This document shows, in pieces, positions 1 to 64,000 of a stretch of DNA of 64,000 nt. The DNA comes from a virus, in the IMG/VR virus record IMGVR_UViG_3300048838_001106, positions 1 to 64,000 of that record. One strand, 5' to 3'. The position numbers were made by a program, and so were the translations under genes. The notes beneath the pieces were generated by a model that saw only the letters and a list, made by a program, of their open reading frames with translations, did not search any database and was not told the DNA's origin. The stretch's first letter is position 1. Each line of letters starts with the position of its first letter.

Positions 1-12
1 CCTTAGAAGAGC

Positions 13-1278
13 TTGGCTGTCACGCCCACCCCTGAGCCTCCCGTCGAGACGGTTGAGGCTGTCACGCCCACCCCTGAGCCTCCCGTCGAGACGGTTGAGG
101 CTGCTCCCACCCCAGAGCCCACCGCTGAGGACACCCTCCTCCGCCTTTGGCGCGGCCTCGTGGAGGGAGAGGTCGCGGTCAAGCGCGGCTTCGTGGAGGT
201 AGACATCGCGGTCAAGCGCGACCTATCCGTCGAGGAGGTTGGCCCCACGGGCTACCTAGACCGCACCCCGATGGACGGCGGCAGCGTCCAGGCAGGGGTA
301 GACCCCTGGGGTCGGAAGTACATCGCCGTGCGTTTACACGCACGTTCGAATGTTCCTGGCTCCGACGGTAGGACGGAGAAGACAGGCGTCGTAACGTTCT
401 TTGAGCGCTATGACGGTGGGGGCATGTGGACGTGGGGTAGCGCCCAGTTCGTGCACCTACCCTTTGAGCCACGGCTGAGCCTCGGCGATGCGTTCTCTGT
501 CTCGCACCTCATTGCAGGAGGTGCGGTCAAAGACGGCCCTGTGGGTGCGCCGAGGCTGAAACTCCGTCTTGCGGAGCCAGAGCCGGAGGCACAGCCGGAG
601 CCGCAGCCGGAGGCACAGCCGGAGGCACAGCCGGAGCCGGAGCCCTCACTAGAGGAGCTCCACATCCGCACAGAGCACCGCGCTGCTCTGCGCGACGTAC
701 GCAGAGCAATCCCGCGTGGCCAGGGCCACGCGGGCAGGGCGGTGGCCCTGATTACCCTGGTCGACGAGCATGTCGGCGGCAAGGATACCGACAGAGCGAG
801 AGCTCTGCGCGGCCTCCTTGCCGCTTGCGATCGCAATGGCGAGGACGCGCCTTACGCGCTGCGTCTGCCGATGTCGCGAATCATCTCATCGATGATTCGC
901 GATGGGCAGGGCTTCACGGCCGCGCTGGCCGTGAAGTGCTACGCGGAGGAGAAGGAGACAGCACCTCGGCGGGTGGTGCTCCCTCTAAGTGGCGCCCCAC
1001 TGGAGGCCACACTGTTCACATGCGCCAGGAGAGGCGTCCTGCGGAAGGCACCCAGGGACGTCACACCCCTGTATGGAGAGGACGCCTTCCGCGTATGGTA
1101 TGCGGAGGGACAGGACGTCTACGGTGTTGCCTTCGGCAGCACCGCGGATGGATCACTGCTCTTCTTGAGTGACTCAGGGCACCTCATTCTCATGGAGAAT
1201 GAAGTGTTCCTTATGGGGAACACGGCAAATGAGTCACCTCACACAATCTGGGAGGGTGTGCAAGAACTGCTCACCTGA
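13..1278 (+). CDS. Repeat-containing protein of unknown function, G+C-rich
   Basis: About 421 residues if read from TTG at 13; an in-frame TAG at 4-6 closes the frame upstream, so the true start is TTG 13, a later codon, or the 5' end is broken. The N-terminus has a 14-residue Pro/Glu/Val repeat (TPEPPVETVE) in tandem, followed by a partly repeated 'VEVDIAVKR' stretch. Near residues 190-212 lies a second low-complexity Pro/Glu/Ala/Gln tract. The remainder looks globular (a charged helical part, then a C-terminal part with short beta-like stretches) but I recognise no family. By eye the gene is clearly richer in G+C than the rest of the window, which could mean transfer from another source. 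It is followed by a good terminator and faces the portal operon tail to tail. Confidence 0.6.
   Translation: MAVTPTPEPPVETVEAVTPTPEPPVETVEAAPTPEPTAEDTLLRLWRGLVEGEVAVKRGFVEVDIAVKRDLSVEEVGPTGYLDRTPMDGGSVQAGVDPWGRKYIAVRLHARSNVPGSDGRTEKTGVVTFFERYDGGGMWTWGSAQFVHLPFEPRLSLGDAFSVSHLIAGGAVKDGPVGAPRLKLRLAEPEPEAQPEPQPEAQPEAQPEPEPSLEELHIRTEHRAALRDVRRAIPRGQGHAGRAVALITLVDEHVGGKDTDRARALRGLLAACDRNGEDAPYALRLPMSRIISSMIRDGQGFTAALAVKCYAEEKETAPRRVVLPLSGAPLEATLFTCARRGVLRKAPRDVTPLYGEDAFRVWYAEGQDVYGVAFGSTADGSLLFLSDSGHLILMENEVFLMGNTANESPHTIWEGVQELLT
19..102 (+). repeat. Tandem direct repeat, 2 x 42 bases
   Basis: Two identical 42-base copies at 19-60 and 61-102, in frame with the surrounding gene and encoding a Pro/Glu/Thr/Val repeat; a diverged third start (PTPEPTAED) follows. 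The copies lie at the very start of the window. Confidence 0.85.
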
Positions 1279-1293
1279 TTGGTCTCCATACAC

Positions 1294-1317
1294 AGCCGCA
1301 ATTCCGCGGCTTTTTTT
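1294..1317 (+). terminator. Intrinsic terminator after the first gene
   Basis: Inverted repeat AGCCGC / GCGGCT with a 6-base loop, followed directly by seven T residues. It lies 16 bases after the stop codon of the gene ending at 1278. The T run overlaps the stop codon of the opposing gene (1316-1318). Confidence 0.8.
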
Positions 1318-1723
1318 AGCTGGGAGGGGCGTCGGCAGCAGGGTCATCAGCAGCGGCGTCGTCCGGCGATTCAAACGGACCTTCGAAGTTCTCTGACATC
1401 TTCATTTTGTCGCGCGTCTTCTTTTTAGGTATCAAGTCCAACCAGGACATCGTGACAACCGTCTTGCCCTCTTTGTCGTGTGTCCATTTCTCCTGCCGGA
1501 GAATCTTCTCACCACGCATGATGGACGACACGAGCTCCTCGAGCTCCAACACTTCGTCTTCCACACTGAGGTCGTACATGCGGTACTTGGCAGAATAGTG
1601 ATACCTCGACTGAATATCTTGCGCTGCCGACTTGCTTTCTGGATGTGTAGCCTGCCCGAAATCCTCTCCAGGGAAAGAAGGCACCGTAGGGTCTAGGAAA
1701 TTTACATTGTCTAAAAAACTCAT
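1316..1723 (-). CDS. Hypothetical protein downstream of portal
   Basis: 135 residues, ATG start two bases after the portal stop codon and with an AGG-containing leader, so it is almost certainly co-transcribed with the portal gene. The N-terminus is Pro/Phe/Asp-rich, the middle (around residues 40-75) is acidic and probably helical (VEDEVLELEELVSSIM), and the C-terminus is a disordered Asp/Ala/Pro tail. I do not recognise a family. Its place directly after the portal suggests a head-assembly or virion role (inference only). Confidence 0.65.
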   Translation of the reverse strand: MSFLDNVNFLDPTVPSFPGEDFGQATHPESKSAAQDIQSRYHYSAKYRMYDLSVEDEVLELEELVSSIMRGEKILRQEKWTHDKEGKTVVTMSWLDLIPKKKTRDKMKMSENFEGPFESPDDAAADDPAADAPPS

Positions 1724-1725
1724 AC

Positions 1726-3450
1726 TTACATGCCTTGCTGAATTTGCGCGCGCGCTTCATTGGTTTGTTGCAATCTGGCCTCTTCCAGACGTTGTATGAT
1801 TACAGAGTACATTACGTAGTCCTCAGCCTGCATTGACGCAAGCTGCGATCGCCGTGACGACTCGTCCATGGACATCAATTCTTGGACCACCGCGTCAGCT
1901 TCACCGATGACGGCCTGCTGGTCGTAATTGAGACCGGGTGTGCCGCCAGCTTCCTGGAATGCCTGCTCGGCGATTGACGCCTCCGCAGCCCTTACCTTGC
2001 GCTCGATCTCCATTTGTTGTCGCGTCATTTCCACGGCTTCCTGTGCTTTCATACGGTCTTCTTCGTCGATGTCGATGTCCAACATCTCTGCAACACTGCG
2101 CCTCGACAGGAGCTGATAAGTTGCATCTGCCTGCAGCTGCAGCGACTTGTGTTGGATGTCGTCGACAAACTTAAACGGCGTGATTTCCGTTTCGATATGC
2201 TCCCACCCCATGTAATCGCCGAGTGACTCAGCAAGCCACTGTAACAGCCCTTCACTATCCGCCTTGTCCGCCAGGAGTTGGTTCTCCAACATGCGAAGAG
2301 TCACGGCAGACCCCGTGAAACTAAGCCCTCCCTCTATGAATTCGCGTGGGATACCCAATCCGCTGATGATGTTGCTCTCGGCTTCTCTGATTTCGCCGAG
2401 TGTTAGCAGTGTGCGTCCTTGACCTCCCATTTGAGTCACGCCCAACGCAACCGGCGCGAATTGAATATGCAACGGGTCACGCCTCCATTGCCGTATGGAT
2501 TTCTTTGTTTCTTCAATCCATGTGCCAAGGGAGATGGTTGACGCAGGGTCATTGGACCCGGATGTTGCCGCGGGATGAAGAACGCGCATTGGAACTAAGT
2601 GGTCTAATGCGATTGCTTCGTTAGCCTTTCTCAACACCTCGGTGTAGTAGAACTGCTTCATCACAGCAATCAGTGCTGGAAAGCCCCATGCGTTGTCTAC
2701 CCCAGCAGGTGCAGGCCTCTTCACGTGATAGATCTTGGTGCGATCGAACTTGAAGACCTTCTTGTCTTTGGCCGCACGCAGGAAGCCTTTCGGTGTTCCA
2801 TTGATTACAGTTGGATCGCCTTTCTCTATCTGCTCAGTCAACGCCGAAGGCAGGGAATAGTAGTAATCAGTCTCACCCGTGATGGGATTGTGTGTGAGAT
2901 TCATCTGTTTTGGGTCCCAGTGGATGATGTTAATCCGCTTGGGGTCGTAGATCTTGATGTCCTTTATTTCAGACAGGGTTAGGCTGGTTTTTGTGTTACA
3001 AGACTTGCAGGTGAACGCTAGACTGCACTTCTCCCTGGAGTACTTGTATGCACCTACATGTCTGATGTCCCACATCGTATTGCAGTGTTTGCAAGTTAAC
3101 AGCCGCTTGAAAGGGAAGTACACCGATACGAATCCATTGCCGTATATCGCGCGGTTCAACGCTGCCTGTTTCAGCGTGGTTTTGATACGCATTCTTTTTA
3201 CGAACAGCTCCTCGTAGTCGTGCCGGAGCTGTTTGTTATCCGTCTTGAAAGACACATCCGTGATGATGTAGTCAACAAGCTTCTGCAGCGCGATGAAAAT
3301 GTGCGGTGAGTTGTAGTAAAGGTACTCCGTCCAGCGAAACATGTCCTTCAACTTTCGAGGCATAAAGCCCGTCAAGTAGTTGAACATCGGATTTGGGTGC
3401 GCGTTGGACTGGCCTAGCAGATCTGTTGGTTCGCGTGTTGCCTGTGACAT
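1726..3450 (-). CDS. Phage portal protein with zinc-ribbon insertion
   Basis: 574 residues, ATG with an AGGAG ribosome binding site. Portal proteins form the dodecameric ring at the capsid vertex through which DNA enters and leaves. Supporting features are the length, an N-terminal segment with 'SPHIFIALQKLVDYII', the conserved-looking 'AIYGNGFVSVYFP' (about residues 101-113), the wing/stem-like central part with the 'HVKRPAPAG' loop, 'GIPREFIEGG' around residue 370, and a Gln/Glu-rich helical C-terminus. An unusual insertion at about residues 120-151 carries C120-x2-C123 and C148-x2-C151, plus C142, and looks like a zinc ribbon. The gene is divergent from the helicase gene with 53 bases between the starts. 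I am confident of portal by overall pattern, not by a single catalytic motif. Confidence 0.82.
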   Translation of the reverse strand: MSQATREPTDLLGQSNAHPNPMFNYLTGFMPRKLKDMFRWTEYLYYNSPHIFIALQKLVDYIITDVSFKTDNKQLRHDYEELFVKRMRIKTTLKQAALNRAIYGNGFVSVYFPFKRLLTCKHCNTMWDIRHVGAYKYSREKCSLAFTCKSCNTKTSLTLSEIKDIKIYDPKRINIIHWDPKQMNLTHNPITGETDYYYSLPSALTEQIEKGDPTVINGTPKGFLRAAKDKKVFKFDRTKIYHVKRPAPAGVDNAWGFPALIAVMKQFYYTEVLRKANEAIALDHLVPMRVLHPAATSGSNDPASTISLGTWIEETKKSIRQWRRDPLHIQFAPVALGVTQMGGQGRTLLTLGEIREAESNIISGLGIPREFIEGGLSFTGSAVTLRMLENQLLADKADSEGLLQWLAESLGDYMGWEHIETEITPFKFVDDIQHKSLQLQADATYQLLSRRSVAEMLDIDIDEEDRMKAQEAVEMTRQQMEIERKVRAAEASIAEQAFQEAGGTPGLNYDQQAVIGEADAVVQELMSMDESSRRSQLASMQAEDYVMYSVIIQRLEEARLQQTNEARAQIQQGM

Positions 3451-3459
3451 ATCTCTCCT

Positions 3460-3478
3460 GCTGCTTAATTCGAGCAGC
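3460..3478. promoter_or_regulatory. Dyad in the portal/helicase divergent intergenic region
   Basis: Perfect 6-base inverted repeat GCTGCT / AGCAGC with a 7-base spacer, in the 53-base gap between the divergent portal and helicase starts. It adjoins the portal ribosome binding site, and a TACAAT hexamer (3480-3485) follows on the + strand. It could be an operator or an RNA hairpin; no good -35 box is visible. Confidence 0.35.
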
Positions 3479-3503
3479 GTACAATAAAGAAAGTGTTGTG
3501 CCT

Positions 3504-5642
3504 ATGAACCCAATTCAAATTCATCTCTCGTACACACATAAGTGTCCCGTATTTGTTACACCTGCCCAGGACAATGACTTGAGCAGGGTGTTCGGCGGAA
3601 AGAAGGACAAGAGCACATCTTTGACTATGTTTCCTGCTACGGAGCCATACGCCTCCGTAGTACTGCAAGACCTGGCGGTGGTCTTTGGCGATCGCGTCGT
3701 GTTCACTGACGAGGCCGCGGCCTTTGTTGCCCGCCTGACGAAGCGAAAGGAGGATGCCAGGAACAAGCTACTACCTGCAGCTTTCACATATCACACTGTA
3801 CCGTTTGAGCACCAGAAGGAAGCAGTTCTCAGGGCGTTTTATGAGCCAAGGACCGGCATTTTGTTCGATTGCGGCCTGGGCAAGACCAAGACGGTCATCG
3901 ATATATTGACGGCAGCCAAGGCTGACAATCCTGCCATGAAAACCCTGGTAGTAGTACCGCCACATCTGCCAAGAAACTGGGCACGTGAATTTGAAAAGCA
4001 GGCCCCAGGAAAATTCGACGTGTGCGTATTCTTGGACAAAAACAACAAGACACTTGACTGGCAAGCGCGCCGACACATCTACAAAGGCACACGAGATAAA
4101 AACCCAGCCCCAGGCACGTGGGCTTCCCTGGTGTACAAAGACGTTTTGTATGAGCCCCTGGACAGCCCACCAGAAGAACTGGCCTCGCTGGAGAAAGAGT
4201 ACCTGCGTCTTGTAGACAGCGGTGAGGCGTCTACAAGTGTCCGAAACAAGATGAGAAGCGTTGCCAAGAAGCTTGGCGTAGAGCTTACGTCTGCTGCGAA
4301 GAAGCTCAGCCCCACGCCAAAGCCTGCCAGGGACTACGACGTTGTAGTTGTATCTACTTCCATTCTTGAAGGCGACGACGACGTTGACTTGATTTTGAAA
4401 TACGTTCCCTATGACGCGATCATCTTCGATGAATCGCACGCTTTTAGAAGTCCGCGGTCTAAGAGATCTAAAGCCGCTATCAAGTTGGCTGAGCGCGTGG
4501 ACAGGCGGCACATCATGACAGGAACTCCGTCTCTCGGAGATCCCATGCACATGTTTGCGCAGCTAAGTATCATAGGGGATTTTCTTGTGGATTCCTGGTA
4601 CAAATTTCGGAAACGATACGTCGTACTCAAACAGGTAGAGCGTTACGGGAAGACGTACGACGAGTCTGTTGCGTACAAGTCTCTGAACGTTCTGAATGAG
4701 CTCGTGACGATGTCTTCTATACGCAAACGTGCAGAGGACTGCCTGGACCTGCCAGCTGTGAGGATCATTGACTACGTCGTAGACGTCAGCGAGACGACCA
4801 AAACGCTCTACAATCAAATGGCCACGGAGAGTGCTGTAGGATTGGCGGAGGACCAGCCGAACGTAAAAGCAGCGCACGCTGCTGATCGAAATTCAAAGTT
4901 GTTTCAAATCCTTGGGGGGTTTGTGTACGACTCTGGCAAGAACTATAAGCTCTGTGAAGACTGTCCGTTCCTGCTGGAATGCGTCAAAAACAACGTCAAA
5001 CCATACACACAAGCGTGTCACGTTGAGAAGGAGGCGCCACCAAAAACAACGATTCGCACAGGGTGCACCGCCAAGCGAGACAGCTGCGCCGACCTTGTCG
5101 ACACGATTCTTAATGAGTCTGACTCAAAAGTCATCGTCTGGGCTGTGTACAAGGAGGAGCTGGAGATGCTTTCGGAAGCATTCCAGGACCGAGGCTTAGG
5201 TTTTGTGCGTGTGGATGGGAGTACAAAAGACAAGGTCGCGGCAGAGGACGCCTTTAATAACGACCCCTCTTGCAGAATCTACCTGGCGCAAATCGCCACA
5301 GGGGTTGGCATCACACTAACTAGCGCCAACTACACTATTTACTACAACGTCACATTCGACTTGAGTGAGTATGAGCAGTCAAGGAAACGCAATGAGCGCA
5401 TATCACAAACGCGGTCGGTGACGGTCTATCACATGCTCGTGAAAGGCTCGGTCACTGACTATATCTTTCGCTCCCTGCGAAGAAAACAAGAAATTTCAGA
5501 CTCGATCACATCACACATTGAGTGTAGTGTATGTGCTCTCAGCGAGCAGTGTTCATTGGAGGGCGTCCGCCCCTTCTCTGAAGGCTGCATTTACTCGACG
5601 AAAGGAAGAAAGGTGAAGGTGAAACCCGCCTTATTGGAGTGA
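3504..5642 (+). CDS. SNF2-type superfamily 2 helicase with two Cys4 clusters
   Basis: 712 residues from ATG 3504; a longer reading to 3393 would run into the portal gene and lacks support. This is an ATP-dependent DNA helicase/translocase of superfamily 2, SNF2 type. Visible motifs: Walker A with GLGKT (K127), motif II DESH at about residues 309-312, motif III-like TGTP, and the C-terminal RecA domain with VDGST, 'QIATGVGITLT' and a QSRKRNERISQ arginine-finger region. Two cysteine clusters of identical spacing, C-x2-C-x5-C-x11-C, lie at C484/487/493/505 (between the lobes) and C674/677/683/695 (C-terminus). They would bind zinc or Fe-S; similar clusters recur in other genes of this window. 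It opens the + strand replication operon and probably acts in replication or recombination. Confidence 0.9.
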   Translation: MNPIQIHLSYTHKCPVFVTPAQDNDLSRVFGGKKDKSTSLTMFPATEPYASVVLQDLAVVFGDRVVFTDEAAAFVARLTKRKEDARNKLLPAAFTYHTVPFEHQKEAVLRAFYEPRTGILFDCGLGKTKTVIDILTAAKADNPAMKTLVVVPPHLPRNWAREFEKQAPGKFDVCVFLDKNNKTLDWQARRHIYKGTRDKNPAPGTWASLVYKDVLYEPLDSPPEELASLEKEYLRLVDSGEASTSVRNKMRSVAKKLGVELTSAAKKLSPTPKPARDYDVVVVSTSILEGDDDVDLILKYVPYDAIIFDESHAFRSPRSKRSKAAIKLAERVDRRHIMTGTPSLGDPMHMFAQLSIIGDFLVDSWYKFRKRYVVLKQVERYGKTYDESVAYKSLNVLNELVTMSSIRKRAEDCLDLPAVRIIDYVVDVSETTKTLYNQMATESAVGLAEDQPNVKAAHAADRNSKLFQILGGFVYDSGKNYKLCEDCPFLLECVKNNVKPYTQACHVEKEAPPKTTIRTGCTAKRDSCADLVDTILNESDSKVIVWAVYKEELEMLSEAFQDRGLGFVRVDGSTKDKVAAEDAFNNDPSCRIYLAQIATGVGITLTSANYTIYYNVTFDLSEYEQSRKRNERISQTRSVTVYHMLVKGSVTDYIFRSLRRKQEISDSITSHIECSVCALSEQCSLEGVRPFSEGCIYSTKGRKVKVKPALLE

Positions 5643-5645
5643 CCC

Positions 5646-6140
5646 ATGACAATGAAGCTGAAAGCGACGCTCACTATAGACCTGCACGGTTTAGAAGAGA
5701 TTGTTCGAGAGCACGTGGCTGCCGCTGGCTACGTGCTGGAAGAGCTAGACGTGCGTCTGCACGAAGACCAACCAGAGCTGCACTGCGATGTGCGGCCTAT
5801 GACACGCGAGGAAGCCGACGCCGTTGCGTTGGAGACACGATCTCCAGAGGAGCGCATGCACGAAATGCTGCGTATGTACACCGAAGAAATCCAGGAACAA
5901 TTGATGTCGCTAGAAGACGCTATTCGCGGCGCAAACTTGGGCGCAGAAACACCCAAAGTATCGTCGCAGCCAGCGTCGCTTCTTCCGTCCACCGTGCGTG
6001 TCACGCACCTTAACCCCGCAGCGAAGATTAGTGCGGAAGCTGCTGCGGCTCGGAAATCAGAACTGAGGAAACAAATGCAAGCAGAAGCTCTGCTGGTAGC
6101 AGACCCGATTGAATCGTTTGAGGAGTATCCACATGACTGA
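5646..6140 (+). CDS. Hypothetical protein in replication operon
   Basis: 164 residues. ATG 5646 follows the helicase stop by three bases and has GGAG just upstream. The first half is a mixed alpha/beta domain (LTIDLHGLEEIVREHV); the rest is Glu/Met-rich helix (about residues 65-95) followed by a Ser/Ala/Pro linker and a basic Ala-rich helix (about residues 128-150). No recognised family. It sits between a helicase and a RecB-type nuclease, and its 3' end overlaps the nuclease start, so a role as a replication accessory protein is a reasonable guess only. Confidence 0.6.
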   Translation: MTMKLKATLTIDLHGLEEIVREHVAAAGYVLEELDVRLHEDQPELHCDVRPMTREEADAVALETRSPEERMHEMLRMYTEEIQEQLMSLEDAIRGANLGAETPKVSSQPASLLPSTVRVTHLNPAAKISAEAAAARKSELRKQMQAEALLVADPIESFEEYPHD

Positions 6141-7290
6141 GGGCATAGAGTTTGAAGTCGAAGAAGAAAGATCGGATTCGGATGTGTTCATCCCAGACCA
6201 CGTGTTGGATGCGGCGCAGGCCAATGCAGACATCCTGCTTTCGAAGCTGGACCCTGCTGACCCCACGGCGCTGGCACTGTCCGACTTGAAAAACAATGCA
6301 GCTGTTCAGGGGTGGAGAGAAACGATGTGCGCAAATCCAAGCGCGCTCACAACACTGTTGGAGAACACGCAGAAATACACCTTGCCGAAAACGTTCATGT
6401 CGTACTCGCAAGTAAACCTGTTCAAGATCTGTGGCGAGCGATACCGCAGGTCCTATGTGGAGAATCAGCCAAGAGGGTCGTCGTCTAACATGGCGCATGG
6501 AAAGATGATTCACTCGGTGGTTGAGGATCTAAATCGCATCAAAATGCGCGGTGAGGACGCCGAGTGGTACGCCGCGCTTGCAGCAGGTAAGCAGCCTGTT
6601 GCTGCGCTAGACACTGCCAACGACCTCATCAGTTCGTACATGGGATCTGCTACGGCGGGTGTGGAAACCTGGGACCCTAAAGTTCCAGACACGAAAGTGT
6701 TCGAAGACTCTGCGCGTCAGATGGTGAGTCTATACGTCAAAGAGCGTCTGCCACTAACCCTGCCAAAAGCATTGGAAGTTCGCGTCATCGACTGGATAAA
6801 CGGCACAGTCCCATTCCAGGGTTACATCGACATGGTGGAGCACAACATCATGGCGTTCGTAGATGAAGAGGGGGAGATTCCATCAATCATCGACCTCGCT
6901 AGTGCGCAGACCACGGTGTTTAACGCAGCAGACAAGGTCGTGGACTTGAAAAACACTGGAAAGGTTTACGGCGAGACTCGGGTCGTGAATTCCCTGCAGC
7001 TCAGCATCTACTCCATGATTACCGGTGTGGAGCGTGTGGCCTATGACCTGCTGGTTCAGACAAAGACTCCAAAGTTTGTTCACCAGGAAGCGTGGCGAAC
7101 GCCGACGGAGCTAGAACACGCAGCAGATGTGGTAGAAGACGTGGCACGCAGCATCTCCGCTGGCATCTTCCCGAGGACAGACCCTGAAAGCTGGGTCTGT
7201 AACGCGAAATGGTGCGAATACTACTCAGACTGTCGTGAAAGGAGGAGAGGGAAGCAGATCACAACAATTAGCGAGGTGGTAGATGGATAA
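6133..7290 (+). CDS. RecB/Cas4-type PD-(D/E)XK nuclease with Fe-S cysteines
   Basis: 385 residues from ATG 6133, which has GAGGAG nine bases upstream and overlaps the previous gene by eight bases. It belongs to the RecB-like PD-(D/E)XK exonucleases. The order of motifs fits: C100 near 'SQVNLFKIC', the GKMIH motif (His127), 'FQGYID' (D233), the catalytic D271-x-K273 in 'VVDLKNT', Q289, and C356-x4-C361-x5-C367 at the C-terminus. The split cysteines (one N-terminal, three C-terminal) are what Cas4 and AddB use to hold a 4Fe-4S cluster. Probable function is 5'-3' or strand-end processing in replication or recombination. It is clearly longer at the N-terminus than Cas4 (about 80 extra residues). 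Confidence 0.88.
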   Translation: MTEGIEFEVEEERSDSDVFIPDHVLDAAQANADILLSKLDPADPTALALSDLKNNAAVQGWRETMCANPSALTTLLENTQKYTLPKTFMSYSQVNLFKICGERYRRSYVENQPRGSSSNMAHGKMIHSVVEDLNRIKMRGEDAEWYAALAAGKQPVAALDTANDLISSYMGSATAGVETWDPKVPDTKVFEDSARQMVSLYVKERLPLTLPKALEVRVIDWINGTVPFQGYIDMVEHNIMAFVDEEGEIPSIIDLASAQTTVFNAADKVVDLKNTGKVYGETRVVNSLQLSIYSMITGVERVAYDLLVQTKTPKFVHQEAWRTPTELEHAADVVEDVARSISAGIFPRTDPESWVCNAKWCEYYSDCRERRRGKQITTISEVVDG

Positions 7291-7486
7291 GTTTGGCGTT
7301 GTAACTGTTCCGGCCAGCAAGTGCCCGCTGTGCGGATCGCCAGTTAAGCAAGACGGCACAACCATCCGATGCCCCATACACGGCACAGAACCATTTGAAG
7401 GAAATTTATCGGATGAAACTCCTGAAGAGTATGATGATTCAGCTGGCAAGGAACGTGTTGTTTCTCCACCGAGTCGTCAGAGCTGA
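7283..7486 (+). CDS. Small zinc-ribbon protein
   Basis: 67 residues; ATG 7283 overlaps the end of the nuclease gene by eight bases. It has C-x2-C (CPLC) around residues 14-17 and CPIH around residues 30-33, a compact CCCH zinc ribbon, followed by an acidic disordered tail. No enzymatic motif. It is likely a small nucleic-acid- or protein-binding partner of the replication operon, but the function is unknown. Confidence 0.6.
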   Translation: MDKFGVVTVPASKCPLCGSPVKQDGTTIRCPIHGTEPFEGNLSDETPEEYDDSAGKERVVSPPSRQS

Positions 7487-7530
7487 ACGAAAAGGCGCGC
7501 GTCAAGAAGACCCGCCGCTAGAGGTGGCGT

Positions 7531-8514
7531 ATGGAGAAAGACCAGACAATATTGTGGAATTCCGGCAACGGAAGATCACGCTTGATTGACTTGAAGGAAC
7601 TGGACGTCGGAGAAAACATCCGTGACGTAGGTGACATTGCAGAGCTGGCCGCGTCTATCGTGGCGGTGTACGAAGTATCTGGGGGGCACAAATATCTGCT
7701 GCAGCCTGTGGTTGTACGCAGGACGAAGAAGGGAGACAAGAAGTTTAGTCTTCGGTATGGATATCGAAGGGTCGCAGCGCTACGGTATCTGGCAGAAAAA
7801 CATCCAGACAAGTGCATATGGGCAAACAAGGTGCCAGCACTTGTAGATGAGGACGACTACGACGAGGTAGATGGTGCGGGTGTTGCGTACCAGCTTATCG
7901 AAAACATCCAGCGCGAGAACATGGACATCTTGGACGAGGCACATGCCATTGAGCGCTTCATTGAAGTGAGCGGGCAGTCTCAGTCCGCTGCAGCAAAGAC
8001 GTTTGGAAAAAGTAAGGGGTGGGTGTCGCAGCGCTTAGCGTTGCTAAAGACAGATGCCACAGTGCAAAGCGCCGTTCAAGACAAGAAGATCGGACAGGCA
8101 ACTGCCAGAGAGCTCGGCAAAGCGTCCAAAGAAAATCAGCGAGCTATTGTCGCCGAGATCGTCAGTAGCGACAAGGAGATCCCGACTGAGGACGTCAGAG
8201 ATCTGGTAGACTTGTTGTCAGCGCGTATCGCTGACCCAGAGACATCGCACGAAGACAGGGTGTCTCTGATAAAAGAGAGAGCGCCATATCTCAATGGGGC
8301 GGGACAGGACCCAGTCGTGACGGAAAAGAAGACAGCGCCGACGCCTGTATCGTCTACCGGTGGGGCAGACAAATACCGGCAGGCTATGGAAGACGCCTTA
8401 GCCAAACATGACAAGTTGCGTGCAGCTTTCTATGCAGGGGCGGAGCAGGGGCTGTTGTACGCTAGTGGCGAAAGAAAGGTCATTCGGTTTCCCAAAAATT
8501 TGGAAGAAGATTGA
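7531..8514 (+). CDS. ParB/Spo0J-family DNA-binding protein
   Basis: 327 residues, ATG with GAGGT seven bases upstream. The N-terminal ParB domain shows 'LQPVVVRR', the GYRRVAALR box (residues 77-85, equivalent to the GERRxRA motif of ParB CTPases) and 'QLIENIQREN' (121-130). A helix-turn-helix follows (about 148-170, 'SAAAKTFGKSKGWVSQRLAL'). The C-terminal half is helical with a Lys/Thr/Pro linker near residue 265. ParB relatives bind DNA sites, and many use CTP; in phages such proteins may act as partition, anti-silencing or transcription factors. There is no ParA ATPase gene beside it, so classical partition is not supported. It lies within the replication operon. Confidence 0.88.
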   Translation: MEKDQTILWNSGNGRSRLIDLKELDVGENIRDVGDIAELAASIVAVYEVSGGHKYLLQPVVVRRTKKGDKKFSLRYGYRRVAALRYLAEKHPDKCIWANKVPALVDEDDYDEVDGAGVAYQLIENIQRENMDILDEAHAIERFIEVSGQSQSAAAKTFGKSKGWVSQRLALLKTDATVQSAVQDKKIGQATARELGKASKENQRAIVAEIVSSDKEIPTEDVRDLVDLLSARIADPETSHEDRVSLIKERAPYLNGAGQDPVVTEKKTAPTPVSSTGGADKYRQAMEDALAKHDKLRAAFYAGAEQGLLYASGERKVIRFPKNLEED

Positions 8515-8539
8515 CCTGACCACAGCGCAGATGTATAGG
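8511..8539 (+). promoter_or_regulatory. Candidate sigma-70-type promoter
   Basis: TTGACC at 8511-8516 and TATAGG at 8534-8539 with a 17-base spacer. They lie at the end of the ParB-like gene and about 118 bases before the ATG of the next gene. The long leader (8515-8656) has no other gene. Candidate only; the match is four to five of six in each box. Confidence 0.35.
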
Positions 8540-8656
8540 ATTACAATCCCCTGTACGTGGCGTATGTGGGCAACATAAACCAGGGTGGCCAACCAATCAC
8601 GCAGCCAATTTCAGCTGCTTGTGGTCAGGGCTGACTTACACAAAGGAAACGAAAAG

Positions 8657-9493
8657 ATGTCCGAACTTGCATTGTATGACGCGGTCCCAGAACTGCAAAC
8701 TCTTGCTCTCAACGATGAGCAACTCGAGCCTTATCAAAACTTGGTGAGCATGATGACCAGCGCACCAGAAGGCGCTGAAGAAGCGAACACCGGGTGGCGT
8801 GCCGAGATCGTAAAGATCTACACAGGCACAACCACAGACGCCGGGGCTCCCGGAGACGCTAAGAAGGGCGACATCTGGTCTGCAGGAGAGATCCTGTGGT
8901 CAGAGCACATCCAGGGCAGGTCTAAGCCTTGGATGTTCGTGCCAGTGTATTACTGGCCAAGCCGCGCGCGCTTCCGAAAGAATGAGAAAACGCCGTCTTG
9001 CCGATCGATTGACGGCAAGACAAACATCGAAGGTACGATCAAATGTGAGGACTGTCCGGACCTGCCGTTCCGCAACGGTGCTCGCACGGATTGCCAGAAC
9101 GCTCACAACTTTGTTGTGGTACCTCTGGACTTGTCTGGGCTGTATCACATCAGCTTTTCGAAGACGTCTTCAAAGGCTGGTACCAACATCAACAAAGTTA
9201 TGCGTACCAAGAAATCCTTGTGGAGCATGGCATGGGGTCTGACCACGCAGTCGAACACAAACGACGGCAACACATGGCACACATTCGCCACGGCGTCGTT
9301 TGCGTCTGTTCCACTTCCAGCAGGGATGGACGAGTTTTGCCGCTTCGTGTCCGGAGAGGTCAGGAAAGGACGAGAGAAGTCTCTGGAAGTCCACGCGGAG
9401 CGCGTGCGCAAAGTCCAGAGCTTGCTGGACGGGGAGATTCCAGGCCAGTTAGCAGACACCGCTGACGAGCCTGGATTCGAAGACAGCATGTAA
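8657..9493 (+). CDS. Possible ssDNA-binding protein with Cys4 site
   Basis: 278 residues from ATG 8657, with AAAGGA about nine bases upstream; an earlier in-frame GTG at 8585 lacks a binding site. The middle (about residues 45-200) appears beta-rich with several aromatic residues and a Cys set C115, C130-x2-C133, C146 that could bind zinc. The C-terminus is acidic (ADTADEPGFEDSM), a feature of single-strand DNA-binding proteins that recruit partners. It has its own candidate promoter and a strong terminator, consistent with the high expression such proteins need, and lies between two RecB-type nucleases and the primase. This is a contextual assignment; no OB-fold signature can be proven by eye. 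Confidence 0.5.
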   Translation: MSELALYDAVPELQTLALNDEQLEPYQNLVSMMTSAPEGAEEANTGWRAEIVKIYTGTTTDAGAPGDAKKGDIWSAGEILWSEHIQGRSKPWMFVPVYYWPSRARFRKNEKTPSCRSIDGKTNIEGTIKCEDCPDLPFRNGARTDCQNAHNFVVVPLDLSGLYHISFSKTSSKAGTNINKVMRTKKSLWSMAWGLTTQSNTNDGNTWHTFATASFASVPLPAGMDEFCRFVSGEVRKGREKSLEVHAERVRKVQSLLDGEIPGQLADTADEPGFEDSM

Positions 9494-9507
9494 TCTCGCT
9501 ACGACTG

Positions 9508-9544
9508 AAAAGGCGAACCAGATACGCTGGTTCGCCTTTTTTTT
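9508..9544 (+). terminator. Strong intrinsic terminator
   Basis: A 14-base perfect stem (AAAAGGCGAACCAG / CTGGTTCGCCTTTT) with a 5-base loop and an uninterrupted run of eight T residues. It begins 15 bases after the stop codon of the possible ssDNA-binding protein and separates it from the second nuclease gene. Confidence 0.92.
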
Positions 9545-9567
9545 ACCCTCTCTGACACAGGATACTT

Positions 9568-10341
9568 ATGTCTACTCTCCAGCCATGGAGCACCTCTAAG
9601 ATTGATGTCGCAAGATCTTGCACCCTTCGATTCCACCTGAAGTACTTGAAAAAAGTTCCAGGGGAAGCTGTTGAGCGAAGTGACGGGCGCATCGGCTCTG
9701 CGGTCCACCTGGTCTTGGAGAAGATGCTAAAGGGTGAGGACTATCGAACAGCGTTCACTCACGCAGCGCTGTACTCAAAAATCACGTACAAAGAAACCCT
9801 TGAGCTGAAAGAGTTTGAAACGGCCATCTTGCGCTTCATGTCTAAGTTTGAAGACCTCAAGACTAAGACAAAGGTCGTCGACGTCCACACCGAGCAGCAG
9901 TTTGCGATAACCAGAGATCTGCAAGCCTGTGACTACTGGGACAAAGATGCGTGGTTGCGTGGCGTGATTGACGTGGCTGTTCATGTAGAGAGGCAAGGTG
10001 TCCCATATCTGCTTGTGATCGATCACAAGTCCGGTGAAATAAAGGACATTTCAAACTACAAGATGCAGCTGTTTTCTTACATTGTAATGGGTATGGCGCA
10101 CTTCCCTGAGATGGGAGGCATACAGCCGGCGATTCATTGGCTAAAAGCAGAGGAGGTTTTGCAGCAAAAACCTGTAGAGTGGATGGCCATGACCCTTGCA
10201 GATACAATACAAACTACGGTTGTTCCGGAACTACGCGCACACGTTGAGGCCGCCGAGGTAGCTGCGGCTGAGACGCCGAAGCCTAGCGTCGGATGGTATT
10301 GCGAGTTCTGCGAGTACCGAAAAATGTGCCCTGCGCTATAA
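9568..10341 (+). CDS. Cas4-like PD-(D/E)XK exonuclease
   Basis: 257 residues, ATG start 24 bases after the terminator. All Cas4/RecB landmarks are present and well spaced: C18 ('ARSCTLRFHLKY'), His47 in 'GSAVHLVLE', 'LRGVIDVA' (D135), catalytic D152-x-K154 in 'VIDHKSG', Q167 and the C-terminal C245-x2-C248-x5-C254. The cysteines should bind a 4Fe-4S cluster. Its size is that of a stand-alone Cas4 protein. No cas1/cas2 or CRISPR array is in the window, so a DNA replication/recombination role in the phage is more likely than spacer acquisition. It is only distantly similar to the 385-residue nuclease at 6133. Confidence 0.9.
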   Translation: MSTLQPWSTSKIDVARSCTLRFHLKYLKKVPGEAVERSDGRIGSAVHLVLEKMLKGEDYRTAFTHAALYSKITYKETLELKEFETAILRFMSKFEDLKTKTKVVDVHTEQQFAITRDLQACDYWDKDAWLRGVIDVAVHVERQGVPYLLVIDHKSGEIKDISNYKMQLFSYIVMGMAHFPEMGGIQPAIHWLKAEEVLQQKPVEWMAMTLADTIQTTVVPELRAHVEAAEVAAAETPKPSVGWYCEFCEYRKMCPAL

Positions 10342-10356
10342 CCGAACGGAGGAGGC

Positions 10357-13300
10357 GTGAACTACATTAAGTTGCCACGCAAAGCACGTAATAAGCTGCT
10401 CGTAGATGCGGGCATCAATAAATTGTTTGATTTATGCCAGGAGGCAAAACCAGGACATGGCTGGACGAAGTTAGGCAACCGGATTCGCGGTAGATGCATC
10501 TTCCCAGGACACAATGACACCACGCCGTCCATGGACATCGTGTTTGACGGGCAGCACGTTTTCCAGAAATGCCTGGGATGCTCACGATATGAGACAGACG
10601 GCATTCAAGTCGTCGGCATGATCACTGGGATGACTGGTGCGCTCCAGATCCTGAACGACGTGTTCTCACAGCGCTTCGGGCTTAAGCTGCCGGAGGAGCT
10701 GAACGACGCGATTGAGCAAGAGGAGCATCACGCGCACATAAAACGCCAGCTATTGCAGGCGGGGCAAGCGGTATTGTCGGCAGGCATTTCACAGACAGGC
10801 GGCGAGTTTGCGTATGTTCAGGACGCAGTGCATTACTTGAGACGACGTGGCCTGGATATGTCATCACTACACGTCTATGGCCTTGGTGTGTTTCCGACCC
10901 TTAAGCATTTTGCGGATTACGCCGACGTGAACATCCTGCCAGATGTGCACGAGTATCTCGGGCCCAAAGTATTCGACGCCAAGCCGATGGCCCCAGGACA
11001 CTACGGTGGTTGGGTGATGTTCCCGTACCACCTGACCACGACCACTATTGGCAGATTGAAGCTCCGCAACCCGAACGACAAAACACAAGAGATGTGGCTG
11101 GGCAGGCACACAAAAGAGCCGCGCGGATTCTTTGGTCTACACCTGTCAGCAATGCATGTCGGCGCCGGCACAGACCAGTCTAAGACGGCATACGTAGTAG
11201 AAGGCGAATTCGACCAGTTGTCATTAGTGCAGGCACAGGTTCGTCGAAACGCGAACGATCACTACACTGTTGTTGCAGCGTCCGGTGCTGGAGCAAGCGA
11301 CATTGACTACCTTGGAGAGTCAAGTATCAGAGACGTCGTGCTAATGGGCGACAACGATGCTGGCGGCATTTCATTTGTAAAAAATGCGCTACGCAATGCA
11401 AGCCAATCGATGGTCAAGAACGTGTCAGTGTACCACTGGGATGCACCGTTTGACGCGTTCAACGATCCGGATGACATCGTTGTCGCAGGCCAATATGCTC
11501 CTTTCTGGGACAGTGTAACTTCAAGAACCAGCGTGTTGGAGCTTAGCGACTGGGCGGCACGGCGCGTTCTTGCAGACGTAGCGACCATGCACATGCCGCG
11601 GACTATTCAGAAGATAGATGCGGTCAATGACTACGGGCAGCTCATATCTGACGAGGTTGTCCGAGACCTTTTCGTCAAAAACTGTGCGGTATCTCTCAAG
11701 CTCGACCACGCTACGTTGGCCAAGCACGTTGTCAGAAACGACTCCCCGAAGGGATTCAGGCTCAACCTTGAGAGAAGCCTGTTGGAATACGTTGTGCCTG
11801 TTGCCTCCGTTGGCTCTGGCAAAGCGCTGTTGTACTCAAAGACAGACGAGGAAATTTTCGAGGTTACACTTAAGCACCCCAGGGACATTGAGCTGGCATT
11901 TCAGTCCCGCGTGTTTCACATGACGACGTTTGAGTTTATCGAAGCAAAGGTGGGGATACCTGACTGGATAGCCATCGACGAGACCAAGAAAGGCACACAA
12001 GAGAGAACGGAAGAGTCGCAGGTCAGCAAGGTAAAGTATCACTTCGATTGGTCTGTTCAGAATTTGGTGTCACAGGCGGTGCCGCTATCGCACTACAATG
12101 TGAGAAAGCAAGGCATACACTGGGCAGACGCTGCTGAAGATCCTATCGACAGGGAGCGCCTGCCTGCGGACTGTCCCGACCAGAGGATCTACATTGTAAA
12201 TGGGTCCAAGATGTTTATGGGCACTGCGGGCGACGACGCCGAGACAGTATTAACGCCGCTAACCGAGCCTATGCATGGGGCGTATTTGCTGTGGGGAGAA
12301 CGCGGCACTGGTTGGAGCTCTAATGTACACAACCTGGAGAGCATGGAACAGATGCCGCCAATGGGCATCATTCAATGCTACGAGATGCTGACGAACATAC
12401 TCAACATAGGTTGGGAGTTTAAGAATCACGATCTGTGTGTCCAGTATCTGGCGGCCAACCTTCTGACTATTTCTTGTGGGATGGTATTTGAGTACCTGCC
12501 GTTCACGTTCTTCACAGGCGGCACGCACTCTGGAAAGTCCACCATACTAAAGGGCTTGGTTGCTGGCGTGCAGCCGAAAGAGCTTGCCGTGCTAGAGCAT
12601 GTTAAGATGGCGGAAGATTACACCGCAGCAGGTGTGATGCAATCCGCGTCAGGCTCGTCACTACTGTATGCCTTGGACGAGTGGGAGGACCCAGACACGA
12701 CAAAGACCACCAGCAAGTCAAGGTCTGTGCAGAGCCTTCTGGAGATGACTCGAAACCTTAGTACAGGGATGACCCGTACACGCGGCTCTGTCTCTGGACA
12801 GGCGTCGTCGGTTTATCTTCGTTTCCCAATCATGGCGGCAGGCATTGTGCCGCACCAGGAACAGGTGGACTTGAACAGGTGGTTCACAATTGAGATGAAC
12901 AAGAACAAAAACAGGGAGGCGCCGGAAGTCCTGGTGTCGCGCGTGTATTCACAACAGGACATCGCGAACCTGCGTAAATCACTCACACTGCACGCCATAC
13001 AGAACGCATTCTATTTGAAGGAGTTAGAGGCTAAAGTGTACCACCATGCATTCAATGGTGGCATCGTACCGCTGCCATCAACGAGGTACGTCAAGGCGCT
13101 GTTGAGTACGATGGTAGGGCTTCACTGGGTTGGTGAAGATGAGATGACCTTTGGAAAAGAGTTCATCAGAGCAGCTGAGCTGTACATCTCCAACACCAAT
13201 GTTACCGAAGAGCGTCGAATGTTCCAGGCTGTGTTCGAAACGAACGCTATTCGCCTGGAGCAACACCCAACACCTCAGAGCGCGGTGGCTATCCTGGCAG

Positions 13301-13647
13301 CGCCAGAACTCAGAGACCAGCTCAGTGGCGCAAACGTCGGACTCTACCACGCAGCCGGCACCGACGTTGTAGCTATCTATTGTGCGAAGTTGCCTGCGAT
13401 TCTGCAGCACCATCCAAACTACAGGACCACGAGCAACACACACCAGATCCACTCCCTGCTCGCCAGGAATCCAGAGATCATTAACGATCCAACATTCTTG
13501 GTAAAAAACCCGAGCATATTTCAACACATACGACAGTACACGGCGCACCCTCGTCCTGAAGAGTTCCTGTACATCAAACTCTCCAGCCTGTCGTTTTCAC
13601 TAGCGCCTCTGGCCGACCCGCCATTGGACGATAAGGACGTCATATGA
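10357..13647 (+). CDS. Primase-helicase
   Basis: 1096 residues from GTG 10357, preceded by GGAGGAGG. The N-terminus has a CHC2-type zinc-binding motif (C47-x4-H52-x19-C72-x2-C75). A Toprim primase domain follows with 'VVEGEFD' (E282) and 'LMGDNDAGG', the acidic residues that bind metal. The C-terminal half has a P-loop (GGTHSGKST, residues 721-729), an acidic Walker B-like 'LLYALDEWED', and a following 'SGMTRTRGS'-type arginine region, so it also hydrolyses ATP and probably unwinds DNA. The region of about 400 residues between Toprim and the P-loop has no recognised domain. It overlaps the next small gene by four bases. Confidence 0.88.
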   Translation: MNYIKLPRKARNKLLVDAGINKLFDLCQEAKPGHGWTKLGNRIRGRCIFPGHNDTTPSMDIVFDGQHVFQKCLGCSRYETDGIQVVGMITGMTGALQILNDVFSQRFGLKLPEELNDAIEQEEHHAHIKRQLLQAGQAVLSAGISQTGGEFAYVQDAVHYLRRRGLDMSSLHVYGLGVFPTLKHFADYADVNILPDVHEYLGPKVFDAKPMAPGHYGGWVMFPYHLTTTTIGRLKLRNPNDKTQEMWLGRHTKEPRGFFGLHLSAMHVGAGTDQSKTAYVVEGEFDQLSLVQAQVRRNANDHYTVVAASGAGASDIDYLGESSIRDVVLMGDNDAGGISFVKNALRNASQSMVKNVSVYHWDAPFDAFNDPDDIVVAGQYAPFWDSVTSRTSVLELSDWAARRVLADVATMHMPRTIQKIDAVNDYGQLISDEVVRDLFVKNCAVSLKLDHATLAKHVVRNDSPKGFRLNLERSLLEYVVPVASVGSGKALLYSKTDEEIFEVTLKHPRDIELAFQSRVFHMTTFEFIEAKVGIPDWIAIDETKKGTQERTEESQVSKVKYHFDWSVQNLVSQAVPLSHYNVRKQGIHWADAAEDPIDRERLPADCPDQRIYIVNGSKMFMGTAGDDAETVLTPLTEPMHGAYLLWGERGTGWSSNVHNLESMEQMPPMGIIQCYEMLTNILNIGWEFKNHDLCVQYLAANLLTISCGMVFEYLPFTFFTGGTHSGKSTILKGLVAGVQPKELAVLEHVKMAEDYTAAGVMQSASGSSLLYALDEWEDPDTTKTTSKSRSVQSLLEMTRNLSTGMTRTRGSVSGQASSVYLRFPIMAAGIVPHQEQVDLNRWFTIEMNKNKNREAPEVLVSRVYSQQDIANLRKSLTLHAIQNAFYLKELEAKVYHHAFNGGIVPLPSTRYVKALLSTMVGLHWVGEDEMTFGKEFIRAAELYISNTNVTEERRMFQAVFETNAIRLEQHPTPQSAVAILAAPELRDQLSGANVGLYHAAGTDVVAIYCAKLPAILQHHPNYRTTSNTHQIHSLLARNPEIINDPTFLVKNPSIFQHIRQYTAHPRPEEFLYIKLSSLSFSLAPLADPPLDDKDVI

Positions 13648-13892
13648 ACGAGGAACGATTGGCGACGCACCTGATAACGCTTCTCAGCAAGGAAGAAGAC
13701 ATATCAGGCATCAGAGCCGTAGGCACAGAGGACAACGAATTTGCGTACACAGTCACTGTGCATGTGTTGTCCTTGTCGAAGCGAAACTTCATACTGGACA
13801 AAGTGCTGGCGGCTATTGACACCTTGAAAGCTGACATGAGCACGCTTCCCCTGGAAATCACAGTTCAACTGTCTTTAGACGGAGATGTGTGA
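13644..13892 (+). CDS. Small hypothetical protein
   Basis: 82 residues. ATG overlaps the primase-helicase stop (ATGA) and its own stop overlaps the polymerase start (TGATG), so it is tightly coupled to both. A simple alpha/beta composition with no cysteines and no recognised motif. Position suggests a small replisome accessory factor; function unknown. Confidence 0.65.
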   Translation: MNEERLATHLITLLSKEEDISGIRAVGTEDNEFAYTVTVHVLSLSKRNFILDKVLAAIDTLKADMSTLPLEITVQLSLDGDV

Positions 13893-16800
13893 TGTCGCAT
13901 CCACCAGTTTGGACTTGTGGCAGCAAAGGATCTACGTGCCGAGGCTGCGCGTTCGAGAGCTCTCCGTGTCTTCTTCGAGGGCGGTACAATCCACACGCTC
14001 GCATAACTCTAGTGTGTCAGGCTCCTACCGAAGAGGAGGCAGAGAAGGGGTCATATTTCGGATCTGACAACTTCAAAATCATCGAGGAAACGCTCAGAAA
14101 AGTCATCGGCGACGCAGCTACCGCTGCATACAATGTGGTCTACCTTGTGGGGGCTGGACACAAGAATGCGCCTAAGAAAGATGTCATTGAGCGCTGCTCG
14201 AAGTACATGAACAACAAGTTGCACCAGGCCAGAAAACAATTTGAGCACGAGAATCCTGACTCTGATGCCGTGCATGTTCTGATGCCTCTTGGCGCTGCAG
14301 CGGCAACGCACTTCGTGTCTGGTTCCAGAAAACTAAAAGATGTTCGAGGAAACCAGTACAACATCAAGCTTGCAGGATATGACTGGGTTGTAGCGCCAAC
14401 CTACAGTCCAAAGCAGCTTTTCTACCAGCCGGGATATGCCCGCGTGATCATGACCGACGTCCTGCGTGCCTGGCGCACAGCCTACAACAAGACGGAAGAG
14501 CAAGATGGCACAGACTACACGGCGCATTACATCTACCCGGAGACTGCGGAAGAGGTGGGAAAGGTATGCGACGAGATCATCGCGTACTACGACCCGAACA
14601 AGCCGACGTCTGCAGAGGACTGGCCAATAAGTATCGACATAGAGACAAACACCCTGCAAGCATACAGGGAGGACGCGCTGGTGTTGTCAATAGGCATAGC
14701 CTGGGACGACGGCTTGTCGACATGCATCATGCTCGATCATCCGCGCATGCCTGATGAGTACGACAGAGAGACGGCATGGAAGCACCTGGCCAGGGTGCTA
14801 GCCTCACCGAAGCCAAAGATACTTCACAATGCTCGATTTGACATCCAATTCCTGGCCCACAGGATGGGGCTAGAAATCAACAACCTGTGGTACGACACAC
14901 TTCTGGGGGAGCACTTCCTGGACGAGGACAAGAAGGGAGAGTATGGCCTGAAGGGCCTTACAGGGTTCTATCTTCCGAAGTATGTCGGGTACGAAAAGAA
15001 GCTGCAGGAGGTGTATCTGACATCCTCTGTCACGAAGCAAGATCCCGACAAAGCAGTGTCGTGGCAGGTGGAGACATTTTTTCCGACATTGGAATACGAG
15101 TCGGCCAGCGGTTACGCTGACTGGTTGGAATTCGACGACAGATCCAAGTTGTTTGACCTAGAAGCGCTGTACTTAAAGGCATCCTTTGAGGATGACGCTA
15201 AAGTAAAGTCGGCAGCCAGATCAAAGATTCGCGCCCTGTGTGCTAAATTGATGCTGGAAGCGCCAGACACTGTCAGAGAGAAGGACTTCACCAGTGCGAA
15301 GGACCAGGGTTTCTTGCACATACCAATTGATGTGTTGCGTCCGTACACCGCTGTGGACGCGGACGTAACCAGGCAAATATGCAAGCTCCAGCAGCGCGCT
15401 GTTAGACGCGCAGAGAAAGACTATCCTGACATCAGGGAAGACTATGTTCGTGTGATGCGTGACATTTACATTCCTGCTACGTGGTCTCTGTCACGCATGG
15501 AATACAATGGGGCACCTGTAGACGTGGAATCTTTAGAGCGACGGCGCTTCGAGGCGGTTGTGTTGCGAGACGCCGCGCTTGCGAAGCTAAGAGAGCTCGT
15601 ATGCCAGCCTCTGTTCAACCCCAACTCTAATCCACAGCTGAGCGATGTCATTCTGAACGCACTCGACATCTCGCGGCAGGACTGCGTTTACACGGACCTT
15701 GGGGAGCTGTCTGTGACGAAAGACTGGCTGAGCACTATGCAGAAGAAATACGAGACAGCGATGGAAGGCGAATTCATGTACTGCCTTCTGCTGTATCGAA
15801 CGACAAACAAAACCATCAGCACTGTGTTTTCTAAGCTGTTAGACCTGGCAAATGTTGATGGCAAAATCCACACGTCATTCAATCTAAACGGCACGGCTAC
15901 AGGACGCCTGTCGTCGGCCAGGCCAAATTTGCAGAACATCCAAGCGTATGCAGCCCGCCTGAAAGGGCATGAGTCCTACGCGCTCAAGACCAGCGGCATC
16001 CCAGTCAAGGCCGCGTTCATCCCGCCGCAGGACGGCAAGCGATATGCGTACTATCAGATGGACATCTCGGCAGCCGAGATCCGCGTTCTGTGCGCTTACG
16101 CTCCTGATGAGGGGCTGATAAAAGCAATGACGGACCCCACCATGGACATCCACTCCTTCATTGCATCTACGATTTTCGACATACCATACGACGAGTTCGT
16201 GGCGAGAAAGGACATCGATCCAGAGATAAAACACAAGCGAACCGCCACAAAGCGTGTGGTATTTGGAACCATATACGGCGCAGGCCCGCGTAAAATAGCG
16301 GAGCAGATATACGAAGGGCTGTCCTCTGATCCGGTAATACAAGCTGAGCAGGTAAGCTTCGCGTACGACGTCATCAGCGCCCTGATGCGGCGATTCCCGG
16401 CCATACAGACCTACATTGACAGCACACATGATGAGGTAAACACAAGGGGGTGGACAAAGACACTGATGGGACGCTACAGGCGATTCCGGCTAGGATCTTC
16501 TTCAGGACAGCTGCGATCGCGCAACGAGCGCATGGCTGTGAATTTCAAGATCCAGTCCACGGCATCTGACATCGTGCTGTCACAGTTGTGTGAGATAGAA
16601 AGCAACCTTCACAAGATAGGTGGCAAGGCGATTCTAACAGTGCATGACAGCGTCGCCGGGTACATAGAGGTGGAACGCGTTCCAGAGATGCGTGCATTCT
16701 TTGACCACTACGTCGTAGATCGCGTCCGAGAGCGGTTCCCGTGGCTTCCTGTGCCATTCTCGTACGATCTTGAAGTAGGGTCTACGTACGGGGATCTAAT

Positions 16801-16912
16801 CCCATACAGCACGCTTGAACACGGCATTGACGGTGTAAATGACAAGGACCGGCATAAGGTACAACAGATCATGGAGGCTACAGGCTTATCTTTCTTCGAG
16901 GACACACCATGA
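13892..16912 (+). CDS. Family A DNA polymerase with N-terminal UDG-like domain
   Basis: 1006 residues; ATG 13892 (one codon after a GTG) overlaps the previous stop. Residues 1-195 resemble a family 4 uracil-DNA glycosylase: C16-x2-C19, C26 and C102 as possible Fe-S ligands, 'LVCQAPTEEE' at the GEAPG position, 'LMPLGAAAATHF', and 'VAPTYSPKQL' at the position of the catalytic HP motif. The usual His there is Ser, so this domain is probably not an active glycosylase. Proofreading 3'-5' exonuclease: D249-x-E251, 'HNARFD' and 'YTAVDAD'. Polymerase: 'GRLSSARPNLQN', motif A 'MDISAAEIR', motif B 'KRVVFGTIYGAG', motif C VHDS (residues 917-920). A link between SPO1-type phage polymerases and this glycosylase family is known. 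This is the replicative polymerase. Confidence 0.95.
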   Translation: MSHPPVWTCGSKGSTCRGCAFESSPCLLRGRYNPHARITLVCQAPTEEEAEKGSYFGSDNFKIIEETLRKVIGDAATAAYNVVYLVGAGHKNAPKKDVIERCSKYMNNKLHQARKQFEHENPDSDAVHVLMPLGAAAATHFVSGSRKLKDVRGNQYNIKLAGYDWVVAPTYSPKQLFYQPGYARVIMTDVLRAWRTAYNKTEEQDGTDYTAHYIYPETAEEVGKVCDEIIAYYDPNKPTSAEDWPISIDIETNTLQAYREDALVLSIGIAWDDGLSTCIMLDHPRMPDEYDRETAWKHLARVLASPKPKILHNARFDIQFLAHRMGLEINNLWYDTLLGEHFLDEDKKGEYGLKGLTGFYLPKYVGYEKKLQEVYLTSSVTKQDPDKAVSWQVETFFPTLEYESASGYADWLEFDDRSKLFDLEALYLKASFEDDAKVKSAARSKIRALCAKLMLEAPDTVREKDFTSAKDQGFLHIPIDVLRPYTAVDADVTRQICKLQQRAVRRAEKDYPDIREDYVRVMRDIYIPATWSLSRMEYNGAPVDVESLERRRFEAVVLRDAALAKLRELVCQPLFNPNSNPQLSDVILNALDISRQDCVYTDLGELSVTKDWLSTMQKKYETAMEGEFMYCLLLYRTTNKTISTVFSKLLDLANVDGKIHTSFNLNGTATGRLSSARPNLQNIQAYAARLKGHESYALKTSGIPVKAAFIPPQDGKRYAYYQMDISAAEIRVLCAYAPDEGLIKAMTDPTMDIHSFIASTIFDIPYDEFVARKDIDPEIKHKRTATKRVVFGTIYGAGPRKIAEQIYEGLSSDPVIQAEQVSFAYDVISALMRRFPAIQTYIDSTHDEVNTRGWTKTLMGRYRRFRLGSSSGQLRSRNERMAVNFKIQSTASDIVLSQLCEIESNLHKIGGKAILTVHDSVAGYIEVERVPEMRAFFDHYVVDRVRERFPWLPVPFSYDLEVGSTYGDLIPYSTLEHGIDGVNDKDRHKVQQIMEATGLSFFEDTP

Positions 16913-17217
16913 ATCAACACGCGACACAAACCACTCACGAAGTATACGTGCTAGCAATGGAGACGCCCGGCAGGTACATCGTAGGAGAGCTGACCGATGT
17001 TTCCAAAGGCAGACTCAAGCTAGACACCGCAGCGCATGTAACTTGTATAGACGCGAAGTGGTCGTTCCAGCACATTTCGCTAATGCAGAGCTTCACCGCG
17101 GAGCTGAAAGCATACGCGGGGTTCGGCCCTGCTACGGAGGAGTGTGCTGCTCACTACCGAGTGTGGAAAGAGTACATCACAAACCCACCCAATTTTGAGG
17201 TAGAAGATAGCGAATGA
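16909..17217 (+). CDS. Hypothetical protein, last gene of replication operon
   Basis: 102 residues; ATG overlaps the polymerase stop (ATGA). It has a beta-rich first half ('VYVLAMETPGRYIVGELTD') and a helical second half with Trp/Tyr residues; no cysteine pairs, no known motif. Translational coupling to the polymerase suggests a replication-associated role, not shown by the sequence. Confidence 0.65.
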   Translation: MNQHATQTTHEVYVLAMETPGRYIVGELTDVSKGRLKLDTAAHVTCIDAKWSFQHISLMQSFTAELKAYAGFGPATEECAAHYRVWKEYITNPPNFEVEDSE

Positions 17218-17244
17218 ATCCGAACGTTGCTTGAAAACGACAAG

Positions 17245-17270
17245 ACAGCGCTACGCTGTTATTTTCTTTC
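17245..17270 (+). terminator. Mini-hairpin 1 with T-rich tail
   Basis: ACAGCG-CTA-CGCTGT (6-base stem, 3-base loop) followed by TATTTTCTTTC, 27 bases after the last replication gene. Likely the intrinsic terminator of the operon and first of three copies of the core. Confidence 0.6.
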
Positions 17271-17272
17271 AC

Positions 17273-17323
17273 GACCACCGGCCGCTCTGGGTCACTGCGC
17301 TCCCTCCAGAGCGGCCGGTGGTC
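17273..17323. repeat. Large hairpin 1, 18-base perfect stem
   Basis: GACCACCGGCCGCTCTGG pairs perfectly with 17306-17323 around a 15-base loop (17291-17305) containing CTGCGCTC. Very G+C-rich and not followed by a T run. Confidence 0.85.
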
Positions 17324-17420
17324 ACCCCAACGATGGACCTCGCCATCAAGCTCGCCAGGAGCTGCAGGTGCAGAAACAGGGATTCACAGACAGAATAGAT
17401 TCGAAACCTGAGAACAGGAC

Positions 17421-17437
17421 AGCAGCGCTACGCTGCT
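17421..17437. repeat. Mini-hairpin 2
   Basis: AGCAGCG-CTA-CGCTGCT, 7-base stem with the same CTA loop as mini-hairpins 1 and 3. No T tail, so it is not a standard terminator. Confidence 0.75.
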
Positions 17438-17447
17438 AGCATCTTAG

Positions 17448-17483
17448 AGACCAACCGTCGAGCTGCGCTCTCGTGGTTGGTCT
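17448..17483. repeat. Large hairpin 2
   Basis: AGACCAACC pairs with GGTTGGTCT; inside lies a second stem CGAG/CTCG around CTGCGCT, giving a two-part hairpin. Confidence 0.75.
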
Positions 17484-17560
17484 GGGTAGGTAAATTTAGA
17501 TCTACGCCAAACCAAAAACAGGAATCTATTGAAAGCTCGACTCTGAAAAAAACCAGAAAG

Positions 17561-17573
17561 CAGCGCTACGCTG
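17561..17573. repeat. Mini-hairpin 3
   Basis: CAGCG-CTA-CGCTG, third copy of the core. The flanks differ from copies 1 and 2 except for A-rich sequence upstream. Confidence 0.7.
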
Positions 17574-17585
17574 TTGCGCCTTACA

Positions 17586-17624
17586 CGGGTCTAGCAGCGC
17601 ACTTCGTGCGCACTGCCAGACCCG
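17586..17624. repeat. Large hairpin 3
   Basis: CGGGTCT pairs with AGACCCG; GCAG/CTGC continues the stem after one mismatch, and GCGCAC-TTC-GTGCGC closes the top. Confidence 0.75.
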
Positions 17625-17633
17625 GACAAGAAA

Positions 17634-17673
17634 GTGTCACGCCTACACGACCTCTTACCCAGTAGCGTGACAC
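17634..17673. repeat. Large hairpin 4
   Basis: GTGTCACGC pairs with GCGTGACAC; the stem can extend by CTAC/GTAG with one bulged C, leaving a 15-base loop. Confidence 0.75.
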
Positions 17674-17701
17674 CAAAACAGGAGCTTTAGTCTTAGATAT
17701 G

Positions 17702-17742
17702 CGCAATGCATCCGCGGTGATACGCTGCGATTTTTTTTTTTT
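17702..17742 (+). terminator. Imperfect hairpin followed by T12
   Basis: CGCA...TGCG with several interior mismatches (17702-17729), then twelve T residues at 17731-17742. It could stop + strand transcription before it enters the terminase gene from behind. The hairpin is weak. Confidence 0.4.
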
Positions 17743-17823
17743 ACGCTTGTTGTGTCCGCAGCTCCAGGCCCTCGTCGCGCCGCTCCTCGGACTAAGAGCG
17801 CGTCCCCAACAAAGCTTGTAAGA

Positions 17824-19437
17824 CTAATTAGACCTGACTGCCAGGTTGAACTTATAAAACGGAGCGGCCCCTGTAGCCACGTGCATTGCCATGCGGCCAA
17901 AGATCTGTGCATGCAAGCAGTCATCTGGCACAGCCGGGAAATGGTTCCATTGACGCTTGCCTTTACCGTTCTGCGTTGTCTCTTCGAACTCAGACAAAAT
18001 GTCCTTAAAGACCTGGTCCATCTGAGGAAGGGTAGCAAAGATTACACCACCACGTTTGTAGTCGAGCATCATAGTATCGATCGCCGCCGTACGGTCTGTG
18101 ATGTACCGATCCATCCCGTTCCACGCCATGAACTTGGAGGTGGAACCGTACTGCACCTGCAAGACTCTGTGGGTGCCAAGACCTTCCGCCAACATAGCAT
18201 TTGCAACTGCGCCGCCGCCCGCGTCGCCGGCGACGAGCTTGACCTTGTACAGGTTGCATATTTCGATGATGTCACGAACGTCGCTGGCTGGGTTGGATGT
18301 GGGGTATATCTGGTAATACAAAGTTTTCATAATGCCGTTAGGCAGCATGCCCCAGATGTGTAGAACCGTTCTCGACGCGAACTTGTCCGACCCACCGCCA
18401 GACCAGTCGACGCCAGCAACTATGTCTGTGACGTGCTTAAAGATTGCAGGGTCAGGTGTGCGGGATATGCGATAGTCTTTGCACAGTGCCTGTAGATCTT
18501 CCAGAGATACCAGACGCGTGCCAATGGCATCGGAGACGCCTAGAACCTCGTTCTTAAACTGAGACGTAGGGTACGTCTCATACTTGTACAAGATGCGGTC
18601 CCATCTGGACTGCGACTCGTTGTTGTTCGGCAAGATAAGCTGCGGGATGTGGAACCCCTTCATGTACGCGTCGGGGTTCATCGCGTACCACTGGCCCCTT
18701 CGCACATTGAGTTTCTTCCCGCACTTCAAACATATCAATCCGGACTTCCCAATTCCCTCGTCGGATATGACGAAGTTCCATTTATTACAGCCCTCGCACT
18801 TCATTATCCACTCGTCTTGCGACGAGTTCTGCCACAGGAATTCAATGGTATTCTCCATTGACTTCGGAGTGCCTGCGTATGTTACCCAACCGTAAGGGGA
18901 CTCACTGATAACCTCGTTCACAACAGGGACGACACCGTCATAGACAATGTCCTGAATTTCGTCCCACATGATGCGATCCGCGGACACACCGCGTGTGCGG
19001 TCAGGGTCGTCGCTTGCGTAAGACAGATGTGTCTCCGATCCGTTTGTGAAGTACTTCATGCCGACGTTCATCGGTATGGAGGCAGACGTGAAGTTTGCGC
19101 GGATCTCTTTAGAGTGATTGATAGTCTTCTGAAGCCTGGAATGGCTGAAGCGAGCAGTCTGCTGCTGCGTCGGTGAGATGAATAGGGTCTTGAAGAAAGG
19201 CATTGAAATCGAATCGCAGATCATCTGGTTGCATCCTGTGGTGGACTTAGCAACCTGGCGTCCGCACTTCATAACAGTTTGAGGCCACCCACCGTCATAG
19301 ATAGGTCGATAAAACTCCCACCCTTCAAAGCTGAAGGGTTTTCCATCAAGCGTGATAAGTGCTTCTGTGAGCTGCGATCTCGTGAACTCTCCGAGATCGC
19401 TGGTCTGCACTACGGCTTGTTTGCTACGGAGATACAT
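17824..19437 (-). CDS. terL: Terminase large subunit (DNA packaging ATPase-nuclease)
   Basis: 537 residues from ATG 19437. It drives DNA into the prohead and cuts the concatemer. ATPase: Walker A-like GRQVAKST (K64), Walker B IMWDE (156-160), coupling motif region 'TYAGTP' (187-191). Nuclease of the RNase H-like type: D344 in 'VAGVDWSGG', D405 in 'LVAGDAGGG', and 'PDDCLHA' near residue 515. An inserted zinc ribbon lies between the domains (C214-x2-C217, C236-x2-C239), as in some other large terminases. No small subunit was recognised. The gene stands alone on the - strand; its start abuts the ATG of the next + strand gene with no base between them. Confidence 0.95.
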   Translation of the reverse strand: MYLRSKQAVVQTSDLGEFTRSQLTEALITLDGKPFSFEGWEFYRPIYDGGWPQTVMKCGRQVAKSTTGCNQMICDSISMPFFKTLFISPTQQQTARFSHSRLQKTINHSKEIRANFTSASIPMNVGMKYFTNGSETHLSYASDDPDRTRGVSADRIMWDEIQDIVYDGVVPVVNEVISESPYGWVTYAGTPKSMENTIEFLWQNSSQDEWIMKCEGCNKWNFVISDEGIGKSGLICLKCGKKLNVRRGQWYAMNPDAYMKGFHIPQLILPNNNESQSRWDRILYKYETYPTSQFKNEVLGVSDAIGTRLVSLEDLQALCKDYRISRTPDPAIFKHVTDIVAGVDWSGGGSDKFASRTVLHIWGMLPNGIMKTLYYQIYPTSNPASDVRDIIEICNLYKVKLVAGDAGGGAVANAMLAEGLGTHRVLQVQYGSTSKFMAWNGMDRYITDRTAAIDTMMLDYKRGGVIFATLPQMDQVFKDILSEFEETTQNGKGKRQWNHFPAVPDDCLHAQIFGRMAMHVATGAAPFYKFNLAVRSN

Positions 19438-19593
19438 ATGGAAATCCTGAACAAAATATCAACGCCAATCCTGAGCGTGTTATTGTTTCTCACATTCGTG
19501 TTTCGATCGCCCATAGCGGCTGTTGCTATCGTACTTGTATTGGCGGCGTATGTCTGCATCTATATGTTGCTCTCACAATGCGGTGTATCATGA
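19438..19593 (+). CDS. Small membrane protein, two predicted helices
   Basis: 51 residues from ATG 19438, with GGAG seven bases upstream inside the terminase coding sequence. Two hydrophobic segments (about residues 10-22 and 27-46) separated by a short 'RSP' turn predict a hairpin in the membrane. It overlaps the next gene by ATGA. Small phage membrane proteins of this kind include holins and superinfection-exclusion factors, but nothing distinguishes these here. Confidence 0.6.
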   Translation: MEILNKISTPILSVLLFLTFVFRSPIAAVAIVLVLAAYVCIYMLLSQCGVS

Positions 19594-20291
19594 GCCTCTA
19601 TGCCACTGACCTTGGCTACATTGGTGCAGACATGCGCGTGATGCGTACTTTGAATGAGTACTTGCGCGAGGCCAGTGTCCAATGGCGCGAGAAGATAGCT
19701 GCTGAACTTTGTCGCGAGGCGTATCCCGCTAAAGTCACAGGCGTAGATGTTGAGTCTATCGATATTCATCTCGCGCTGGAGGACAACAATATACCGTTTC
19801 TTCAACTGAGGTGGCTAGAGCAGCGAAGAGGCGGCTCTCGCGGCGAGGTGAACGAGCGCGACAATCCAGAATGCACGCGCATATTCGAGTTTGTGTGGCG
19901 CGCAGTGCGTGCTCACGCACGTACCATCCAATGCTTTGGTGTCTGCGAGGCGTACAAAATCATTGATGTGCACAGACGTCATCTCGAGGACTTTTGTGCA
20001 AACGCCATACTAGAAATGTCTGATGACCTGACTATGGACTACTTGATTCGCAATGGCGTAAATATCCTGTCCGACGCAGTGCAGATCGGTATTCACAATA
20101 TGAGTGACGAGGCGCTGGAAGCCTATGCGCGGGCACTGCTGTCGACGGAGACATCGGAGCTTATAGACGACCTGCTAGAGCAGTACGTCCCACCGTATCG
20201 GCACTACAATTGTTACACAGAATATGTGTTGATACACCTGGCACATGCGCCTCACAGCTGTGCCGCTGCGCTAGAAAGCGTGTGTATGTAG
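19590..20291 (+). CDS. Hypothetical helical protein
   Basis: 233 residues; ATG 19590 overlaps the stop of the membrane protein (ATGA); an ATG at 19578 would overlap more and has no binding site. Mostly alpha-helical, rich in Glu, Arg and Ala, with scattered cysteines and no CxxC pair. No recognised family. It precedes the MoxR ATPase gene by 107 bases (20292-20398), a stretch in which I see no clear promoter. Confidence 0.6.
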   Translation: MSLYATDLGYIGADMRVMRTLNEYLREASVQWREKIAAELCREAYPAKVTGVDVESIDIHLALEDNNIPFLQLRWLEQRRGGSRGEVNERDNPECTRIFEFVWRAVRAHARTIQCFGVCEAYKIIDVHRRHLEDFCANAILEMSDDLTMDYLIRNGVNILSDAVQIGIHNMSDEALEAYARALLSTETSELIDDLLEQYVPPYRHYNCYTEYVLIHLAHAPHSCAAALESVCM

Positions 20292-20398
20292 CCTCACAAA
20301 AGCCGGGACTTCCGCGGTATAAGACACTGTCCCAATCACATTGATTGTCACGCGATGTTGCGCGGCTCTCAACAACGACAACGAACAACAGGAGACGT

Positions 20399-21682
20399 AT
20401 GAAGTACGCAGAAACAGTAGGTATCCCAACAACATCTATGACCATCTCACAGCTGATTCTGCAGCTGTGTTGGATGGACCGGCATGTGCCACTGCTGGTG
20501 TCTGAGTCAGGCATCGGCAAAACCGCAGTGGTGCGGCAGATGGCGGACGCTTTTGACGCGCAGTTTGTGTTGTATTCGCTGGCCCACTGCGAGCCACCAG
20601 ACGTGTGTGGTCCGCAATTCCCGTCAAATGACGACACATTCATCAACTTGCGTGACAGGCGCATCCCCTTCAAGGGTTACGCTGGAGAAGACAAGAGAGC
20701 CCTGTTGTTCTTTGATGAGCCAAACAGGGCTGAGATGACGACGCTAAACGCAGTGTTCCCAGCGTGGGCTGAGCGGCGCCTTGGTGTCCACGAATTCGGG
20801 CCTAACGTGCGTGTTGTCTCAGCCATGAACCCGCCTGACGGGGAGTATGCAGTGACGGGTCAGTTCACCTCTGACCCTGCGATGCGCCGCCGCGTCTGTT
20901 TGATTTGCGTAGAGCACAGTCCCACTGAGACTCTCAGGTACGCCAAGGACCCTACGGAAGCTGTGCGTCTTTTGCCGTGGGAAGACTGGACACCCGAGAT
21001 GGTAGCAGAAAGGAAGACGCGCCCATGGCACCCTGCAGTTATTGAGTTCTTGACAGGTAGTCCCGATGAAGTGCTCGACGTCAAAGGTCGCGACGCCGGC
21101 AAGGTGTACGGCTGTCCCGCGACGTGGGAAGCAGTGTCAGATACGTTTTACACCGCAGACAGGTTGACAAAAGACGCGACCTTCAAGCCAGAGGACGCCG
21201 CGCTGACAAGAGCTTTCCAGGTGAAGCTGGCGGGCCATGTTGGGCAGCGGAACTCGATGGAGGTTTGGGACATCTATGTGAAGTCAGCAGAGGTCATAGA
21301 CCCCATTGAGATGATGACAAAATTTGCTACCGACAAGAAGCTGAAAGCTAAGATCGACAGGCTGGTGGCACGTGGTGAAATCGGGCAATTGCTCAGCCTG
21401 AACAACAAGATGGCAGGGCTGTGGCAGGACGCGAAGATCGAGCCCAAAATCTTCGCAGAGAACGTTGCCAAGTACATCTTTGTAACGCCTCCTCAAGTGG
21501 GCAAAACGCTTCTCGACGCCATCAATATGGCTGGCGGAATGGACGGCAGCTCGTCCGAAGCCCTTGAGTTCTCAAGACACATTGTGCACATGAAGGAGTT
21601 CAAGCAGTGGCGCGAGAGGCTCGCAGAAGACACGCGAATTGCGCATGAGTCTATGACACAGCAGCAGCTGTCAAACAAATAA
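20399..21682 (+). CDS. MoxR-type AAA+ ATPase
   Basis: 427 residues from ATG 20399, with AGGAG five bases upstream. Walker A SESGIGKTA (residues 35-43, K41), Walker B LLFFDEPNR (102-110), sensor 1 'SAMNPP' (141-146), arginine finger region 'DPAMRRR'. MoxR ATPases work as chaperones or metal-insertion/assembly factors together with a VWA-domain partner, and such a partner lies at 23401-25065. The pair is separated by two - strand genes. The C-terminal third is helical and without known motif. Its 3' end overlaps the opposing gene by 12 bases. Confidence 0.9.
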   Translation: MKYAETVGIPTTSMTISQLILQLCWMDRHVPLLVSESGIGKTAVVRQMADAFDAQFVLYSLAHCEPPDVCGPQFPSNDDTFINLRDRRIPFKGYAGEDKRALLFFDEPNRAEMTTLNAVFPAWAERRLGVHEFGPNVRVVSAMNPPDGEYAVTGQFTSDPAMRRRVCLICVEHSPTETLRYAKDPTEAVRLLPWEDWTPEMVAERKTRPWHPAVIEFLTGSPDEVLDVKGRDAGKVYGCPATWEAVSDTFYTADRLTKDATFKPEDAALTRAFQVKLAGHVGQRNSMEVWDIYVKSAEVIDPIEMMTKFATDKKLKAKIDRLVARGEIGQLLSLNNKMAGLWQDAKIEPKIFAENVAKYIFVTPPQVGKTLLDAINMAGGMDGSSSEALEFSRHIVHMKEFKQWRERLAEDTRIAHESMTQQQLSNK

Positions 21683-22321
21683 CTTCATGGTTCTAAGCTG
21701 TTCATCTAAAAGAGCTTTCCTCTTTGAGACATACAGCTCAATGCCAGCCATTTGTAGCAGTTGATTGTTGAGCTCTGAGTCGTCTTGCAACTCCTGGATG
21801 GTAATGTCATTGACCGCGTCTTTGATTGCCATCCAGGATTTTTTTACATCAGACATGAGTTTGTCGTGAGAGCAGTCTATTAGCTCTATTAGTCTGTCCT
21901 CACAAAAGCTCAGCGATTCCGGCACCGCTAGCATCCCCTCAAACTTGCAACTCGCTGCAGTGTAACTCTCCGGCTCATAATCAAGGTAGTCACTGAACAG
22001 GCCTTCGCCAGACAGCAGGTCCTGCGTCAGTATTGCTGCCTCCTTGACCGCCCACGCTATATGCGCTGGCAACGCTTGCTGATACACGTCGGTTATTACA
22101 GCCTCGTCATTGAATGTGAGCACTGTGTTCTCAAACACGGAGGCGTCCCACATAAACCTTCCATTGTTTCTCAGGGCCAGTACAGCAAACAGGGCGTCCC
22201 AGTTCTCCTCTGGAACGCTTAACCCATCGCGAGCAGCTGTGATTCGCATGGTCTCAGTCTCGAGCTCGTCTAACTCGTCCCCGAAATAAGTAAGCGCAGA
22301 GAAGAATATGGTTGTTGCCAT
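21671..22321 (-). CDS. Hypothetical protein
   Basis: 216 residues from ATG 22321, chosen because AAGGAGGAGG lies five bases upstream; a GTG at 22369 overlapping the preceding gene is possible but has a weaker site. Acidic (many Glu and Asp), helical, no recognised motif. It is co-transcribed with the 338-residue protein upstream. The two form a - strand pair lodged between the MoxR gene and its VWA partner. Confidence 0.65.
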   Translation of the reverse strand: MATTIFFSALTYFGDELDELETETMRITAARDGLSVPEENWDALFAVLALRNNGRFMWDASVFENTVLTFNDEAVITDVYQQALPAHIAWAVKEAAILTQDLLSGEGLFSDYLDYEPESYTAASCKFEGMLAVPESLSFCEDRLIELIDCSHDKLMSDVKKSWMAIKDAVNDITIQELQDDSELNNQLLQMAGIELYVSKRKALLDEQLRTMKLFV

Positions 22322-22365
22322 CGCCTCCTCCTTGCACAGCCATGATTTTGCCAGCTCAGTGGGAC

Positions 22366-23382
22366 TCACAGATAAGCCTCGATGTGCGTATACAAGGTCT
22401 GTTGCATATCTGCGGGGAGTGTTCGCAGGATAGTAGTAAGTGCTTCCGTGTCAACCTCTCCGGCTTTGTTTTCTACATGGCTCATTAGATCTTCGCCAAG
22501 TATATCTCTGAGAATCCCAGTGCTCTGCGCGATCTCAGCAATCGTTTCTTCGCTGACGGGTTTGCCCGCAAGGATAAGCTCTCGACTGGCTATCTTGGTC
22601 ATATTGAAAACCGTCTCCACAGGGTCAAGCAGTGTGCGTCCGTAGCGTGGAAACAACTCAGCTTCGTTGTCCAGTTTCTCAAGAACACCTGCTATTTTTA
22701 CCAGCGACTGCCTGTCCTGGATGATGCCATTTGCAGGGAAGTTCCTCTCGATAGTCTGCGCAATCTTGGTGTAGGCACTGCGGATGTCGGATGTGGGCGC
22801 TGCCACTGCCCTGGACTCTACCCAGTCCAGTAGAATGCCAGCATCACAGGCAGTCAGCCCCGCGTACTTAAAAATCTCAATGGGCAAGTCCTCTTTCTTG
22901 AGTCCGAACTCCGAGGCCTTCTTTATGAGTCGCGTGCAGGCGTCTGTCATCGTCTGTGCTGTTAGCTGGTAGCGCTGCTCCATCAAGGCTTCTGTTACAG
23001 GAACTATGTGCTCCGCTGTCTTTACGAGAAGAGCCTTGTATTGTGGTAGAAGGTAATGCTCAGCGTCATCTACCTCGCTAGCAACTTTCTGTGTCTGGAC
23101 CACATCTCCAACGCCATATGCTTCCAGTGCGTCGTCGATCCTGGCCATGACATGGTCAGGTACCAGACTGGCTTGCTTAACTGCGTACAACTTTGACAGG
23201 ACAGCCTGTTCGGGTGTGTGGATCGGAAACAAGTCAGCCTGTGGAAACGCGTAGGCTGACTTTGGCAGTGCTCCCATGTCAACGCTGGCATGCTTTACTC
23301 TGCCAATAGTTTCAGGATGTTCCTGAGACAACTGGTAAAGAATTCGATACTGACTATCGGTACATTGATCAACTATAACCAC
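22366..23382 (-). CDS. Hypothetical protein with LPKSAYAF motif
   Basis: 338 residues from GTG 23382 with GGAGG five bases upstream. Residues 38-70 contain 'LPKSAYAF' followed by 'FPIHTPEQAVLSKLYA'. This resembles the LPDSAFA...FPIHD segment found in some phage proteins next to the prohead protease (recollection of a pattern, not a search). The rest is helical. The gene is divergent from the VWA metallopeptidase gene; the two starts are 18 bases apart and their binding sites touch (CCTCCGAGG). A virion or assembly role is possible. Confidence 0.6.
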   Translation of the reverse strand: MVIVDQCTDSQYRILYQLSQEHPETIGRVKHASVDMGALPKSAYAFPQADLFPIHTPEQAVLSKLYAVKQASLVPDHVMARIDDALEAYGVGDVVQTQKVASEVDDAEHYLLPQYKALLVKTAEHIVPVTEALMEQRYQLTAQTMTDACTRLIKKASEFGLKKEDLPIEIFKYAGLTACDAGILLDWVESRAVAAPTSDIRSAYTKIAQTIERNFPANGIIQDRQSLVKIAGVLEKLDNEAELFPRYGRTLLDPVETVFNMTKIASRELILAGKPVSEETIAEIAQSTGILRDILGEDLMSHVENKAGEVDTEALTTILRTLPADMQQTLYTHIEAYL

Positions 23383-23400
23383 AACAACCTCCGAGGAATT

Positions 23401-25065
23401 ATGAGTAAGGTAAACGAAAACGCCGCCGCTGACAACGGCGAGACAACAATCGCTGCGGATAAGATGGGCAGTTGGCTCGCGGTATTCATGAGTCGAAAAT
23501 TCTCGTCAGGCCAGCCAGACCTGGCCGTGTACGCACGCGTCATCAGTCGACTGACCATTCGGGCTGACGCCCGAATACCTGCAATGGCCGTTACTCTGGA
23601 AAATTCCAGGGTCGTGCTGTTGTACAATGAGAAGTGGTTAAGCACGGCTGGCTTCGTAGAGTTCACGAGCACGCTAGCTCATGAAGCCACGCACGTGTTG
23701 AACAACGACATTTCTCGCTTCTTGCGTCTGATGTCTGTGTCTAACGCGCCAGCAACCACGCACAAGATTCTCAATATCGCCATGGACGCGGCGAACAACT
23801 CGCTCACAGCAAAGAGACACAAGGACATCTCATACGGCACCACTGGATACTGGGTCATGCCAGTGCCGCTGGGCTTGCCTGCAGACAGCACGACAGAGAT
23901 TTACTTCGAGGCACTCAGCCTCAAGAAGGAGGAAATCAAGAACTACTTGCTGTCGCTACAAAGCCCAGGCGGAGGGGACGGCGACGAAGAAGGTGAATGC
24001 GACGAAGAAGGTGAAGGTGAAGGCGAAGGTGAATGCGACGAAGAAGGCGAAGGTGAAGGCGAAGGCGAAGGCGAAGGTGAGGGTGAAGGCGAAGGCGAAG
24101 GCGAGGGTGCCAGCTCTACAGCGCAGTCTTCGCCTAGTGGTGATCCCAATGCCAGCGACTACGCCCTACAGGCGGCCATGGCCGAGTTGTTGGGAGAGAA
24201 GCTAAAGCAGGCGCTCGACCACATGGAGGCTACAAACGCACACCCGTGGATGCAAGAGGGGCAGACCCCAGAAGACCTAGCTGCTGCCGCTGACATGGTG
24301 CAGGAGCAGACGTCTGAAGTCATCAAGAAGTCGCTTGAGGAGCAAAAGAAAATCGGCTCGCTTCCCACGCACCTGCAGTCCATGCTCGACGCTATCTATG
24401 AGGACAGCAAGATACCATGGCAAGAGATGCTGAGGAGACAGGTTACGCCGAGAATCCTGTCGAAACGTAAGGCAACAATGGTCCGTCCCTCTAAAAGGAG
24501 GTACACCATGTTTGAGGAGGACGAGGACGGTATTCTGCAGCCTCTGCCTTCACCAATACCGCAATACCCAGGCGGCAAGAGATCTCGAACCTTTCACATC
24601 ATGTTCGCGATAGACGTGTCAGGGTCCATGACTCACGAGGAGATCATGGAGGGCCTGTCTGAAATGAAAGCGATCACTGATGCTTTCCCTGAAACGCAGT
24701 GCACGGTGCTGCAGGTCGACACGCATATCTCACACGTATGTGTCATCAACCAAGACTTCGATGTGGACGACTACGTGAAAAATATCGGCCGTACAGCGCA
24801 TGGGGGAACTGCGTTTTGTGAGCCGTTTAAGCTAGCAGCGTACATGGCGAAGAAAGGTGACTGGCCTTCAGCACTGCACAAGTCGTGGCAAAAAGTGATT
24901 CTGCCGCACCCTGTAGACTTCGTCATCTACCACACTGACACCTATGGAACGTGGCCTGACCGCTCACTGAATCCTGGTGTGCCGGTAACGTGGCTAGTGC
25001 CGAGACAATACAGATCCGGCGTCAACAAAAACCCAACATTCGGAACTATCCTTGTGAGGGAATGA
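23401..25065 (+). CDS. HExxH metallopeptidase-like protein with VWA domain
   Basis: 554 residues from ATG 23401 with GAGGA four bases upstream. An HEATH zinc-binding motif (94-98) sits in a long N-terminal helix, and a C-terminal von Willebrand A domain carries an intact MIDAS motif D405-V-S-G-S409 with a later 'GGTAF' threonine loop. Between them is a 40-residue Gly-Glu repeat tract. This architecture (metallopeptidase-like plus VWA, DUF2201 type) is normally paired with a MoxR ATPase, which is encoded at 20399. The pair probably forms an ATP-driven remodelling or maturation device; the target is unknown. Confidence 0.88.
   Translation: MSKVNENAAADNGETTIAADKMGSWLAVFMSRKFSSGQPDLAVYARVISRLTIRADARIPAMAVTLENSRVVLLYNEKWLSTAGFVEFTSTLAHEATHVLNNDISRFLRLMSVSNAPATTHKILNIAMDAANNSLTAKRHKDISYGTTGYWVMPVPLGLPADSTTEIYFEALSLKKEEIKNYLLSLQSPGGGDGDEEGECDEEGEGEGEGECDEEGEGEGEGEGEGEGEGEGEGEGASSTAQSSPSGDPNASDYALQAAMAELLGEKLKQALDHMEATNAHPWMQEGQTPEDLAAAADMVQEQTSEVIKKSLEEQKKIGSLPTHLQSMLDAIYEDSKIPWQEMLRRQVTPRILSKRKATMVRPSKRRYTMFEEDEDGILQPLPSPIPQYPGGKRSRTFHIMFAIDVSGSMTHEEIMEGLSEMKAITDAFPETQCTVLQVDTHISHVCVINQDFDVDDYVKNIGRTAHGGTAFCEPFKLAAYMAKKGDWPSALHKSWQKVILPHPVDFVIYHTDTYGTWPDRSLNPGVPVTWLVPRQYRSGVNKNPTFGTILVRE
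23979..24110 (+). repeat. Gly-Glu coding repeat
   Basis: Degenerate GAAGGY/GGYGAA hexamers encoding alternating Gly-Glu with two 'CDEEGE' interruptions, inside the VWA gene. It creates a flexible, strongly acidic linker and is prone to length change by slippage. Confidence 0.85.
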
Positions 25066-25653
25066 GTGTTCAAAATTCGAATACAAGAGTCCGACCGGAG
25101 ACGCTTCCCGTTTCCGATTTTTTACCTGTTCAGACCAGGAGAGGTGGAGATTCTAAGAAAGGCGTTTGACGTTCTACTGTGCTTCCAGGCTCGTCTTTAC
25201 TTGCCTCAGGAATCCGAAAGTCTTGTCATTGGCAACTCAACGTTGATTGCACGTGTTCCAGACTTGCTTAGCGCTGAAATTCGGTGGCAGATCGGCGTGC
25301 CTATATTGACCAAGAAGGTTGACAGCACCCAGAGCGTGCCAGCGTTCCTCGGCGAATTCTACACAAAAAGCGGCGCGCAAAAACACATGCGGTCTACCTA
25401 CCCCACAGAGGAAGATTTTGGGTATCTGCTCAGAGGACCAGATGTCATCAAACCGCCGTGCCTGGCCTGTCCCTACATTCTGTTGCACGACGCTGGAGAC
25501 TGCCGGCTAGGAGACGCGCGATGTTACGGAAATCTAGCAGCGTATCTGGAAGGTGCATCATATGAAGAAAACACAAGTCGAGTTACCGAAAACCAGCGGG
25601 AAGATGGAAGAGGTCGTCTGCAAGATTCCGCCGACCAGACTGCAAGCACTTGA
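25066..25653 (+). CDS. Cys-cluster protein upstream of reverse transcriptase
   Basis: 195 residues; GTG 25066 follows the VWA stop codon directly and has GAGGG nearby. The C-terminal part has C132-x2-C135-x10-C146-x6-C153, a possible zinc or Fe-S site similar in style to clusters in the helicase and in the gene after the reverse transcriptase. The last 30 residues are read from DNA that also encodes the start of the reverse transcriptase in another frame (92-base overlap). No family recognised. Confidence 0.55.
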   Translation: MFKIRIQESDRRRFPFPIFYLFRPGEVEILRKAFDVLLCFQARLYLPQESESLVIGNSTLIARVPDLLSAEIRWQIGVPILTKKVDSTQSVPAFLGEFYTKSGAQKHMRSTYPTEEDFGYLLRGPDVIKPPCLACPYILLHDAGDCRLGDARCYGNLAAYLEGASYEENTSRVTENQREDGRGRLQDSADQTAST

Positions 25654-26647
25654 TGACACGAGTTTAGCGTTCAAGTTTGGTGTCCATACCAGGAAGCTGT
25701 GGTTCGCAATAATAGCTAACGACTACACCCGAAACCTGGAAGGCTCGGGCATGTATAAGGTGTTCAAGCTAAAGAAGAAATCAGGCGGGTATCGAACTAT
25801 ACATGATCCCTGCGTGTTTATGAAGCGTCTGCAGCACCGGATTCTTGTGGATGTCCTAGACCCGCTGAGTGTGCCACCACACGTGGGGGCGTACGTCAAA
25901 GGACGTGGCTTGGAACACACCAGCTCGCAGCATGTTGATGCCGCGTTGTTGATCCACATGGACATCACCGACTTCTTCAACTCGACGCGAAAGAAGTGGG
26001 TGCAGGAACTGTTTACGGACATCGGTTACAATGACAATGTGGCTGGACTGCTGACGTCCCTGGTGACAGTGCCGATCTTACTCAAAAATGGACACAAGGT
26101 TCGGGGCGTGCCTCAAGGCGCATGCACATCAGGCGCAGTGTGCAATCACGTGGCCATAAAGCGGATAGACACGCCAATACTGGAATACCTTGATTCGCTA
26201 CCTGAAACGTGGGTGTACACTAGATACGCCGACGACCTGTGCATTAGCACTAAAGGCACCGTGGATGAGTCCGCGGTGCGTGACGTGAAAGCTGTGCTGG
26301 CTGATCTAATAAGAGCAAGTGGCTACAGCACCAACAAGAAGAAGACCAGGCACATCAGGTCTTCTCATCCACACAAGAGCATGCGTGTTCTAGGGCACTC
26401 AGTCCATACGCATGTGAACATACCAACGCCTGTGTACCGACGTCTTAGAGCTGTAATACACAACTGCACAAAGCTTGGAGTGGAGACCCAGGTCACACAA
26501 TACGGTGCAAAGAACAGTGAAGAACTGCTTACACGTCTACTAGGCGAAGTAAGCTATTGGAGACACGTATGTCCTACAAGCAAGATAGAATCACTGTACC
26601 AATCGCTTCTGTCGCTGCTCCGGAAGGCGTCTGGTTTGGTGCCCTGA
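25562..26647 (+). CDS. Retron/group II-like reverse transcriptase
   Basis: 361 residues from ATG 25562 (GGAAGGT upstream). An RNA-dependent DNA polymerase by motif: 'YRTIHDP' (77-83), 'LIHMDITDFFNS' with D134 (motif A), PQGACTS (184-190; motif B), RYADDL (221-226; catalytic motif C), and a Lys-rich 'NKKKTR' (motif D). Then 'RVLGHSV' sits where retron enzymes have VTGL. The retron 'NAxxH' position reads 'HTSSQH'. The PQG-x-x-TS form argues against a diversity-generating retroelement enzyme. No retron-like non-coding RNA or adjacent template is visible: the gene overlaps coding sequence by 92 bases upstream and 79 bases downstream. It is of retron size but may belong to another class. Confidence 0.9.
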   Translation: MKKTQVELPKTSGKMEEVVCKIPPTRLQALDDTSLAFKFGVHTRKLWFAIIANDYTRNLEGSGMYKVFKLKKKSGGYRTIHDPCVFMKRLQHRILVDVLDPLSVPPHVGAYVKGRGLEHTSSQHVDAALLIHMDITDFFNSTRKKWVQELFTDIGYNDNVAGLLTSLVTVPILLKNGHKVRGVPQGACTSGAVCNHVAIKRIDTPILEYLDSLPETWVYTRYADDLCISTKGTVDESAVRDVKAVLADLIRASGYSTNKKKTRHIRSSHPHKSMRVLGHSVHTHVNIPTPVYRRLRAVIHNCTKLGVETQVTQYGAKNSEELLTRLLGEVSYWRHVCPTSKIESLYQSLLSLLRKASGLVP

Positions 26648-28200
26648 GAATAGAAACATCAAAATCGTGGGAGGTTCGAGGGATAGGAGAGAAAAAGTAT
26701 AGCACCGGGTTTAACACCCAGTTCTTCATTGACAGTATCAAGAGCAATGGCCCATTTGGCTGCATAACCCGAGACAGAAAGGAGACAACAAACACAGACA
26801 TAGCACGGATGTTGAGTGCGATCATGTTGTTCGACAGAGACACGATGACTGCGCTGAAAAGTAGTGTTGGGCTACTGCCTTTCAGTGTAATACGGAATGC
26901 TGGATCGGCGACCGCGCACAACAAGGTCGCTGAGTCGGTAGTCCTGGCAGGTCCTTGGGCGCCTTTGTTGTCAAGAATGGGCTACGATGCGCAGCCTTTG
27001 CCTGTGACGTGGGTGTTTGTGTCGTGCCCACACCCTCACCAACATCCAGACGAGATTGTATTCGATTTCGTGTCCTGGACCTACGAAGATGTTGCATCGC
27101 AATGTCCGATAGCAATGGTATATGAAGACGACCTCGGCCCTTGCGTGTCTTGTTCTAAGAACGGGCTGGCGTGCAAGACGGAGAACGTCGCCTCACTAAT
27201 AGCTGCCAACAATCACAGAGTGCCGCCAGCTGTGATGCAAAAGACACTGGAGCTGGTAAACACACAAAAGACGCACGTCTGGCTTAGCCTGTTTCAAAGA
27301 TTCTACAAGAGAGTCCCAAAAGAGGCCTCCCACTTAAAGGACGTGTGGCTAGGGCCGGCCGCGCATATGGCAGTGCACACGCGTGTCAACCCTGGAGAGT
27401 GGGCACGCGTTGTTACTAATGGTCAATTCGCTGTTCTGCACAGAAAAAACAAGCTGGAGGCGGCGAAGAAGGCGACAATCACCAAAGAAAAACAAAACAC
27501 CATGTGTGACACATGTGTGCTGCGGGGCAACTGCAGTGTGTACAAACATACCACGTCCTGCGCGTCTTTCCATACACTGCCTGACGTGCTTGAGTATGTT
27601 GTGCACAACGACAACATGTCTCCTCACGACGCTTTGGCGTCGGTGTTGATAACCACATTTAGCACGGTGTCGTCTAATTCCTGTGTAGCAATACCATTGC
27701 CTGGCAAGCAGTTGTACCGCAACGTCATGCTTGACGGTATGGATTCAGGTGGGAAGTGGTGCGTCAGAGTGGTGTCTGACACGGCGAAACCCACAGCGCC
27801 AATGAGCGGAGACAACGTAAGTCAGCGGTTCTCGTCTTACGAAGAAATGTGCTTGTGGCTCGCTGCAACGCATCCTTCATTGTGGAAAGACTATGTAGAG
27901 TTTCTACACGGTACGATCGCCGCCAAAATTAAGAAGTTATTCACGTATCGATCTGCCGCAAATGTTATGACGTCGTCTCGGCGTGGTCCGAAGTACTCAC
28001 ACCAATACGGACCCTCTGTAGCTGTGCGCTTTGGCGACAGCATACGTGATCCATCCCATTTGCACATCGACAGCGGGTGCGACGTCGTAACTGGTTGGTT
28101 GGGAGACGTGTGGTATTCCTCACTTAGACACATCGAAGCCCCGTACGAGCGAGGCGTGGAGCTGCCAGCGGGGGCAACAGCCGTGTCGTTTACGGCGTAA
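26569..28200 (+). CDS. Cys-cluster protein downstream of reverse transcriptase
   Basis: 543 residues from ATG 26569 with TTGGAG upstream, starting inside the end of the reverse transcriptase gene. Cysteines C192-x2-C195-x6-C202 and C313-x2-C316-x5-C322-x8-C331 form two probable metal sites; the second resembles the helicase clusters. The remaining sequence is mixed alpha/beta with a Trp-rich N-terminus ('VWFGALRIETSKSWEVRG') and no catalytic motif I can name. Coupled translation with the reverse transcriptase makes it a likely partner. Its 3' end overlaps the opposing gene by 11 bases. Confidence 0.65.
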   Translation: MSYKQDRITVPIASVAAPEGVWFGALRIETSKSWEVRGIGEKKYSTGFNTQFFIDSIKSNGPFGCITRDRKETTNTDIARMLSAIMLFDRDTMTALKSSVGLLPFSVIRNAGSATAHNKVAESVVLAGPWAPLLSRMGYDAQPLPVTWVFVSCPHPHQHPDEIVFDFVSWTYEDVASQCPIAMVYEDDLGPCVSCSKNGLACKTENVASLIAANNHRVPPAVMQKTLELVNTQKTHVWLSLFQRFYKRVPKEASHLKDVWLGPAAHMAVHTRVNPGEWARVVTNGQFAVLHRKNKLEAAKKATITKEKQNTMCDTCVLRGNCSVYKHTTSCASFHTLPDVLEYVVHNDNMSPHDALASVLITTFSTVSSNSCVAIPLPGKQLYRNVMLDGMDSGGKWCVRVVSDTAKPTAPMSGDNVSQRFSSYEEMCLWLAATHPSLWKDYVEFLHGTIAAKIKKLFTYRSAANVMTSSRRGPKYSHQYGPSVAVRFGDSIRDPSHLHIDSGCDVVTGWLGDVWYSSLRHIEAPYERGVELPAGATAVSFTA

Positions 28201-29224
28201 ACGCTGGGCACAAATCCTTTACAACTCCCAGTAGCCGCGTGCGCTCTTGCACGATGGCGCTGAGTACCTGCTGGGCCTGTGCTACTTCTAGTGCGCAGGT
28301 TTCTTTAGCTGTGAATAGTGTGTCTACCGAGGACTGCTGTGCTGCCACAGCCGATGTCTGCGCCGTCGCGGCAGCGGATACCAGCGCTAGCTGTGCGGTG
28401 GCGTTCTGCACGCCGGCAGCGAACGTTCTTCGAACAGGGGTGAACTCGGTATGGAATGCTGCGTACAGTCTACCTGTTGGGACATCCAGATATTCATTCA
28501 TGTCATCAAACAAGTCTGGCTGTACGAGAACTGGCGAGGCGGCTGTCCACGCGTCTATTGTTCCAATAATCTCTGCGCTCACATTATCAAGAGATGCTGT
28601 AAGAGCCATGGCCGCGCCAGTCAGATCTTGCGCCACCTGATTGGCTAGCAGCAGTGCATCCAGTGACGCCTTGGTGGACTGCAGGTGGGCAAGCGCTGCG
28701 TTGTATTGCGCCGTGAGCTCTGCGCAGTCTGTCTGCTTGGCCAAGATCACCGCTGCCTGGTCGTCAGCCTCGGCCGCCTTTGCTGTGTACGCTGCAATTG
28801 CGGGCCCAAGAATACCCGCATTGACCATTGGGAACACTATGATTTCCGCCGGGTCAGCTTTGAATCCTGTCAGATACGAAGCGTACTCTGTGACCAGTGC
28901 GTTGACCTGCTCTATCAAAAAATCCTTGGCTTTGATCGCCACATCCACAGACGAGTAAAACTTAGATGCAGTTATCGATCTGTAGAATCTGTCACCAGCA
29001 GTGATGGCGCTGGCTCGATTGATCCTAAACGTCTCCATGTCAGCCACAGTACACACGCGCGCCAGCACGTCGTCTTTTGGATCTTGCTCGTCTACAATCT
29101 CCATCAAGAACACCGACGCAGCAGGCAAGTCCCCGCGGTCTGTAATCAACATGTCTATTGCGTACTGCGCTTTTAGATTAGAGACCTGCGCTCTTCGGAG
29201 TTGTGTAGCGATTGTTGAAGCCAT
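28190..29224 (-). CDS. Ala-rich coiled-coil protein, probably structural
   Basis: 344 residues; ATG overlaps the stop of the upstream gene (TGATG). Long Ala/Gln/Val-rich helical stretches (about residues 130-200 and 270-330) suggest coiled coils. Such composition is common in phage tail or fibre-associated proteins. No enzyme motif. It forms a two-gene - strand unit with the 116-residue protein. Confidence 0.6.
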   Translation of the reverse strand: MASTIATQLRRAQVSNLKAQYAIDMLITDRGDLPAASVFLMEIVDEQDPKDDVLARVCTVADMETFRINRASAITAGDRFYRSITASKFYSSVDVAIKAKDFLIEQVNALVTEYASYLTGFKADPAEIIVFPMVNAGILGPAIAAYTAKAAEADDQAAVILAKQTDCAELTAQYNAALAHLQSTKASLDALLLANQVAQDLTGAAMALTASLDNVSAEIIGTIDAWTAASPVLVQPDLFDDMNEYLDVPTGRLYAAFHTEFTPVRRTFAAGVQNATAQLALVSAAATAQTSAVAAQQSSVDTLFTAKETCALEVAQAQQVLSAIVQERTRLLGVVKDLCPAFTP

Positions 29225-29574
29225 CAGACGTACACCGTGGTGTCAGGGGTCACCAGCTCTACGAGACCTGCTTTGTGTGCATCAACGAGAGCCTGCACAG
29301 CTGCGCTGACATTCGCCCGTGCGTTTGCAGCGGAGGTTATGTCATCAAACACCGCCTGTGCTGACGCGGACCTGTAAAACGCATTGCCAGGAGTAGGTGT
29401 TGTAGGTAGTGTCAGGTCTGCAGCTGCCGCCACGTGACTGTACATACGGGTGGCGTACGTGTGAACAAACACCTCAGTTGGCATGTCCTGCGCAGTATCC
29501 GCAGTCCAAGCTACCTGATACTTGCCATCATCAGTTGCTGACCCTACATCGGTAATTTGGATAGTAGCTGGCAT
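29224..29574 (-). CDS. Hypothetical protein, beta-rich N-terminus
   Basis: 116 residues, ATG start. The first 50 residues look like a small beta-sandwich ('IQITDVGSATDDGKYQVAWT'), followed by an Ala-rich helix. Head-to-tail with the coiled-coil protein downstream; the pair may be a virion accessory such as a fibre or decoration protein. Not recognised. It is divergent from the RuvC-like gene with 25 bases between starts. Confidence 0.6.
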   Translation of the reverse strand: MPATIQITDVGSATDDGKYQVAWTADTAQDMPTEVFVHTYATRMYSHVAAAADLTLPTTPTPGNAFYRSASAQAVFDDITSAANARANVSAAVQALVDAHKAGLVELVTPDTTVYV

Positions 29575-29599
29575 GCAGTCTCCATAGATAGGTTAATAA

Positions 29600-30145
29600 A
29601 TGTACTATGTGGGTATTGATCAGTCCATACGAAACACGGGGTGGTGCGTGGTTACAGACAACACTGTGGCTGCCTACGGCAACATCAAGCCTAAGAATAT
29701 GCTCGGTCCAGCGCGGCTCTGCTACATAAGAGACGCAGTGGCAGATGTTCTGTCGTCATATCCTCCCCTGTTTGCTGCGATGGAAGAGGGCTCGTACCAG
29801 AGCAGTGGACAGCTGTTTCAGCTTGGCGGCGTGCACGCTCTTGTGCAAACAGTGTTGTGGGATGCTAAGGTACCGTTCGCAGGTGTCGCGCCTGTACAAC
29901 TGAAGAAGTTCGCTACTGGGAAGTCAGGAGCCAAGAAAGAGTGGATAGTGGAAGCGGCGAGGCTGCGGCTAGGCTTGCCCTCCACAATTGATGACAATGT
30001 AGCAGACGCTGCGTGTCTGGCCTTGATTGCCAGGGCGCTCGTAACTTCAGTCGTAAAGACAAGGGCAGAGGCAGAGGTGGTCCACAAGTTGAGGACCGCG
30101 GATTCTATCTGGCGCCCAGAAGCTACGGCAGATATTTCTGAATGA
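29600..30145 (+). CDS. RuvC-like Holliday junction resolvase
   Basis: 181 residues, ATG start. RuvC-family RNase H-fold nuclease that cuts four-way junctions. Motifs: first Asp in 'YVGIDQSIRNTG' (D7), Glu in 'AMEEGSYQ' (about residue 63), 'FQLGGVHALVQTVLW', a Lys-rich 'KKFATGKSGAKKE' and the last acidic pair in 'DDNVADAACLAL' (about residues 132-139). It would resolve recombination or replication intermediates before packaging. It stands alone on the + strand inside - strand virion genes and overlaps the next gene by 23 bases. Confidence 0.9.
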   Translation: MYYVGIDQSIRNTGWCVVTDNTVAAYGNIKPKNMLGPARLCYIRDAVADVLSSYPPLFAAMEEGSYQSSGQLFQLGGVHALVQTVLWDAKVPFAGVAPVQLKKFATGKSGAKKEWIVEAARLRLGLPSTIDDNVADAACLALIARALVTSVVKTRAEAEVVHKLRTADSIWRPEATADISE

Positions 30146-30563
30146 CCAGTACGCTAACCATCCCAGCAGCAATGCCGGCAACGCCCGCCGTCACTAGCCA
30201 CGGCAGAGCTGGTGCAAACCACTTTTCCTCTCGGTGCGTGGCAAGTTGTTCGTACTTGTGAAACAGGTGGTGGTAGTTTTCTTCGGCGCGCGCTGCTCTA
30301 TCTTCTTGAATATCCTCTGCTTCCGCGTAGAACTCTGCTGATTTTTTTAGCTCAGCAATAAGTTCTGGAGTTACGTTTGTGTGCACGTCATGCAGCCAGG
30401 TATACTGGACTCGCATCTCCAGCACACGCTTGTAGTTCTCGATGTCCAGGCAGCGCTGGTCAGGCATACACTCTGTGAACTCGGGCTTTGCAATTAGGGG
30501 CAACTCCGCGAAGGCAGGCACCGCGACCAAAAACAAGAGCACAGGTAGAATAAGTCTGCTCAT
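30123..30563 (-). CDS. Exported protein with C-terminal membrane helix
   Basis: 146 residues; ATG overlaps the previous stop. Residues 1-19 are a typical signal peptide ending in AFA; the mature part is helical and Glu/His-rich, with two cysteines (32 and 38), and a hydrophobic helix at about 118-141 ends with KYLP. It follows a protein with one membrane helix and a coiled coil, an arrangement reminiscent of spanin pairs, but it lacks a lipobox and has its own membrane helix. A lysis or envelope role is possible but unproven. Confidence 0.55.
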   Translation of the reverse strand: MSRLILPVLLFLVAVPAFAELPLIAKPEFTECMPDQRCLDIENYKRVLEMRVQYTWLHDVHTNVTPELIAELKKSAEFYAEAEDIQEDRAARAEENYHHLFHKYEQLATHREEKWFAPALPWLVTAGVAGIAAGMVSVLVIQKYLP

Positions 30564-30958
30564 TTCAGATCCTTCGCTACAGCGTCTAGCTCCTCAAACG
30601 TTGAAGATTTGCTGATAGCCGTGGTGGTTTTGTTGATGCTGGCTGCCGAGTCAGCAATCTTTGCTTCGATAGCAGTAGCATGCTCCTCTGCTTTCTCTGC
30701 GGCGTGCAGTAGCTCGGCTGCTCGCACCTCGTCTCTCTCTGCTTCCGCCTGATTCTTAAGAAGCAAAGCTCTTTCGAGCTCGAGCTCTTTCAATCGTTTG
30801 AGTTTTGCCTGAGATGACACCAGCCACGCGGCGTAGGCCATCGCTATGATGACCAGCAAGACGACCAGCACCTTGATGCCGATGGACTCCAGCGTAGACG
30901 TGTCGCCAGAGGCTAGCCTCGCTCTCAATTTGGCTACGTACTTGATAATAGAGTGCAT
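30560..30958 (-). CDS. Membrane protein with coiled coil (possible i-spanin)
   Basis: 132 residues from ATG 30958; a longer reading (to 31069) would run into the tail gene. One membrane helix at about 28-48 and a charged coiled coil at about 50-105 (Ala/Glu/Lys/Arg heptads). The N-in, coiled-coil-out layout fits inner-membrane spanins, and the following gene encodes an exported protein. No endolysin gene is adjacent. Function is inferred from topology. Confidence 0.55.
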   Translation of the reverse strand: MHSIIKYVAKLRARLASGDTSTLESIGIKVLVVLLVIIAMAYAAWLVSSQAKLKRLKELELERALLLKNQAEAERDEVRAAELLHAAEKAEEHATAIEAKIADSAASINKTTTAISKSSTFEELDAVAKDLK

Positions 30959-30978
30959 GTGCTCGCCCTCAGTAAACT

Positions 30979-33819
30979 CTACAGATGGAATGTAGACACA
31001 GCAGATAGCATAGACGCAGCGCCTGGAAACGCGTCTTGTGTGATTGATTCTCGCGAATGAACAACCCATGTGCTTGAGCCTACGCCCGTCGACACCACTT
31101 GGATGCGCTCATCTGTGGCAGGGTTGGTGTTAACGCGCAGCGCGTACAAGTACAGACCATCAGTGACCCATCGCCACCACAACGTACCTGCTACACCTGC
31201 GAAGTCTTCTCTCCATAGCACCGTCGCTTCGTCGTATAGCTGGCCAGACACGAGTCTCCCAGAGGGGCGCAGGGCAGTCCTGTATACAGATTCTGTGGTT
31301 ATCGACGGCGTCGACTGTACATAGAACACACCGTGCGCGTGCGCTAAAGATATGTTCTCACGTGCGGTCTCTGTTGCAGAGTAGAGCGATCGAACAGCTC
31401 CTGTGCGAACATCAACGAATATGACTTGGATGTCTGTAGCACTAGCGTTTGCGCCAGCTATTGCAAGTACTGTGTCAGACATCGCCATAGAAAACACAGA
31501 TGTCCAAGTAAGATACGCCGAAGACTCCCACACACTGTCCCAGCTGAATCCGGACTGAGCAAACACACCGACGTTCGTACCAGCAAAGTCTGTGCGAATC
31601 GCAACGTAGCCCCCGTACACTTGGAGCTCTAAAGCGTTCCCTCCAAGTGGTGTTCCGCTTACCGCCACAAACCCGTCTGTTTCCAGGATAACGGCATTGT
31701 GTCCTGCAGTCACGGCAGCCAGGCCGTCCGCGCCGTATGCAGAATAGTAAAGTCGTCGACCTACAAGGTGCATCGATGTGATGTGATCTGCGGTGTCGGA
31801 AGAATGCGTGTGTATGCCAGCAGTCGCCCATGTAGTGTCTACTACAGGCGGGTCTACACTGAGGTCATACAGTACAATCTTACTCTCATACGCGACCGCG
31901 AGAGAGAAGCCATCACTGGCTATCGCGGTGATTCCATCACCAGAGGGCGTGGTTGGGAGTGAAATAATGGCACGGTGACTCAGATCACGCGCGTTGCGCA
32001 CTAGCAAACGCTCTGTGCCAGCCACACTGACATCTCGGTCATACGGTGTTACTACGAAGCGCCCATCTGCCGTGAGTGTCCACCCGAGTCCAGCTCCGCT
32101 AAACACCTGCGCTTCCCAGTTTCCAGCCGTGAAGTCCAGATCGACTTGAGCTCCCGGCGCAGTGCAAGGGATTGCTAGCGTCTGGACACGACGTTCGCCA
32201 TTCAAAGCAATCCCGTCACGCTGGATATCGGAAGCCTCGATCAGATCTTGGAGCGACGCGTGCGGGAGCATCCTATTATACATAGCCAACAAGAGGTCTT
32301 CGAGGCTGTCCGACGCGGGATTCAGTTTTGGATAGGCGTCCGGCGTGGTAGAAATCCTTTGTGTGCCCTTGGATAACGCAGTAACCACCACGCCGTCTCT
32401 GAGTAAACTAAATTCAGTGTCAATGCCGACTATTGCAGACTGGACACTGTTATTGGCAGGTACCAACACAGAGAGGCCGGACGCGTCCATTCCTACATAT
32501 TCAGCGCCATACACACCAAGGTCGTTTTTAACGGGGTTTATTACCAGACCACGATTGATGTCGCTTCTGACGAACACAGCGCCTGCCCAATCCATCTCCG
32601 TGAGCGATTCGTCAATTCGGTCTAGCACGTTCGTCAAGTTTTGCGGTTCCGAACCAAGCACTGGCCAGCCGCGTAGGAAAGTCCAGTCGTCAGCATTTAC
32701 GCCGATGATGTCAGACCCATGTGTAGCTGCGTTGTACGTGGCGTCCAGAATAGGGAAGTCTGAGTTGCGCAGGGCTGCGCGAAGTGCCTCGCTGTTATTC
32801 GAGATCGTAGTCTGTGCCGTGCCAGCATACAATGGCGTTCCCGTGTTCACGAACACGAACCTGTTGTCCACAACACGTCCGAGGTGCACTGCGTTGTGCG
32901 TATGCGCACTGTCCGCATCAAAGACCACCAGGCTAGGTGCAGGCACAAGGTGTTTTCCGGTCTCTTCGACGCTTTCCCTTCGCGCCAATGCGCTACTGAA
33001 ACTAATGGCTAGCGTGGAGCCCTCTTTCAACTCCAGACCGGCTGCGAACGCCGCTGCAAGGTTCGACGCGGTAATCTCGTGGAACACACCATCCGAGCCG
33101 CCAGAGAACCACTGTTGTGGTGCCACAAATGCAGCATACCCTGCGTTGGTAACTGCGACATCCACAAGCAGGGAGGCTACCGGGTGTGCGTCGATCGCAG
33201 TCTTGATGGCTCCGAGGGTGTGCGTCGGCTCGGCGGAATCGAACTGGACTGTGACACGGCGCCGCCCTGGTTGAACAGAGGGGTCACTCACTGTAGCGTC
33301 TCCCAACACGTCAACCAGCACAGACCCGATACCGGCCACGTCCTGCGCCTCATAGCTCAGATCATGTGCACCCTCGTACTCGTAAATCTTTGCTGTAAAA
33401 TCTAGCGCCTCAGTACCATCCGTTACCTGGGCTGTGTAAAACCGAGTCGGGAAGCGCGTTCCTGCGCCCTCGTTGGCTGCACCTGTTGGTGTACCCGGAG
33501 TAGTCGACGGTACTATGAGCATCGACTCGCCAGGGGACAGCACAAGTCTGCCCGTGCCTGCTGACGCAACGGTACCTTCCCACAAGACACTGCCTCCAGT
33601 CAGTGAAAACGTAGTGCTCTTGTCATTCTCTTGCAACCACCTGATATCATTGATGCCAATGCGTACCTGCTCAATGCGCTGGCGAAGAACTTCGGTTGGA
33701 CGTTGAAGGGTAGCTTGATCGAGTGTTTCGCCATTCATAATAGGAGCGATTGAACTCGCAGTAGCGTCACCAGTGTCAACGCCAACAGGTGTCGTCTTGA
33801 AGTTAAGATTCTTACTCAT
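30979..33819 (-). CDS. Large tail fibre/baseplate-associated protein
   Basis: 946 residues if started at ATG 33819, which has AAGGGAG seven bases upstream; an ATG six bases earlier is too close to that site. The N-terminal ~80 residues look like an attachment part; the middle is Ala/Val/Ser-rich beta sequence, and the C-terminal ~350 residues contain repeated blade-like stretches ('AIASDGFSLAVAYESKIVLY', 'MHLVGRRLYYSAYGADG', 'LQVYGGYVAIRT') typical of a beta-propeller. It lies at the end of the baseplate operon, where phages usually encode host-recognition or fibre proteins. No enzymatic motif. Confidence 0.65.
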   Translation of the reverse strand: MSKNLNFKTTPVGVDTGDATASSIAPIMNGETLDQATLQRPTEVLRQRIEQVRIGINDIRWLQENDKSTTFSLTGGSVLWEGTVASAGTGRLVLSPGESMLIVPSTTPGTPTGAANEGAGTRFPTRFYTAQVTDGTEALDFTAKIYEYEGAHDLSYEAQDVAGIGSVLVDVLGDATVSDPSVQPGRRRVTVQFDSAEPTHTLGAIKTAIDAHPVASLLVDVAVTNAGYAAFVAPQQWFSGGSDGVFHEITASNLAAAFAAGLELKEGSTLAISFSSALARRESVEETGKHLVPAPSLVVFDADSAHTHNAVHLGRVVDNRFVFVNTGTPLYAGTAQTTISNNSEALRAALRNSDFPILDATYNAATHGSDIIGVNADDWTFLRGWPVLGSEPQNLTNVLDRIDESLTEMDWAGAVFVRSDINRGLVINPVKNDLGVYGAEYVGMDASGLSVLVPANNSVQSAIVGIDTEFSLLRDGVVVTALSKGTQRISTTPDAYPKLNPASDSLEDLLLAMYNRMLPHASLQDLIEASDIQRDGIALNGERRVQTLAIPCTAPGAQVDLDFTAGNWEAQVFSGAGLGWTLTADGRFVVTPYDRDVSVAGTERLLVRNARDLSHRAIISLPTTPSGDGITAIASDGFSLAVAYESKIVLYDLSVDPPVVDTTWATAGIHTHSSDTADHITSMHLVGRRLYYSAYGADGLAAVTAGHNAVILETDGFVAVSGTPLGGNALELQVYGGYVAIRTDFAGTNVGVFAQSGFSWDSVWESSAYLTWTSVFSMAMSDTVLAIAGANASATDIQVIFVDVRTGAVRSLYSATETARENISLAHAHGVFYVQSTPSITTESVYRTALRPSGRLVSGQLYDEATVLWREDFAGVAGTLWWRWVTDGLYLYALRVNTNPATDERIQVVSTGVGSSTWVVHSRESITQDAFPGAASMLSAVSTFHL

Positions 33820-33831
33820 TGCCATGCTCCC

Positions 33832-34350
33832 TTACTGAATGCTGTATTGTAGATCCCATTCGAATCTGACACCTAGACCATCTGTTTTTATGACTGGAGC
33901 AAACGTTTGACGACACACCAGCAGTGGCACGCCACCGATACCATCGCCTGCCGTGTACATTCCTGCGGCACGCAGGACGCTACCCGTAGACTCATTTGGT
34001 CCAATCTCTGCTCGGTATTGCAGAAGACCCGGTGTGCCTCCAAACACGGTAACGTCCGCTGCCCTGTCAAACACGTGGCTCTTGGCGATAGCAGCTGCGG
34101 GGTCGGGACCTGTGTTGCTGCGGTCGGACGCCATGATGGTGGTAGGATGCGCTTCTATGTCCATCCTATTTATGGCTAACTCAGCGGGATCTGTGATGAC
34201 GGCGGTCTGGGATATCAGACTTGCCAAAGCTTCCAAGTGGAGATCTGTTATCTGATTTTTCTTGTCGCTGATACAGACAGACATGCCGTCGCAGTCTACT
34301 GTGTAGATGCGAAGGTGTCCTATAATACCTATTGGAGTTCGGTGGAGCAC
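33832..34350 (-). CDS. Hypothetical virion/baseplate protein
   Basis: 172 residues from GTG 34350 (GAGG upstream); a later ATG at residue 23 is an alternative. Beta-rich with a 'GGTPGLLQYRAEIG' segment near residue 103, suggesting a small structural protein. It lies between the wedge and the fibre-like gene in the same - strand operon. The 84 bases before it (34351-34434) hold no gene. Confidence 0.55.
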   Translation of the reverse strand: MLHRTPIGIIGHLRIYTVDCDGMSVCISDKKNQITDLHLEALASLISQTAVITDPAELAINRMDIEAHPTTIMASDRSNTGPDPAAAIAKSHVFDRAADVTVFGGTPGLLQYRAEIGPNESTGSVLRAAGMYTAGDGIGGVPLLVCRQTFAPVIKTDGLGVRFEWDLQYSIQ

Positions 34351-34434
34351 GAATAGCCTCGCGGTGGTCTGGGTGACGTGCGTATTTGTAGCACGATAGC
34401 GTGAGGTTAGCCAGATGAGAAGACCTACTTTGGG

Positions 34435-37386
34435 TTAAGGCAGCGTTGGCTCAGTAGCTGGCTCTACGCGTACTTGCAGTGGCCACCCCATGATTACTCC
34501 GCCCGTGCCTCGTGGGACTACTGGAGATTCTCCAGCTACAACTACAGGAGTCGCGTAGCGACGCTGAGCACCGAAATACCATGCCACGCTGGATAGTGCA
34601 GGGAAGTCTGGCGCCAGGCCAGTCTCCGGACTGATGAGGTGTACGGTGTGGGCGTCTAGCACAGAGGCAATCGACATGCGGCGGTACACCGATTCTACTT
34701 CCACATACATTTCTCGATGCACATCCCTGGCGGTGAAATGCACTGTAAGGTCAGACAGCGTGTCGATTAACAGAGACCCTGCTGTGCTGTAGGCGCCGTC
34801 TGGCATAGCGCGAAGCAGAGTAGGTGTGTCAAACTCGAAGCCATACTCAATACCGTAGGTGTCAGCGGTATTCGTCACGGTAGAAACCAGACGCACAGGG
34901 TCTCCTGAAACGCCGACAGTCACAGGTCCTGGCGCAGCGTCGCTAAGCGTGAACGGCGCACCGACAGCTCCCCATGTTGTGCCGTCCCATGTTTCTACCT
35001 GGCAGTCTATTTCAAACGCGATATCTGGGTTGTGTACCGTCAATCTAAACACGACATCTTGTGCCTGTGCAACTTCGAGCTCGTGCGGCGAGCCGAGCTC
35101 TGCGACACGGATAGTCCCAACCCACGCTGTGTCTATGTCGGCGTATGTGTAATACTCTCCGACCAACATAGCGTCGCCCACCTTCACAGGCGATCCTGAC
35201 GCTGTCATAGTATCGGACTGGGTCAGCACTCCTATAACGTGCAAGCTGTCCGACACGAGCACCAGATCTCTGATGGCATTGATAGCTCGGATCAACAGGT
35301 ACGTGTACGCAGGGCGACCCTCAAACAGCGCTGTGCGTAAATCCTCTGTGAGTCTCGGGTATGGCACAGCTGGAAAATCTGCCAGGCGGTATTCTACACT
35401 GAACACGTGGTGCTTGAGTATTGCGTGCATCAACACATAACCAATTGTCGCTTGCAATGGTGGGCGTGTTTGCACGCGCCACTCTCTGGCTATGTCGACT
35501 GTGTAGTTTGCCTCCGCTGGCAACTGAGCTGTAGCGCCGGCCTGGTTTTTAACGCGAACGGTGTCAGGCGATACGATGTCGTATATCTCGTACACCTCCT
35601 GCGGCACGAACACAGATGTTAGCACCTTGATCTTACGGCCTATGTGTTCCGGTGCCAGACTGTACCCATGCAGCACCATCAGATCATTCCCAGCCACCAC
35701 TGTTGAGGCCGGCGTTGTGTACTGCGTATGGTTAACCAACGGCGAGACTGTGTTGGACACGCGGATGTACAAATCTGGTGCCGCAGCAATGACTTCCAGC
35801 ACGTACTTTACGTTGTCTATCCAGATAGCAGACCCAATCAATGACGGGTCTATGTACTCCTGAAAGACGTCTAGGCGCGTAGGGTCGCCGGCTCGAACGA
35901 ACATATCCTTGCCGCGATATTCAGGCACAGCACCTTGCGTGACGTCGCCACCTACCGCAAGATTAGGATCACCGACGGCCCAGTTCTTCGCGCCAACCAA
36001 GGCGCTATACAGTTGAGGGTCAACACTCCTGCGCGAGGACGATTGTCCCGGCAGTATCTCTAATGGCAGTGTCTCTCCGTGGTACCACGTGGGGTCAGTG
36101 ACATGGTCCTGGACCTTGAACACCGTAGTCAGACTCTCGAAAGCCTCAAACACATACCCGACTTCAATGTCTGTCCTGACGCTGCCATGCGGTATGGTGT
36201 ATGACTCCGTGCTTGTGGTTACAACGTCCAGCAGATCAGTTTTCTGTTCGACGCTAAGCAGTATCTCTCCGTCAGACCTGATTACTGGGATGCCGACCAT
36301 CACATTCAGCGCCGACTCGACACGGCCTGGTGTCGGTCCCATGGAGTAAAACCGCATAAGCCCTATGATGAGCGCGCGGTAAGCTTCGCTTGACGGCTCG
36401 AAGCGCTGAACCAGATAACCAAATGACAAGAACAAATCTTCGGCGTCGAACATGGCATCTGGTATCCACCAGGACATAAGCTTGACGCGCGTGCCAGACA
36501 CGTGTTGCCATTCCAAGTCAATTGCACCTTGCAAGTCCGCTATCTGTGTGTCGATCTCCACCTCTGTGGGACTCGTTACACTGACAATGCTTGCAGTATA
36601 TTGCGCTCCCTGCGCAGACAGTATGACGCTGGTCCCAGGCGACAGCACATTAAAATGCCCATCTGCAATGACGCGCCACGACAGCGCTGTGGCGTCCGGT
36701 GACAATGTGTCTGTACCGACTAGCCGCGGAGACACGACTGTTGTGATTACCCTTGCCACAGTCAGCGCAGGGTCTAATGGGTCTGTGTGCACAAGTTGTC
36801 TGCCGACATCGTCCTGCGTGAACGCATCTGTGCTTGTCTCAAATATGTAGCCTTGCTTGGCTATACCCTGGCGCCCCCTAACTGTTTCGCCAGTCCAGGT
36901 AAGTGTCGTACCGGATATGCTGGCACCACGCGCTGTCAGGTATGGCACAGGTGCGATGCTCACTTCGCGGGTCAGTGCACCAGGCGTGGAAAATGGGTCT
37001 GTAGAGAATCGGAACTCGCCATCTTCCAGTACAAAGTCCTGCGGTGTTTCTAGGGATATGGTCGGCGCGTATACCCGATTCCACAAATACTTTGCTGCTT
37101 TCATGCCTGGTGTGGCCGGGCAGCGATATGGGTATGTGTCTCCAGCCACGTATCGCATGTCTGCATAGTGGGTGGTGTACAAGTGCCAGTACTCTTTGCG
37201 AAACACTGGAGTGTGATAAACGTTACTGTTAAGTACGTTTGACAGCAGGTCTAGATACGCCTGCCCCAGCTGCTCTTCCGTGGCCGCATACAACGTCTCT
37301 AGTTGGTCTTTGTCTGCAAAGAATCTCTGCCAGAAATCAGACAGACCGGTGAGCAGCACACTAACCTGAGGAGACAGACCTGACAT
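34435..37386 (-). CDS. Baseplate wedge-like protein, large
   Basis: 983 residues; ATG overlaps the stop of the J-like gene by one base. The N-terminus ('SVLLTGLSDFWQRFFADKDQLETLY') and the long beta-rich body with repeated short domains fit large wedge components (T4 gp7/gp10-like position). Located directly after the J/gp6-like gene, as in many contractile phages. No domain can be named by motif; the call rests on gene order, size and composition. Confidence 0.65.
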   Translation of the reverse strand: MSGLSPQVSVLLTGLSDFWQRFFADKDQLETLYAATEEQLGQAYLDLLSNVLNSNVYHTPVFRKEYWHLYTTHYADMRYVAGDTYPYRCPATPGMKAAKYLWNRVYAPTISLETPQDFVLEDGEFRFSTDPFSTPGALTREVSIAPVPYLTARGASISGTTLTWTGETVRGRQGIAKQGYIFETSTDAFTQDDVGRQLVHTDPLDPALTVARVITTVVSPRLVGTDTLSPDATALSWRVIADGHFNVLSPGTSVILSAQGAQYTASIVSVTSPTEVEIDTQIADLQGAIDLEWQHVSGTRVKLMSWWIPDAMFDAEDLFLSFGYLVQRFEPSSEAYRALIIGLMRFYSMGPTPGRVESALNVMVGIPVIRSDGEILLSVEQKTDLLDVVTTSTESYTIPHGSVRTDIEVGYVFEAFESLTTVFKVQDHVTDPTWYHGETLPLEILPGQSSSRRSVDPQLYSALVGAKNWAVGDPNLAVGGDVTQGAVPEYRGKDMFVRAGDPTRLDVFQEYIDPSLIGSAIWIDNVKYVLEVIAAAPDLYIRVSNTVSPLVNHTQYTTPASTVVAGNDLMVLHGYSLAPEHIGRKIKVLTSVFVPQEVYEIYDIVSPDTVRVKNQAGATAQLPAEANYTVDIAREWRVQTRPPLQATIGYVLMHAILKHHVFSVEYRLADFPAVPYPRLTEDLRTALFEGRPAYTYLLIRAINAIRDLVLVSDSLHVIGVLTQSDTMTASGSPVKVGDAMLVGEYYTYADIDTAWVGTIRVAELGSPHELEVAQAQDVVFRLTVHNPDIAFEIDCQVETWDGTTWGAVGAPFTLSDAAPGPVTVGVSGDPVRLVSTVTNTADTYGIEYGFEFDTPTLLRAMPDGAYSTAGSLLIDTLSDLTVHFTARDVHREMYVEVESVYRRMSIASVLDAHTVHLISPETGLAPDFPALSSVAWYFGAQRRYATPVVVAGESPVVPRGTGGVIMGWPLQVRVEPATEPTLP

Positions 37387-39812
37387 CAGAGCACCTTCGT
37401 CAGAGTAATCAACGATACGTCCGACAAATATCGGATAGTCCTGTCAGTAACACCGTAAACAGACGGATCTTCAAGGCGGCGATGCGGCAGTCCAGACGCT
37501 AGTAGCTGTGGCTTCAGAACTACTGCGTCGACTGACCGGTAAGGAATCTCTCTTCCGTCTGGGGCCAGCAAGACATAGTCGGCTGTGACGGGCGACTCTA
37601 CATACCCGACAACCGTTCGGTATGTGCTGTTGAAGTACGTGACTATGTCAGACAGATGCAAGACATCCTCTGTGGTTGGAAACGAAGAGATGTACGCTGC
37701 AACCTTTGCGCGCGCGTCATCCTCATCCAGCACTGTCAGAGCATTGCTCTTCAGGCCATAGCGTATGTTCAACGACACATACACAGGATGAAAGCCTCTG
37801 ACCATTGTGTCGGCGCAGATAACTCTGTTCTGTCTGTTAGACACGTAAGCATCTATTGCTGGGAAATTTAGAATCGTGTCGTACACCACACGGCAAGGGA
37901 ATCCGTCATACTTCTTCTTCTCCGACGTCTCCCACCAGAGTCTGTTTTCTGCGACGGTGGTGGCGAGAGGGTCATCTTGCTTCTCCACACCCACCTGTGA
38001 CGGAGACACGTAGCTTGTTATCGTAAACGGTCCTCGGTTATCTGCATTCACGGCTCTGGATATGTAGAGCTCCGACCCAATCATGCCTGCATTGAACACA
38101 GCCTGTTGTGCTGTGAAGACGTTGGCGTTGTTAAACGAACCACCCTGGCCTGTGTATGCTGGCGCAGGGCCCACCTCGACTGTCATGAACTGCTTAGAAG
38201 ACTGTGCCTCAAGAGGTTGCGAATTCCTAACGCGAAACTGAGCAGACGCGGCGCCTGGTGATGCTACTGGCTCTTGATTAACTCGGTTGACAAATTCTAC
38301 ACGCCCGGTAACCGCGTCAGTGTCTGGGTCTGCCGCGTTAAGCACCGACACCTCTCGGATAAGATACACCGGCTCCGACGGCAACAGCACGTGGCCGTCT
38401 TCTCGGTACTCTCGCGAGAATTCACCTGTGGTCGCTTCCAGGGTCTTCTGGTTGTATAGCGGCGCGTTGTTACCTATGGAGTAGATAACCACGTCAGACA
38501 ATATTTCAATCTGCAATCCGCTTTCGACCACGAGGGTTGCTGGCGACAGTGTTACCGAGTTCATGGCAGGGTCAACTGCGGTGATTAACCTGTCTGCATT
38601 GTTCGCGGCGTTAACCCCTCCTGCAATTCGAACATATCTCCCAAGATCAGATCCTGAAAAATTAGCTGCCGAACTTTGGAGTGTGTTTGCGTTAAGCGCT
38701 GCTCCGTCTGAATATGTAGCGGTGCCTCGGGGATATCCAGGTCGCACATCGGGGAATTCTTGCTTCGTTGACAGCTCTAGAAAGTGCCGTGTAACTCGCC
38801 CAATGACGTAAAGACTTCGCTCGGACGCAGACGCATTGATGTGTCTAAGTACATCCCCTGCCGCCACGCCGGTGGCGCGCCAGTCTGGTACGGAAGTGTC
38901 CTTGAATATGCGGATGCCTGGCCTGGTGTCTGTGAAGATGCCTCCAACAACGCCTTCGAAAACGCGACGAGTTGCGATTGGAGTAGCGACATACACGTCA
39001 ATATGTCCGCCAGTGTGAACGTTGTAGGGAGACGCCAGGTCTGCGCGATCTCGTTGCATGGAGGGATCTCCATGACCTATGACGGTCAAGAAATCTATGA
39101 GCGGGAACAGATCGGTGAGCACCGTGTCAATACTTCTCTCCGAGTTCAGATCCCGGACAGTTATTGCAGTAGCAGCACGCGCAAGGAGTTCTTCTGTCGT
39201 CTCTGCGTCTTTGGCACCGACAAACGCAGCGTCATTTTCCATGCCGCGCACGAATCGATTAAAAGACGGAACGTCAGCGAACGTTCCAGGTGGCAACTCG
39301 TACGCGGACCCTGGCCGCTCAGCAATGACCGGAACACGCAGTGCGTACCCGGTTATGAAGCCATTGGTGTTGTACCTTGGGGTCAAGTTGTTCGCCGAGT
39401 AGACCAGCGCACCAACGTTGTCCAAAAGAAACCGGCGGCCACTAGTCCGGGTGAACACGGCATTGGCAGGCACCGCCCCATCGTGAAGTTCTGAGAAAAT
39501 GATCAGAGCCGTGCCGCGAACCTGTCGCCCTGTTCGACGGGTAATAAACCAGTTGGCAACCAGGTTGTCTACCGCATCATCATAGTCTTCTAGTGATGCC
39601 AGCTGGGACACAGTTCTAAGACTTGTGCCCAGCCTGACGTTCCTGGCCTCTGCCCGCAGCAGTGCAATCGAACTGGCCAGCGCGCTTATCGTATGGTCAC
39701 GCGTTATCGACCCCGCAGACAGGTCAGCATCGGGCAACAACTCTGACAAAAAACCTACCAGGAAGTCTTCTGCCTTCTTCCTGTCAGCATCAGATATAAC
39801 GAGCTCTGTCAT
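37386..39812 (-). CDS. Baseplate J-like (T4 gp6-type) wedge protein
   Basis: 808 residues, ATG start. The N-terminus has 'DLSAGSITRDHTISALASSIALL', the usual start of J/gp6-family wedges, followed by 'VPANAVFTRTSGRRFLL' (the baseplate J 'VPAGT' region) and repeated beta units; the C-terminal part has 'YVSLNIRYGLK' and 'DILHLSDIVTYF'-type segments seen in J proteins. These proteins form the ring that holds the baseplate together and starts sheath contraction. Preceded by a gp25-like and followed by a large wedge gene, supporting a contractile tail. Confidence 0.82.
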   Translation of the reverse strand: MTELVISDADRKKAEDFLVGFLSELLPDADLSAGSITRDHTISALASSIALLRAEARNVRLGTSLRTVSQLASLEDYDDAVDNLVANWFITRRTGRQVRGTALIIFSELHDGAVPANAVFTRTSGRRFLLDNVGALVYSANNLTPRYNTNGFITGYALRVPVIAERPGSAYELPPGTFADVPSFNRFVRGMENDAAFVGAKDAETTEELLARAATAITVRDLNSERSIDTVLTDLFPLIDFLTVIGHGDPSMQRDRADLASPYNVHTGGHIDVYVATPIATRRVFEGVVGGIFTDTRPGIRIFKDTSVPDWRATGVAAGDVLRHINASASERSLYVIGRVTRHFLELSTKQEFPDVRPGYPRGTATYSDGAALNANTLQSSAANFSGSDLGRYVRIAGGVNAANNADRLITAVDPAMNSVTLSPATLVVESGLQIEILSDVVIYSIGNNAPLYNQKTLEATTGEFSREYREDGHVLLPSEPVYLIREVSVLNAADPDTDAVTGRVEFVNRVNQEPVASPGAASAQFRVRNSQPLEAQSSKQFMTVEVGPAPAYTGQGGSFNNANVFTAQQAVFNAGMIGSELYISRAVNADNRGPFTITSYVSPSQVGVEKQDDPLATTVAENRLWWETSEKKKYDGFPCRVVYDTILNFPAIDAYVSNRQNRVICADTMVRGFHPVYVSLNIRYGLKSNALTVLDEDDARAKVAAYISSFPTTEDVLHLSDIVTYFNSTYRTVVGYVESPVTADYVLLAPDGREIPYRSVDAVVLKPQLLASGLPHRRLEDPSVYGVTDRTIRYLSDVSLITLTKVL

Positions 39813-39813
39813 A

Positions 39814-40269
39814 CTATCTCCTGATAGATCGCGTCGGCAGAATGAATTGAAGAGCCCTGCCCGCCTGATTCTTTAACAAGATGGTTACTTCGAAGCCGGC
39901 GCCGTTGTCGTCTACAACTAACGAGGTCATCTTGGCAGACTGCAATATGTCTTCAGGATCATCGCTTGGGTCCATGCTCTGGTATCTGAATAGTGTAGCT
40001 TCTGCTTTGGATACAGCTGTCGACACAATGTCCTGCAGGTCTTGCGCGGAAGTTACGTTCGACCCTATGAGAGCCGGGAAACGTGTGCCATTAGACCTGT
40101 CAGACAGATCTGTACCCTCTAATGTCATCAGTGTCTTCAGGAACTTGTTGATAAGCTTCTGAAAACCTCTAATGCCTATGTGCTTCTGAAACCCATAGAT
40201 GAACGTGGCATAGCCATCGACTTGCTCAGACGCGGGCTTCAGCTGGATGTATGTGTCAAATGTACTCAT
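39814..40269 (-). CDS. Baseplate wedge protein, possibly gp25/W-like
   Basis: 151 residues; ATG overlaps the lysozyme stop by one base. A helical first half ('FQKHIGIRGFQKLINKFLKT', then 'LEGTDLSDRSNGTRFPAL') and a beta C-terminus ('FEVTILLKNQAGRALQFILP'). Position between the tail lysozyme and J protein and the 'GTD...G' turn fit a gp25-type or similar small wedge unit. Family assignment is by context. Confidence 0.55.
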   Translation of the reverse strand: MSTFDTYIQLKPASEQVDGYATFIYGFQKHIGIRGFQKLINKFLKTLMTLEGTDLSDRSNGTRFPALIGSNVTSAQDLQDIVSTAVSKAEATLFRYQSMDPSDDPEDILQSAKMTSLVVDDNGAGFEVTILLKNQAGRALQFILPTRSIRR

Positions 40270-41927
40270 CAGTCACCGAGAGGGGCGTCGCCATATCGAA
40301 CATCATAACTCTTTTCGATACGTTTGCGCACCTCAGGATAATTCAAACTGGCGGTGTCGTACACTTGTTTTCTGGTGACGTTGGCAAGTGCCTCGTCTCT
40401 CATCAGCCCTGAGGTTATATCGTACATGCTTCCAAGCACCGCGTACTGCGACGGAGAGGTAGCGTCCTCTCTGCTCTCAGCCACACTGTTCATGACCTTG
40501 TTTATTGGTGACGTAGGCGACACATACGGGTCAGTTGGCAGAGGAGAATTTACCAGCATGGCAATAGGATCAATGCGGTAGCTGTTCGCGTTGCCAACTG
40601 CTGTCAGCCTGTTTGATTCCAACGGTCTGCCCTGAATGAGCTGTCGCTGTACCAGTATTTCAAAGTGGAGGTGCGGCGTTCGCACAGAGTTGTGCGGAAG
40701 AACTTTGCCGCCGGACTTTCGCCCCTGCGTAATGCCTGCCAGACCGATTGGTTGTGCCCGTGTAACACGATCCCCTGTCTTTACAAAGAACTTGGACATG
40801 TGAGCATAGCGCGAGCTGAACCCGTTATTGTGGTCAATGTAAACCACGAGGCCGTAAGACTCGCTGACGTCTGCCCGCACCACCACCCCGTCAGCTATTG
40901 CGTACACAGGCTGGTTGGGGTTGTTCTGCGTCAGGAAGTCCACGCCCTTGTGCAAACGCACACGCTGTTGTCCTGTGACGGGGTCAATGCCAAGACGCTC
41001 AGCCCCAGCATTCCCTGTAGACACTGCCTTCGTGCGGCGCTTCTGGAAAGGACTCAGCACCTGAATCGTTGTGAGAGGCCATACAAGTCCCAGTGCCTTG
41101 TTGTCATCGACTGACAGGGTAAAAGTTTTTACGCTGTCATCGTTCAGAATATAGTCGATGATCCGCGTGGACGCGGCGTTGGCTTCGTTAACTCTGAGAC
41201 CATCAAACGTCGCTTCATACCGTGTCGTAAACGCCTGAATGTCAATCTGGATTTTCTTAGTGCGCGCAGCACTGACGCGTCTTACTTCAACGGCGGCTTC
41301 TGCGCCAACCTCTCCGCCCTGCACTCCCCACACAGAGAAGTCACCAGCAGACCTGTTGCACAACGGCAGTCTGTATGCAGAGGGCGGTGTGTTGACAGCG
41401 CCGGACGGCAGCGTCTGCGCAACAGACACAAACTGCTCTGCGTTGTTAGACCACTTAGACATGTTCGCGCGCATGCGTTGCATGTACGTGAACACCGCGC
41501 CATTCCCCCACACCGTGTTCAGATACTCGTCCGCTGCCGCATCGCCATCGCCGATGAGTTTGATGTCTAAGTACGTCGCAACTACGTCGTCCCTTGTCCC
41601 CCATAGAAGAGCCATAGCTTCGTAGTTGTAACCGTGTATCTCGGCGTAGCTCTCCATGTATTGCAGGAAAGCCGTGACGGCCTCAGATGGTTTGCCGACA
41701 TAATCTACAGGCTTGCTGTTGTTAACCAGCGCTGCCTTGCGCTCGTCGATACCGAACAGTCCCGCAGATGTGTTGTTGTTGACCGAAAAATCTGGGTCAA
41801 GACCTGACTGATAGTCTGCAACTGCAAGAACAAACCAATCAGGATACAGGTACTCTGTAAGCCCTGTGTCCTCCCTGACTTTTGGAAGAATGACGGTCCG
41901 CAGTTGTGTTTCAATTTCGGACGCCAT
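40269..41927 (-). CDS. Tail lysozyme with M23 peptidase domain
   Basis: 552 residues, ATG start. The N-terminal ~150 residues resemble a lytic transglycosylase-type helical domain ('WFVLAVADYQSGLDPDFSVN', then 'SAGLFGI'). The C-terminal domain is a lysostaphin-type M23 zinc endopeptidase with all ligands: H326-x3-D330 ('LHKGVD'), H376 in 'YAHMS' and H419-x-H421 in 'PHLHFE'. It would open the peptidoglycan during infection, locally at the tail tip. It sits between the effector cassette and baseplate genes. Whether the N-terminal domain is active is uncertain. Confidence 0.88.
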   Translation of the reverse strand: MASEIETQLRTVILPKVREDTGLTEYLYPDWFVLAVADYQSGLDPDFSVNNNTSAGLFGIDERKAALVNNSKPVDYVGKPSEAVTAFLQYMESYAEIHGYNYEAMALLWGTRDDVVATYLDIKLIGDGDAAADEYLNTVWGNGAVFTYMQRMRANMSKWSNNAEQFVSVAQTLPSGAVNTPPSAYRLPLCNRSAGDFSVWGVQGGEVGAEAAVEVRRVSAARTKKIQIDIQAFTTRYEATFDGLRVNEANAASTRIIDYILNDDSVKTFTLSVDDNKALGLVWPLTTIQVLSPFQKRRTKAVSTGNAGAERLGIDPVTGQQRVRLHKGVDFLTQNNPNQPVYAIADGVVVRADVSESYGLVVYIDHNNGFSSRYAHMSKFFVKTGDRVTRAQPIGLAGITQGRKSGGKVLPHNSVRTPHLHFEILVQRQLIQGRPLESNRLTAVGNANSYRIDPIAMLVNSPLPTDPYVSPTSPINKVMNSVAESREDATSPSQYAVLGSMYDITSGLMRDEALANVTRKQVYDTASLNYPEVRKRIEKSYDVRYGDAPLGD

Positions 41928-41936
41928 GATGTGTCA

Positions 41937-42413
41937 TTAGCCGCGTGCTTGGTTGTACAAAGCGCGGAGCTTGGACTCAGTATCGAAGTCCGTACCAAGA
42001 TACTGGTTCGACGCATTTCGAAGATCGTTCTGCCACGTGTCGGCGTCAGTCATTCCATAGCCTAGACCCACAGCACCCGCGCCTGCTGCGCCTACGCCGG
42101 CTGCGCCTTGCGCTCCCTGCATGATTTGTTTCCGCAAATGAGCCTCTGCCGGGTCTCCGATAACTTCGAACGCACCGTCCATCGCTGGCTGCATATTCCG
42201 GAGCGCTTTGACATTCTGCGGCAGGTCCATCATCGCCTGCATCCTGCCAGCAGTCTTTGTCTGCTGTGCAGACTCCACCACAAGCTGTGCCATCTTCATG
42301 AGTGCTGGGTGGCCAGACGACGCGGCGTGATTGACGAAGTCAACAGGGTCAACATTGTGCTCTGCGAGCTTTGTCATAATGCCGTGAACGTATGCTGTTT
42401 TCTGTGTGCTCAT
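41937..42413 (-). CDS. Cassette protein with shared N- and C-terminal tags
   Basis: 158 residues from ATG 42413 (AAGGAAG upstream); the ORF upstream of this lacks support. N-terminus 'AYVHGIMTKLAEHNVDP' fits the cassette's aromatic-x-G...K-x-A pattern. A Gly/Ala-rich hydrophobic helix (about residues 108-126) precedes the C-terminal tag 'YGMTDADTWQNDLRNASNQ' and then LGTDFDTES. The same tag ends the proteins at 42439, 44177 and, in weaker form, 48672. Function unknown; probably virion-associated. It is the last cassette gene before the tail lysozyme. Confidence 0.7.
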   Translation of the reverse strand: MSTQKTAYVHGIMTKLAEHNVDPVDFVNHAASSGHPALMKMAQLVVESAQQTKTAGRMQAMMDLPQNVKALRNMQPAMDGAFEVIGDPAEAHLRKQIMQGAQGAAGVGAAGAGAVGLGYGMTDADTWQNDLRNASNQYLGTDFDTESKLRALYNQARG

Positions 42414-42438
42414 TTTATATCTTCCTTTCAAGTGGTGG

Positions 42439-42882
42439 TTAACTGACCAGATTTCCAAACCGTGATTTCGTGCTAAAGTCTGTGCCTAGCATTCTATTAG
42501 ACGCCCGAACTGCCCTGTTCTCCATAGTGTTTGCGTCTCCCATACCGTATGCAAGGCCTCCCACACCAAGTGCTGTGCCCCCGAGACGCTTAGCGCCTTT
42601 TCCAGCTTGGCTACGAAGAACATCCGAGCGCTCGGTAGCCCTGTCTGCTGCTCGTGTGTTTCCGGTTGCTCTGTTGTCCAATGCCCTTTCTGTGTGGATT
42701 TTTGACTTCTTCCAGTCTCCATGAATGCGGCGCGGGTCCATCGACTTCACAAAGTCTACGCCTTTATCGACAAGCTTCCCTGCCTGTGTACCAAGGTTGG
42801 CAACCTTCTCTGTGGTCTCAATGTCAAGCCCTGAGCATGACAGGACATGTAACATACCGATACTATAAAAATCATTGCTCAT
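42439..42882 (-). CDS. Cassette protein with C-terminal LGTDF tag
   Basis: 147 residues, ATG start. N-terminus 'FYSIGMLHVLSCSGLD' fits the shared leader. The middle is Arg/Lys-rich and helical, followed by a Gly-rich helix and the tag 'YGMGDANTMENRAVRASNRM' then LGTDFSTKSRF. Very basic overall, which would suit DNA or membrane contact. Likely a virion protein; function unknown. Confidence 0.7.
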   Translation of the reverse strand: MSNDFYSIGMLHVLSCSGLDIETTEKVANLGTQAGKLVDKGVDFVKSMDPRRIHGDWKKSKIHTERALDNRATGNTRAADRATERSDVLRSQAGKGAKRLGGTALGVGGLAYGMGDANTMENRAVRASNRMLGTDFSTKSRFGNLVS

Positions 42883-42937
42883 GTCTGCCTCTTGATCCCT
42901 TTGTTATCTTTATCATAAACCTGGTTACGGCGTAAAG

Positions 42938-44155
42938 TTACCATTGTATTGACGCGCCGAATCCTCTGGAATTGCTTGTGTCGTACATGCTCTTGCCTGC
43001 CAGTCCTGCGCCGAGCCCCGCTGCGGCTAGGCCTGCAATGCGCGCGGCGCGTCCTCCGGTGTTGATCTTGCGCAACACATCGTCGCGAGTCAACACGGGG
43101 TCAATCAATCCTGTGTACTGCTTAGCCCAGTCTTGGTACGTCGGCTTCATTTTCACGCTTGCAGCTTCTAAAATTGGGTCTCCGCTACCGCCGCGGCGTA
43201 AGGGTGCGCCGTCTTCCAAGATCTCGTTCAACCATGCGCGCCTGTCAGATGCGGGCATTTTATTGACATCCGGCTCACCATAATGAAGTGCGCGTTCTTC
43301 AACAAATTGTGTGATTTTTCTTTCTGCATAGTCCCCAAGACTGTCAGTGGTGTACAAAGGTGTCTTCCTGTACAAGTCGTCTTGAATGTGCCCGGCGTCG
43401 TCCCCCCTAATTGCAGCTCTCAGATGCGCAACGTATTGTTCTGGGTCTGCGCTCTCCATATGCCTATCGGCGCGCCCGAGCGCGAAACTGAGGTGTGGAT
43501 TGTCAACCGAGTCGCGCATGATTCTTCGAAACTCTTTGCCGTCCACAGGCATGCTGTCTACATCCGTGCCCTCTGGCAACGTTGCGGCCATCTGCCTTGC
43601 AGTTTCGTATCTTCTTCGTAAAAAATCCTTTCTGAAATCTTCTGGGTCTGCGCCCTCTGTTTCCCGAAACATATGCTTTGCTGCTTGAAGAGGCCCCTCT
43701 GAGAAATTTTTGTAGTGCTCTTCGCTAGCGGAGTCGAATGGCTGCAGCAGTCCAGCGCTCTGCAAAAGCGGAGACAATTTCCCTGTCCGGACCTTCTTAA
43801 CTAATTCTTGTCCCGTGATTGTGCTGCCGTCTCGCAGCGGCATTTTCTGATTAAGCAGGTCAGAACTCATGTCGGCGTACTCGCCTAAGGACATGCCTGA
43901 TCCTGTCAGTCGCTTGTATTCCCTCAACTTATCTGCAGTGTCATCGGCCAGGATTGACCCCTTCGTGTAATTCACGGCTCGATGTCCTGCTACTCCCGCG
44001 CCAAGTCCTGCACCTGCACCTGCCACTCCTAAATACATCTCAGGCTGATCTGCCAGATTCTCTCTCTGAGAACCAAAAGACACATTGAAAGCAGTTTTAG
44101 TGCGGCGCAGCCCCGCTGCGTGCAATGTCTGGCTGTATCCAGCGTTATAAAACAT
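42938..44155 (-). CDS. Cassette protein with Gly/Ala-rich helices
   Basis: 405 residues from ATG 44155 (GGAG six bases upstream). The leader 'YNAGYSQTLHAAGL' matches the cassette pattern. Hydrophobic Gly/Ala helices occur near the N-terminus (about 44-58, 'GVAGAGAGLGAGVAG') and C-terminus (about 375-390), the rest is polar helical. Its C-terminus (YDTSNSRGFG) shows only a remnant of the shared tag. Glycine-zipper-like helices at both ends would suit a protein that enters membranes during DNA ejection; this is inference. The 55 bases upstream of the next gene (42883-42937) hold no clear signal. Confidence 0.65.
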   Translation of the reverse strand: MFYNAGYSQTLHAAGLRRTKTAFNVSFGSQRENLADQPEMYLGVAGAGAGLGAGVAGHRAVNYTKGSILADDTADKLREYKRLTGSGMSLGEYADMSSDLLNQKMPLRDGSTITGQELVKKVRTGKLSPLLQSAGLLQPFDSASEEHYKNFSEGPLQAAKHMFRETEGADPEDFRKDFLRRRYETARQMAATLPEGTDVDSMPVDGKEFRRIMRDSVDNPHLSFALGRADRHMESADPEQYVAHLRAAIRGDDAGHIQDDLYRKTPLYTTDSLGDYAERKITQFVEERALHYGEPDVNKMPASDRRAWLNEILEDGAPLRRGGSGDPILEAASVKMKPTYQDWAKQYTGLIDPVLTRDDVLRKINTGGRAARIAGLAAAGLGAGLAGKSMYDTSNSRGFGASIQW

Positions 44156-44176
44156 GGCTTACTCCGTAAACAAAGA

Positions 44177-44947
44177 TCACCCGCCAAATGCGTTGCTGAA
44201 GCGAGACTGCGTTTTGAAGTCGGTGCCGAGATTCTTGTTGGCAGCCTGTCGAATCTTGTTGCCAGTCGTGTCGGCGTCGCCCATGCCGTATGCTGTAGCG
44301 CCCGCAGCTCCGAGGCCTGCTGTGCCCGCTCCTCCAATTATTGCGCCCTGTACGCCACGTCTTGCGCGGCCTTCTGTCTCCAGAGCCCGTAGAAGTTCGA
44401 AGTGCACCGCATTGTTTTGAAAATTGTCGGTGATCCCCGACAGCTCAGACGCTTCTCGGAAGCTTGGGTGGTGTAGATCTACGTTGTACCTGTTTCCCTG
44501 CTCATTGAGAGTCCTCTCAGCTCCGAACCCGTAACTCGATGGCTCTTGGCGTTTTCTTGAAATGAAGTCGTCATCTAGTCTACGTAGGTTCGATGGCGCA
44601 TTCCATATGTCGCTTAGCCACTCGCCAGGGCCGCCGCCCATGCTACGCCTTAGTGCGTAATCCATGGGTTCCACGCCGGGTATCATATCGCCTATCTCGC
44701 GTGCCGTTGCGTAAGGGTCGCTTAGTCTTTTTAGACCTCCCATCACTGTGTGTGCGCCAAAAAGGCCGTCCAATGGTACGCGTGCATTCACTTCTTTTTG
44801 TATGCTGGGTGCGTCAAAAAGATCGCCTACAGCACCTCCGGCTCCACGTATTGCCGCCGATGCCTGTTTGCTGTCTGACACCATGTTCAGATCTAACAGC
44901 CCCGCCGCACTAGCAACCTTCGCTAGCCCAAATGTGTAAGCGTCCAT
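44177..44947 (-). CDS. Cassette protein with full N- and C-terminal tags
   Basis: 256 residues, ATG with AAGGAG six bases upstream. Leader 'DAYTFGLAKVASAAGLLD'; a Gly-rich segment near residue 35; a helical middle; a second Gly/Ala helix (about 200-218); then the clearest copy of the C-terminal tag, 'YGMGDADTTGNKIRQAANKN' followed by LGTDFKTQSRF. No enzyme motif. Its tag is most similar to that of the 147-residue protein. Confidence 0.7.
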   Translation of the reverse strand: MDAYTFGLAKVASAAGLLDLNMVSDSKQASAAIRGAGGAVGDLFDAPSIQKEVNARVPLDGLFGAHTVMGGLKRLSDPYATAREIGDMIPGVEPMDYALRRSMGGGPGEWLSDIWNAPSNLRRLDDDFISRKRQEPSSYGFGAERTLNEQGNRYNVDLHHPSFREASELSGITDNFQNNAVHFELLRALETEGRARRGVQGAIIGGAGTAGLGAAGATAYGMGDADTTGNKIRQAANKNLGTDFKTQSRFSNAFGG

Positions 44948-44958
44948 CCTAAACTCCT

Positions 44959-46857
44959 TCAGTCCATAATCTCTGAAACTTTGTCGATAATCCGTCGCTT
45001 TCTATACGAAAGCTGTCCCTGCGTCAGGCCCGTCTTCGCTGCGAGCTGTGGATTGCTCAAGATAGGCTTTCCGGAATAGCCTGTCGAGTGTTCAAAGATG
45101 AGTTTGTCGATTGGGTCCATGTCGAAGTATAGCATGTCCACCAGGCCGTCGTCGGAATCTGAGCCCCACACACTCTTTCGCTCGAACAACCCTGCTCCTG
45201 TATCGAGCGACTCAATCAACTCTGGCCTCATTGAGCGCTGCACATCGGCGACCATCTTGCGAGACCACCCTAAGTGATCTGCCAGCTCGACGTCCGTCGG
45301 CTCACGGCCGTTCAGACTCATCAACTCTTCGGTGCTTCTGTGATACGCATTGAACTTGAGCTTCTTGTACTCCGGCACACGCACAGCGTCTTGATGTGTG
45401 TAGACCTCGCGACTGATCTTCTTGAGCCTGTTTGTGACATGCGTTGCCAGCGCTGCGCCGGCGTTTGGGTTGTACGATTTGATGGCTTCGAGAGCCAGGC
45501 CTTTCGCTTTTGTCTCCAGGACAGGCCTGGAGATTGCGCCTGCCCATCGATTGACCTCGGACTGAATAACCGGATCAAGCTGCTGCATCAGAGGCTGAAG
45601 TGTGTGTGGGCCGGGGTTCGCTTTGTAGGCCTCCCACAGTTCGATGTCGCGGGTTTTTACGCTGGATCTTTTATGCATGCCTGTTGTTACTAAGTTCTCT
45701 AGCTCTAGCATGTCACCTCCAGGTAACGGCTTCCACCTGCGGCTCAATGCGGGTCTTAGTGCGTGATCTGTGACAATCTTCTCATAAGTAGGTGAGTTGT
45801 TAACTCTTCGCGCAGGGGAGTATCCACTATTCTGATGCCGTATGTGGTCTATACCTTCGGGCACGATGTCCCCTTCTTCGTAATGGCGTTGCCACGCGCT
45901 CTGATCTTTTTTAGGGATCTTTCGAGTGTCGTACTCAAACACGCGGCTTGTACCGTCGCGGTGTCTTTCCCAGGCAGTTCCTGGGATATGAGACGCCGCG
46001 GCGTACTCCATGGCCACTTCAGGATGTGCAGTTGTCCATCGCAAGTCGTCCGGCGCCGAAAACCTACTTCGCGGGTTGTGCGTTGTACCGTGGTATGCAG
46101 CGCTGCTCGGGGCGTAACCCTCTCCCATAATTGGTTGACCGTCTCTGGTTACTGTATTGGGAGACATCACTTTTTTATTGGGATGTCCGGCCAGTGTCTT
46201 AGCTCTAGCCGACGGTGTCTCGTCCATACGTCTCTTTAGCGTCACCGCGTCGTTCATGCTCCACGCAGACTGTTCTCGCAATGCGTTAAACTCTTCAATT
46301 TTAGCTTTGTTTACGGGGTCGTCAAAGTACTTGCTCTTTATCCTGGGGGTCATGTGGTCAACTAGCGGTGCTTCGGTCTGAGGTATGCCCAAGTGTGTTT
46401 GGAGCGTGCGTTTAAGTTTTCCAGCAGCGCCAAGTGCTGATGACAACAGAGTCGGCGGTGATGCAGTGTGTGGTATGTTTGCTTCTTGTGCCGCCAATGC
46501 GTCGAAGAAGATTCGGTTATACTGGTTTCGGATTTCGGTATTAAACCGGTCTAAGTCTTCTCGAGACACGACACGAACTTCTCTGCGCGGCACCACACCT
46601 CGCTTTAACGCTTCTTCGCGCATACGTGCTGCAGGGAAGTACTCAGGAGATAATTTCTCTGCGTAATCCACAAGTGCGGCCGCTGTGTTGCTTGGAACGC
46701 CGGTCCAGTCATTTGTGCGCATTGCATTCATTAAAGTGTCGGCAGTCACGTCGCTAGGAATAGCCCCAGCACCCTGAAGTTTTTGGATCATCTTGGTGCT
46801 GATTGCGGTCTTTTCCATACCAGGTGGTGGGCCGACCGTCTTATTCTGCATCGTCAT
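44959..46857 (-). CDS. ADP-ribosyltransferase-like / sigma-70-like fusion protein
   Basis: 632 residues, ATG with AAGGAG four bases upstream. Middle part: 'AYHGTTHN' (255-262), 'WTTAHPEVAMEYA' (274-286) and 'IVPEGIDHI' (331-339) match the order of conserved pieces of ADP-ribosyltransferase folds (HGT, strand with Ala-Tyr, final Glu). Residues ~405-632 match sigma factors: region 2-like 'AIKSYNPNAGAALATHV', region 3-like 'GREPTDVELADHLGWSRKMV' (517-536), region 4-like 'KLIFEHSTGYSGKPILS' with a helix-turn-helix and 'SYRKRRI' recognition helix (about 604-623). It lies in the virion operon, so it could be packaged and delivered to redirect transcription. The leader 'GMEKTAI' fits the cassette only weakly. 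Domains are by eye. Confidence 0.75.
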   Translation of the reverse strand: MTMQNKTVGPPPGMEKTAISTKMIQKLQGAGAIPSDVTADTLMNAMRTNDWTGVPSNTAAALVDYAEKLSPEYFPAARMREEALKRGVVPRREVRVVSREDLDRFNTEIRNQYNRIFFDALAAQEANIPHTASPPTLLSSALGAAGKLKRTLQTHLGIPQTEAPLVDHMTPRIKSKYFDDPVNKAKIEEFNALREQSAWSMNDAVTLKRRMDETPSARAKTLAGHPNKKVMSPNTVTRDGQPIMGEGYAPSSAAYHGTTHNPRSRFSAPDDLRWTTAHPEVAMEYAAASHIPGTAWERHRDGTSRVFEYDTRKIPKKDQSAWQRHYEEGDIVPEGIDHIRHQNSGYSPARRVNNSPTYEKIVTDHALRPALSRRWKPLPGGDMLELENLVTTGMHKRSSVKTRDIELWEAYKANPGPHTLQPLMQQLDPVIQSEVNRWAGAISRPVLETKAKGLALEAIKSYNPNAGAALATHVTNRLKKISREVYTHQDAVRVPEYKKLKFNAYHRSTEELMSLNGREPTDVELADHLGWSRKMVADVQRSMRPELIESLDTGAGLFERKSVWGSDSDDGLVDMLYFDMDPIDKLIFEHSTGYSGKPILSNPQLAAKTGLTQGQLSYRKRRIIDKVSEIMD

Positions 46858-46865
46858 ACGTCTCC

Positions 46866-47639
46866 TTACATCCCTTCTCGAACTGTGTTCGCCGCGTCTA
46901 CTGCAAGTCCACCAGCTAGCATCGCACTTAATGCCCCTCCTGCAAATCGACCTGGGTGCTTGCGAAGATACGTCCCCATGTCACCCAGAGACTCTCTCAG
47001 CACGCTGTGTTCTTTGTTGCCTACGCCGCCTCGAATGTACTTGGGGTCGACGGGAAATTCCGACGTGGCAGCTACGGTATGCTTACTGGCTTCCCACCCT
47101 GATGGCGTGTCTTGACCCATAAGAAAGTCAGGGTCGTGACTAAACCTGTCAGCGAACTGCGTGTACGGCATGTCTATGGTGACTGTGCGGGGGTGTCCAA
47201 AGAGTAATTCTTTAGCTTTGCCACGTGCCAGTCTAGCTTCCACTCCGTCAAGGTCGGTTCCTGCCAATGCGTTTAATTCATCCTCATTCATCACCGAAAA
47301 CGTGTTCGCAATAACCGACTGTGGCGTAACGTGAATCTTGTTTTTGCTGTTTTCGACGAAGTTTCCGTCGATGAACGATGCTCCTGTTCCGCCGTACTCA
47401 GGGCGCAGCCCTTCCCGAAGGATTGACTTGTGAGCATCATCAGACGCCGTACCGTGATACAGACGCTGCTGATTAGTCAAGCGGCTGTACGCGCCTGGTG
47501 CCAGCGCGCCAGCTATGCCTACCTGGGCAGCCGCGCCTGCGTAGTCGCCTACGCCCGGCTTATCCGGTTGTTCCAGGCCCAGGCTTTCCATGATGCCTGC
47601 TGTTTTGATGATGAGGTTGTAGCCATCGGTGTAGTTCAT
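46866..47639 (-). CDS. Cassette protein with ADP-ribosyltransferase-like domain
   Basis: 257 residues, ATG start. Leader 'DGYNLIIKTAGIMES' matches the cassette; a Gly/Ala helix lies at about 32-50. The main domain begins 'LYHGTASDDAHKSILREGL' (60-78), continues with 'IHVTPQSVIANTF' (102-114), 'TVTIDMPYTQF' and ends near 'VDPKYIRGG', the typical order of PARP-type ADP-ribosyltransferases. The usual Glu near the last motif is Lys, so activity is doubtful. A C-terminal hydrophobic helix with 'DAANT' recalls the shared tag. T4 Alt is a known virion ADP-ribosyltransferase. Confidence 0.7.
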   Translation of the reverse strand: MNYTDGYNLIIKTAGIMESLGLEQPDKPGVGDYAGAAAQVGIAGALAPGAYSRLTNQQRLYHGTASDDAHKSILREGLRPEYGGTGASFIDGNFVENSKNKIHVTPQSVIANTFSVMNEDELNALAGTDLDGVEARLARGKAKELLFGHPRTVTIDMPYTQFADRFSHDPDFLMGQDTPSGWEASKHTVAATSEFPVDPKYIRGGVGNKEHSVLRESLGDMGTYLRKHPGRFAGGALSAMLAGGLAVDAANTVREGM

Positions 47640-47642
47640 AAT

Positions 47643-48641
47643 TTACTTCTGCGTTACAGGCTTCATTGCGTAGCCAACTTGGTCTCCGTCACGTGCGCGG
47701 CGAACGGTGTACTCTGCGACGGGCTCAGGGATCATGCTGGGCGTTACCATGGTCTCATAAGTTGGGTGTCTTCGGCCGGCGATGACGTCGGATCTAGTCC
47801 TGGGATGCCACTTGCCGTCTTGTAATGGAGTCTCAGGTCTATTCACCAACTTGCCGTCCGCAAACCATTGGCGGCTGTACTCACCGGTTGGGTCGGAAAT
47901 GCGATTTGTTCTGAGCTGGTTTAGGTCCTCTGCGCGCGCGTTTATGTATTCTTGCGGCCCAATTCCTTGCCAATCTGCAGATGCCTCGGGGATAGGGCTG
48001 CCTAGTACTGGATCTTGTTTGAAGTCTGACTTTCTGTAGGCAAACATTCGGTTCGTATGTGGGCTATACCCACCCAGAGCAGCGTCACCGCTGGCGTACC
48101 CCGCTGCAACTTCGGGATGCCTGGACATATAAAACAGCTCTTTCTCTGAAGCCACATCTACTGGGTTGCCTCGATATAATATGTCGCCCGGCGCGTCTGA
48201 GTTTTTTCGAATGAACTCGGCATTGCCAGCAGATGGTACGAACGACTCACCTGGTTTTGGTGCGTGAGCTCCACTAAACCGCCGGTCAAGAGCTTGGCGT
48301 GCTGTGGCCTGTTGCAGTGTACTACTACTACGCGTTCTCAACACGTCTCGGTACGCATGGTGCGGAATCGTTAGTCTTGCTGGAGGACTATTATCATGGA
48401 ATATGCGCGCCCATGCAGGACCGAGTGATTTTTCGATTTCCGCGGTTCCTAGCAACGCATTTGAAAAAGCGTTTTGTCCCTCATGACCGGGTACAAAAGC
48501 ATTGATATTCCGGTTCGGTCCTTGAAACGATTTAGCGTATTCTGGATATTGCTCAGATAGACGCTTGTATAGTTCGCGCATCGGGCGATTCATCGCCACC
48601 TTTTCCACCAACGCTACACCTTCCCAGTATGCACTGCTCAT
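47643..48641 (-). CDS. Cassette protein, ADP-ribosyltransferase-like paralogue
   Basis: 332 residues from ATG 48641; a GTG four codons earlier is possible but too close to its purine run. Leader 'AYWEGVALVEKVA'. The catalytic-type pieces are 'DILYRGNP' (153-160), 'FYMSRHPEVAAGYA' (170-183) and 'IGPQEYI' (227-233, E231). 'HPEVA..YA' and a later 'RHPTYETMVT' are shared with the first half of the sigma-fusion protein (HPEVAMEYA, NSPTYEKIVT), so the two are related. LYRG plus a final Glu suggests an active transferase. Substrate unknown. Confidence 0.68.
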   Translation of the reverse strand: MSSAYWEGVALVEKVAMNRPMRELYKRLSEQYPEYAKSFQGPNRNINAFVPGHEGQNAFSNALLGTAEIEKSLGPAWARIFHDNSPPARLTIPHHAYRDVLRTRSSSTLQQATARQALDRRFSGAHAPKPGESFVPSAGNAEFIRKNSDAPGDILYRGNPVDVASEKELFYMSRHPEVAAGYASGDAALGGYSPHTNRMFAYRKSDFKQDPVLGSPIPEASADWQGIGPQEYINARAEDLNQLRTNRISDPTGEYSRQWFADGKLVNRPETPLQDGKWHPRTRSDVIAGRRHPTYETMVTPSMIPEPVAEYTVRRARDGDQVGYAMKPVTQK

Positions 48642-48671
48642 GCTCGTACTCACATCCCGTTATTAAAAGAT

Positions 48672-48926
48672 CTACATCATCCATCGTCTGTAATTCGACT
48701 CATTTTCGAGGTCCGTTCCAAGTGCGTCGTTCGAAATATTTCGAAGATCGTTAGCTACCGTTCTAGCGTCATTCCACGGGGCGAAGCCGCCGGTGTCTAG
48801 TAGAATACCTGTTGTTCCCACTGCACCTAGAGCGGATGCGGCATGTAGATGGGACAATTCTGGCAGCTTCGTCATCAACCCCGCAACCTTCATTGCGCGC
48901 CGATATCCCATCTCGTAGCTATTCAT
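48672..48926 (-). CDS. Small cassette protein, minimal leader plus tag
   Basis: 84 residues, ATG 48926. It consists almost only of the shared parts: leader 'YEMGYRRAMKVAGLMTKL', a short Ala/Gly hydrophobic helix, and the C-terminal tag 'NDARTVANDLRNISNDALGT' followed by DLENES. It therefore shows which parts define the family. First cassette gene after the baseplate hub, four bases from its stop. Confidence 0.7.
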   Translation of the reverse strand: MNSYEMGYRRAMKVAGLMTKLPELSHLHAASALGAVGTTGILLDTGGFAPWNDARTVANDLRNISNDALGTDLENESNYRRWMM

Positions 48927-48929
48927 GTC

Positions 48930-51104
48930 TTATCCTCTATAGGCAGTTTGTGTCTGGTACACTCGAGCCCTGTAGGCTAGAAGCCTCTCCTGCCACGACC
49001 TCGATGAATCTGATTCGCTTATCCTACACGGATTGCCATCTACGTCTACGCTTTCTTGCTGAGCAATATCCTCGTTAGACACAAGAATTTGGACGTAATA
49101 CGGAGCGCCGTGCCCCTCACTTGGGCTGCTGGCGGATACTAACCCGCGTCTGGTTCCTCGGTCGCCTTGTGCATCGATGAATTGTTCAAGTGTGCAGATG
49201 GGTCTAGCGGCATATGTAAATGCAGCCTCCGGGTCATCCATAAATCTGCGGTAGCCGGGAGTAAGGCGAAAGTCAGGCGCTTCGCCGGTCACAGGCGACG
49301 ACACCACGCGCTCCGCGTTTTCCTTGTTCAATTGAATGGGTTCAATTATGCCTTCATCGCCTCGCAAGCCGAACACCTTCAGCAGGTCAAACAGCACCTT
49401 GTCTTTTGGCTTGTCGGCGCCGTAGAACATCCGCTGGTAATACTCGGACGCTTTTGCTTTTGTTTGGAAAACATCACGTATCGCCTGCACGGGGTGTTCT
49501 GGAGCGATAGATGGTGTGTTGTCGGTGATCTCGTCTATCCCCTCCTTGACCATCTGGTCCATCAGCAGGTCAATGACTTCGGATATCGGAGTGGCATACG
49601 TCATCGACACCTGTGTTGACATGTTCTCCTGCGAGAATGAATGATTGATTTGCGTAACATATGCGATGAGATGAACGCTTGAGTGTTCATTGTCGATAAT
49701 TGCGCTCGGGCATCCTGGTACTATGTATGGATTGTATGGTCCTGATGTGCCCGCATTTCGCTGTGCGGCGCGTGTCCGAAGATGCTCGTACCTGCAGAAC
49801 TTGTACTGAAGCGCGGCGTTCGCTGCACTGGTTCTTTCTGTCTGTTGAAGAAACATGTACCACGTAGGTGTGTTCATGTTGTTGTACACTGGGCCTTTGA
49901 AACGCTCTTCTTTGGTTATGAAGTTGAACACGCTCTCCTCGGAGTGATCCCCTGTTTTCTTCCGAGACAAGCGTTCGTTGGCTTCTGCCGGGTAACCCAC
50001 AGTAAGAGCCCTTGTTAGAACGTCGTTCGGTGACTGCTGCGCGAGCATATTCAGGACATGTGGATTGCCAAGGTATGTGCGCGTCGGCTGACGGGCGTAA
50101 GATTCGTCGTAGGAGAACTGCTCAATCATGCTTGGCCATAGAACGTTGAATCTTGGCGGAATACCAAATATGGTCTGAGGCTTAGTCATGTACGACGCCA
50201 CAACGTTGCGCAGTCTTGGTGGACCACCAGCTACCGTGTCTTCTCCAAAAGGCTCTCGCGTTGTCTCGTCCACCAGCAAGTAGGGCGCGGTGGGCAACAT
50301 CAGAAGCTCGTAATACATCGCCTGAAAGATGGTGGTAACGATGTTGTAGAACGATCCCTGGTCAAGCTGATTGCCCATCTTCGCTAAAGCCTCGATAGCG
50401 GATGTCGACTGCGTGGCTTTTAAGATAGGAAAAATGTGCGGCTCTGCATCTGCGTCGACGCCCACCAGGGATTCGACAAGCACAGATGGTACAAAGCGAT
50501 CTTTGAATTTGACCCTGTCCACCCATGGCTTAAACCATTGTTTGATAACCTCGGCCTGGTCAGACGACGGCATGGTGTCGCCAGACAGGTACTTGATCAG
50601 GCCCTCAACAAACTCAAATGGCCTTCGAATTTTATTGCCGCTCACAAAACCTGTTGTCAGCAAGCCATGCGTCGGTGCGAATGGATTGTTGACAAGCGTT
50701 GTGCCTCCTGTCGTGGACGTCTGCCCCTGAATAATGGTGTTCAGAGACTTAACGACATAAGGGAACAACCTGGTCAGAGACTCCATGAAGTCTACTGCTG
50801 TGTACGATATGTTACGTCCGCCTCCAGTTGACGAGTATGAGAAATTCGTAATCTCACCGTCAAAGGCAAGTCTGAACTCTGGCTTCTTGCCTTCAACTCG
50901 TGCCTGATGCGGATCTAAAGCAAATATCGTTAGCCGAACACGGTCGTCCCTGCCTATTCTTTGAAACACCCTGTCTGCCGGAAAGGTGACAGTTGCAGTG
51001 GGTATTGACCATACTCCGTAGGATATCTGTGCAGATATTGCGGGGCACTGCACGCCTTGCACATACACCAACCAACTCGCCCTGTTGACATACGCTGCAG
51101 TCAT
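48930..51104 (-). CDS. Baseplate hub protein (T4 gp27 / gpD-like)
   Basis: 724 residues; ATG overlaps the previous stop (TCATG on the + strand). The N-terminal 110 residues look like the first domain of hub proteins ('WSIPTATVTFPADRVFQRIG', then 'FDGEITNFSYS', 'ISYTAVDFMESLTRLF'). A beta-rich body follows, with a C-terminal part rich in loops. The hub joins tail tube and spike and frames the channel to the cell. Gene order (tape measure, small tail genes, hub, lysozyme, wedges) supports the call. Confidence 0.75.
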   Translation of the reverse strand: MTAAYVNRASWLVYVQGVQCPAISAQISYGVWSIPTATVTFPADRVFQRIGRDDRVRLTIFALDPHQARVEGKKPEFRLAFDGEITNFSYSSTGGGRNISYTAVDFMESLTRLFPYVVKSLNTIIQGQTSTTGGTTLVNNPFAPTHGLLTTGFVSGNKIRRPFEFVEGLIKYLSGDTMPSSDQAEVIKQWFKPWVDRVKFKDRFVPSVLVESLVGVDADAEPHIFPILKATQSTSAIEALAKMGNQLDQGSFYNIVTTIFQAMYYELLMLPTAPYLLVDETTREPFGEDTVAGGPPRLRNVVASYMTKPQTIFGIPPRFNVLWPSMIEQFSYDESYARQPTRTYLGNPHVLNMLAQQSPNDVLTRALTVGYPAEANERLSRKKTGDHSEESVFNFITKEERFKGPVYNNMNTPTWYMFLQQTERTSAANAALQYKFCRYEHLRTRAAQRNAGTSGPYNPYIVPGCPSAIIDNEHSSVHLIAYVTQINHSFSQENMSTQVSMTYATPISEVIDLLMDQMVKEGIDEITDNTPSIAPEHPVQAIRDVFQTKAKASEYYQRMFYGADKPKDKVLFDLLKVFGLRGDEGIIEPIQLNKENAERVVSSPVTGEAPDFRLTPGYRRFMDDPEAAFTYAARPICTLEQFIDAQGDRGTRRGLVSASSPSEGHGAPYYVQILVSNEDIAQQESVDVDGNPCRISESDSSRSWQERLLAYRARVYQTQTAYRG

Positions 51105-51625
51105 GTGGTCACCACGATATTCAGGTCAATAAGCGCTGCAATGACACATATGCATGCGGTAGCAGCGGCTCTGTATAGTCCATTGTCTGACAGGAAGCGG
51201 TCTAGAATCCACTCTGAGATGGCTGGATGCAGTCCTTTTGCCTCCAGCTCTTGCAGGGCTGGTGTGATGTTGCCGTAGTATGGTCGTAGGATCAGGTCCA
51301 GGTCGAGTACGCGAATCCTTGACCGAAATGTGATGTCCAACGTGTCTTCCTCGTAGTATGGCTTAACCAGGTTACCAAACTCGAACAGAGCTGCGGTGTA
51401 GAGCACCGCTTTAACGGCGGGCGCGCCTGTGGACTCGCTGAGTATGTTGCCTCTGATTACGCGGAGCAGCGCGTTGGCATTAGGCATTGACAGTGCGCCA
51501 AGCAACTTGGCCTCCAGATCCGACTCGGCACTAGTAACGTCGTCTTCCGCCAGGCGCAGCGGAATGCTAACTGTCAGGCCTAAAATAGGGCCGTCGGACC
51601 CCAATTGAATGCTGATGTTGGTCAT
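51101..51625 (-). CDS. Hypothetical tail protein
   Basis: 174 residues; overlaps the following stop TAA at its start and the hub ATG at its end. Mixed alpha/beta with 'DITFRSRIRVLDLDLILRPY' (about 98-117) and a C-terminal Ala/Ile-rich hydrophobic helix. No known motif. Translational coupling with hub and upstream protein suggests a tail-tube or baseplate component. Confidence 0.6.
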   Translation of the reverse strand: MTNISIQLGSDGPILGLTVSIPLRLAEDDVTSAESDLEAKLLGALSMPNANALLRVIRGNILSESTGAPAVKAVLYTAALFEFGNLVKPYYEEDTLDITFRSRIRVLDLDLILRPYYGNITPALQELEAKGLHPAISEWILDRFLSDNGLYRAAATACICVIAALIDLNIVVTT

Positions 51626-52548
51626 TAAATAGCCTCACCAGATAGAGGTATGTTGCCTTGTTTGAAGTCAAGCGTAGACGAGTCGCCGCTCTCGCTTGCT
51701 GTAACCACCGCGGACCCTGCGCGGATCGCAGCATTCACACTGTCTATCGCGGTTGCTACCGTAGTTGTCACAGCAGACGCCTGTGCAAGGCTGCTATGCA
51801 CAGTCATTCGCGCGGCTTCAGCTGGCGTCACGATCGACACTGCAGCTCCTGCTTCGATGAAAATCTGCGATGGGTCATCGTTGGCAAGCGCAAATGTAGG
51901 GCCAGGGGCATCAGATGCGCGAAAAATGCCCACATCTTTGACCAGAACCTGAAACCCTAAACTAACAGACGTCTCCATGTTCCCATCGAGAGACGTAGTG
52001 TTGCCGACTAGATATCCCGTGATGCGTCTCCAGTCATATGCAATAGTGACAGGAAACCCTATGTCTGCCAGTCGCGTGCCTCTGAGCACGTTGTTGTACA
52101 GGATGTGCCACGCATCGTACCAGTTGTCCTGCACCGTGTTGAGCAGTGCGCCTTGGAAGCTGTACATCCTGGCTTTTCTTCCGAAGAAGAAAGCAACATA
52201 GGCGTCTGACAACACTTCACTGACCTGAACTTTTTCCTGACTTGACTCCTGAATATTCTGCAGCAGGAAGTCTAGATAGACGCGTCTTGAGTCTGCTCCG
52301 GTAACCTGCAACACTGCCTGAGCATAGGCCTTTGCTTCGTCTGTCGGCATGGATGCGACAATAGCAGCAGCAGTCTCGTCATCCGGCACCTCTATGTACA
52401 GCCTCGCCTGGGTCTGCTGCGCCGCCGCAGTGGTGTTGCCTGGATTGTATTTTGGTGTGCCAGCAGGATGCTCTGCGTAGACTCCACGAACACGTGCCTG
52501 TGGGTCATTCAGACTGGTGTCACCACCATAAATCGGCCTTCTAGTCAT
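51625..52548 (-). CDS. Hypothetical tail/baseplate protein
   Basis: 307 residues; ATG overlaps the preceding stop by four bases. The centre contains aromatic-rich 'YSFQGALLNTVQDNWYDAWH' and 'LYNNVLRGTRLAD', followed by beta strands ('FPVTIAYDWRRITGYLVG', 'METSVSLGFQVLV'), consistent with a tail-tube-proximal or baseplate plug protein. The C-terminus is Ala/Thr/Ser-rich. Not assigned to a named family. Confidence 0.6.
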   Translation of the reverse strand: MTRRPIYGGDTSLNDPQARVRGVYAEHPAGTPKYNPGNTTAAAQQTQARLYIEVPDDETAAAIVASMPTDEAKAYAQAVLQVTGADSRRVYLDFLLQNIQESSQEKVQVSEVLSDAYVAFFFGRKARMYSFQGALLNTVQDNWYDAWHILYNNVLRGTRLADIGFPVTIAYDWRRITGYLVGNTTSLDGNMETSVSLGFQVLVKDVGIFRASDAPGPTFALANDDPSQIFIEAGAAVSIVTPAEAARMTVHSSLAQASAVTTTVATAIDSVNAAIRAGSAVVTASESGDSSTLDFKQGNIPLSGEAI

Positions 52549-52736
52549 GGACGCCTCTTCGTGACTGTGACTACCATCGGTCTGGTCTCGTGAACCATGC
52601 GTAGACTTCGCGCCACCAGACTGTCGACGTTAACAGCGGCTGGCGTCATTCTTCGGTGGTTGTCGATAATATTCTCGGTATACAGCCTGATAGTTTCAGG
52701 GCCTGATGGGTGCACTATTTTGAGTCTAGATGTCAT
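52545..52736 (-). CDS. Small hypothetical protein after tape measure
   Basis: 63 residues from ATG 52736 (six bases after the tape-measure stop); a TTG at 52745 overlapping that stop is an alternative. Basic, with Arg/Met/Val-rich beta-like strands; no family. Its overlaps on both sides indicate a real coupled gene. Confidence 0.55.
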   Translation of the reverse strand: MTSRLKIVHPSGPETIRLYTENIIDNHRRMTPAAVNVDSLVARSLRMVHETRPMVVTVTKRRP

Positions 52737-52741
52737 AGTGG

Positions 52742-55700
52742 TCAATCCGGTGCGTTAGGGTCTTCGACCATCTTGGTAGCAGCCTGCTTAGCTTTGTTGT
52801 TGGTCCCGAGCAACGCGCGTGTGTTGTCCTCAAGAGCGCGCGCGTTGTAATCCACGGATGCATTAAGCCTGCTAAAGAATTGGCTCTGTGCTTCGATCGC
52901 GATCTCTTGATTAGTGATGCCTTCGCTGGTGGCGCCTACTCCCTTCGTTTTGATATCTAGCTCACCACCGCCCATACCCATGTCTCCAAGGAGATCTAGA
53001 GCCGTAAGCATGTCCTCATCTTTCTCCAAATCCAGAGACTGGAACTTAGAGAAGTTGCTGGCGCCCATGGTTTTTTGAAGGGCGGCTGCATTGACTCCTG
53101 TCGCCTTTTGAAGACGCGCTGCGTGACTTTTGAGATTGTCGTCCTTCTTGAATGCTACCTCACCATTCGCGCCAGCGCCCTGAAGCACGGCTGCTGCTTC
53201 TCTGCTGGACGTTAGCAGGTTGTCGAACGCAGCGGCCTGCCGAGTGTCACCAATCTTAGACAGGGCTCCTGCTTTTAGCTTGGTGATGTCTGCTCTGCCG
53301 TTAGAGACGGCGACCCTGTCTTCGACTCGTGGAACATTAAGTATTCTGTCAGCCTGCACCATAAGTGCTTCCTGATGATCTTTAGACAGGCCCTTGAACT
53401 TAGCGCGCGCGGACTCCAGTTTGCTTATATGTGCGTCGCCCTCCGTCTCCAGCAGGGACTTGTGTAGCTGCTGAGCTATGGATTTCATGCCTCCTGTTGA
53501 TTCAAGTGCTGCTGCTAGTGCCAGGTAGTATCCCTGCTCAGACGCGTCATCCCCTGTCAACATGAGCATAACTTCCATGGCCGCGCGCTGCGAATCATTT
53601 AGGTCGTCTATTTCTACGTCCTTAAATATTTCGCCGCCAAACATAGCTGACAACGCCGCGTTAGCGTTGGCGCCTCCGCCAGCCCCGGTAAACTCTCTTC
53701 CTAGCTTAGTGGCGTTAGCGACAAGAGCTTTTTCTGTGTGGAAAGTTTGATACTGCTCGGCCTTAGAACCGCCAGCCAGTGCCGCTGTGTCCATGAAAGC
53801 GCGCTGCTCGGCTTCTGTCAGGTTGTCCCAGCCAGGCACGGCTTCTCTGAAATCTGAAAGTGCAATCATGCCTGGGTCTGTGATGCCCATACCTACTTCG
53901 CTGGCCATCTTTTTGCCAATGGTAACCTGAGCCTTGGCCAGTACAGCATCATCTCCTATCTTAGCACGAAGCGACGCTCTGGCCGCGGCTCTGTCTTCGC
54001 TAGACAGCGGTTTGCCGTACGACCCAGCTAGCTTATCTAACGCGGCAGCGTCTGTTTCCGATGGATCTAAGTAGTTTCTTAAAGCACCTAGTGACCTGCC
54101 AGCTCTGGAATTAGACATGGCATATCTGCCAGTGCCAAATAGGGCTTCGTTGCCGTCGTGAGCCATGTGATCGTACGAGCCCTGAATAACCCTGGCCCCA
54201 AAACTTCGTATAGTCCCCCGGCCCATCAGCTCATCTCTATACGTCAGGTCTTCGTCGAACATGCTAAATTTGTCCGACCCTTCATTGACAGCTTTGTCCG
54301 CGTACAGAAGCGCTTCCTTCCTTGAAACGCCGGGTGTCTGCATGCCTTCGCGCACAGCACGTCTAACGCCAACAGCTTCCAGCTTCGCGCTCTCTTCCAT
54401 GCCCTCTATGGTGTCGGACCATGATCTTTGCATGCTGTCTATCGGTGACGGCAGTCGCATGCCGTGTCGCGCTAAAAACCCAAACTCAGGCGCAGTTCTT
54501 TGTGATGCTTCAAATTGTTGGCGCTCCAGCTCCTTGTTCATCTGTGCCATGATGTTCTTTTGATACGTCTTGTCTGTCTGTCGCATCAAAACAGCTGCGG
54601 CGTCCTCGCCCACATTCATATTAAGGATAGACTGGACATCGAGATTTGGGTTCCGCTCTGACAGTGTCAAAGCCATATCAAACATCATGCGCTGCGCACC
54701 TGCGGGGCCTGACATGTCCCCAAGCGCGTTCGTCAATTCCCTTCGCTGATTGCCTGCAAGGTTCTGCCATGCTTTTTGTGACAAGTCTGTGCGCCCGGAC
54801 GCTGCCTGAAGCGCGTCGTGAAATGTAGTCTTTCCTGTTTGCAAATCCCGCAGGCGATCTTTGTTAATGGACAGGCGCCCGCCTTTGCCTTCGTCAACCA
54901 GGAAAGGCAGAATGTACTGTGATAGAGCAGAGATCGACGCACCTCCAACCTCAGTCATCATCTGCGCGACACCAGACTCGCCACCATACATGGCCAGGTC
55001 GCGCTCATTGAACGTGCCTGCCGCCATGAGTTGCTTGGTGGCGCCGAGTGCATGCACACCTGCCTGAAGACCTTGTGCGCCAGCTAACCCGAGTTGCTGG
55101 TATGTGACTGCTCCCTGCATACCCTGCGTCTGCATGGCCTCTTCTACAGACACCCCCGCCATGCGTGAGTATGCCTCCATGTTTCTCAGGGCCTCGTCCA
55201 TCTTATTCATGCCCATTCCAAGCTGACGTAGCTTGCCTATCTTTTGAATGTTGGCCTGAAAGTCAGGATCTCCGGTTATCTGAGACATCGTTGAGACTAA
55301 CGACATGATGTTCTTGGTAGCCTTGATGATCTGTTCAGAATTCTGTTCGAAGTCTAAAAGCCCCTGCTCACCCGACATCTGAACAAGCCTGGTGATGTCC
55401 TTGCGATTCATGTCCCCGTTAGTAGAGCTTGCCAGACGATCCATGCCATACGTCATGCGCTGAGCCGCTGACGATGACAGCCCTGTTCCAGATATGTCAG
55501 TGTCTGCATTCGAGGACAGCATATACGCCCTGGAAGCGTACTGCGTCTGGATAGCATCATACCTTCTCTCCAGTGCAGGACGCATCACTGCAGCTACAGC
55601 TCTGTCCGCTCCTGGCACAAATTGCAGCATCTCTCCCGCTACTGCACCGATACCGCTGCCAGCGATAGGGTTGCCAACTGCGGCACCGCCTACAGCACCA

Positions 55701-56446
55701 ATGCCCATGCCTATCAGGCCGCCCACGTGTCCTAACGCCATCTTAGCAGCGCCATCTGCATAGCTTTGGTAGCCCTGCTGCTGTGCTCTTGTCATGTCTA
55801 GCGATTGATTCAGAGCGGCGTCGTAAGGCCTGGAAAAAGAGAACTCTCTTGTACGCTGAAGGTCTGAAACGGGCAGCATAGCCAGCGGAGGTCCTACGCC
55901 TCCAAGTCCCATGGGAGCTGCTGTACTCGGTCTATCTAGCATCTGACTGCGAAACACACCCATGTTGTGTGATGTCATCATGCCAGCGCCTGGGTACATC
56001 ATGCTCGGGTCCATGTATGCTGCGGTAGACGCGTTCATAATCTGCTGACTGCGTGCCTGAGCCAGCGCAGCCTGCATGCCAAACGGGTCTGACCCTGCAT
56101 GCATCATAGGCTGCTGCATCGGTGGCATCATAGGCTGCTGCATGAATGGCATGGGGGCTGGTTGATACGCCGGTTGCGGCGCCTGATACTGCGATGTAGG
56201 TGCTACACTCATTGGCGGCACGTACGGCATTACTGGCGCAGGTGGAGGTATCTGCATGGGAATAAACGGTGCACTTGCCGAGGCACCATACATAGCCATC
56301 ACCTGTGGAGGCACAAAATCGGTAATTCTTGGAAGAGCAGGCGGCGGGGTAATCCCAAAGTTAGACACTGTGTTGGACATACCCTGGTAGCCCATGGTCA
56401 CGTCCGCCATCACATCCGATAGTGATCTTCCAAAATCGTCAGACAT
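52742..56446 (-). CDS. Tape-measure-like tail protein
   Basis: 1234 residues, ATG with AGAGGTG upstream that overlaps the chaperone stop codon. The N-terminal ~170 residues are Pro/Met/Gln-rich and disordered; about 245-275 is a Gly/Ala hydrophobic helix ('GGLIGMGIGAVGGAAVG'); the rest is long helical sequence rich in Ala, Met, Gln and Glu. Size, helical content, the hydrophobic segment and the frameshifting chaperone pair directly upstream identify it as the protein that sets tail length. No lytic domain is evident. The Met/Pro-rich head is unusual. Confidence 0.8.
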   Translation of the reverse strand: MSDDFGRSLSDVMADVTMGYQGMSNTVSNFGITPPPALPRITDFVPPQVMAMYGASASAPFIPMQIPPPAPVMPYVPPMSVAPTSQYQAPQPAYQPAPMPFMQQPMMPPMQQPMMHAGSDPFGMQAALAQARSQQIMNASTAAYMDPSMMYPGAGMMTSHNMGVFRSQMLDRPSTAAPMGLGGVGPPLAMLPVSDLQRTREFSFSRPYDAALNQSLDMTRAQQQGYQSYADGAAKMALGHVGGLIGMGIGAVGGAAVGNPIAGSGIGAVAGEMLQFVPGADRAVAAVMRPALERRYDAIQTQYASRAYMLSSNADTDISGTGLSSSAAQRMTYGMDRLASSTNGDMNRKDITRLVQMSGEQGLLDFEQNSEQIIKATKNIMSLVSTMSQITGDPDFQANIQKIGKLRQLGMGMNKMDEALRNMEAYSRMAGVSVEEAMQTQGMQGAVTYQQLGLAGAQGLQAGVHALGATKQLMAAGTFNERDLAMYGGESGVAQMMTEVGGASISALSQYILPFLVDEGKGGRLSINKDRLRDLQTGKTTFHDALQAASGRTDLSQKAWQNLAGNQRRELTNALGDMSGPAGAQRMMFDMALTLSERNPNLDVQSILNMNVGEDAAAVLMRQTDKTYQKNIMAQMNKELERQQFEASQRTAPEFGFLARHGMRLPSPIDSMQRSWSDTIEGMEESAKLEAVGVRRAVREGMQTPGVSRKEALLYADKAVNEGSDKFSMFDEDLTYRDELMGRGTIRSFGARVIQGSYDHMAHDGNEALFGTGRYAMSNSRAGRSLGALRNYLDPSETDAAALDKLAGSYGKPLSSEDRAAARASLRAKIGDDAVLAKAQVTIGKKMASEVGMGITDPGMIALSDFREAVPGWDNLTEAEQRAFMDTAALAGGSKAEQYQTFHTEKALVANATKLGREFTGAGGGANANAALSAMFGGEIFKDVEIDDLNDSQRAAMEVMLMLTGDDASEQGYYLALAAALESTGGMKSIAQQLHKSLLETEGDAHISKLESARAKFKGLSKDHQEALMVQADRILNVPRVEDRVAVSNGRADITKLKAGALSKIGDTRQAAAFDNLLTSSREAAAVLQGAGANGEVAFKKDDNLKSHAARLQKATGVNAAALQKTMGASNFSKFQSLDLEKDEDMLTALDLLGDMGMGGGELDIKTKGVGATSEGITNQEIAIEAQSQFFSRLNASVDYNARALEDNTRALLGTNNKAKQAATKMVEDPNAPD

Positions 56447-56457
56447 TTATTGCACCT

Positions 56458-56811
56458 CTAGTCTTCTCCTCTCAGCCATGAGTTGAGGTCGAAAGACTCT
56501 GATTCCATCTTGTCCAGACGCTCGAACAGCTTTCGCTTTTCCTGGCTTTCGCGAAGACGCATCTCGAGAGTTCGCCTGTGATAAGAAGTACCATACGCGG
56601 ATTGGTCTATCTCCGCGAGACTCTTTCGCAAAGAGACCTTGAGGAAATCATACCTCTTTTGAAACTCCACGTCTGCTGGAACGCCCGCCATTGAATACGT
56701 TATCATGGCGTCTTGCTGCAACAAAGTAGCCTGCAGCTGGCGCTCTCTGCGTAGAACTTCCGCCCACAACCTGTTAGTTGCCATGCCTGTCAGCGAGTGG
56801 TAGTCCGGCAA
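56458..56811 (-). CDS. Tail assembly chaperone extension (GT-type, read by -1 frameshift)
   Basis: About 117 residues if read from TTG 56811, but no normal start is convincing: ATG 56784 has its AGG only one base away. The frame is open back through 56865, where a slippery heptamer in the preceding gene would feed it by -1 frameshift. The resulting fusion is about 346 residues. The sequence is a charged coiled coil ('LWAEVLRRERQLQATLLQQD'). In lambda-like phages the G and GT proteins arise this way just upstream of the tape measure gene and coat it during assembly. Confidence 0.75.
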   Translation of the reverse strand: MPDYHSLTGMATNRLWAEVLRRERQLQATLLQQDAMITYSMAGVPADVEFQKRYDFLKVSLRKSLAEIDQSAYGTSYHRRTLEMRLRESQEKRKLFERLDKMESESFDLNSWLRGED

Positions 56812-56825
56812 CTCAATACCCCGCG

Positions 56826-56871
56826 TTCTAAACGTGATGCGCGTGTTTAGAAGAGGGTTGGATAAAAATTT
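56826..56871 (-). promoter_or_regulatory. Programmed -1 frameshift element
   Basis: On the - strand, the heptamer A AAT TTT (56871-56865) fits X-XXY-YYZ and is in the correct zero frame of the upstream gene (GAA-AAT-TTT-TAT). Twelve bases later an 8-base inverted repeat TTCTAAAC / GTTTAGAA (56852-56845 and 56833-56826) flanks an 11-base loop, and the stem contains the zero-frame stop codon. The loop (CGCG) could also pair with a CGCG just downstream, a possible pseudoknot. Confidence 0.8.
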
Positions 56872-57497
56872 TCCAGGTACCCCTCAGAGAATACTGTGTT
56901 GATTTTGCGATCGAAGTCGTAGAGTTTACGCTGCAGGATGGTGAACGCCGGCTGCGGAATGCTGCTTAGCCAGGCCAGTGTCTTCTGCACATCTTCGGGA
57001 GTCTGGTTAGGGAACACGCGGTCGCCATATCTCACAATCGAACTTGCCAGGTGCTGGCGCGCGATCTCAAACTCTATGCTGGTTCGGTACTGCGGCATCT
57101 CCTTCTCCAGCGCCCGGTTTAGCCGCGCCTGGTCAGTCAGGGTCCTTGTACGAAACGTCACGGACACCGAGTCAGTAATTTTAATAGTCTCTTCATACTG
57201 CCGAAGCGTGACGACGATGCAGTCTATGATGCCAAGGGCTTCTTTGAGCGGAATGTTCTCTTTTTCCAGCGCTGCGCGGTACCGCTCTTGTGGAGACTTA
57301 TCCAGCTCTTCCATAGCTGCTTTAATGGCCGCATCCTCTTTGTCAAAGACTTCCTGACTGGCTGTGACCACGGGTGCTGCCATAGAACTTCCAGTGGAGC
57401 TGGCAAGATACTCACGAACTTCGTCAGCCACGGACGCCGGCGCATGCCTGTCCGTGTCGACTACTGGGGGCTGGTTGATGAGGTCTTCACTCTGCAT
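56847..57497 (-). CDS. Tail assembly chaperone (G-type)
   Basis: 216 residues from ATG 57497 (GGAG five bases upstream); an ATG eight codons earlier is less well supported. The first 70 residues are acidic and probably disordered; the remainder is helical ('AIKAAMEELDKSPQERYRAA', 'TLTDQARLNRALEKEMPQYR'). A slippery site near codon 211 leads a fraction of ribosomes into the following frame. Position upstream of the tape measure gene gives the function: keeping the tape measure unaggregated while the tube forms. First gene of the long - strand virion operon. Confidence 0.75.
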   Translation of the reverse strand: MQSEDLINQPPVVDTDRHAPASVADEVREYLASSTGSSMAAPVVTASQEVFDKEDAAIKAAMEELDKSPQERYRAALEKENIPLKEALGIIDCIVVTLRQYEETIKITDSVSVTFRTRTLTDQARLNRALEKEMPQYRTSIEFEIARQHLASSIVRYGDRVFPNQTPEDVQKTLAWLSSIPQPAFTILQRKLYDFDRKINTVFSEGYLENFYPTLF

Positions 57498-57567
57498 ATT
57501 TTCTCCGGTATAGCCGCACATTTTGTGGTAGAAGAGGACGCCTCCAAACTCTATAGCAGGTCAGTAT

Positions 57568-57909
57568 ATGGAACGACAAGAGATAACACTGTTCGACGTT
57601 ACAAGAAATGAGTGGATGTCACTTCGCAACGCGTTCAAAGAGTTCGACGTAGAATCCGGGGAAGAAACCGAAGCAGACAACTGCTGGGATGCGCGCCTTC
57701 GAACCGACTGGAAAGAAGACGAAGTCATGTACTGGAGCCGCAGCAGCTGGAGAGAGGGTTTCTGGCACGCGAAGATGGTGCTCATACCCGCCACCGAAGA
57801 CACCTGCACGATTGTGTTAGTGCGCGGCGACGACCCGAAAGCCATGTTGCTAACCAGGACACTGGAATACATAGAGCCGTTTCTCAGAAAACATAAAGGA
57901 GCCACATGA
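57568..57909 (+). CDS. Hypothetical protein, Trp-rich
   Basis: 113 residues, ATG start. Several Trp residues (NEWMSLRN, DNCWDARL, SSWREGFWHAKM) and a beta-rich centre; no recognised motif. First gene of a + strand block of small, tightly overlapping genes that diverges from the tail operon over 70 bases (57498-57567) with no clear promoter. Confidence 0.6.
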   Translation: MERQEITLFDVTRNEWMSLRNAFKEFDVESGEETEADNCWDARLRTDWKEDEVMYWSRSSWREGFWHAKMVLIPATEDTCTIVLVRGDDPKAMLLTRTLEYIEPFLRKHKGAT

Positions 57910-58214
57910 AGGGAGAAGTGATAGCCAGGGACACCCTGCGTCTGTTGACGTACGTGGAGTGTAAGAAGTGTGAAAAGGCCGCGGCCGAGATAAGTGTAGG
58001 CACGACAATTCGTGCCGCAGCATTGGATAGCGGCGCTGTTATTGAAGGGGAACTTCTGGGCGTCACACTGAAAAGTAGCCCTGCCCAGTCAACTGGATAC
58101 GTGCTGCGTGCCACGCCATCGAGGTGTGTGGAGACCGTGTCGCTAGCAGGGCCTATAGAGGTCTGCTGCGGCCAGTGCAAACGAACCGTCGGCAGTGTGA
58201 CACTATGGACCTGA
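57906..58214 (+). CDS. Small protein with two Cys pairs
   Basis: 102 residues; ATG overlaps the previous stop (ATGA). C-x2-C at about 19-22 (ECKKCEK) and a C-terminal CCGQC at about 87-91 suggest one zinc site formed by both ends, with a beta-barrel-like middle. Function unknown. Confidence 0.6.
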   Translation: MKGEVIARDTLRLLTYVECKKCEKAAAEISVGTTIRAAALDSGAVIEGELLGVTLKSSPAQSTGYVLRATPSRCVETVSLAGPIEVCCGQCKRTVGSVTLWT

Positions 58215-58876
58215 CAGCTTCAGAGTACCCATGCTGGCTATACTCTGCCGTGCAACCACTGCATAGCATCCAGTGTACTGATGCGTCTGCGTGGTACAGA
58301 TACCGAAGGAAAAAATGGAAGCGTATAGCACCAGACAAGACCAGCACACGATTGATCAAGCTGCTAGATTCAATGGGAATTGGCACAGATGTGCTTGTCA
58401 AATTCATGGACGACGCAGGGTTCGGTGCTTACCAGGACATCGTGCGGCGGATCGTGGCGTACAACGCGCCTCCCAGTGCTTACTCGCCAGACGTTCTGGA
58501 TGCGATAGCCACATCTCTGGCGGTGCCAGTGACGTATCTATACATGGAGAACATCAACAGTATTCCTAACATCTTCAGGGCAAGATACGCCGTGACCAAA
58601 CACAGCATGTTCAAGCCAGCTACTGAGGAAAAAGAAGCCGAACTGTCTGACGCTGTGTTCACCGGTGTGTTGAGCGTACCTAGCGCAGGGCCTGCTTTAC
58701 GTGTCTTCCACGTACTGTACACGGTGGATGGTGTGGGAGGCTACAAACGCGCTCACGTGATTACGTCTGATGCAAAGCGGGCTGCAGACGTGTTGTTGTC
58801 TCAGATACCTGACGCCTCTGTCGTGGAAACATCTTCGCAAGCCCTAATCGACGGGTTGATAGTCTACGGGAGTTAA
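58205..58876 (+). CDS. Hypothetical protein
   Basis: 223 residues from ATG 58205 (10-base overlap with the previous gene). The region near residues 12-38 has 'YSAVQPLHSIQ' and 'ASAWYRYRRKKWKRI', very basic; the centre is helical, and the end has a beta-alpha pattern ('AHVITSDAKRAADVLLSQIP'). No known family. Confidence 0.6.
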   Translation: MDLTASEYPCWLYSAVQPLHSIQCTDASAWYRYRRKKWKRIAPDKTSTRLIKLLDSMGIGTDVLVKFMDDAGFGAYQDIVRRIVAYNAPPSAYSPDVLDAIATSLAVPVTYLYMENINSIPNIFRARYAVTKHSMFKPATEEKEAELSDAVFTGVLSVPSAGPALRVFHVLYTVDGVGGYKRAHVITSDAKRAADVLLSQIPDASVVETSSQALIDGLIVYGS

Positions 58877-58878
58877 AT

Positions 58879-59316
58879 ATGAAGATGGTGTTAGAGATGA
58901 AATACACGCCAAGAAACGGCGTGTCAGTGCTAGTGAGTAGCGCATGGAGCGCCAGAACGATGCACGCGCAGGTGCCCGCATGGGTTCGGTACGTTCACAT
59001 GACCCCTTTGTACAGAAATGACGCCCTGTACTTCAACCTACATAAACTGTTTGTAGACAGTCCACTGGTGGTTGGAGCCGTAGTAACTCGGCATGAGAGG
59101 GGCTCCCTACATGCGACAGCGTCATTGCTGTACTACCTGTCAGAATCCGACTGCGAGGCAGCGTTGACGAGCGCTGCGCAAAGCAAAAACGCTATACAAC
59201 CCTGGGAAATATTGCTGCAGCCTGGCGGTAAGGAAACCTGGGGGAAAGTCACAGTACCTGCAACCTTGATCCTCCCAGACATCCTGGGCATGGAGGTAGA
59301 ATGTCAACTACAGTAA
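58879..59316 (+). CDS. Hypothetical protein
   Basis: 145 residues, ATG start with a GGGAG purine run upstream. Alpha/beta composition; no cysteine pairs or catalytic motif. Overlaps the next gene by 16 bases. Unknown function. Confidence 0.58.
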   Translation: MKMVLEMKYTPRNGVSVLVSSAWSARTMHAQVPAWVRYVHMTPLYRNDALYFNLHKLFVDSPLVVGAVVTRHERGSLHATASLLYYLSESDCEAALTSAAQSKNAIQPWEILLQPGGKETWGKVTVPATLILPDILGMEVECQLQ

Positions 59317-59765
59317 ACGTGCGCTTCCTGACGCGCGAGTTTGAGCCGAAAGATGCGATATGGCTACGCAAGCGAACCGTAGAGCTGCCGTGGCACATGA
59401 TGCATGATGTGCTTCAGGAAGCGATCGGTGTGGATGTGTTTGTCGAGGGCAGTCCTGATGTGTACCTCACCGATTGTGACGGGTTACACGTTGTAGAGCC
59501 GCTTCTCGCGTCGCTTGTGTTGGACGGACCCGGCTTGCCACCCATGAAGTGCCTGGCGGTGGACATCCAGGTCAAGATCGCTGCCGAAATGGTTGTGGCC
59601 GACTTGTATTTCTGCAGCTATGCGGAGTATCTCGGAGAGTTGTATGCTGGAGCTCCGTCATCAAGAGTATTCTTTGATGACGAGACTACAGTTCTTGACA
59701 CGGAGATACCTGCATGGATGAATACCGAAAGCAGCGGTACATACGAAGAGAATACCGCGACCTAA
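59301..59765 (+). CDS. Hypothetical protein
   Basis: 154 residues, ATG with GGAGG eight bases before. Acidic at the C-terminus; beta-rich centre ('MKCLAVDIQVKIAAEMVVAD'). Its last 52 bases also encode the start of the next gene in another frame. Unknown function. Confidence 0.58.
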   Translation: MSTTVNVRFLTREFEPKDAIWLRKRTVELPWHMMHDVLQEAIGVDVFVEGSPDVYLTDCDGLHVVEPLLASLVLDGPGLPPMKCLAVDIQVKIAAEMVVADLYFCSYAEYLGELYAGAPSSRVFFDDETTVLDTEIPAWMNTESSGTYEENTAT

Positions 59766-60220
59766 ACACAGAATCACTAGGGGAGCTAAAAGAAAACACG
59801 GCTGAGTGGTCGTACCTGTCAGAGTACGCAGACGCCGTGCCATTGACAGAGTATACCGGTACGCTGCGAAAGGACGCCGGCATCAAAGCAGCAAAGCAAC
59901 GCGCCGCACTTAAGGACCATATTTACGTGTGCTCGCTCGATGTCGTAAAGCCAATCCTGAGACACACTAACCTAGAGTTGTTTCTGTCATCGATACCAGA
60001 CGTGTGCACCTCTCGGACAGGTGCTTACTGGGTGCTTGGCCTGTCTGATTTCGATCCAAACACAGATGCAGACTATACCCGCCTGCGTCTCTATCTTACG
60101 TCGATTGTCCCCATGAGTGTGCTGGACGGCTTTGCGGTGTGCACCCCTCCGGTTAAATTGAAGCATCACACCGCGCAGCTCACAGCAATACCAACCCCAG
60201 AATGGATAACAAACAAATGA
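59714..60220 (+). CDS. Hypothetical protein
   Basis: 168 residues from ATG 59714 with GGAG nine bases upstream. Tyr/Arg-rich helical N-terminus ('EYRKQRYIRREYRDL') and an alpha/beta remainder. It overlaps the previous gene by 52 bases, unusually long for this block, but has the better binding site. No family recognised. Confidence 0.58.
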   Translation: MDEYRKQRYIRREYRDLNTESLGELKENTAEWSYLSEYADAVPLTEYTGTLRKDAGIKAAKQRAALKDHIYVCSLDVVKPILRHTNLELFLSSIPDVCTSRTGAYWVLGLSDFDPNTDADYTRLRLYLTSIVPMSVLDGFAVCTPPVKLKHHTAQLTAIPTPEWITNK

Positions 60221-60474
60221 GTTTCGATCCTACTATGCCTCTTATCACTGCGTACCTTCAACTGTGTGTAGGGAAGAACGCCGACATCTACAGAAATGAA
60301 AAAGTGCGTGGTGTGCACCAGCTAGCCCTGGCAAACCTGAGCGCTACCGAATCGTGGTTAGACGTCGAAACACTATACCTTGAAGCCATTCACGAAATCA
60401 TCGGCCCGGAGTGTCCTGGGCCCCTTAAAGACATGATACTGGCGATCAAAGAGATCGCGAAGGAGTCTGTATGA
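60217..60474 (+). CDS. Small hypothetical helical protein
   Basis: 85 residues from ATG 60217, chosen because ATGA overlaps the preceding stop; an ATG 15 bases earlier is possible. Mostly helical ('LYLEAIHEIIGPE', 'LKDMILAIKEIAKE'). Unknown. Confidence 0.55.
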   Translation: MSFDPTMPLITAYLQLCVGKNADIYRNEKVRGVHQLALANLSATESWLDVETLYLEAIHEIIGPECPGPLKDMILAIKEIAKESV

Positions 60475-60824
60475 GCAAGTTCAATACCGAATACTCTCTT
60501 GAGCACGAAGGCGTGCCTACCTGTGCTACCACTGTTGACGTGCGTCCTGGATGGGATGTTATTCTGGAGTACTTCAAGCCGTACGCTGGAGAAGTAACCG
60601 CACCGCCCATTCGTCTGACTGGATATCTGGTGGCGCGCGAGAAAATGTTGCAGGGCGACATCAATGTTGCTCTGGAAAAGTCGAAGTACCTGGCGTCGCT
60701 TCCAGAGACCGCTCGCGAGTTCGTCAAAGACCTTGACGGCGGATTCGACGGATTGAATGAGGACATCCAGTATCTGATGGATGAATATGTTGGCATCCTG
60801 ACCATCAAGGATCAGGTACTGTGA
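60471..60824 (+). CDS. Hypothetical protein
   Basis: 117 residues; ATG overlaps the previous stop (ATGA) and GTG of the next gene overlaps its own stop (GTGA). Acidic, with a helical second half. Unknown function. Confidence 0.58.
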   Translation: MSKFNTEYSLEHEGVPTCATTVDVRPGWDVILEYFKPYAGEVTAPPIRLTGYLVAREKMLQGDINVALEKSKYLASLPETAREFVKDLDGGFDGLNEDIQYLMDEYVGILTIKDQVL

Positions 60825-61657
60825 GTAAGACGCTGCAGGACGTCGTAGACAAATGGTACCAGGGACGAAGCGCACACTATTCAGGAGTTAGAGTCAGCAC
60901 AGACGGTGTTCGTCTGTGGTCATACAGAACGCAGATAGCCTGGGCAGGTATCGGCGTATACTGCATCGATGCCACCAGTTACTCCGTGTCAACGTCGAGG
61001 CATCAGCGTCTAGCAATCGAGGCGGCGAGTGACGAAGCTCTCCATTACTGGGGAAGAGAAAGCTACAAAGGCAAAGGTTGGACGTGTCGCACATCCTTGT
61101 TTCGCGAAGACGTGACTCTGCTTAGAGAAAACGCTGCTGACACTGACATATTTCAAGTCATGCTTCCAGCAGGCACCGCATACAAGTACTTCAGTGTGGC
61201 AGCGGTAAAGCAGCGTGGGGATGTCTATCTATTCTACATCCAGGCCAACGCCGTGTCTCACCCGTCTCCCTGGCTTGGAAACGTGCTTCGCCCAGGCAGA
61301 GGCATCATCGGTCAGACAACTGACTGTCCATCCTCGGTAGCGGACTTGATCAGGGATTGGGTGCCAGAGGCACTCTATCCTGCGCGGAATGAGGGAAGGC
61401 TGTTCTCATACGAGGGTCTGCTGTTCGAGGAATTGGAGCCGAAACGCGGCACATTCTCCAGAACTAAGAATGGACCAGTTTACGTCGGTGAGACGACAAC
61501 CGGGCGGCCCGTGACAGCACTAGACGTGAGTGTGGAAGATCCGTCTGTGTTCTACGGACGCATTCAGATGGGCAACGAGCACACACTTCGATTGCCAGGA
61601 AACAAGTGGTGGCGCGCGCACAGATCGGCGTACCACCCAACAATACAAGGAGGGTAA
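60821..61657 (+). CDS. Hypothetical protein
   Basis: 278 residues from GTG 60821. Beta-rich with many aromatic residues ('GVRLWSYRTQIAWAGIGVYC'); a basic middle near residue 80 ('YKGKGWTC'). It ends just before a strong binding site for the next gene. No known motif; unknown function. Confidence 0.6.
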   Translation: MSKTLQDVVDKWYQGRSAHYSGVRVSTDGVRLWSYRTQIAWAGIGVYCIDATSYSVSTSRHQRLAIEAASDEALHYWGRESYKGKGWTCRTSLFREDVTLLRENAADTDIFQVMLPAGTAYKYFSVAAVKQRGDVYLFYIQANAVSHPSPWLGNVLRPGRGIIGQTTDCPSSVADLIRDWVPEALYPARNEGRLFSYEGLLFEELEPKRGTFSRTKNGPVYVGETTTGRPVTALDVSVEDPSVFYGRIQMGNEHTLRLPGNKWWRAHRSAYHPTIQGG

Positions 61658-62533
61658 GTGGCGAAGCAACAGACACTCGACCACACTCATGCCCTGATAG
61701 CACGACTGCCGCTGTGGCCCGTAATACAGATATTGACCGAGGGTGGTTGTAGCAAAGAAGCTGAGTGGTACGTAAACAACGCCCACACTTTTCGAAATGA
61801 TAATTCAGGGCCATTCAAGAGCGCAGACAAGGCGCACACAATCTCCAGGCGGCTAGAAGCGCACATCTGGAACGTTAACTCGATGGGCAGCGAGATTACT
61901 GCCGCAGGGTACAACGAGTCTAACGCGTTTGGATGGGAGCTAAAGGACAGGATAGAGCGCGTGTGCCGTGGGGATATGACTCCTTCCGAAGCATTCGAGT
62001 CTCACGAGGCGTCGAGAACAGCGTTGTACAACACAGGAAGTAAGCATAGAGACCCGGAGATACGAGAGGCGCTATTGATGCGGCAGGCACTATGGAGAGA
62101 GTACGGTGCGGGAATGCTAAAGGCGACGCTGCCTGATGACCTGCATGCAATACACATCCCCGCATTGGGGTGTTCTCTGATCCTTATGGACAACGTGTAC
62201 GACGGGGAAAACCCTCTCACATACCTTCGGGCCCTGACAGTCGGCAGGCCTGTAGACAGTGGGATATGGGTAATGGCATCTCGCGATTGGCCAGTTGTGG
62301 CTAAAGCGCTACAGACTTTGAACAAAATGCCTGTAGAGATGTCCCGGCTGCTAGAGCCAGAATTCCCTGGCAACTTGTCGCGCGTTCATGAGCTAATGTA
62401 CCGGTACAAGCGTCACCGCATCACAGACGGCGACACGCTTATGTACCCAGGATACATCAAAGATCTGGATGCAGATCTGCTACCGCCTTATAAGCCCACA
62501 AAGGCAATTTTCCGGGAGAGTGATGCTCCCTAG
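61658..62533 (+). CDS. Hypothetical protein, Trp/Arg-rich helical
   Basis: 291 residues from GTG 61658 with AAGGAGGG upstream. Helical N-terminal half, mixed second half ('WVMASRDWPVVAKALQTLN'). Its last 77 bases overlap the opposing membrane peptidase gene. Unknown function. Confidence 0.6.
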   Translation: MAKQQTLDHTHALIARLPLWPVIQILTEGGCSKEAEWYVNNAHTFRNDNSGPFKSADKAHTISRRLEAHIWNVNSMGSEITAAGYNESNAFGWELKDRIERVCRGDMTPSEAFESHEASRTALYNTGSKHRDPEIREALLMRQALWREYGAGMLKATLPDDLHAIHIPALGCSLILMDNVYDGENPLTYLRALTVGRPVDSGIWVMASRDWPVVAKALQTLNKMPVEMSRLLEPEFPGNLSRVHELMYRYKRHRITDGDTLMYPGYIKDLDADLLPPYKPTKAIFRESDAP

Positions 62534-63119
62534 CGTGTCTAAGCTCCTCGATACGCTTGTTGAAGTACCTGGTTACCCAGCCCTTAAACGGCCACATCCA
62601 CAAATAGGTTGGACCTGTAAACTGGCTAGTGAGCCAAGTGATGTAGGTTGCGGGCACATTACCTCCTGTGTGTCGATACTGTGCTGCAAGGCTTACGGTG
62701 TAGCCTCTAAGCTCAGCCCAGGCCCTTCCTGGTGATGGGCACACAAGAAACGCGGCACACAGCAGCCACCAATGGCTGTACCAGATAGACAGCAGTGCCA
62801 GCGGTGCCAGCGCATTAGGCAGCAGATACGCGATGCGCAACAGCCAATTCAAATCTTCGATGTGTTGCGCTTCGTGCATCAACACAGGCGTACTGACGCG
62901 CTTAGACGGCGTGGCAATAGTTTTTCCTATTACCGTTGTGTAGCGTGTCATGTACGTGCGCTCGAATTTTAGTGGCGAGAAAGACAAGCGCCACGTCCAG
63001 ACAATCAACCAACTCAGTGCGATATGAAAGGCTGAGTCCTCTTTTTTAATCACGCGTGCACCGTACAGGGTGTGCAATTCACTGACGACAAAATCGTAAT
63101 CGTCGTAAGGAGTGTTCAT
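62457..63119 (-). CDS. Membrane protein with HExxH metallopeptidase motif
   Basis: 220 residues from ATG 63119 (ATAAGGA upstream); a longer reading would cover the opposite gene. HEAQH at about residues 81-85 in 'PVLMHEAQHIEDLN', followed by two to three hydrophobic helices (about 92-130) and a conserved-looking 'AWAELRGY' some 45 residues later that could supply the third zinc ligand (Glu), as in gluzincin-type peptidases. A preceding hydrophobic segment ('FHIALSWLIVWTWRLSF') adds membrane contact. Target unknown; a cell-envelope role is plausible. Convergent overlap of 77 bases with the upstream gene. Confidence 0.7.
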   Translation of the reverse strand: MNTPYDDYDFVVSELHTLYGARVIKKEDSAFHIALSWLIVWTWRLSFSPLKFERTYMTRYTTVIGKTIATPSKRVSTPVLMHEAQHIEDLNWLLRIAYLLPNALAPLALLSIWYSHWWLLCAAFLVCPSPGRAWAELRGYTVSLAAQYRHTGGNVPATYITWLTSQFTGPTYLWMWPFKGWVTRYFNKRIEELRHAREHHSPGKLPLWAYKAVADLHPDL

Positions 63120-63336
63120 GAGTGTCCTTATGGGAAATGTACTTCGAATCCTGGCCGTTGGCGCCAGAGTACTGGCAAACACAGCGGCGGACAAGGAGAA
63201 GGTCGAGACCGTGATTGACATCGGATCTCGTATTTATGCGCATGCGCCGACGATATGTCCTTGCTGTCATGGTAAAGGAAAGGTATCACGACAGAAAGCA
63301 ATGGAAACGGAGATGGCGCTGAGGAAAGTACTATGA
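63118..63336 (+). CDS. Small DnaJ-type zinc motif protein
   Basis: 72 residues from ATG 63118 with AAGGAG upstream. Hydrophobic helical first half; C-terminal 'CPCCHGKGKV' with C-x-C-C-x-G-x-G, the CxxCxGxG signature of a DnaJ-type zinc repeat (one copy). Its ATG shares bases with the ATG of the - strand peptidase gene (CATG). Confidence 0.6.
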   Translation: MSVLMGNVLRILAVGARVLANTAADKEKVETVIDIGSRIYAHAPTICPCCHGKGKVSRQKAMETEMALRKVL

Positions 63337-63698
63337 AGAAGGTAGACCCGTTCAACATATCGCTGCCTGAAGACGTAGCTATCGGCATTACACCCATGCA
63401 GCCTGTGCGGCTCACATTGATGTGTATGCCATGTCGTCGTCCTCTGGAGCCAAGAAGTCAGGTGCCTCGGACAAACGTGCTGTTGATGTCGCAGTCCAGT
63501 GTTATGGAGTACGATATCATGCACGCGTGTCCTGCGTGCAATCGTCAGGTTTCGGTGCCGCACGCGTATCCATTGATAACCATGATGGATGCAGACGAAT
63601 TCGCACAGGCGACGCAGGCTGAAGACACTGACACCTCCGAAGAGATGGAACTCGTGAGCTCCATCCGAATCACCGCAGACGCCATCACTACTGAGTAA
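63333..63698 (+). CDS. Zinc-ribbon protein
   Basis: 121 residues; ATG overlaps the previous stop. C-x2-C at about 31-34 (CMPC) and 66-69 (CPAC) form a probable zinc ribbon; the C-terminus is acidic. Function unknown. Confidence 0.6.
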   Translation: MKKVDPFNISLPEDVAIGITPMQPVRLTLMCMPCRRPLEPRSQVPRTNVLLMSQSSVMEYDIMHACPACNRQVSVPHAYPLITMMDADEFAQATQAEDTDTSEEMELVSSIRITADAITTE

Positions 63699-63706
63699 GG
63701 GTTTTT

Positions 63707-64000
63707 ATGCTATTGTGGCTTGATCTCGAGACAACAGGACTCCATCCAGAGCGACACACGATTCTAGAGGTGGCTTGCATTCTAACCGACGACGACTTGA
63801 ACGAGAAGTCGCGCTGGGAGTCGATCGTGCGGCCTGGCGTGTCGGATGTCAGGCGTCTTATGGCGTTGACATCTGACGACTTCGTTATCGACATGCACAC
63901 CAAAAACGGTTTGCTAGACGAGATCAATGCAGGGCTGGGCGTGTCTATGGACGTAGCTGAGCAGGCCATCCTCAAATTAGTTGAGGGTATACCCAAGAAG
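63707..64000 (+). CDS. orn: Oligoribonuclease-like DEDDh exonuclease (partial, runs off window)
   Basis: 98 residues visible from ATG 63707; the gene continues past 64000. 'LWLDLETTGLHPERHTILEV' gives the first Asp-x-Glu of a DEDD 3'-5' exonuclease, and 'ACILTDDDL' plus 'MHTKNGLLDE' match oligoribonuclease rather than DnaQ. Oligoribonuclease degrades short RNA (or DNA) oligonucleotides. The second half with the remaining catalytic residues is not seen, so activity cannot be judged. Confidence 0.8.
   Translation, partial: MLLWLDLETTGLHPERHTILEVACILTDDDLNEKSRWESIVRPGVSDVRRLMALTSDDFVIDMHTKNGLLDEINAGLGVSMDVAEQAILKLVEGIPKK

Follow-up and report, generated by a model that had tools for sequence, protein, structure and literature searches.

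A sigma-70-family factor fused to an effector-like domain in the tail operon of a phage that encodes its own RNA polymerase

Introduction

Reviews of large phages describe two arrangements, in which phages that encode an RNA polymerase lack sigma factors and phages that encode a sigma factor lack a polymerase (PMC7598289, PMC7824862). Among the former, AR9 uses gp226, a protein without sequence similarity to sigma (PMC7598289, PMC7824862). The closest described relative of the locus studied here lies in the Salmonella phage Arash, in which mass spectrometry of purified virions detected an orthologous sigma factor, gp10, at 100% coverage (24 unique peptides, 467 spectra) together with the polymerase subunits beta (gp206, 3516 spectra) and beta' (gp216, 1210 spectra), in preparations that held 116 proteins including metabolic enzymes and for which the authors allow carry-over of abundant proteins (PMC10585845). 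These authors list sigma among virion enzymes that might act early; a phage holoenzyme is not discussed (PMC10585845). T4 carries the ADP-ribosyltransferase Alt in its virion, and Alt-type genes are found near baseplate genes (PMC3012670, PMC5512222). Polyvalent proteins, which join disparate domains in one chain and are encoded with virion genes, were described by Iyer et al. (2017), in whose main text the word "sigma" does not occur (PMC5512222).

Here, we analyzed a window of 64,000 nucleotides (positions 1 to 64,000 of IMG/VR record IMGVR_UViG_3300048838_001106) in which a sigma-like protein is encoded among tail genes.

Results

The gene at 44959..46857 (- strand) encodes, in a single open frame, a 632-aa protein with an effector-like N-terminal half and a sigma-70-family C-terminal half. 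Together with the genes for a 257-aa and a 332/336-aa protein, all on the - strand, it lies within the tail/baseplate operon; the coordinates and sizes given for these three genes in the first-pass annotation were correct. The sigma-70-family domain spans residues 398-632 (44962..45666, -), and the C-terminal 235 residues are homologous to Arash gp10 (tblastn, 3e-21) and match phrog_351 (6e-7). When a profile of eight orthologues was searched against the PDB, 61 matches were returned at E<=0.01 (best 1.4e-8), and all 60 of those listed were sigma factors. The predicted model of the domain (pLDDT 72.6) contains helical blocks at regions 2, 3 and 4, and the 50 Foldseek matches listed for it were without exception sigma factors or sigma-RNAP models (prob 1.00). 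Region 2, which in sigma factors binds core and recognizes the -10 element, was assigned to residues 417-493 (45379..45609, -) from the helices of model ma14f257db52c and the PDB profile alignment. Region 3 was placed at residues 496-542 (45232..45372, -) from the model and a Pfam Sigma70_r3 match at residues 503-544, which at E 9.5e-5 is just under the family cut-off; in a 69%-identical relative the same family scores 1.2e-8, above it. Past a low-confidence linker, residues 570-631 (44965..45150, -) form a region 4-like block in the model, with four C-terminal helices predicted at pLDDT of about 80-90 and Foldseek matches running full-length; the Pfam search of the 632-aa protein returned no region 4 family. 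Thus, the earlier proposal that another domain is joined here to a sigma-70-like one was borne out by homology, PDB profile and predicted fold, as was the sigma fold that it had asked structure prediction to confirm; of the three regions it called recognizable, region 2 holds by profile and model and region 3 by Pfam and model, and region 4 is read from model helices. Judged by profile and predicted structure, the C-terminal part is a genuine sigma-70-family factor, for which binding to core polymerase and promoter-directed initiation are the predicted role.

We considered whether the fusion might be a misassembly artefact. This is unlikely given the single open frame, a ribosome-binding site of its own and a second enzyme-sigma fusion in a relative. 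That relative, IMGVR_UViG_3300028374_000008, is the nearest one, and the same sigma is joined there at the same junction to a NUDIX domain (Pfam PF00293, E 8.6e-14). Fusions made up 3 of the 23 sigma genes compared, and most members of the lineage encode a stand-alone sigma without an effector domain.

The slot occupied by the fusion is syntenic with Arash gp8-gp10-gp12-gp13-gp14 and with Vibrio phage D69. Its upstream boundary is a tail hub-like structural protein (48930..51104, -) orthologous to D69 gene 9 and Arash gp8, and its downstream boundary is the baseplate orthologue of Arash gp12 and D69 gene 13 (39814..40269, -), which is flanked by an M23 peptidase structural protein (40269..41927, -; Pfam 5.6e-25) and by a baseplate J-like protein orthologous to Arash gp13 (37386..39812, -). 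The suggestion that these are virion-operon genes whose products may be carried in the particle is supported by this location and by the Arash orthologue in purified virions (PMC10585845); by analogy with Arash, the 632-aa fusion is likely to be a virion protein.

In the head-gene region, the phage encodes a 1610-aa beta/beta'-N fusion (Rpb2_6 3e-53, Rpb1_2 7.5e-25) and a 975-aa beta'-C protein, with an Rpb1_5 match at 1.4e-13. The active-site motif NADYDGD and a clamp-helix-like segment can be read in the sequence, and an alignment with bacterial beta covers the flap region. On this sequence evidence, the phage encodes a multisubunit RNA polymerase with an intact active-site motif. Whereas phiKZ-type RNA polymerase phages (group 1) are defined in part by having no sigma factor, a sigma gene was present in 11 of 11 records of 140 kb or longer that had been selected by polymerase alone. 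Likewise, a full polymerase was present in four isolates out of 50,697 phage records, and these were also the four that had a full-length sigma. Distances between sigma proteins and between polymerases were correlated (Spearman 0.75), a value that none of 2000 permutations reached. Two genes of a phage are expected to be inherited together whether or not their products are physical partners.

The N-terminal half of the 632-aa protein contains a domain common to the 332/336-aa neighbor and to a 475-aa paralogue encoded at 98105-99532 of the same genome. This HPEVA/PTYE domain (residues 240-390; 45688..46140, -) has motifs in the order Y[HR]G, W.T.HPEVA..YA and SP.YE, represented here by YHGT, WTTAHPEVAMEYA and SPTYEKIV; Y, W, D, W, H and SP.YE are invariant across five sequences, and SPxYE and other residues are kept across distant copies. 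The 332/336-aa protein (47643..48653, -) starts either at an ATG at 48641, giving 332 aa, or at a GTG further upstream (48653), giving 336 aa. A domain profile built without it found this protein as the sole extra match in the genome (E 3.6e-5), which upholds the claim that it and the sigma fusion are paralogues. The same effector domain adjoins InPase in a 1934-aa polyvalent protein of the lineage, which also carries LigD phosphoesterase domains, and a further phage in the lineage has it fused to a head maturation protease.

The first-pass annotation had called this domain ADP-ribosyltransferase-like. The motifs are readable, with the assignment of H/R, S/T/Y and E following motif patterns of the superfamily; the identity itself did not carry over to library searches. 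The five domain members matched none of the Pfam ART families at E<=5, ART-PolyVal (PF18760) was found neither in the genome at E<=10 nor in 33 related records at E<=0.01, and a PDB sequence search with the domain gave no match. AlphaFold on the five sequences reached a pLDDT of 41, which was uninformative and was discarded. Searches of bacterial genomes, plasmids and phage records returned no relative of the effector domain or of the 475-aa paralogue. We therefore treat ADP-ribosyltransferase identity as a guess at the level of motifs.

The 257-aa protein (46866..47639, -) had been grouped with these two as a third like neighbor, a grouping that fails: profile searches detected no relation to the other two, so a third paralogue is rejected, and no relatives appeared in the phage records or viral contigs searched. 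In its own sequence, a motif (LYHGTASDDAHKSILREGL) hints at a PARP/KptA-like fold, and the Pfam PARP family scores E 0.16, short of the cut-off. What the 257-aa protein does have is an N-terminal tag common to otherwise unrelated neighbors. A tag matrix trained on a relative picked five proteins of the two clusters, against 0 of 9450 shuffles. The strongest tag is on an 84-aa protein (SYEMGYRRAMKVAGL; 48672..48926, -), and a 405-aa protein is also tagged (42938..44155, -). A 256-aa protein (44177..44947, -) has a tag-like N-terminus and the C-terminal motif YGMGDADT..LGTDF.T.SRF, which is shared by a 147-aa protein (42439..42882, -) and a small protein starting at an ATG (MSTQKTAYVHGI...; 41937..42413, -). 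The 632-aa protein itself is untagged and has only an EKTA segment, "MEKTAISTKMIQKL", at residues 13-56 (46690..46821, -); this segment shares 45% identity with the 475-aa paralogue over residues 18-61 of the latter. EKTAxNxRLL stands before each domain copy in polyvalent protein L052, and EKTA-like segments recur close to the N-termini of many virion-region proteins. The neighbors' tag is reminiscent of the T4 capsid-targeting sequence.

Upstream of the gene at 20345, by 28 nt, lies a promoter-like site, CACAAA-N16-GGTATAAG (20295..20322, +), and GGTATAAG is also found 30 nt upstream of the orthologue in relative G001. GGTATAAGAA was observed 4 times in the phage vs 0.1 expected and 5 times vs 0.03 in the relative. 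Host-type promoters (TTGACA-N16/18-TAnnnT) showed no enrichment in noncoding DNA. The conserved CACAAA-16/17-GGTATAAGAA arrangement fits a phage-specific sigma, and we regard GGTATAAG as a candidate phage promoter motif.

Discussion

The best explanation, to which we assign a probability of roughly 55%, is that this is a virion-carried, lineage-specific sigma that travels with the phage polymerase and in this phage is fused to an effector domain. On this view, virions would carry the 632-aa protein alongside the multisubunit RNA polymerase, and upon ejection the sigma half would direct this polymerase to the promoters of the earliest phage transcripts. Fusion of an effector-type domain, ADP-ribosyltransferase-like by motif, to the sigma N-terminus would make enzyme and promoter factor one delivered chain, and the tagged neighbors may be further injected effectors recruited by their T4-capsid-targeting-like tag.

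The first-pass annotation had instead proposed takeover of host transcription. On this reading, the ejected sigma would redirect host core RNA polymerase to phage early promoters and the attached ADP-ribosyltransferase would modify the host enzyme, much as a T4 Alt joined to a sigma would. Phages with a sigma and without a polymerase are indeed thought to redirect the host polymerase (PMC7824862, PMC7598289), T4 Alt is packaged in the head and modifies host RNA polymerase (PMC5512222), and sigma regions 2-4 resemble host-type factors. Against this, the active-site motif is intact in the phage's own polymerase, which is encoded in the structural region; sigma follows this polymerase across the lineage; and most members have no effector domain on their sigma. 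Given this polymerase and its co-occurrence with sigma, sigma is more likely to work with the phage enzyme than with host core; moreover, since Arash sigma and polymerase are both in purified virions, the likeliest partner is the phage virion polymerase. We therefore consider host takeover unlikely, and probably wrong in emphasis.

Somewhat less probable again is that the halves act separately, with internal initiation at the ATG of codon 383 (after GGAGGTGAC) or head-protease cleavage freeing sigma, in which case fusion would serve chiefly for packaging or co-expression. A GGAGGT does lie 3 nt before this ATG, near where the stand-alone sigmas of relatives start, and the recurrence of EKTA-like segments in virion-region proteins is in keeping with the idea; but the GGAGGT is also coding sequence for LPGG, a conserved motif in the effector domain, and its position may be coincidental. 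We give still less credence to an incidental fusion, with a functional sigma and an N-terminal domain that is a decaying or structural remnant without enzyme activity. In favor of this account, fusions are rare and no library recognizes the HPEVA/PTYE domain as an enzyme; yet the nearest relative has an independent NUDIX-sigma fusion, and SPxYE and other domain residues have been retained across distant copies.

A broader form of the phage-polymerase reading, which we hold tentatively and at a little under even odds, is that a widespread lineage packages a bacterial-type RNA polymerase of its own with a true sigma-70, together a complete initiation machinery, and that in some members sigma is the delivery chain for interchangeable enzymes (ADP-ribosyltransferase-like, NUDIX) acting early on host or transcript. 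With a sigma and its own polymerase both in virion gene clusters, the lineage breaks the either/or division of large phages. As both proteins were detected in the Arash particle, a virion-packaged phage holoenzyme is directly testable in a cultured phage. Enzyme swapping on the sigma N-terminus, if true, would be a new way of linking the recognition of promoters to changes made to host or transcript.

The locus resembles that of Arash in its orthologous sigma, operon slot and polymerase type, with both proteins detected in Arash virions (PMC10585845); unlike the 632-aa fusion, the Arash sigma stands alone, with 234 aa and no effector domain, and no tagged neighbors were seen. The NUDIX-sigma of IMGVR_UViG_3300028374_000008 likewise places a nucleotide-type enzyme on the same sigma, although that fusion belongs to a different phage. 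Like phiKZ/AR9-type jumbo phages, in which the enzyme is virion-associated (PMC7598289, PMC7824862), this phage encodes a multisubunit polymerase, but in contrast to those phages, which have no sigma, a bona fide sigma-70 relative accompanies it here. As with T4 internal proteins, for which injection is known (PMC3012670, PMC5512222), diverse proteins share a short N-terminal tag; unlike in T4, the tag sequence differs and there is no Alt family match, and T4 Alt is not fused to sigma. Finally, the 632-aa protein has the makeup of a polyvalent protein (Iyer et al., 2017, PMC5512222), with an effector domain and a sigma in one chain encoded in the tail operon, but unlike the proteins described there it is short and has two modules, one of which is a transcription initiation factor.

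The sigma half of the fusion protein

The uncultivated virus record is 156,269 bases long, and the window covers its first 64 kb. Three adjacent genes on the minus strand of the tail/baseplate operon encode a 632-aa fusion (44959-46857), a 257-aa protein (46866-47639), and a 332/336-aa protein that starts at ATG 48641 or GTG 48653 and ends at 47643. The first-pass annotation had described the largest as an ADP-ribosyltransferase-like domain joined to a sigma-70-like domain. The sigma half is real, as borne out by homology, a PDB profile search and AlphaFold/Foldseek. Residues 395-632 matched gp10 of Salmonella phage Arash (3e-21) and three Vibrio phages, and Pfam Sigma70_r3 matched at 9.5e-5 in this phage and at 1.2e-8, above the cut-off, in its 69-70%-identical relative. 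With an eight-orthologue profile, 61 PDB sequences reached E<=0.01 (best 1.4e-8), and the 60 listed were all sigma factors. The AlphaFold model built with nine sequences (pLDDT 72.6) has blocks of helices at the expected positions of regions 2, 3 and 4, with a low-confidence linker ahead of region 4; among the 50 Foldseek matches listed, all were sigma factors or sigma-RNAP models (probability 1.00). Their low global TM-scores probably stem from a domain arrangement that is not fixed in the model.

The 632-aa gene is a single unbroken frame with AAGGAG 4 bases ahead of its ATG. Codon 383 (about 45711), directly before the sigma part, is an internal ATG with GGAGGTGAC ahead, and a free sigma may be made by initiation at this codon. 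Separately, the C-terminal motif YGMGDADT..N..R.A.N..LGTDF.T.SRF is common to four small proteins in the window (41937-42458, 42439-42882, 44177-44947 and 48672-48926).

Sigma occupies an ancestral operon slot. From terminase through tape measure, hub, sigma, gp12-like and J-like to gp14-like, gene order is collinear with that of Arash and Vibrio phage D69. In these and most other phages compared, sigma is encoded on its own, with a length of about 230-255 aa. Sigma was detected in purified Arash virions by 24 unique peptides and 467 spectra, on par with the baseplate-region proteins gp13 (517) and gp14 (474), and the same study warns of possible carry-over of abundant enzymes into virion preparations (PMC10585845). 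Fusion to sigma appears to be a recent development within this sublineage: in the nearest relative, G001, a canonical NUDIX domain (8.6e-14) is joined to this same sigma and the junction is identical, a third phage carries some 110 unrelated residues, GLEKTA among them, ahead of sigma, and the next nearest relatives (sigma 43-47% identical) have sigma without a fusion. On a 50-kb contig, a 37%-identical sigma relative (L013:9989-10714) is broken by TGA; reading TGA as sense gives more long frames, suggesting a recoded phage.

The effector-type half and tagged neighbors

The N-terminal half is an effector-type domain of putative enzyme class. Residues 240-390 matched a paralogue of 475 aa encoded at another locus of the phage (3e-17), and a profile built without the 336-aa protein recovered that protein as the sole further member in this genome (E 3.6e-5). 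The proposed paralogy of the 632-aa and 332/336-aa proteins therefore stands, whereas the 257-aa protein is unrelated by sequence. The motifs Y[HR]G, W.T.HPEVA..YA and SP.YE are for the most part retained, in this order, in five copies and recall, at the level of sequence, ADP-ribosyltransferases, but the domain had no match in Pfam, ART-PolyVal or PDB, and its AlphaFold model failed and was uninformative. The domain may be an injected effector, a reading supported by its fusion context: a 1934-aa polyvalent protein of a related phage carries two copies beside InPase and LigD phosphoesterase domains, and one frame of >1000 aa (L152, in the 199-kb record G021) combines a head maturation protease, the HPEVA/PTYE domain and an InPase-like domain.

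An SYxxGYxxxMKxAGL-like tag is found at the N-terminus of many proteins encoded near sigma and of proteins in a second cluster at 95.6-101.7 kb. With a matrix trained on seven tags of the relative only, five proteins of the two clusters scored above all 9450 shuffles, and two of the next three matches also fell in the second cluster. In the relative, tagged proteins also adjoin the head protease gene, and one has a weak R2K ATP-grasp match (0.0012). The 632-aa protein is without the tag and keeps an EKTA segment also present in the polyvalent copies. The second cluster (record 95647-101675) includes the 475-aa paralogue and, labeled by eye only, a 217-aa ART-motif protein (VYHYAPPASVDSIMTHGL) and a 365-aa kinase-like protein (LGTGGEGIADLVAHKGQLVARK).

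A phage RNA polymerase co-occurs with sigma

Outside the window, the record encodes beta fused to N-terminal beta' in one 1610-aa protein (150411-155243, or L011:8411-13243; Rpb2_6 3e-53, Rpb1_2 7.5e-25) and a C-terminal beta' (146983-149910). As in Arash, where the polymerase adjoins the portal gene, these genes sit in the head-gene region. The active site NADYDGD and a clamp-helix-like segment similar in length to the bacterial one were readable in alignments by eye, and the flap region is alignable to bacterial beta. A GNAT acetyltransferase domain (Pfam 1.4e-8) is inserted in beta at residues about 623-716; the Arash polymerase aligns on both sides, with a gap at that stretch. Both phages carrying the effector domain in the 1934-aa protein or the protease fusion encode the same polymerase type.

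A polymerase-only search of viral contigs yielded 114 stretches encoding a relative. Sigma was present in 17 of the 46 polymerase-selected records searched for it, including 11/11 of at least 140 kb; those without were all <135 kb and may be fragments. In a set of 50,697 phage records, a full polymerase was present in four, and exactly these four had a full-length sigma; sigma and polymerase distances were correlated across 23 phages (Spearman 0.75; 0/2000 permutations).

The sequence GGTATAAGAA is present at 4 sites in this phage, against 0.1 expected, and at 5 in the relative, against 0.03. CA[CG]AAA-N15-18-GTATAAG occurs 5 times here, always in noncoding DNA (0.03 expected, the -35 pattern being taken from the same sites). 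The promoter-like motif CACAAA-N16/17-GGTATAAGAA, enriched in noncoding DNA, lies at 20295-20322 in the window and at record positions 93098, 94236, 94647 and 95177. The GGTATAAGAA part is common to both phages and the -35 part is not kept in the relative; the site ahead of gene 20345 keeps its position ahead of the orthologue there. Spacing is sigma-70-like, and the hexamers differ from the TTGACA/TATAAT consensus. We infer that the phage sigma reads these sites.

A takeover of host transcription had been proposed for the fusion. The sigma fusion is real, but its target is probably the phage's own polymerase, which is encoded in the same genome and co-occurs with sigma. Most likely, the particle would carry this polymerase together with its sigma, which in this phage would additionally carry an effector enzyme; for this phage we infer packaging, sigma-polymerase pairing and enzyme activity alike. 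The original finding is real and of wider interest than stated.

The tagged neighbors are like T4 internal proteins, which share only a capsid-targeting sequence, in being diverse proteins with a common short sequence (PMC3012670). Reviews describe polymerase-encoding jumbo phages without sigma and sigma-encoding phages without polymerase; the joint presence of sigma and polymerase in this lineage is the opposite of that pattern in known phages (PMC7824862, PMC7598289).
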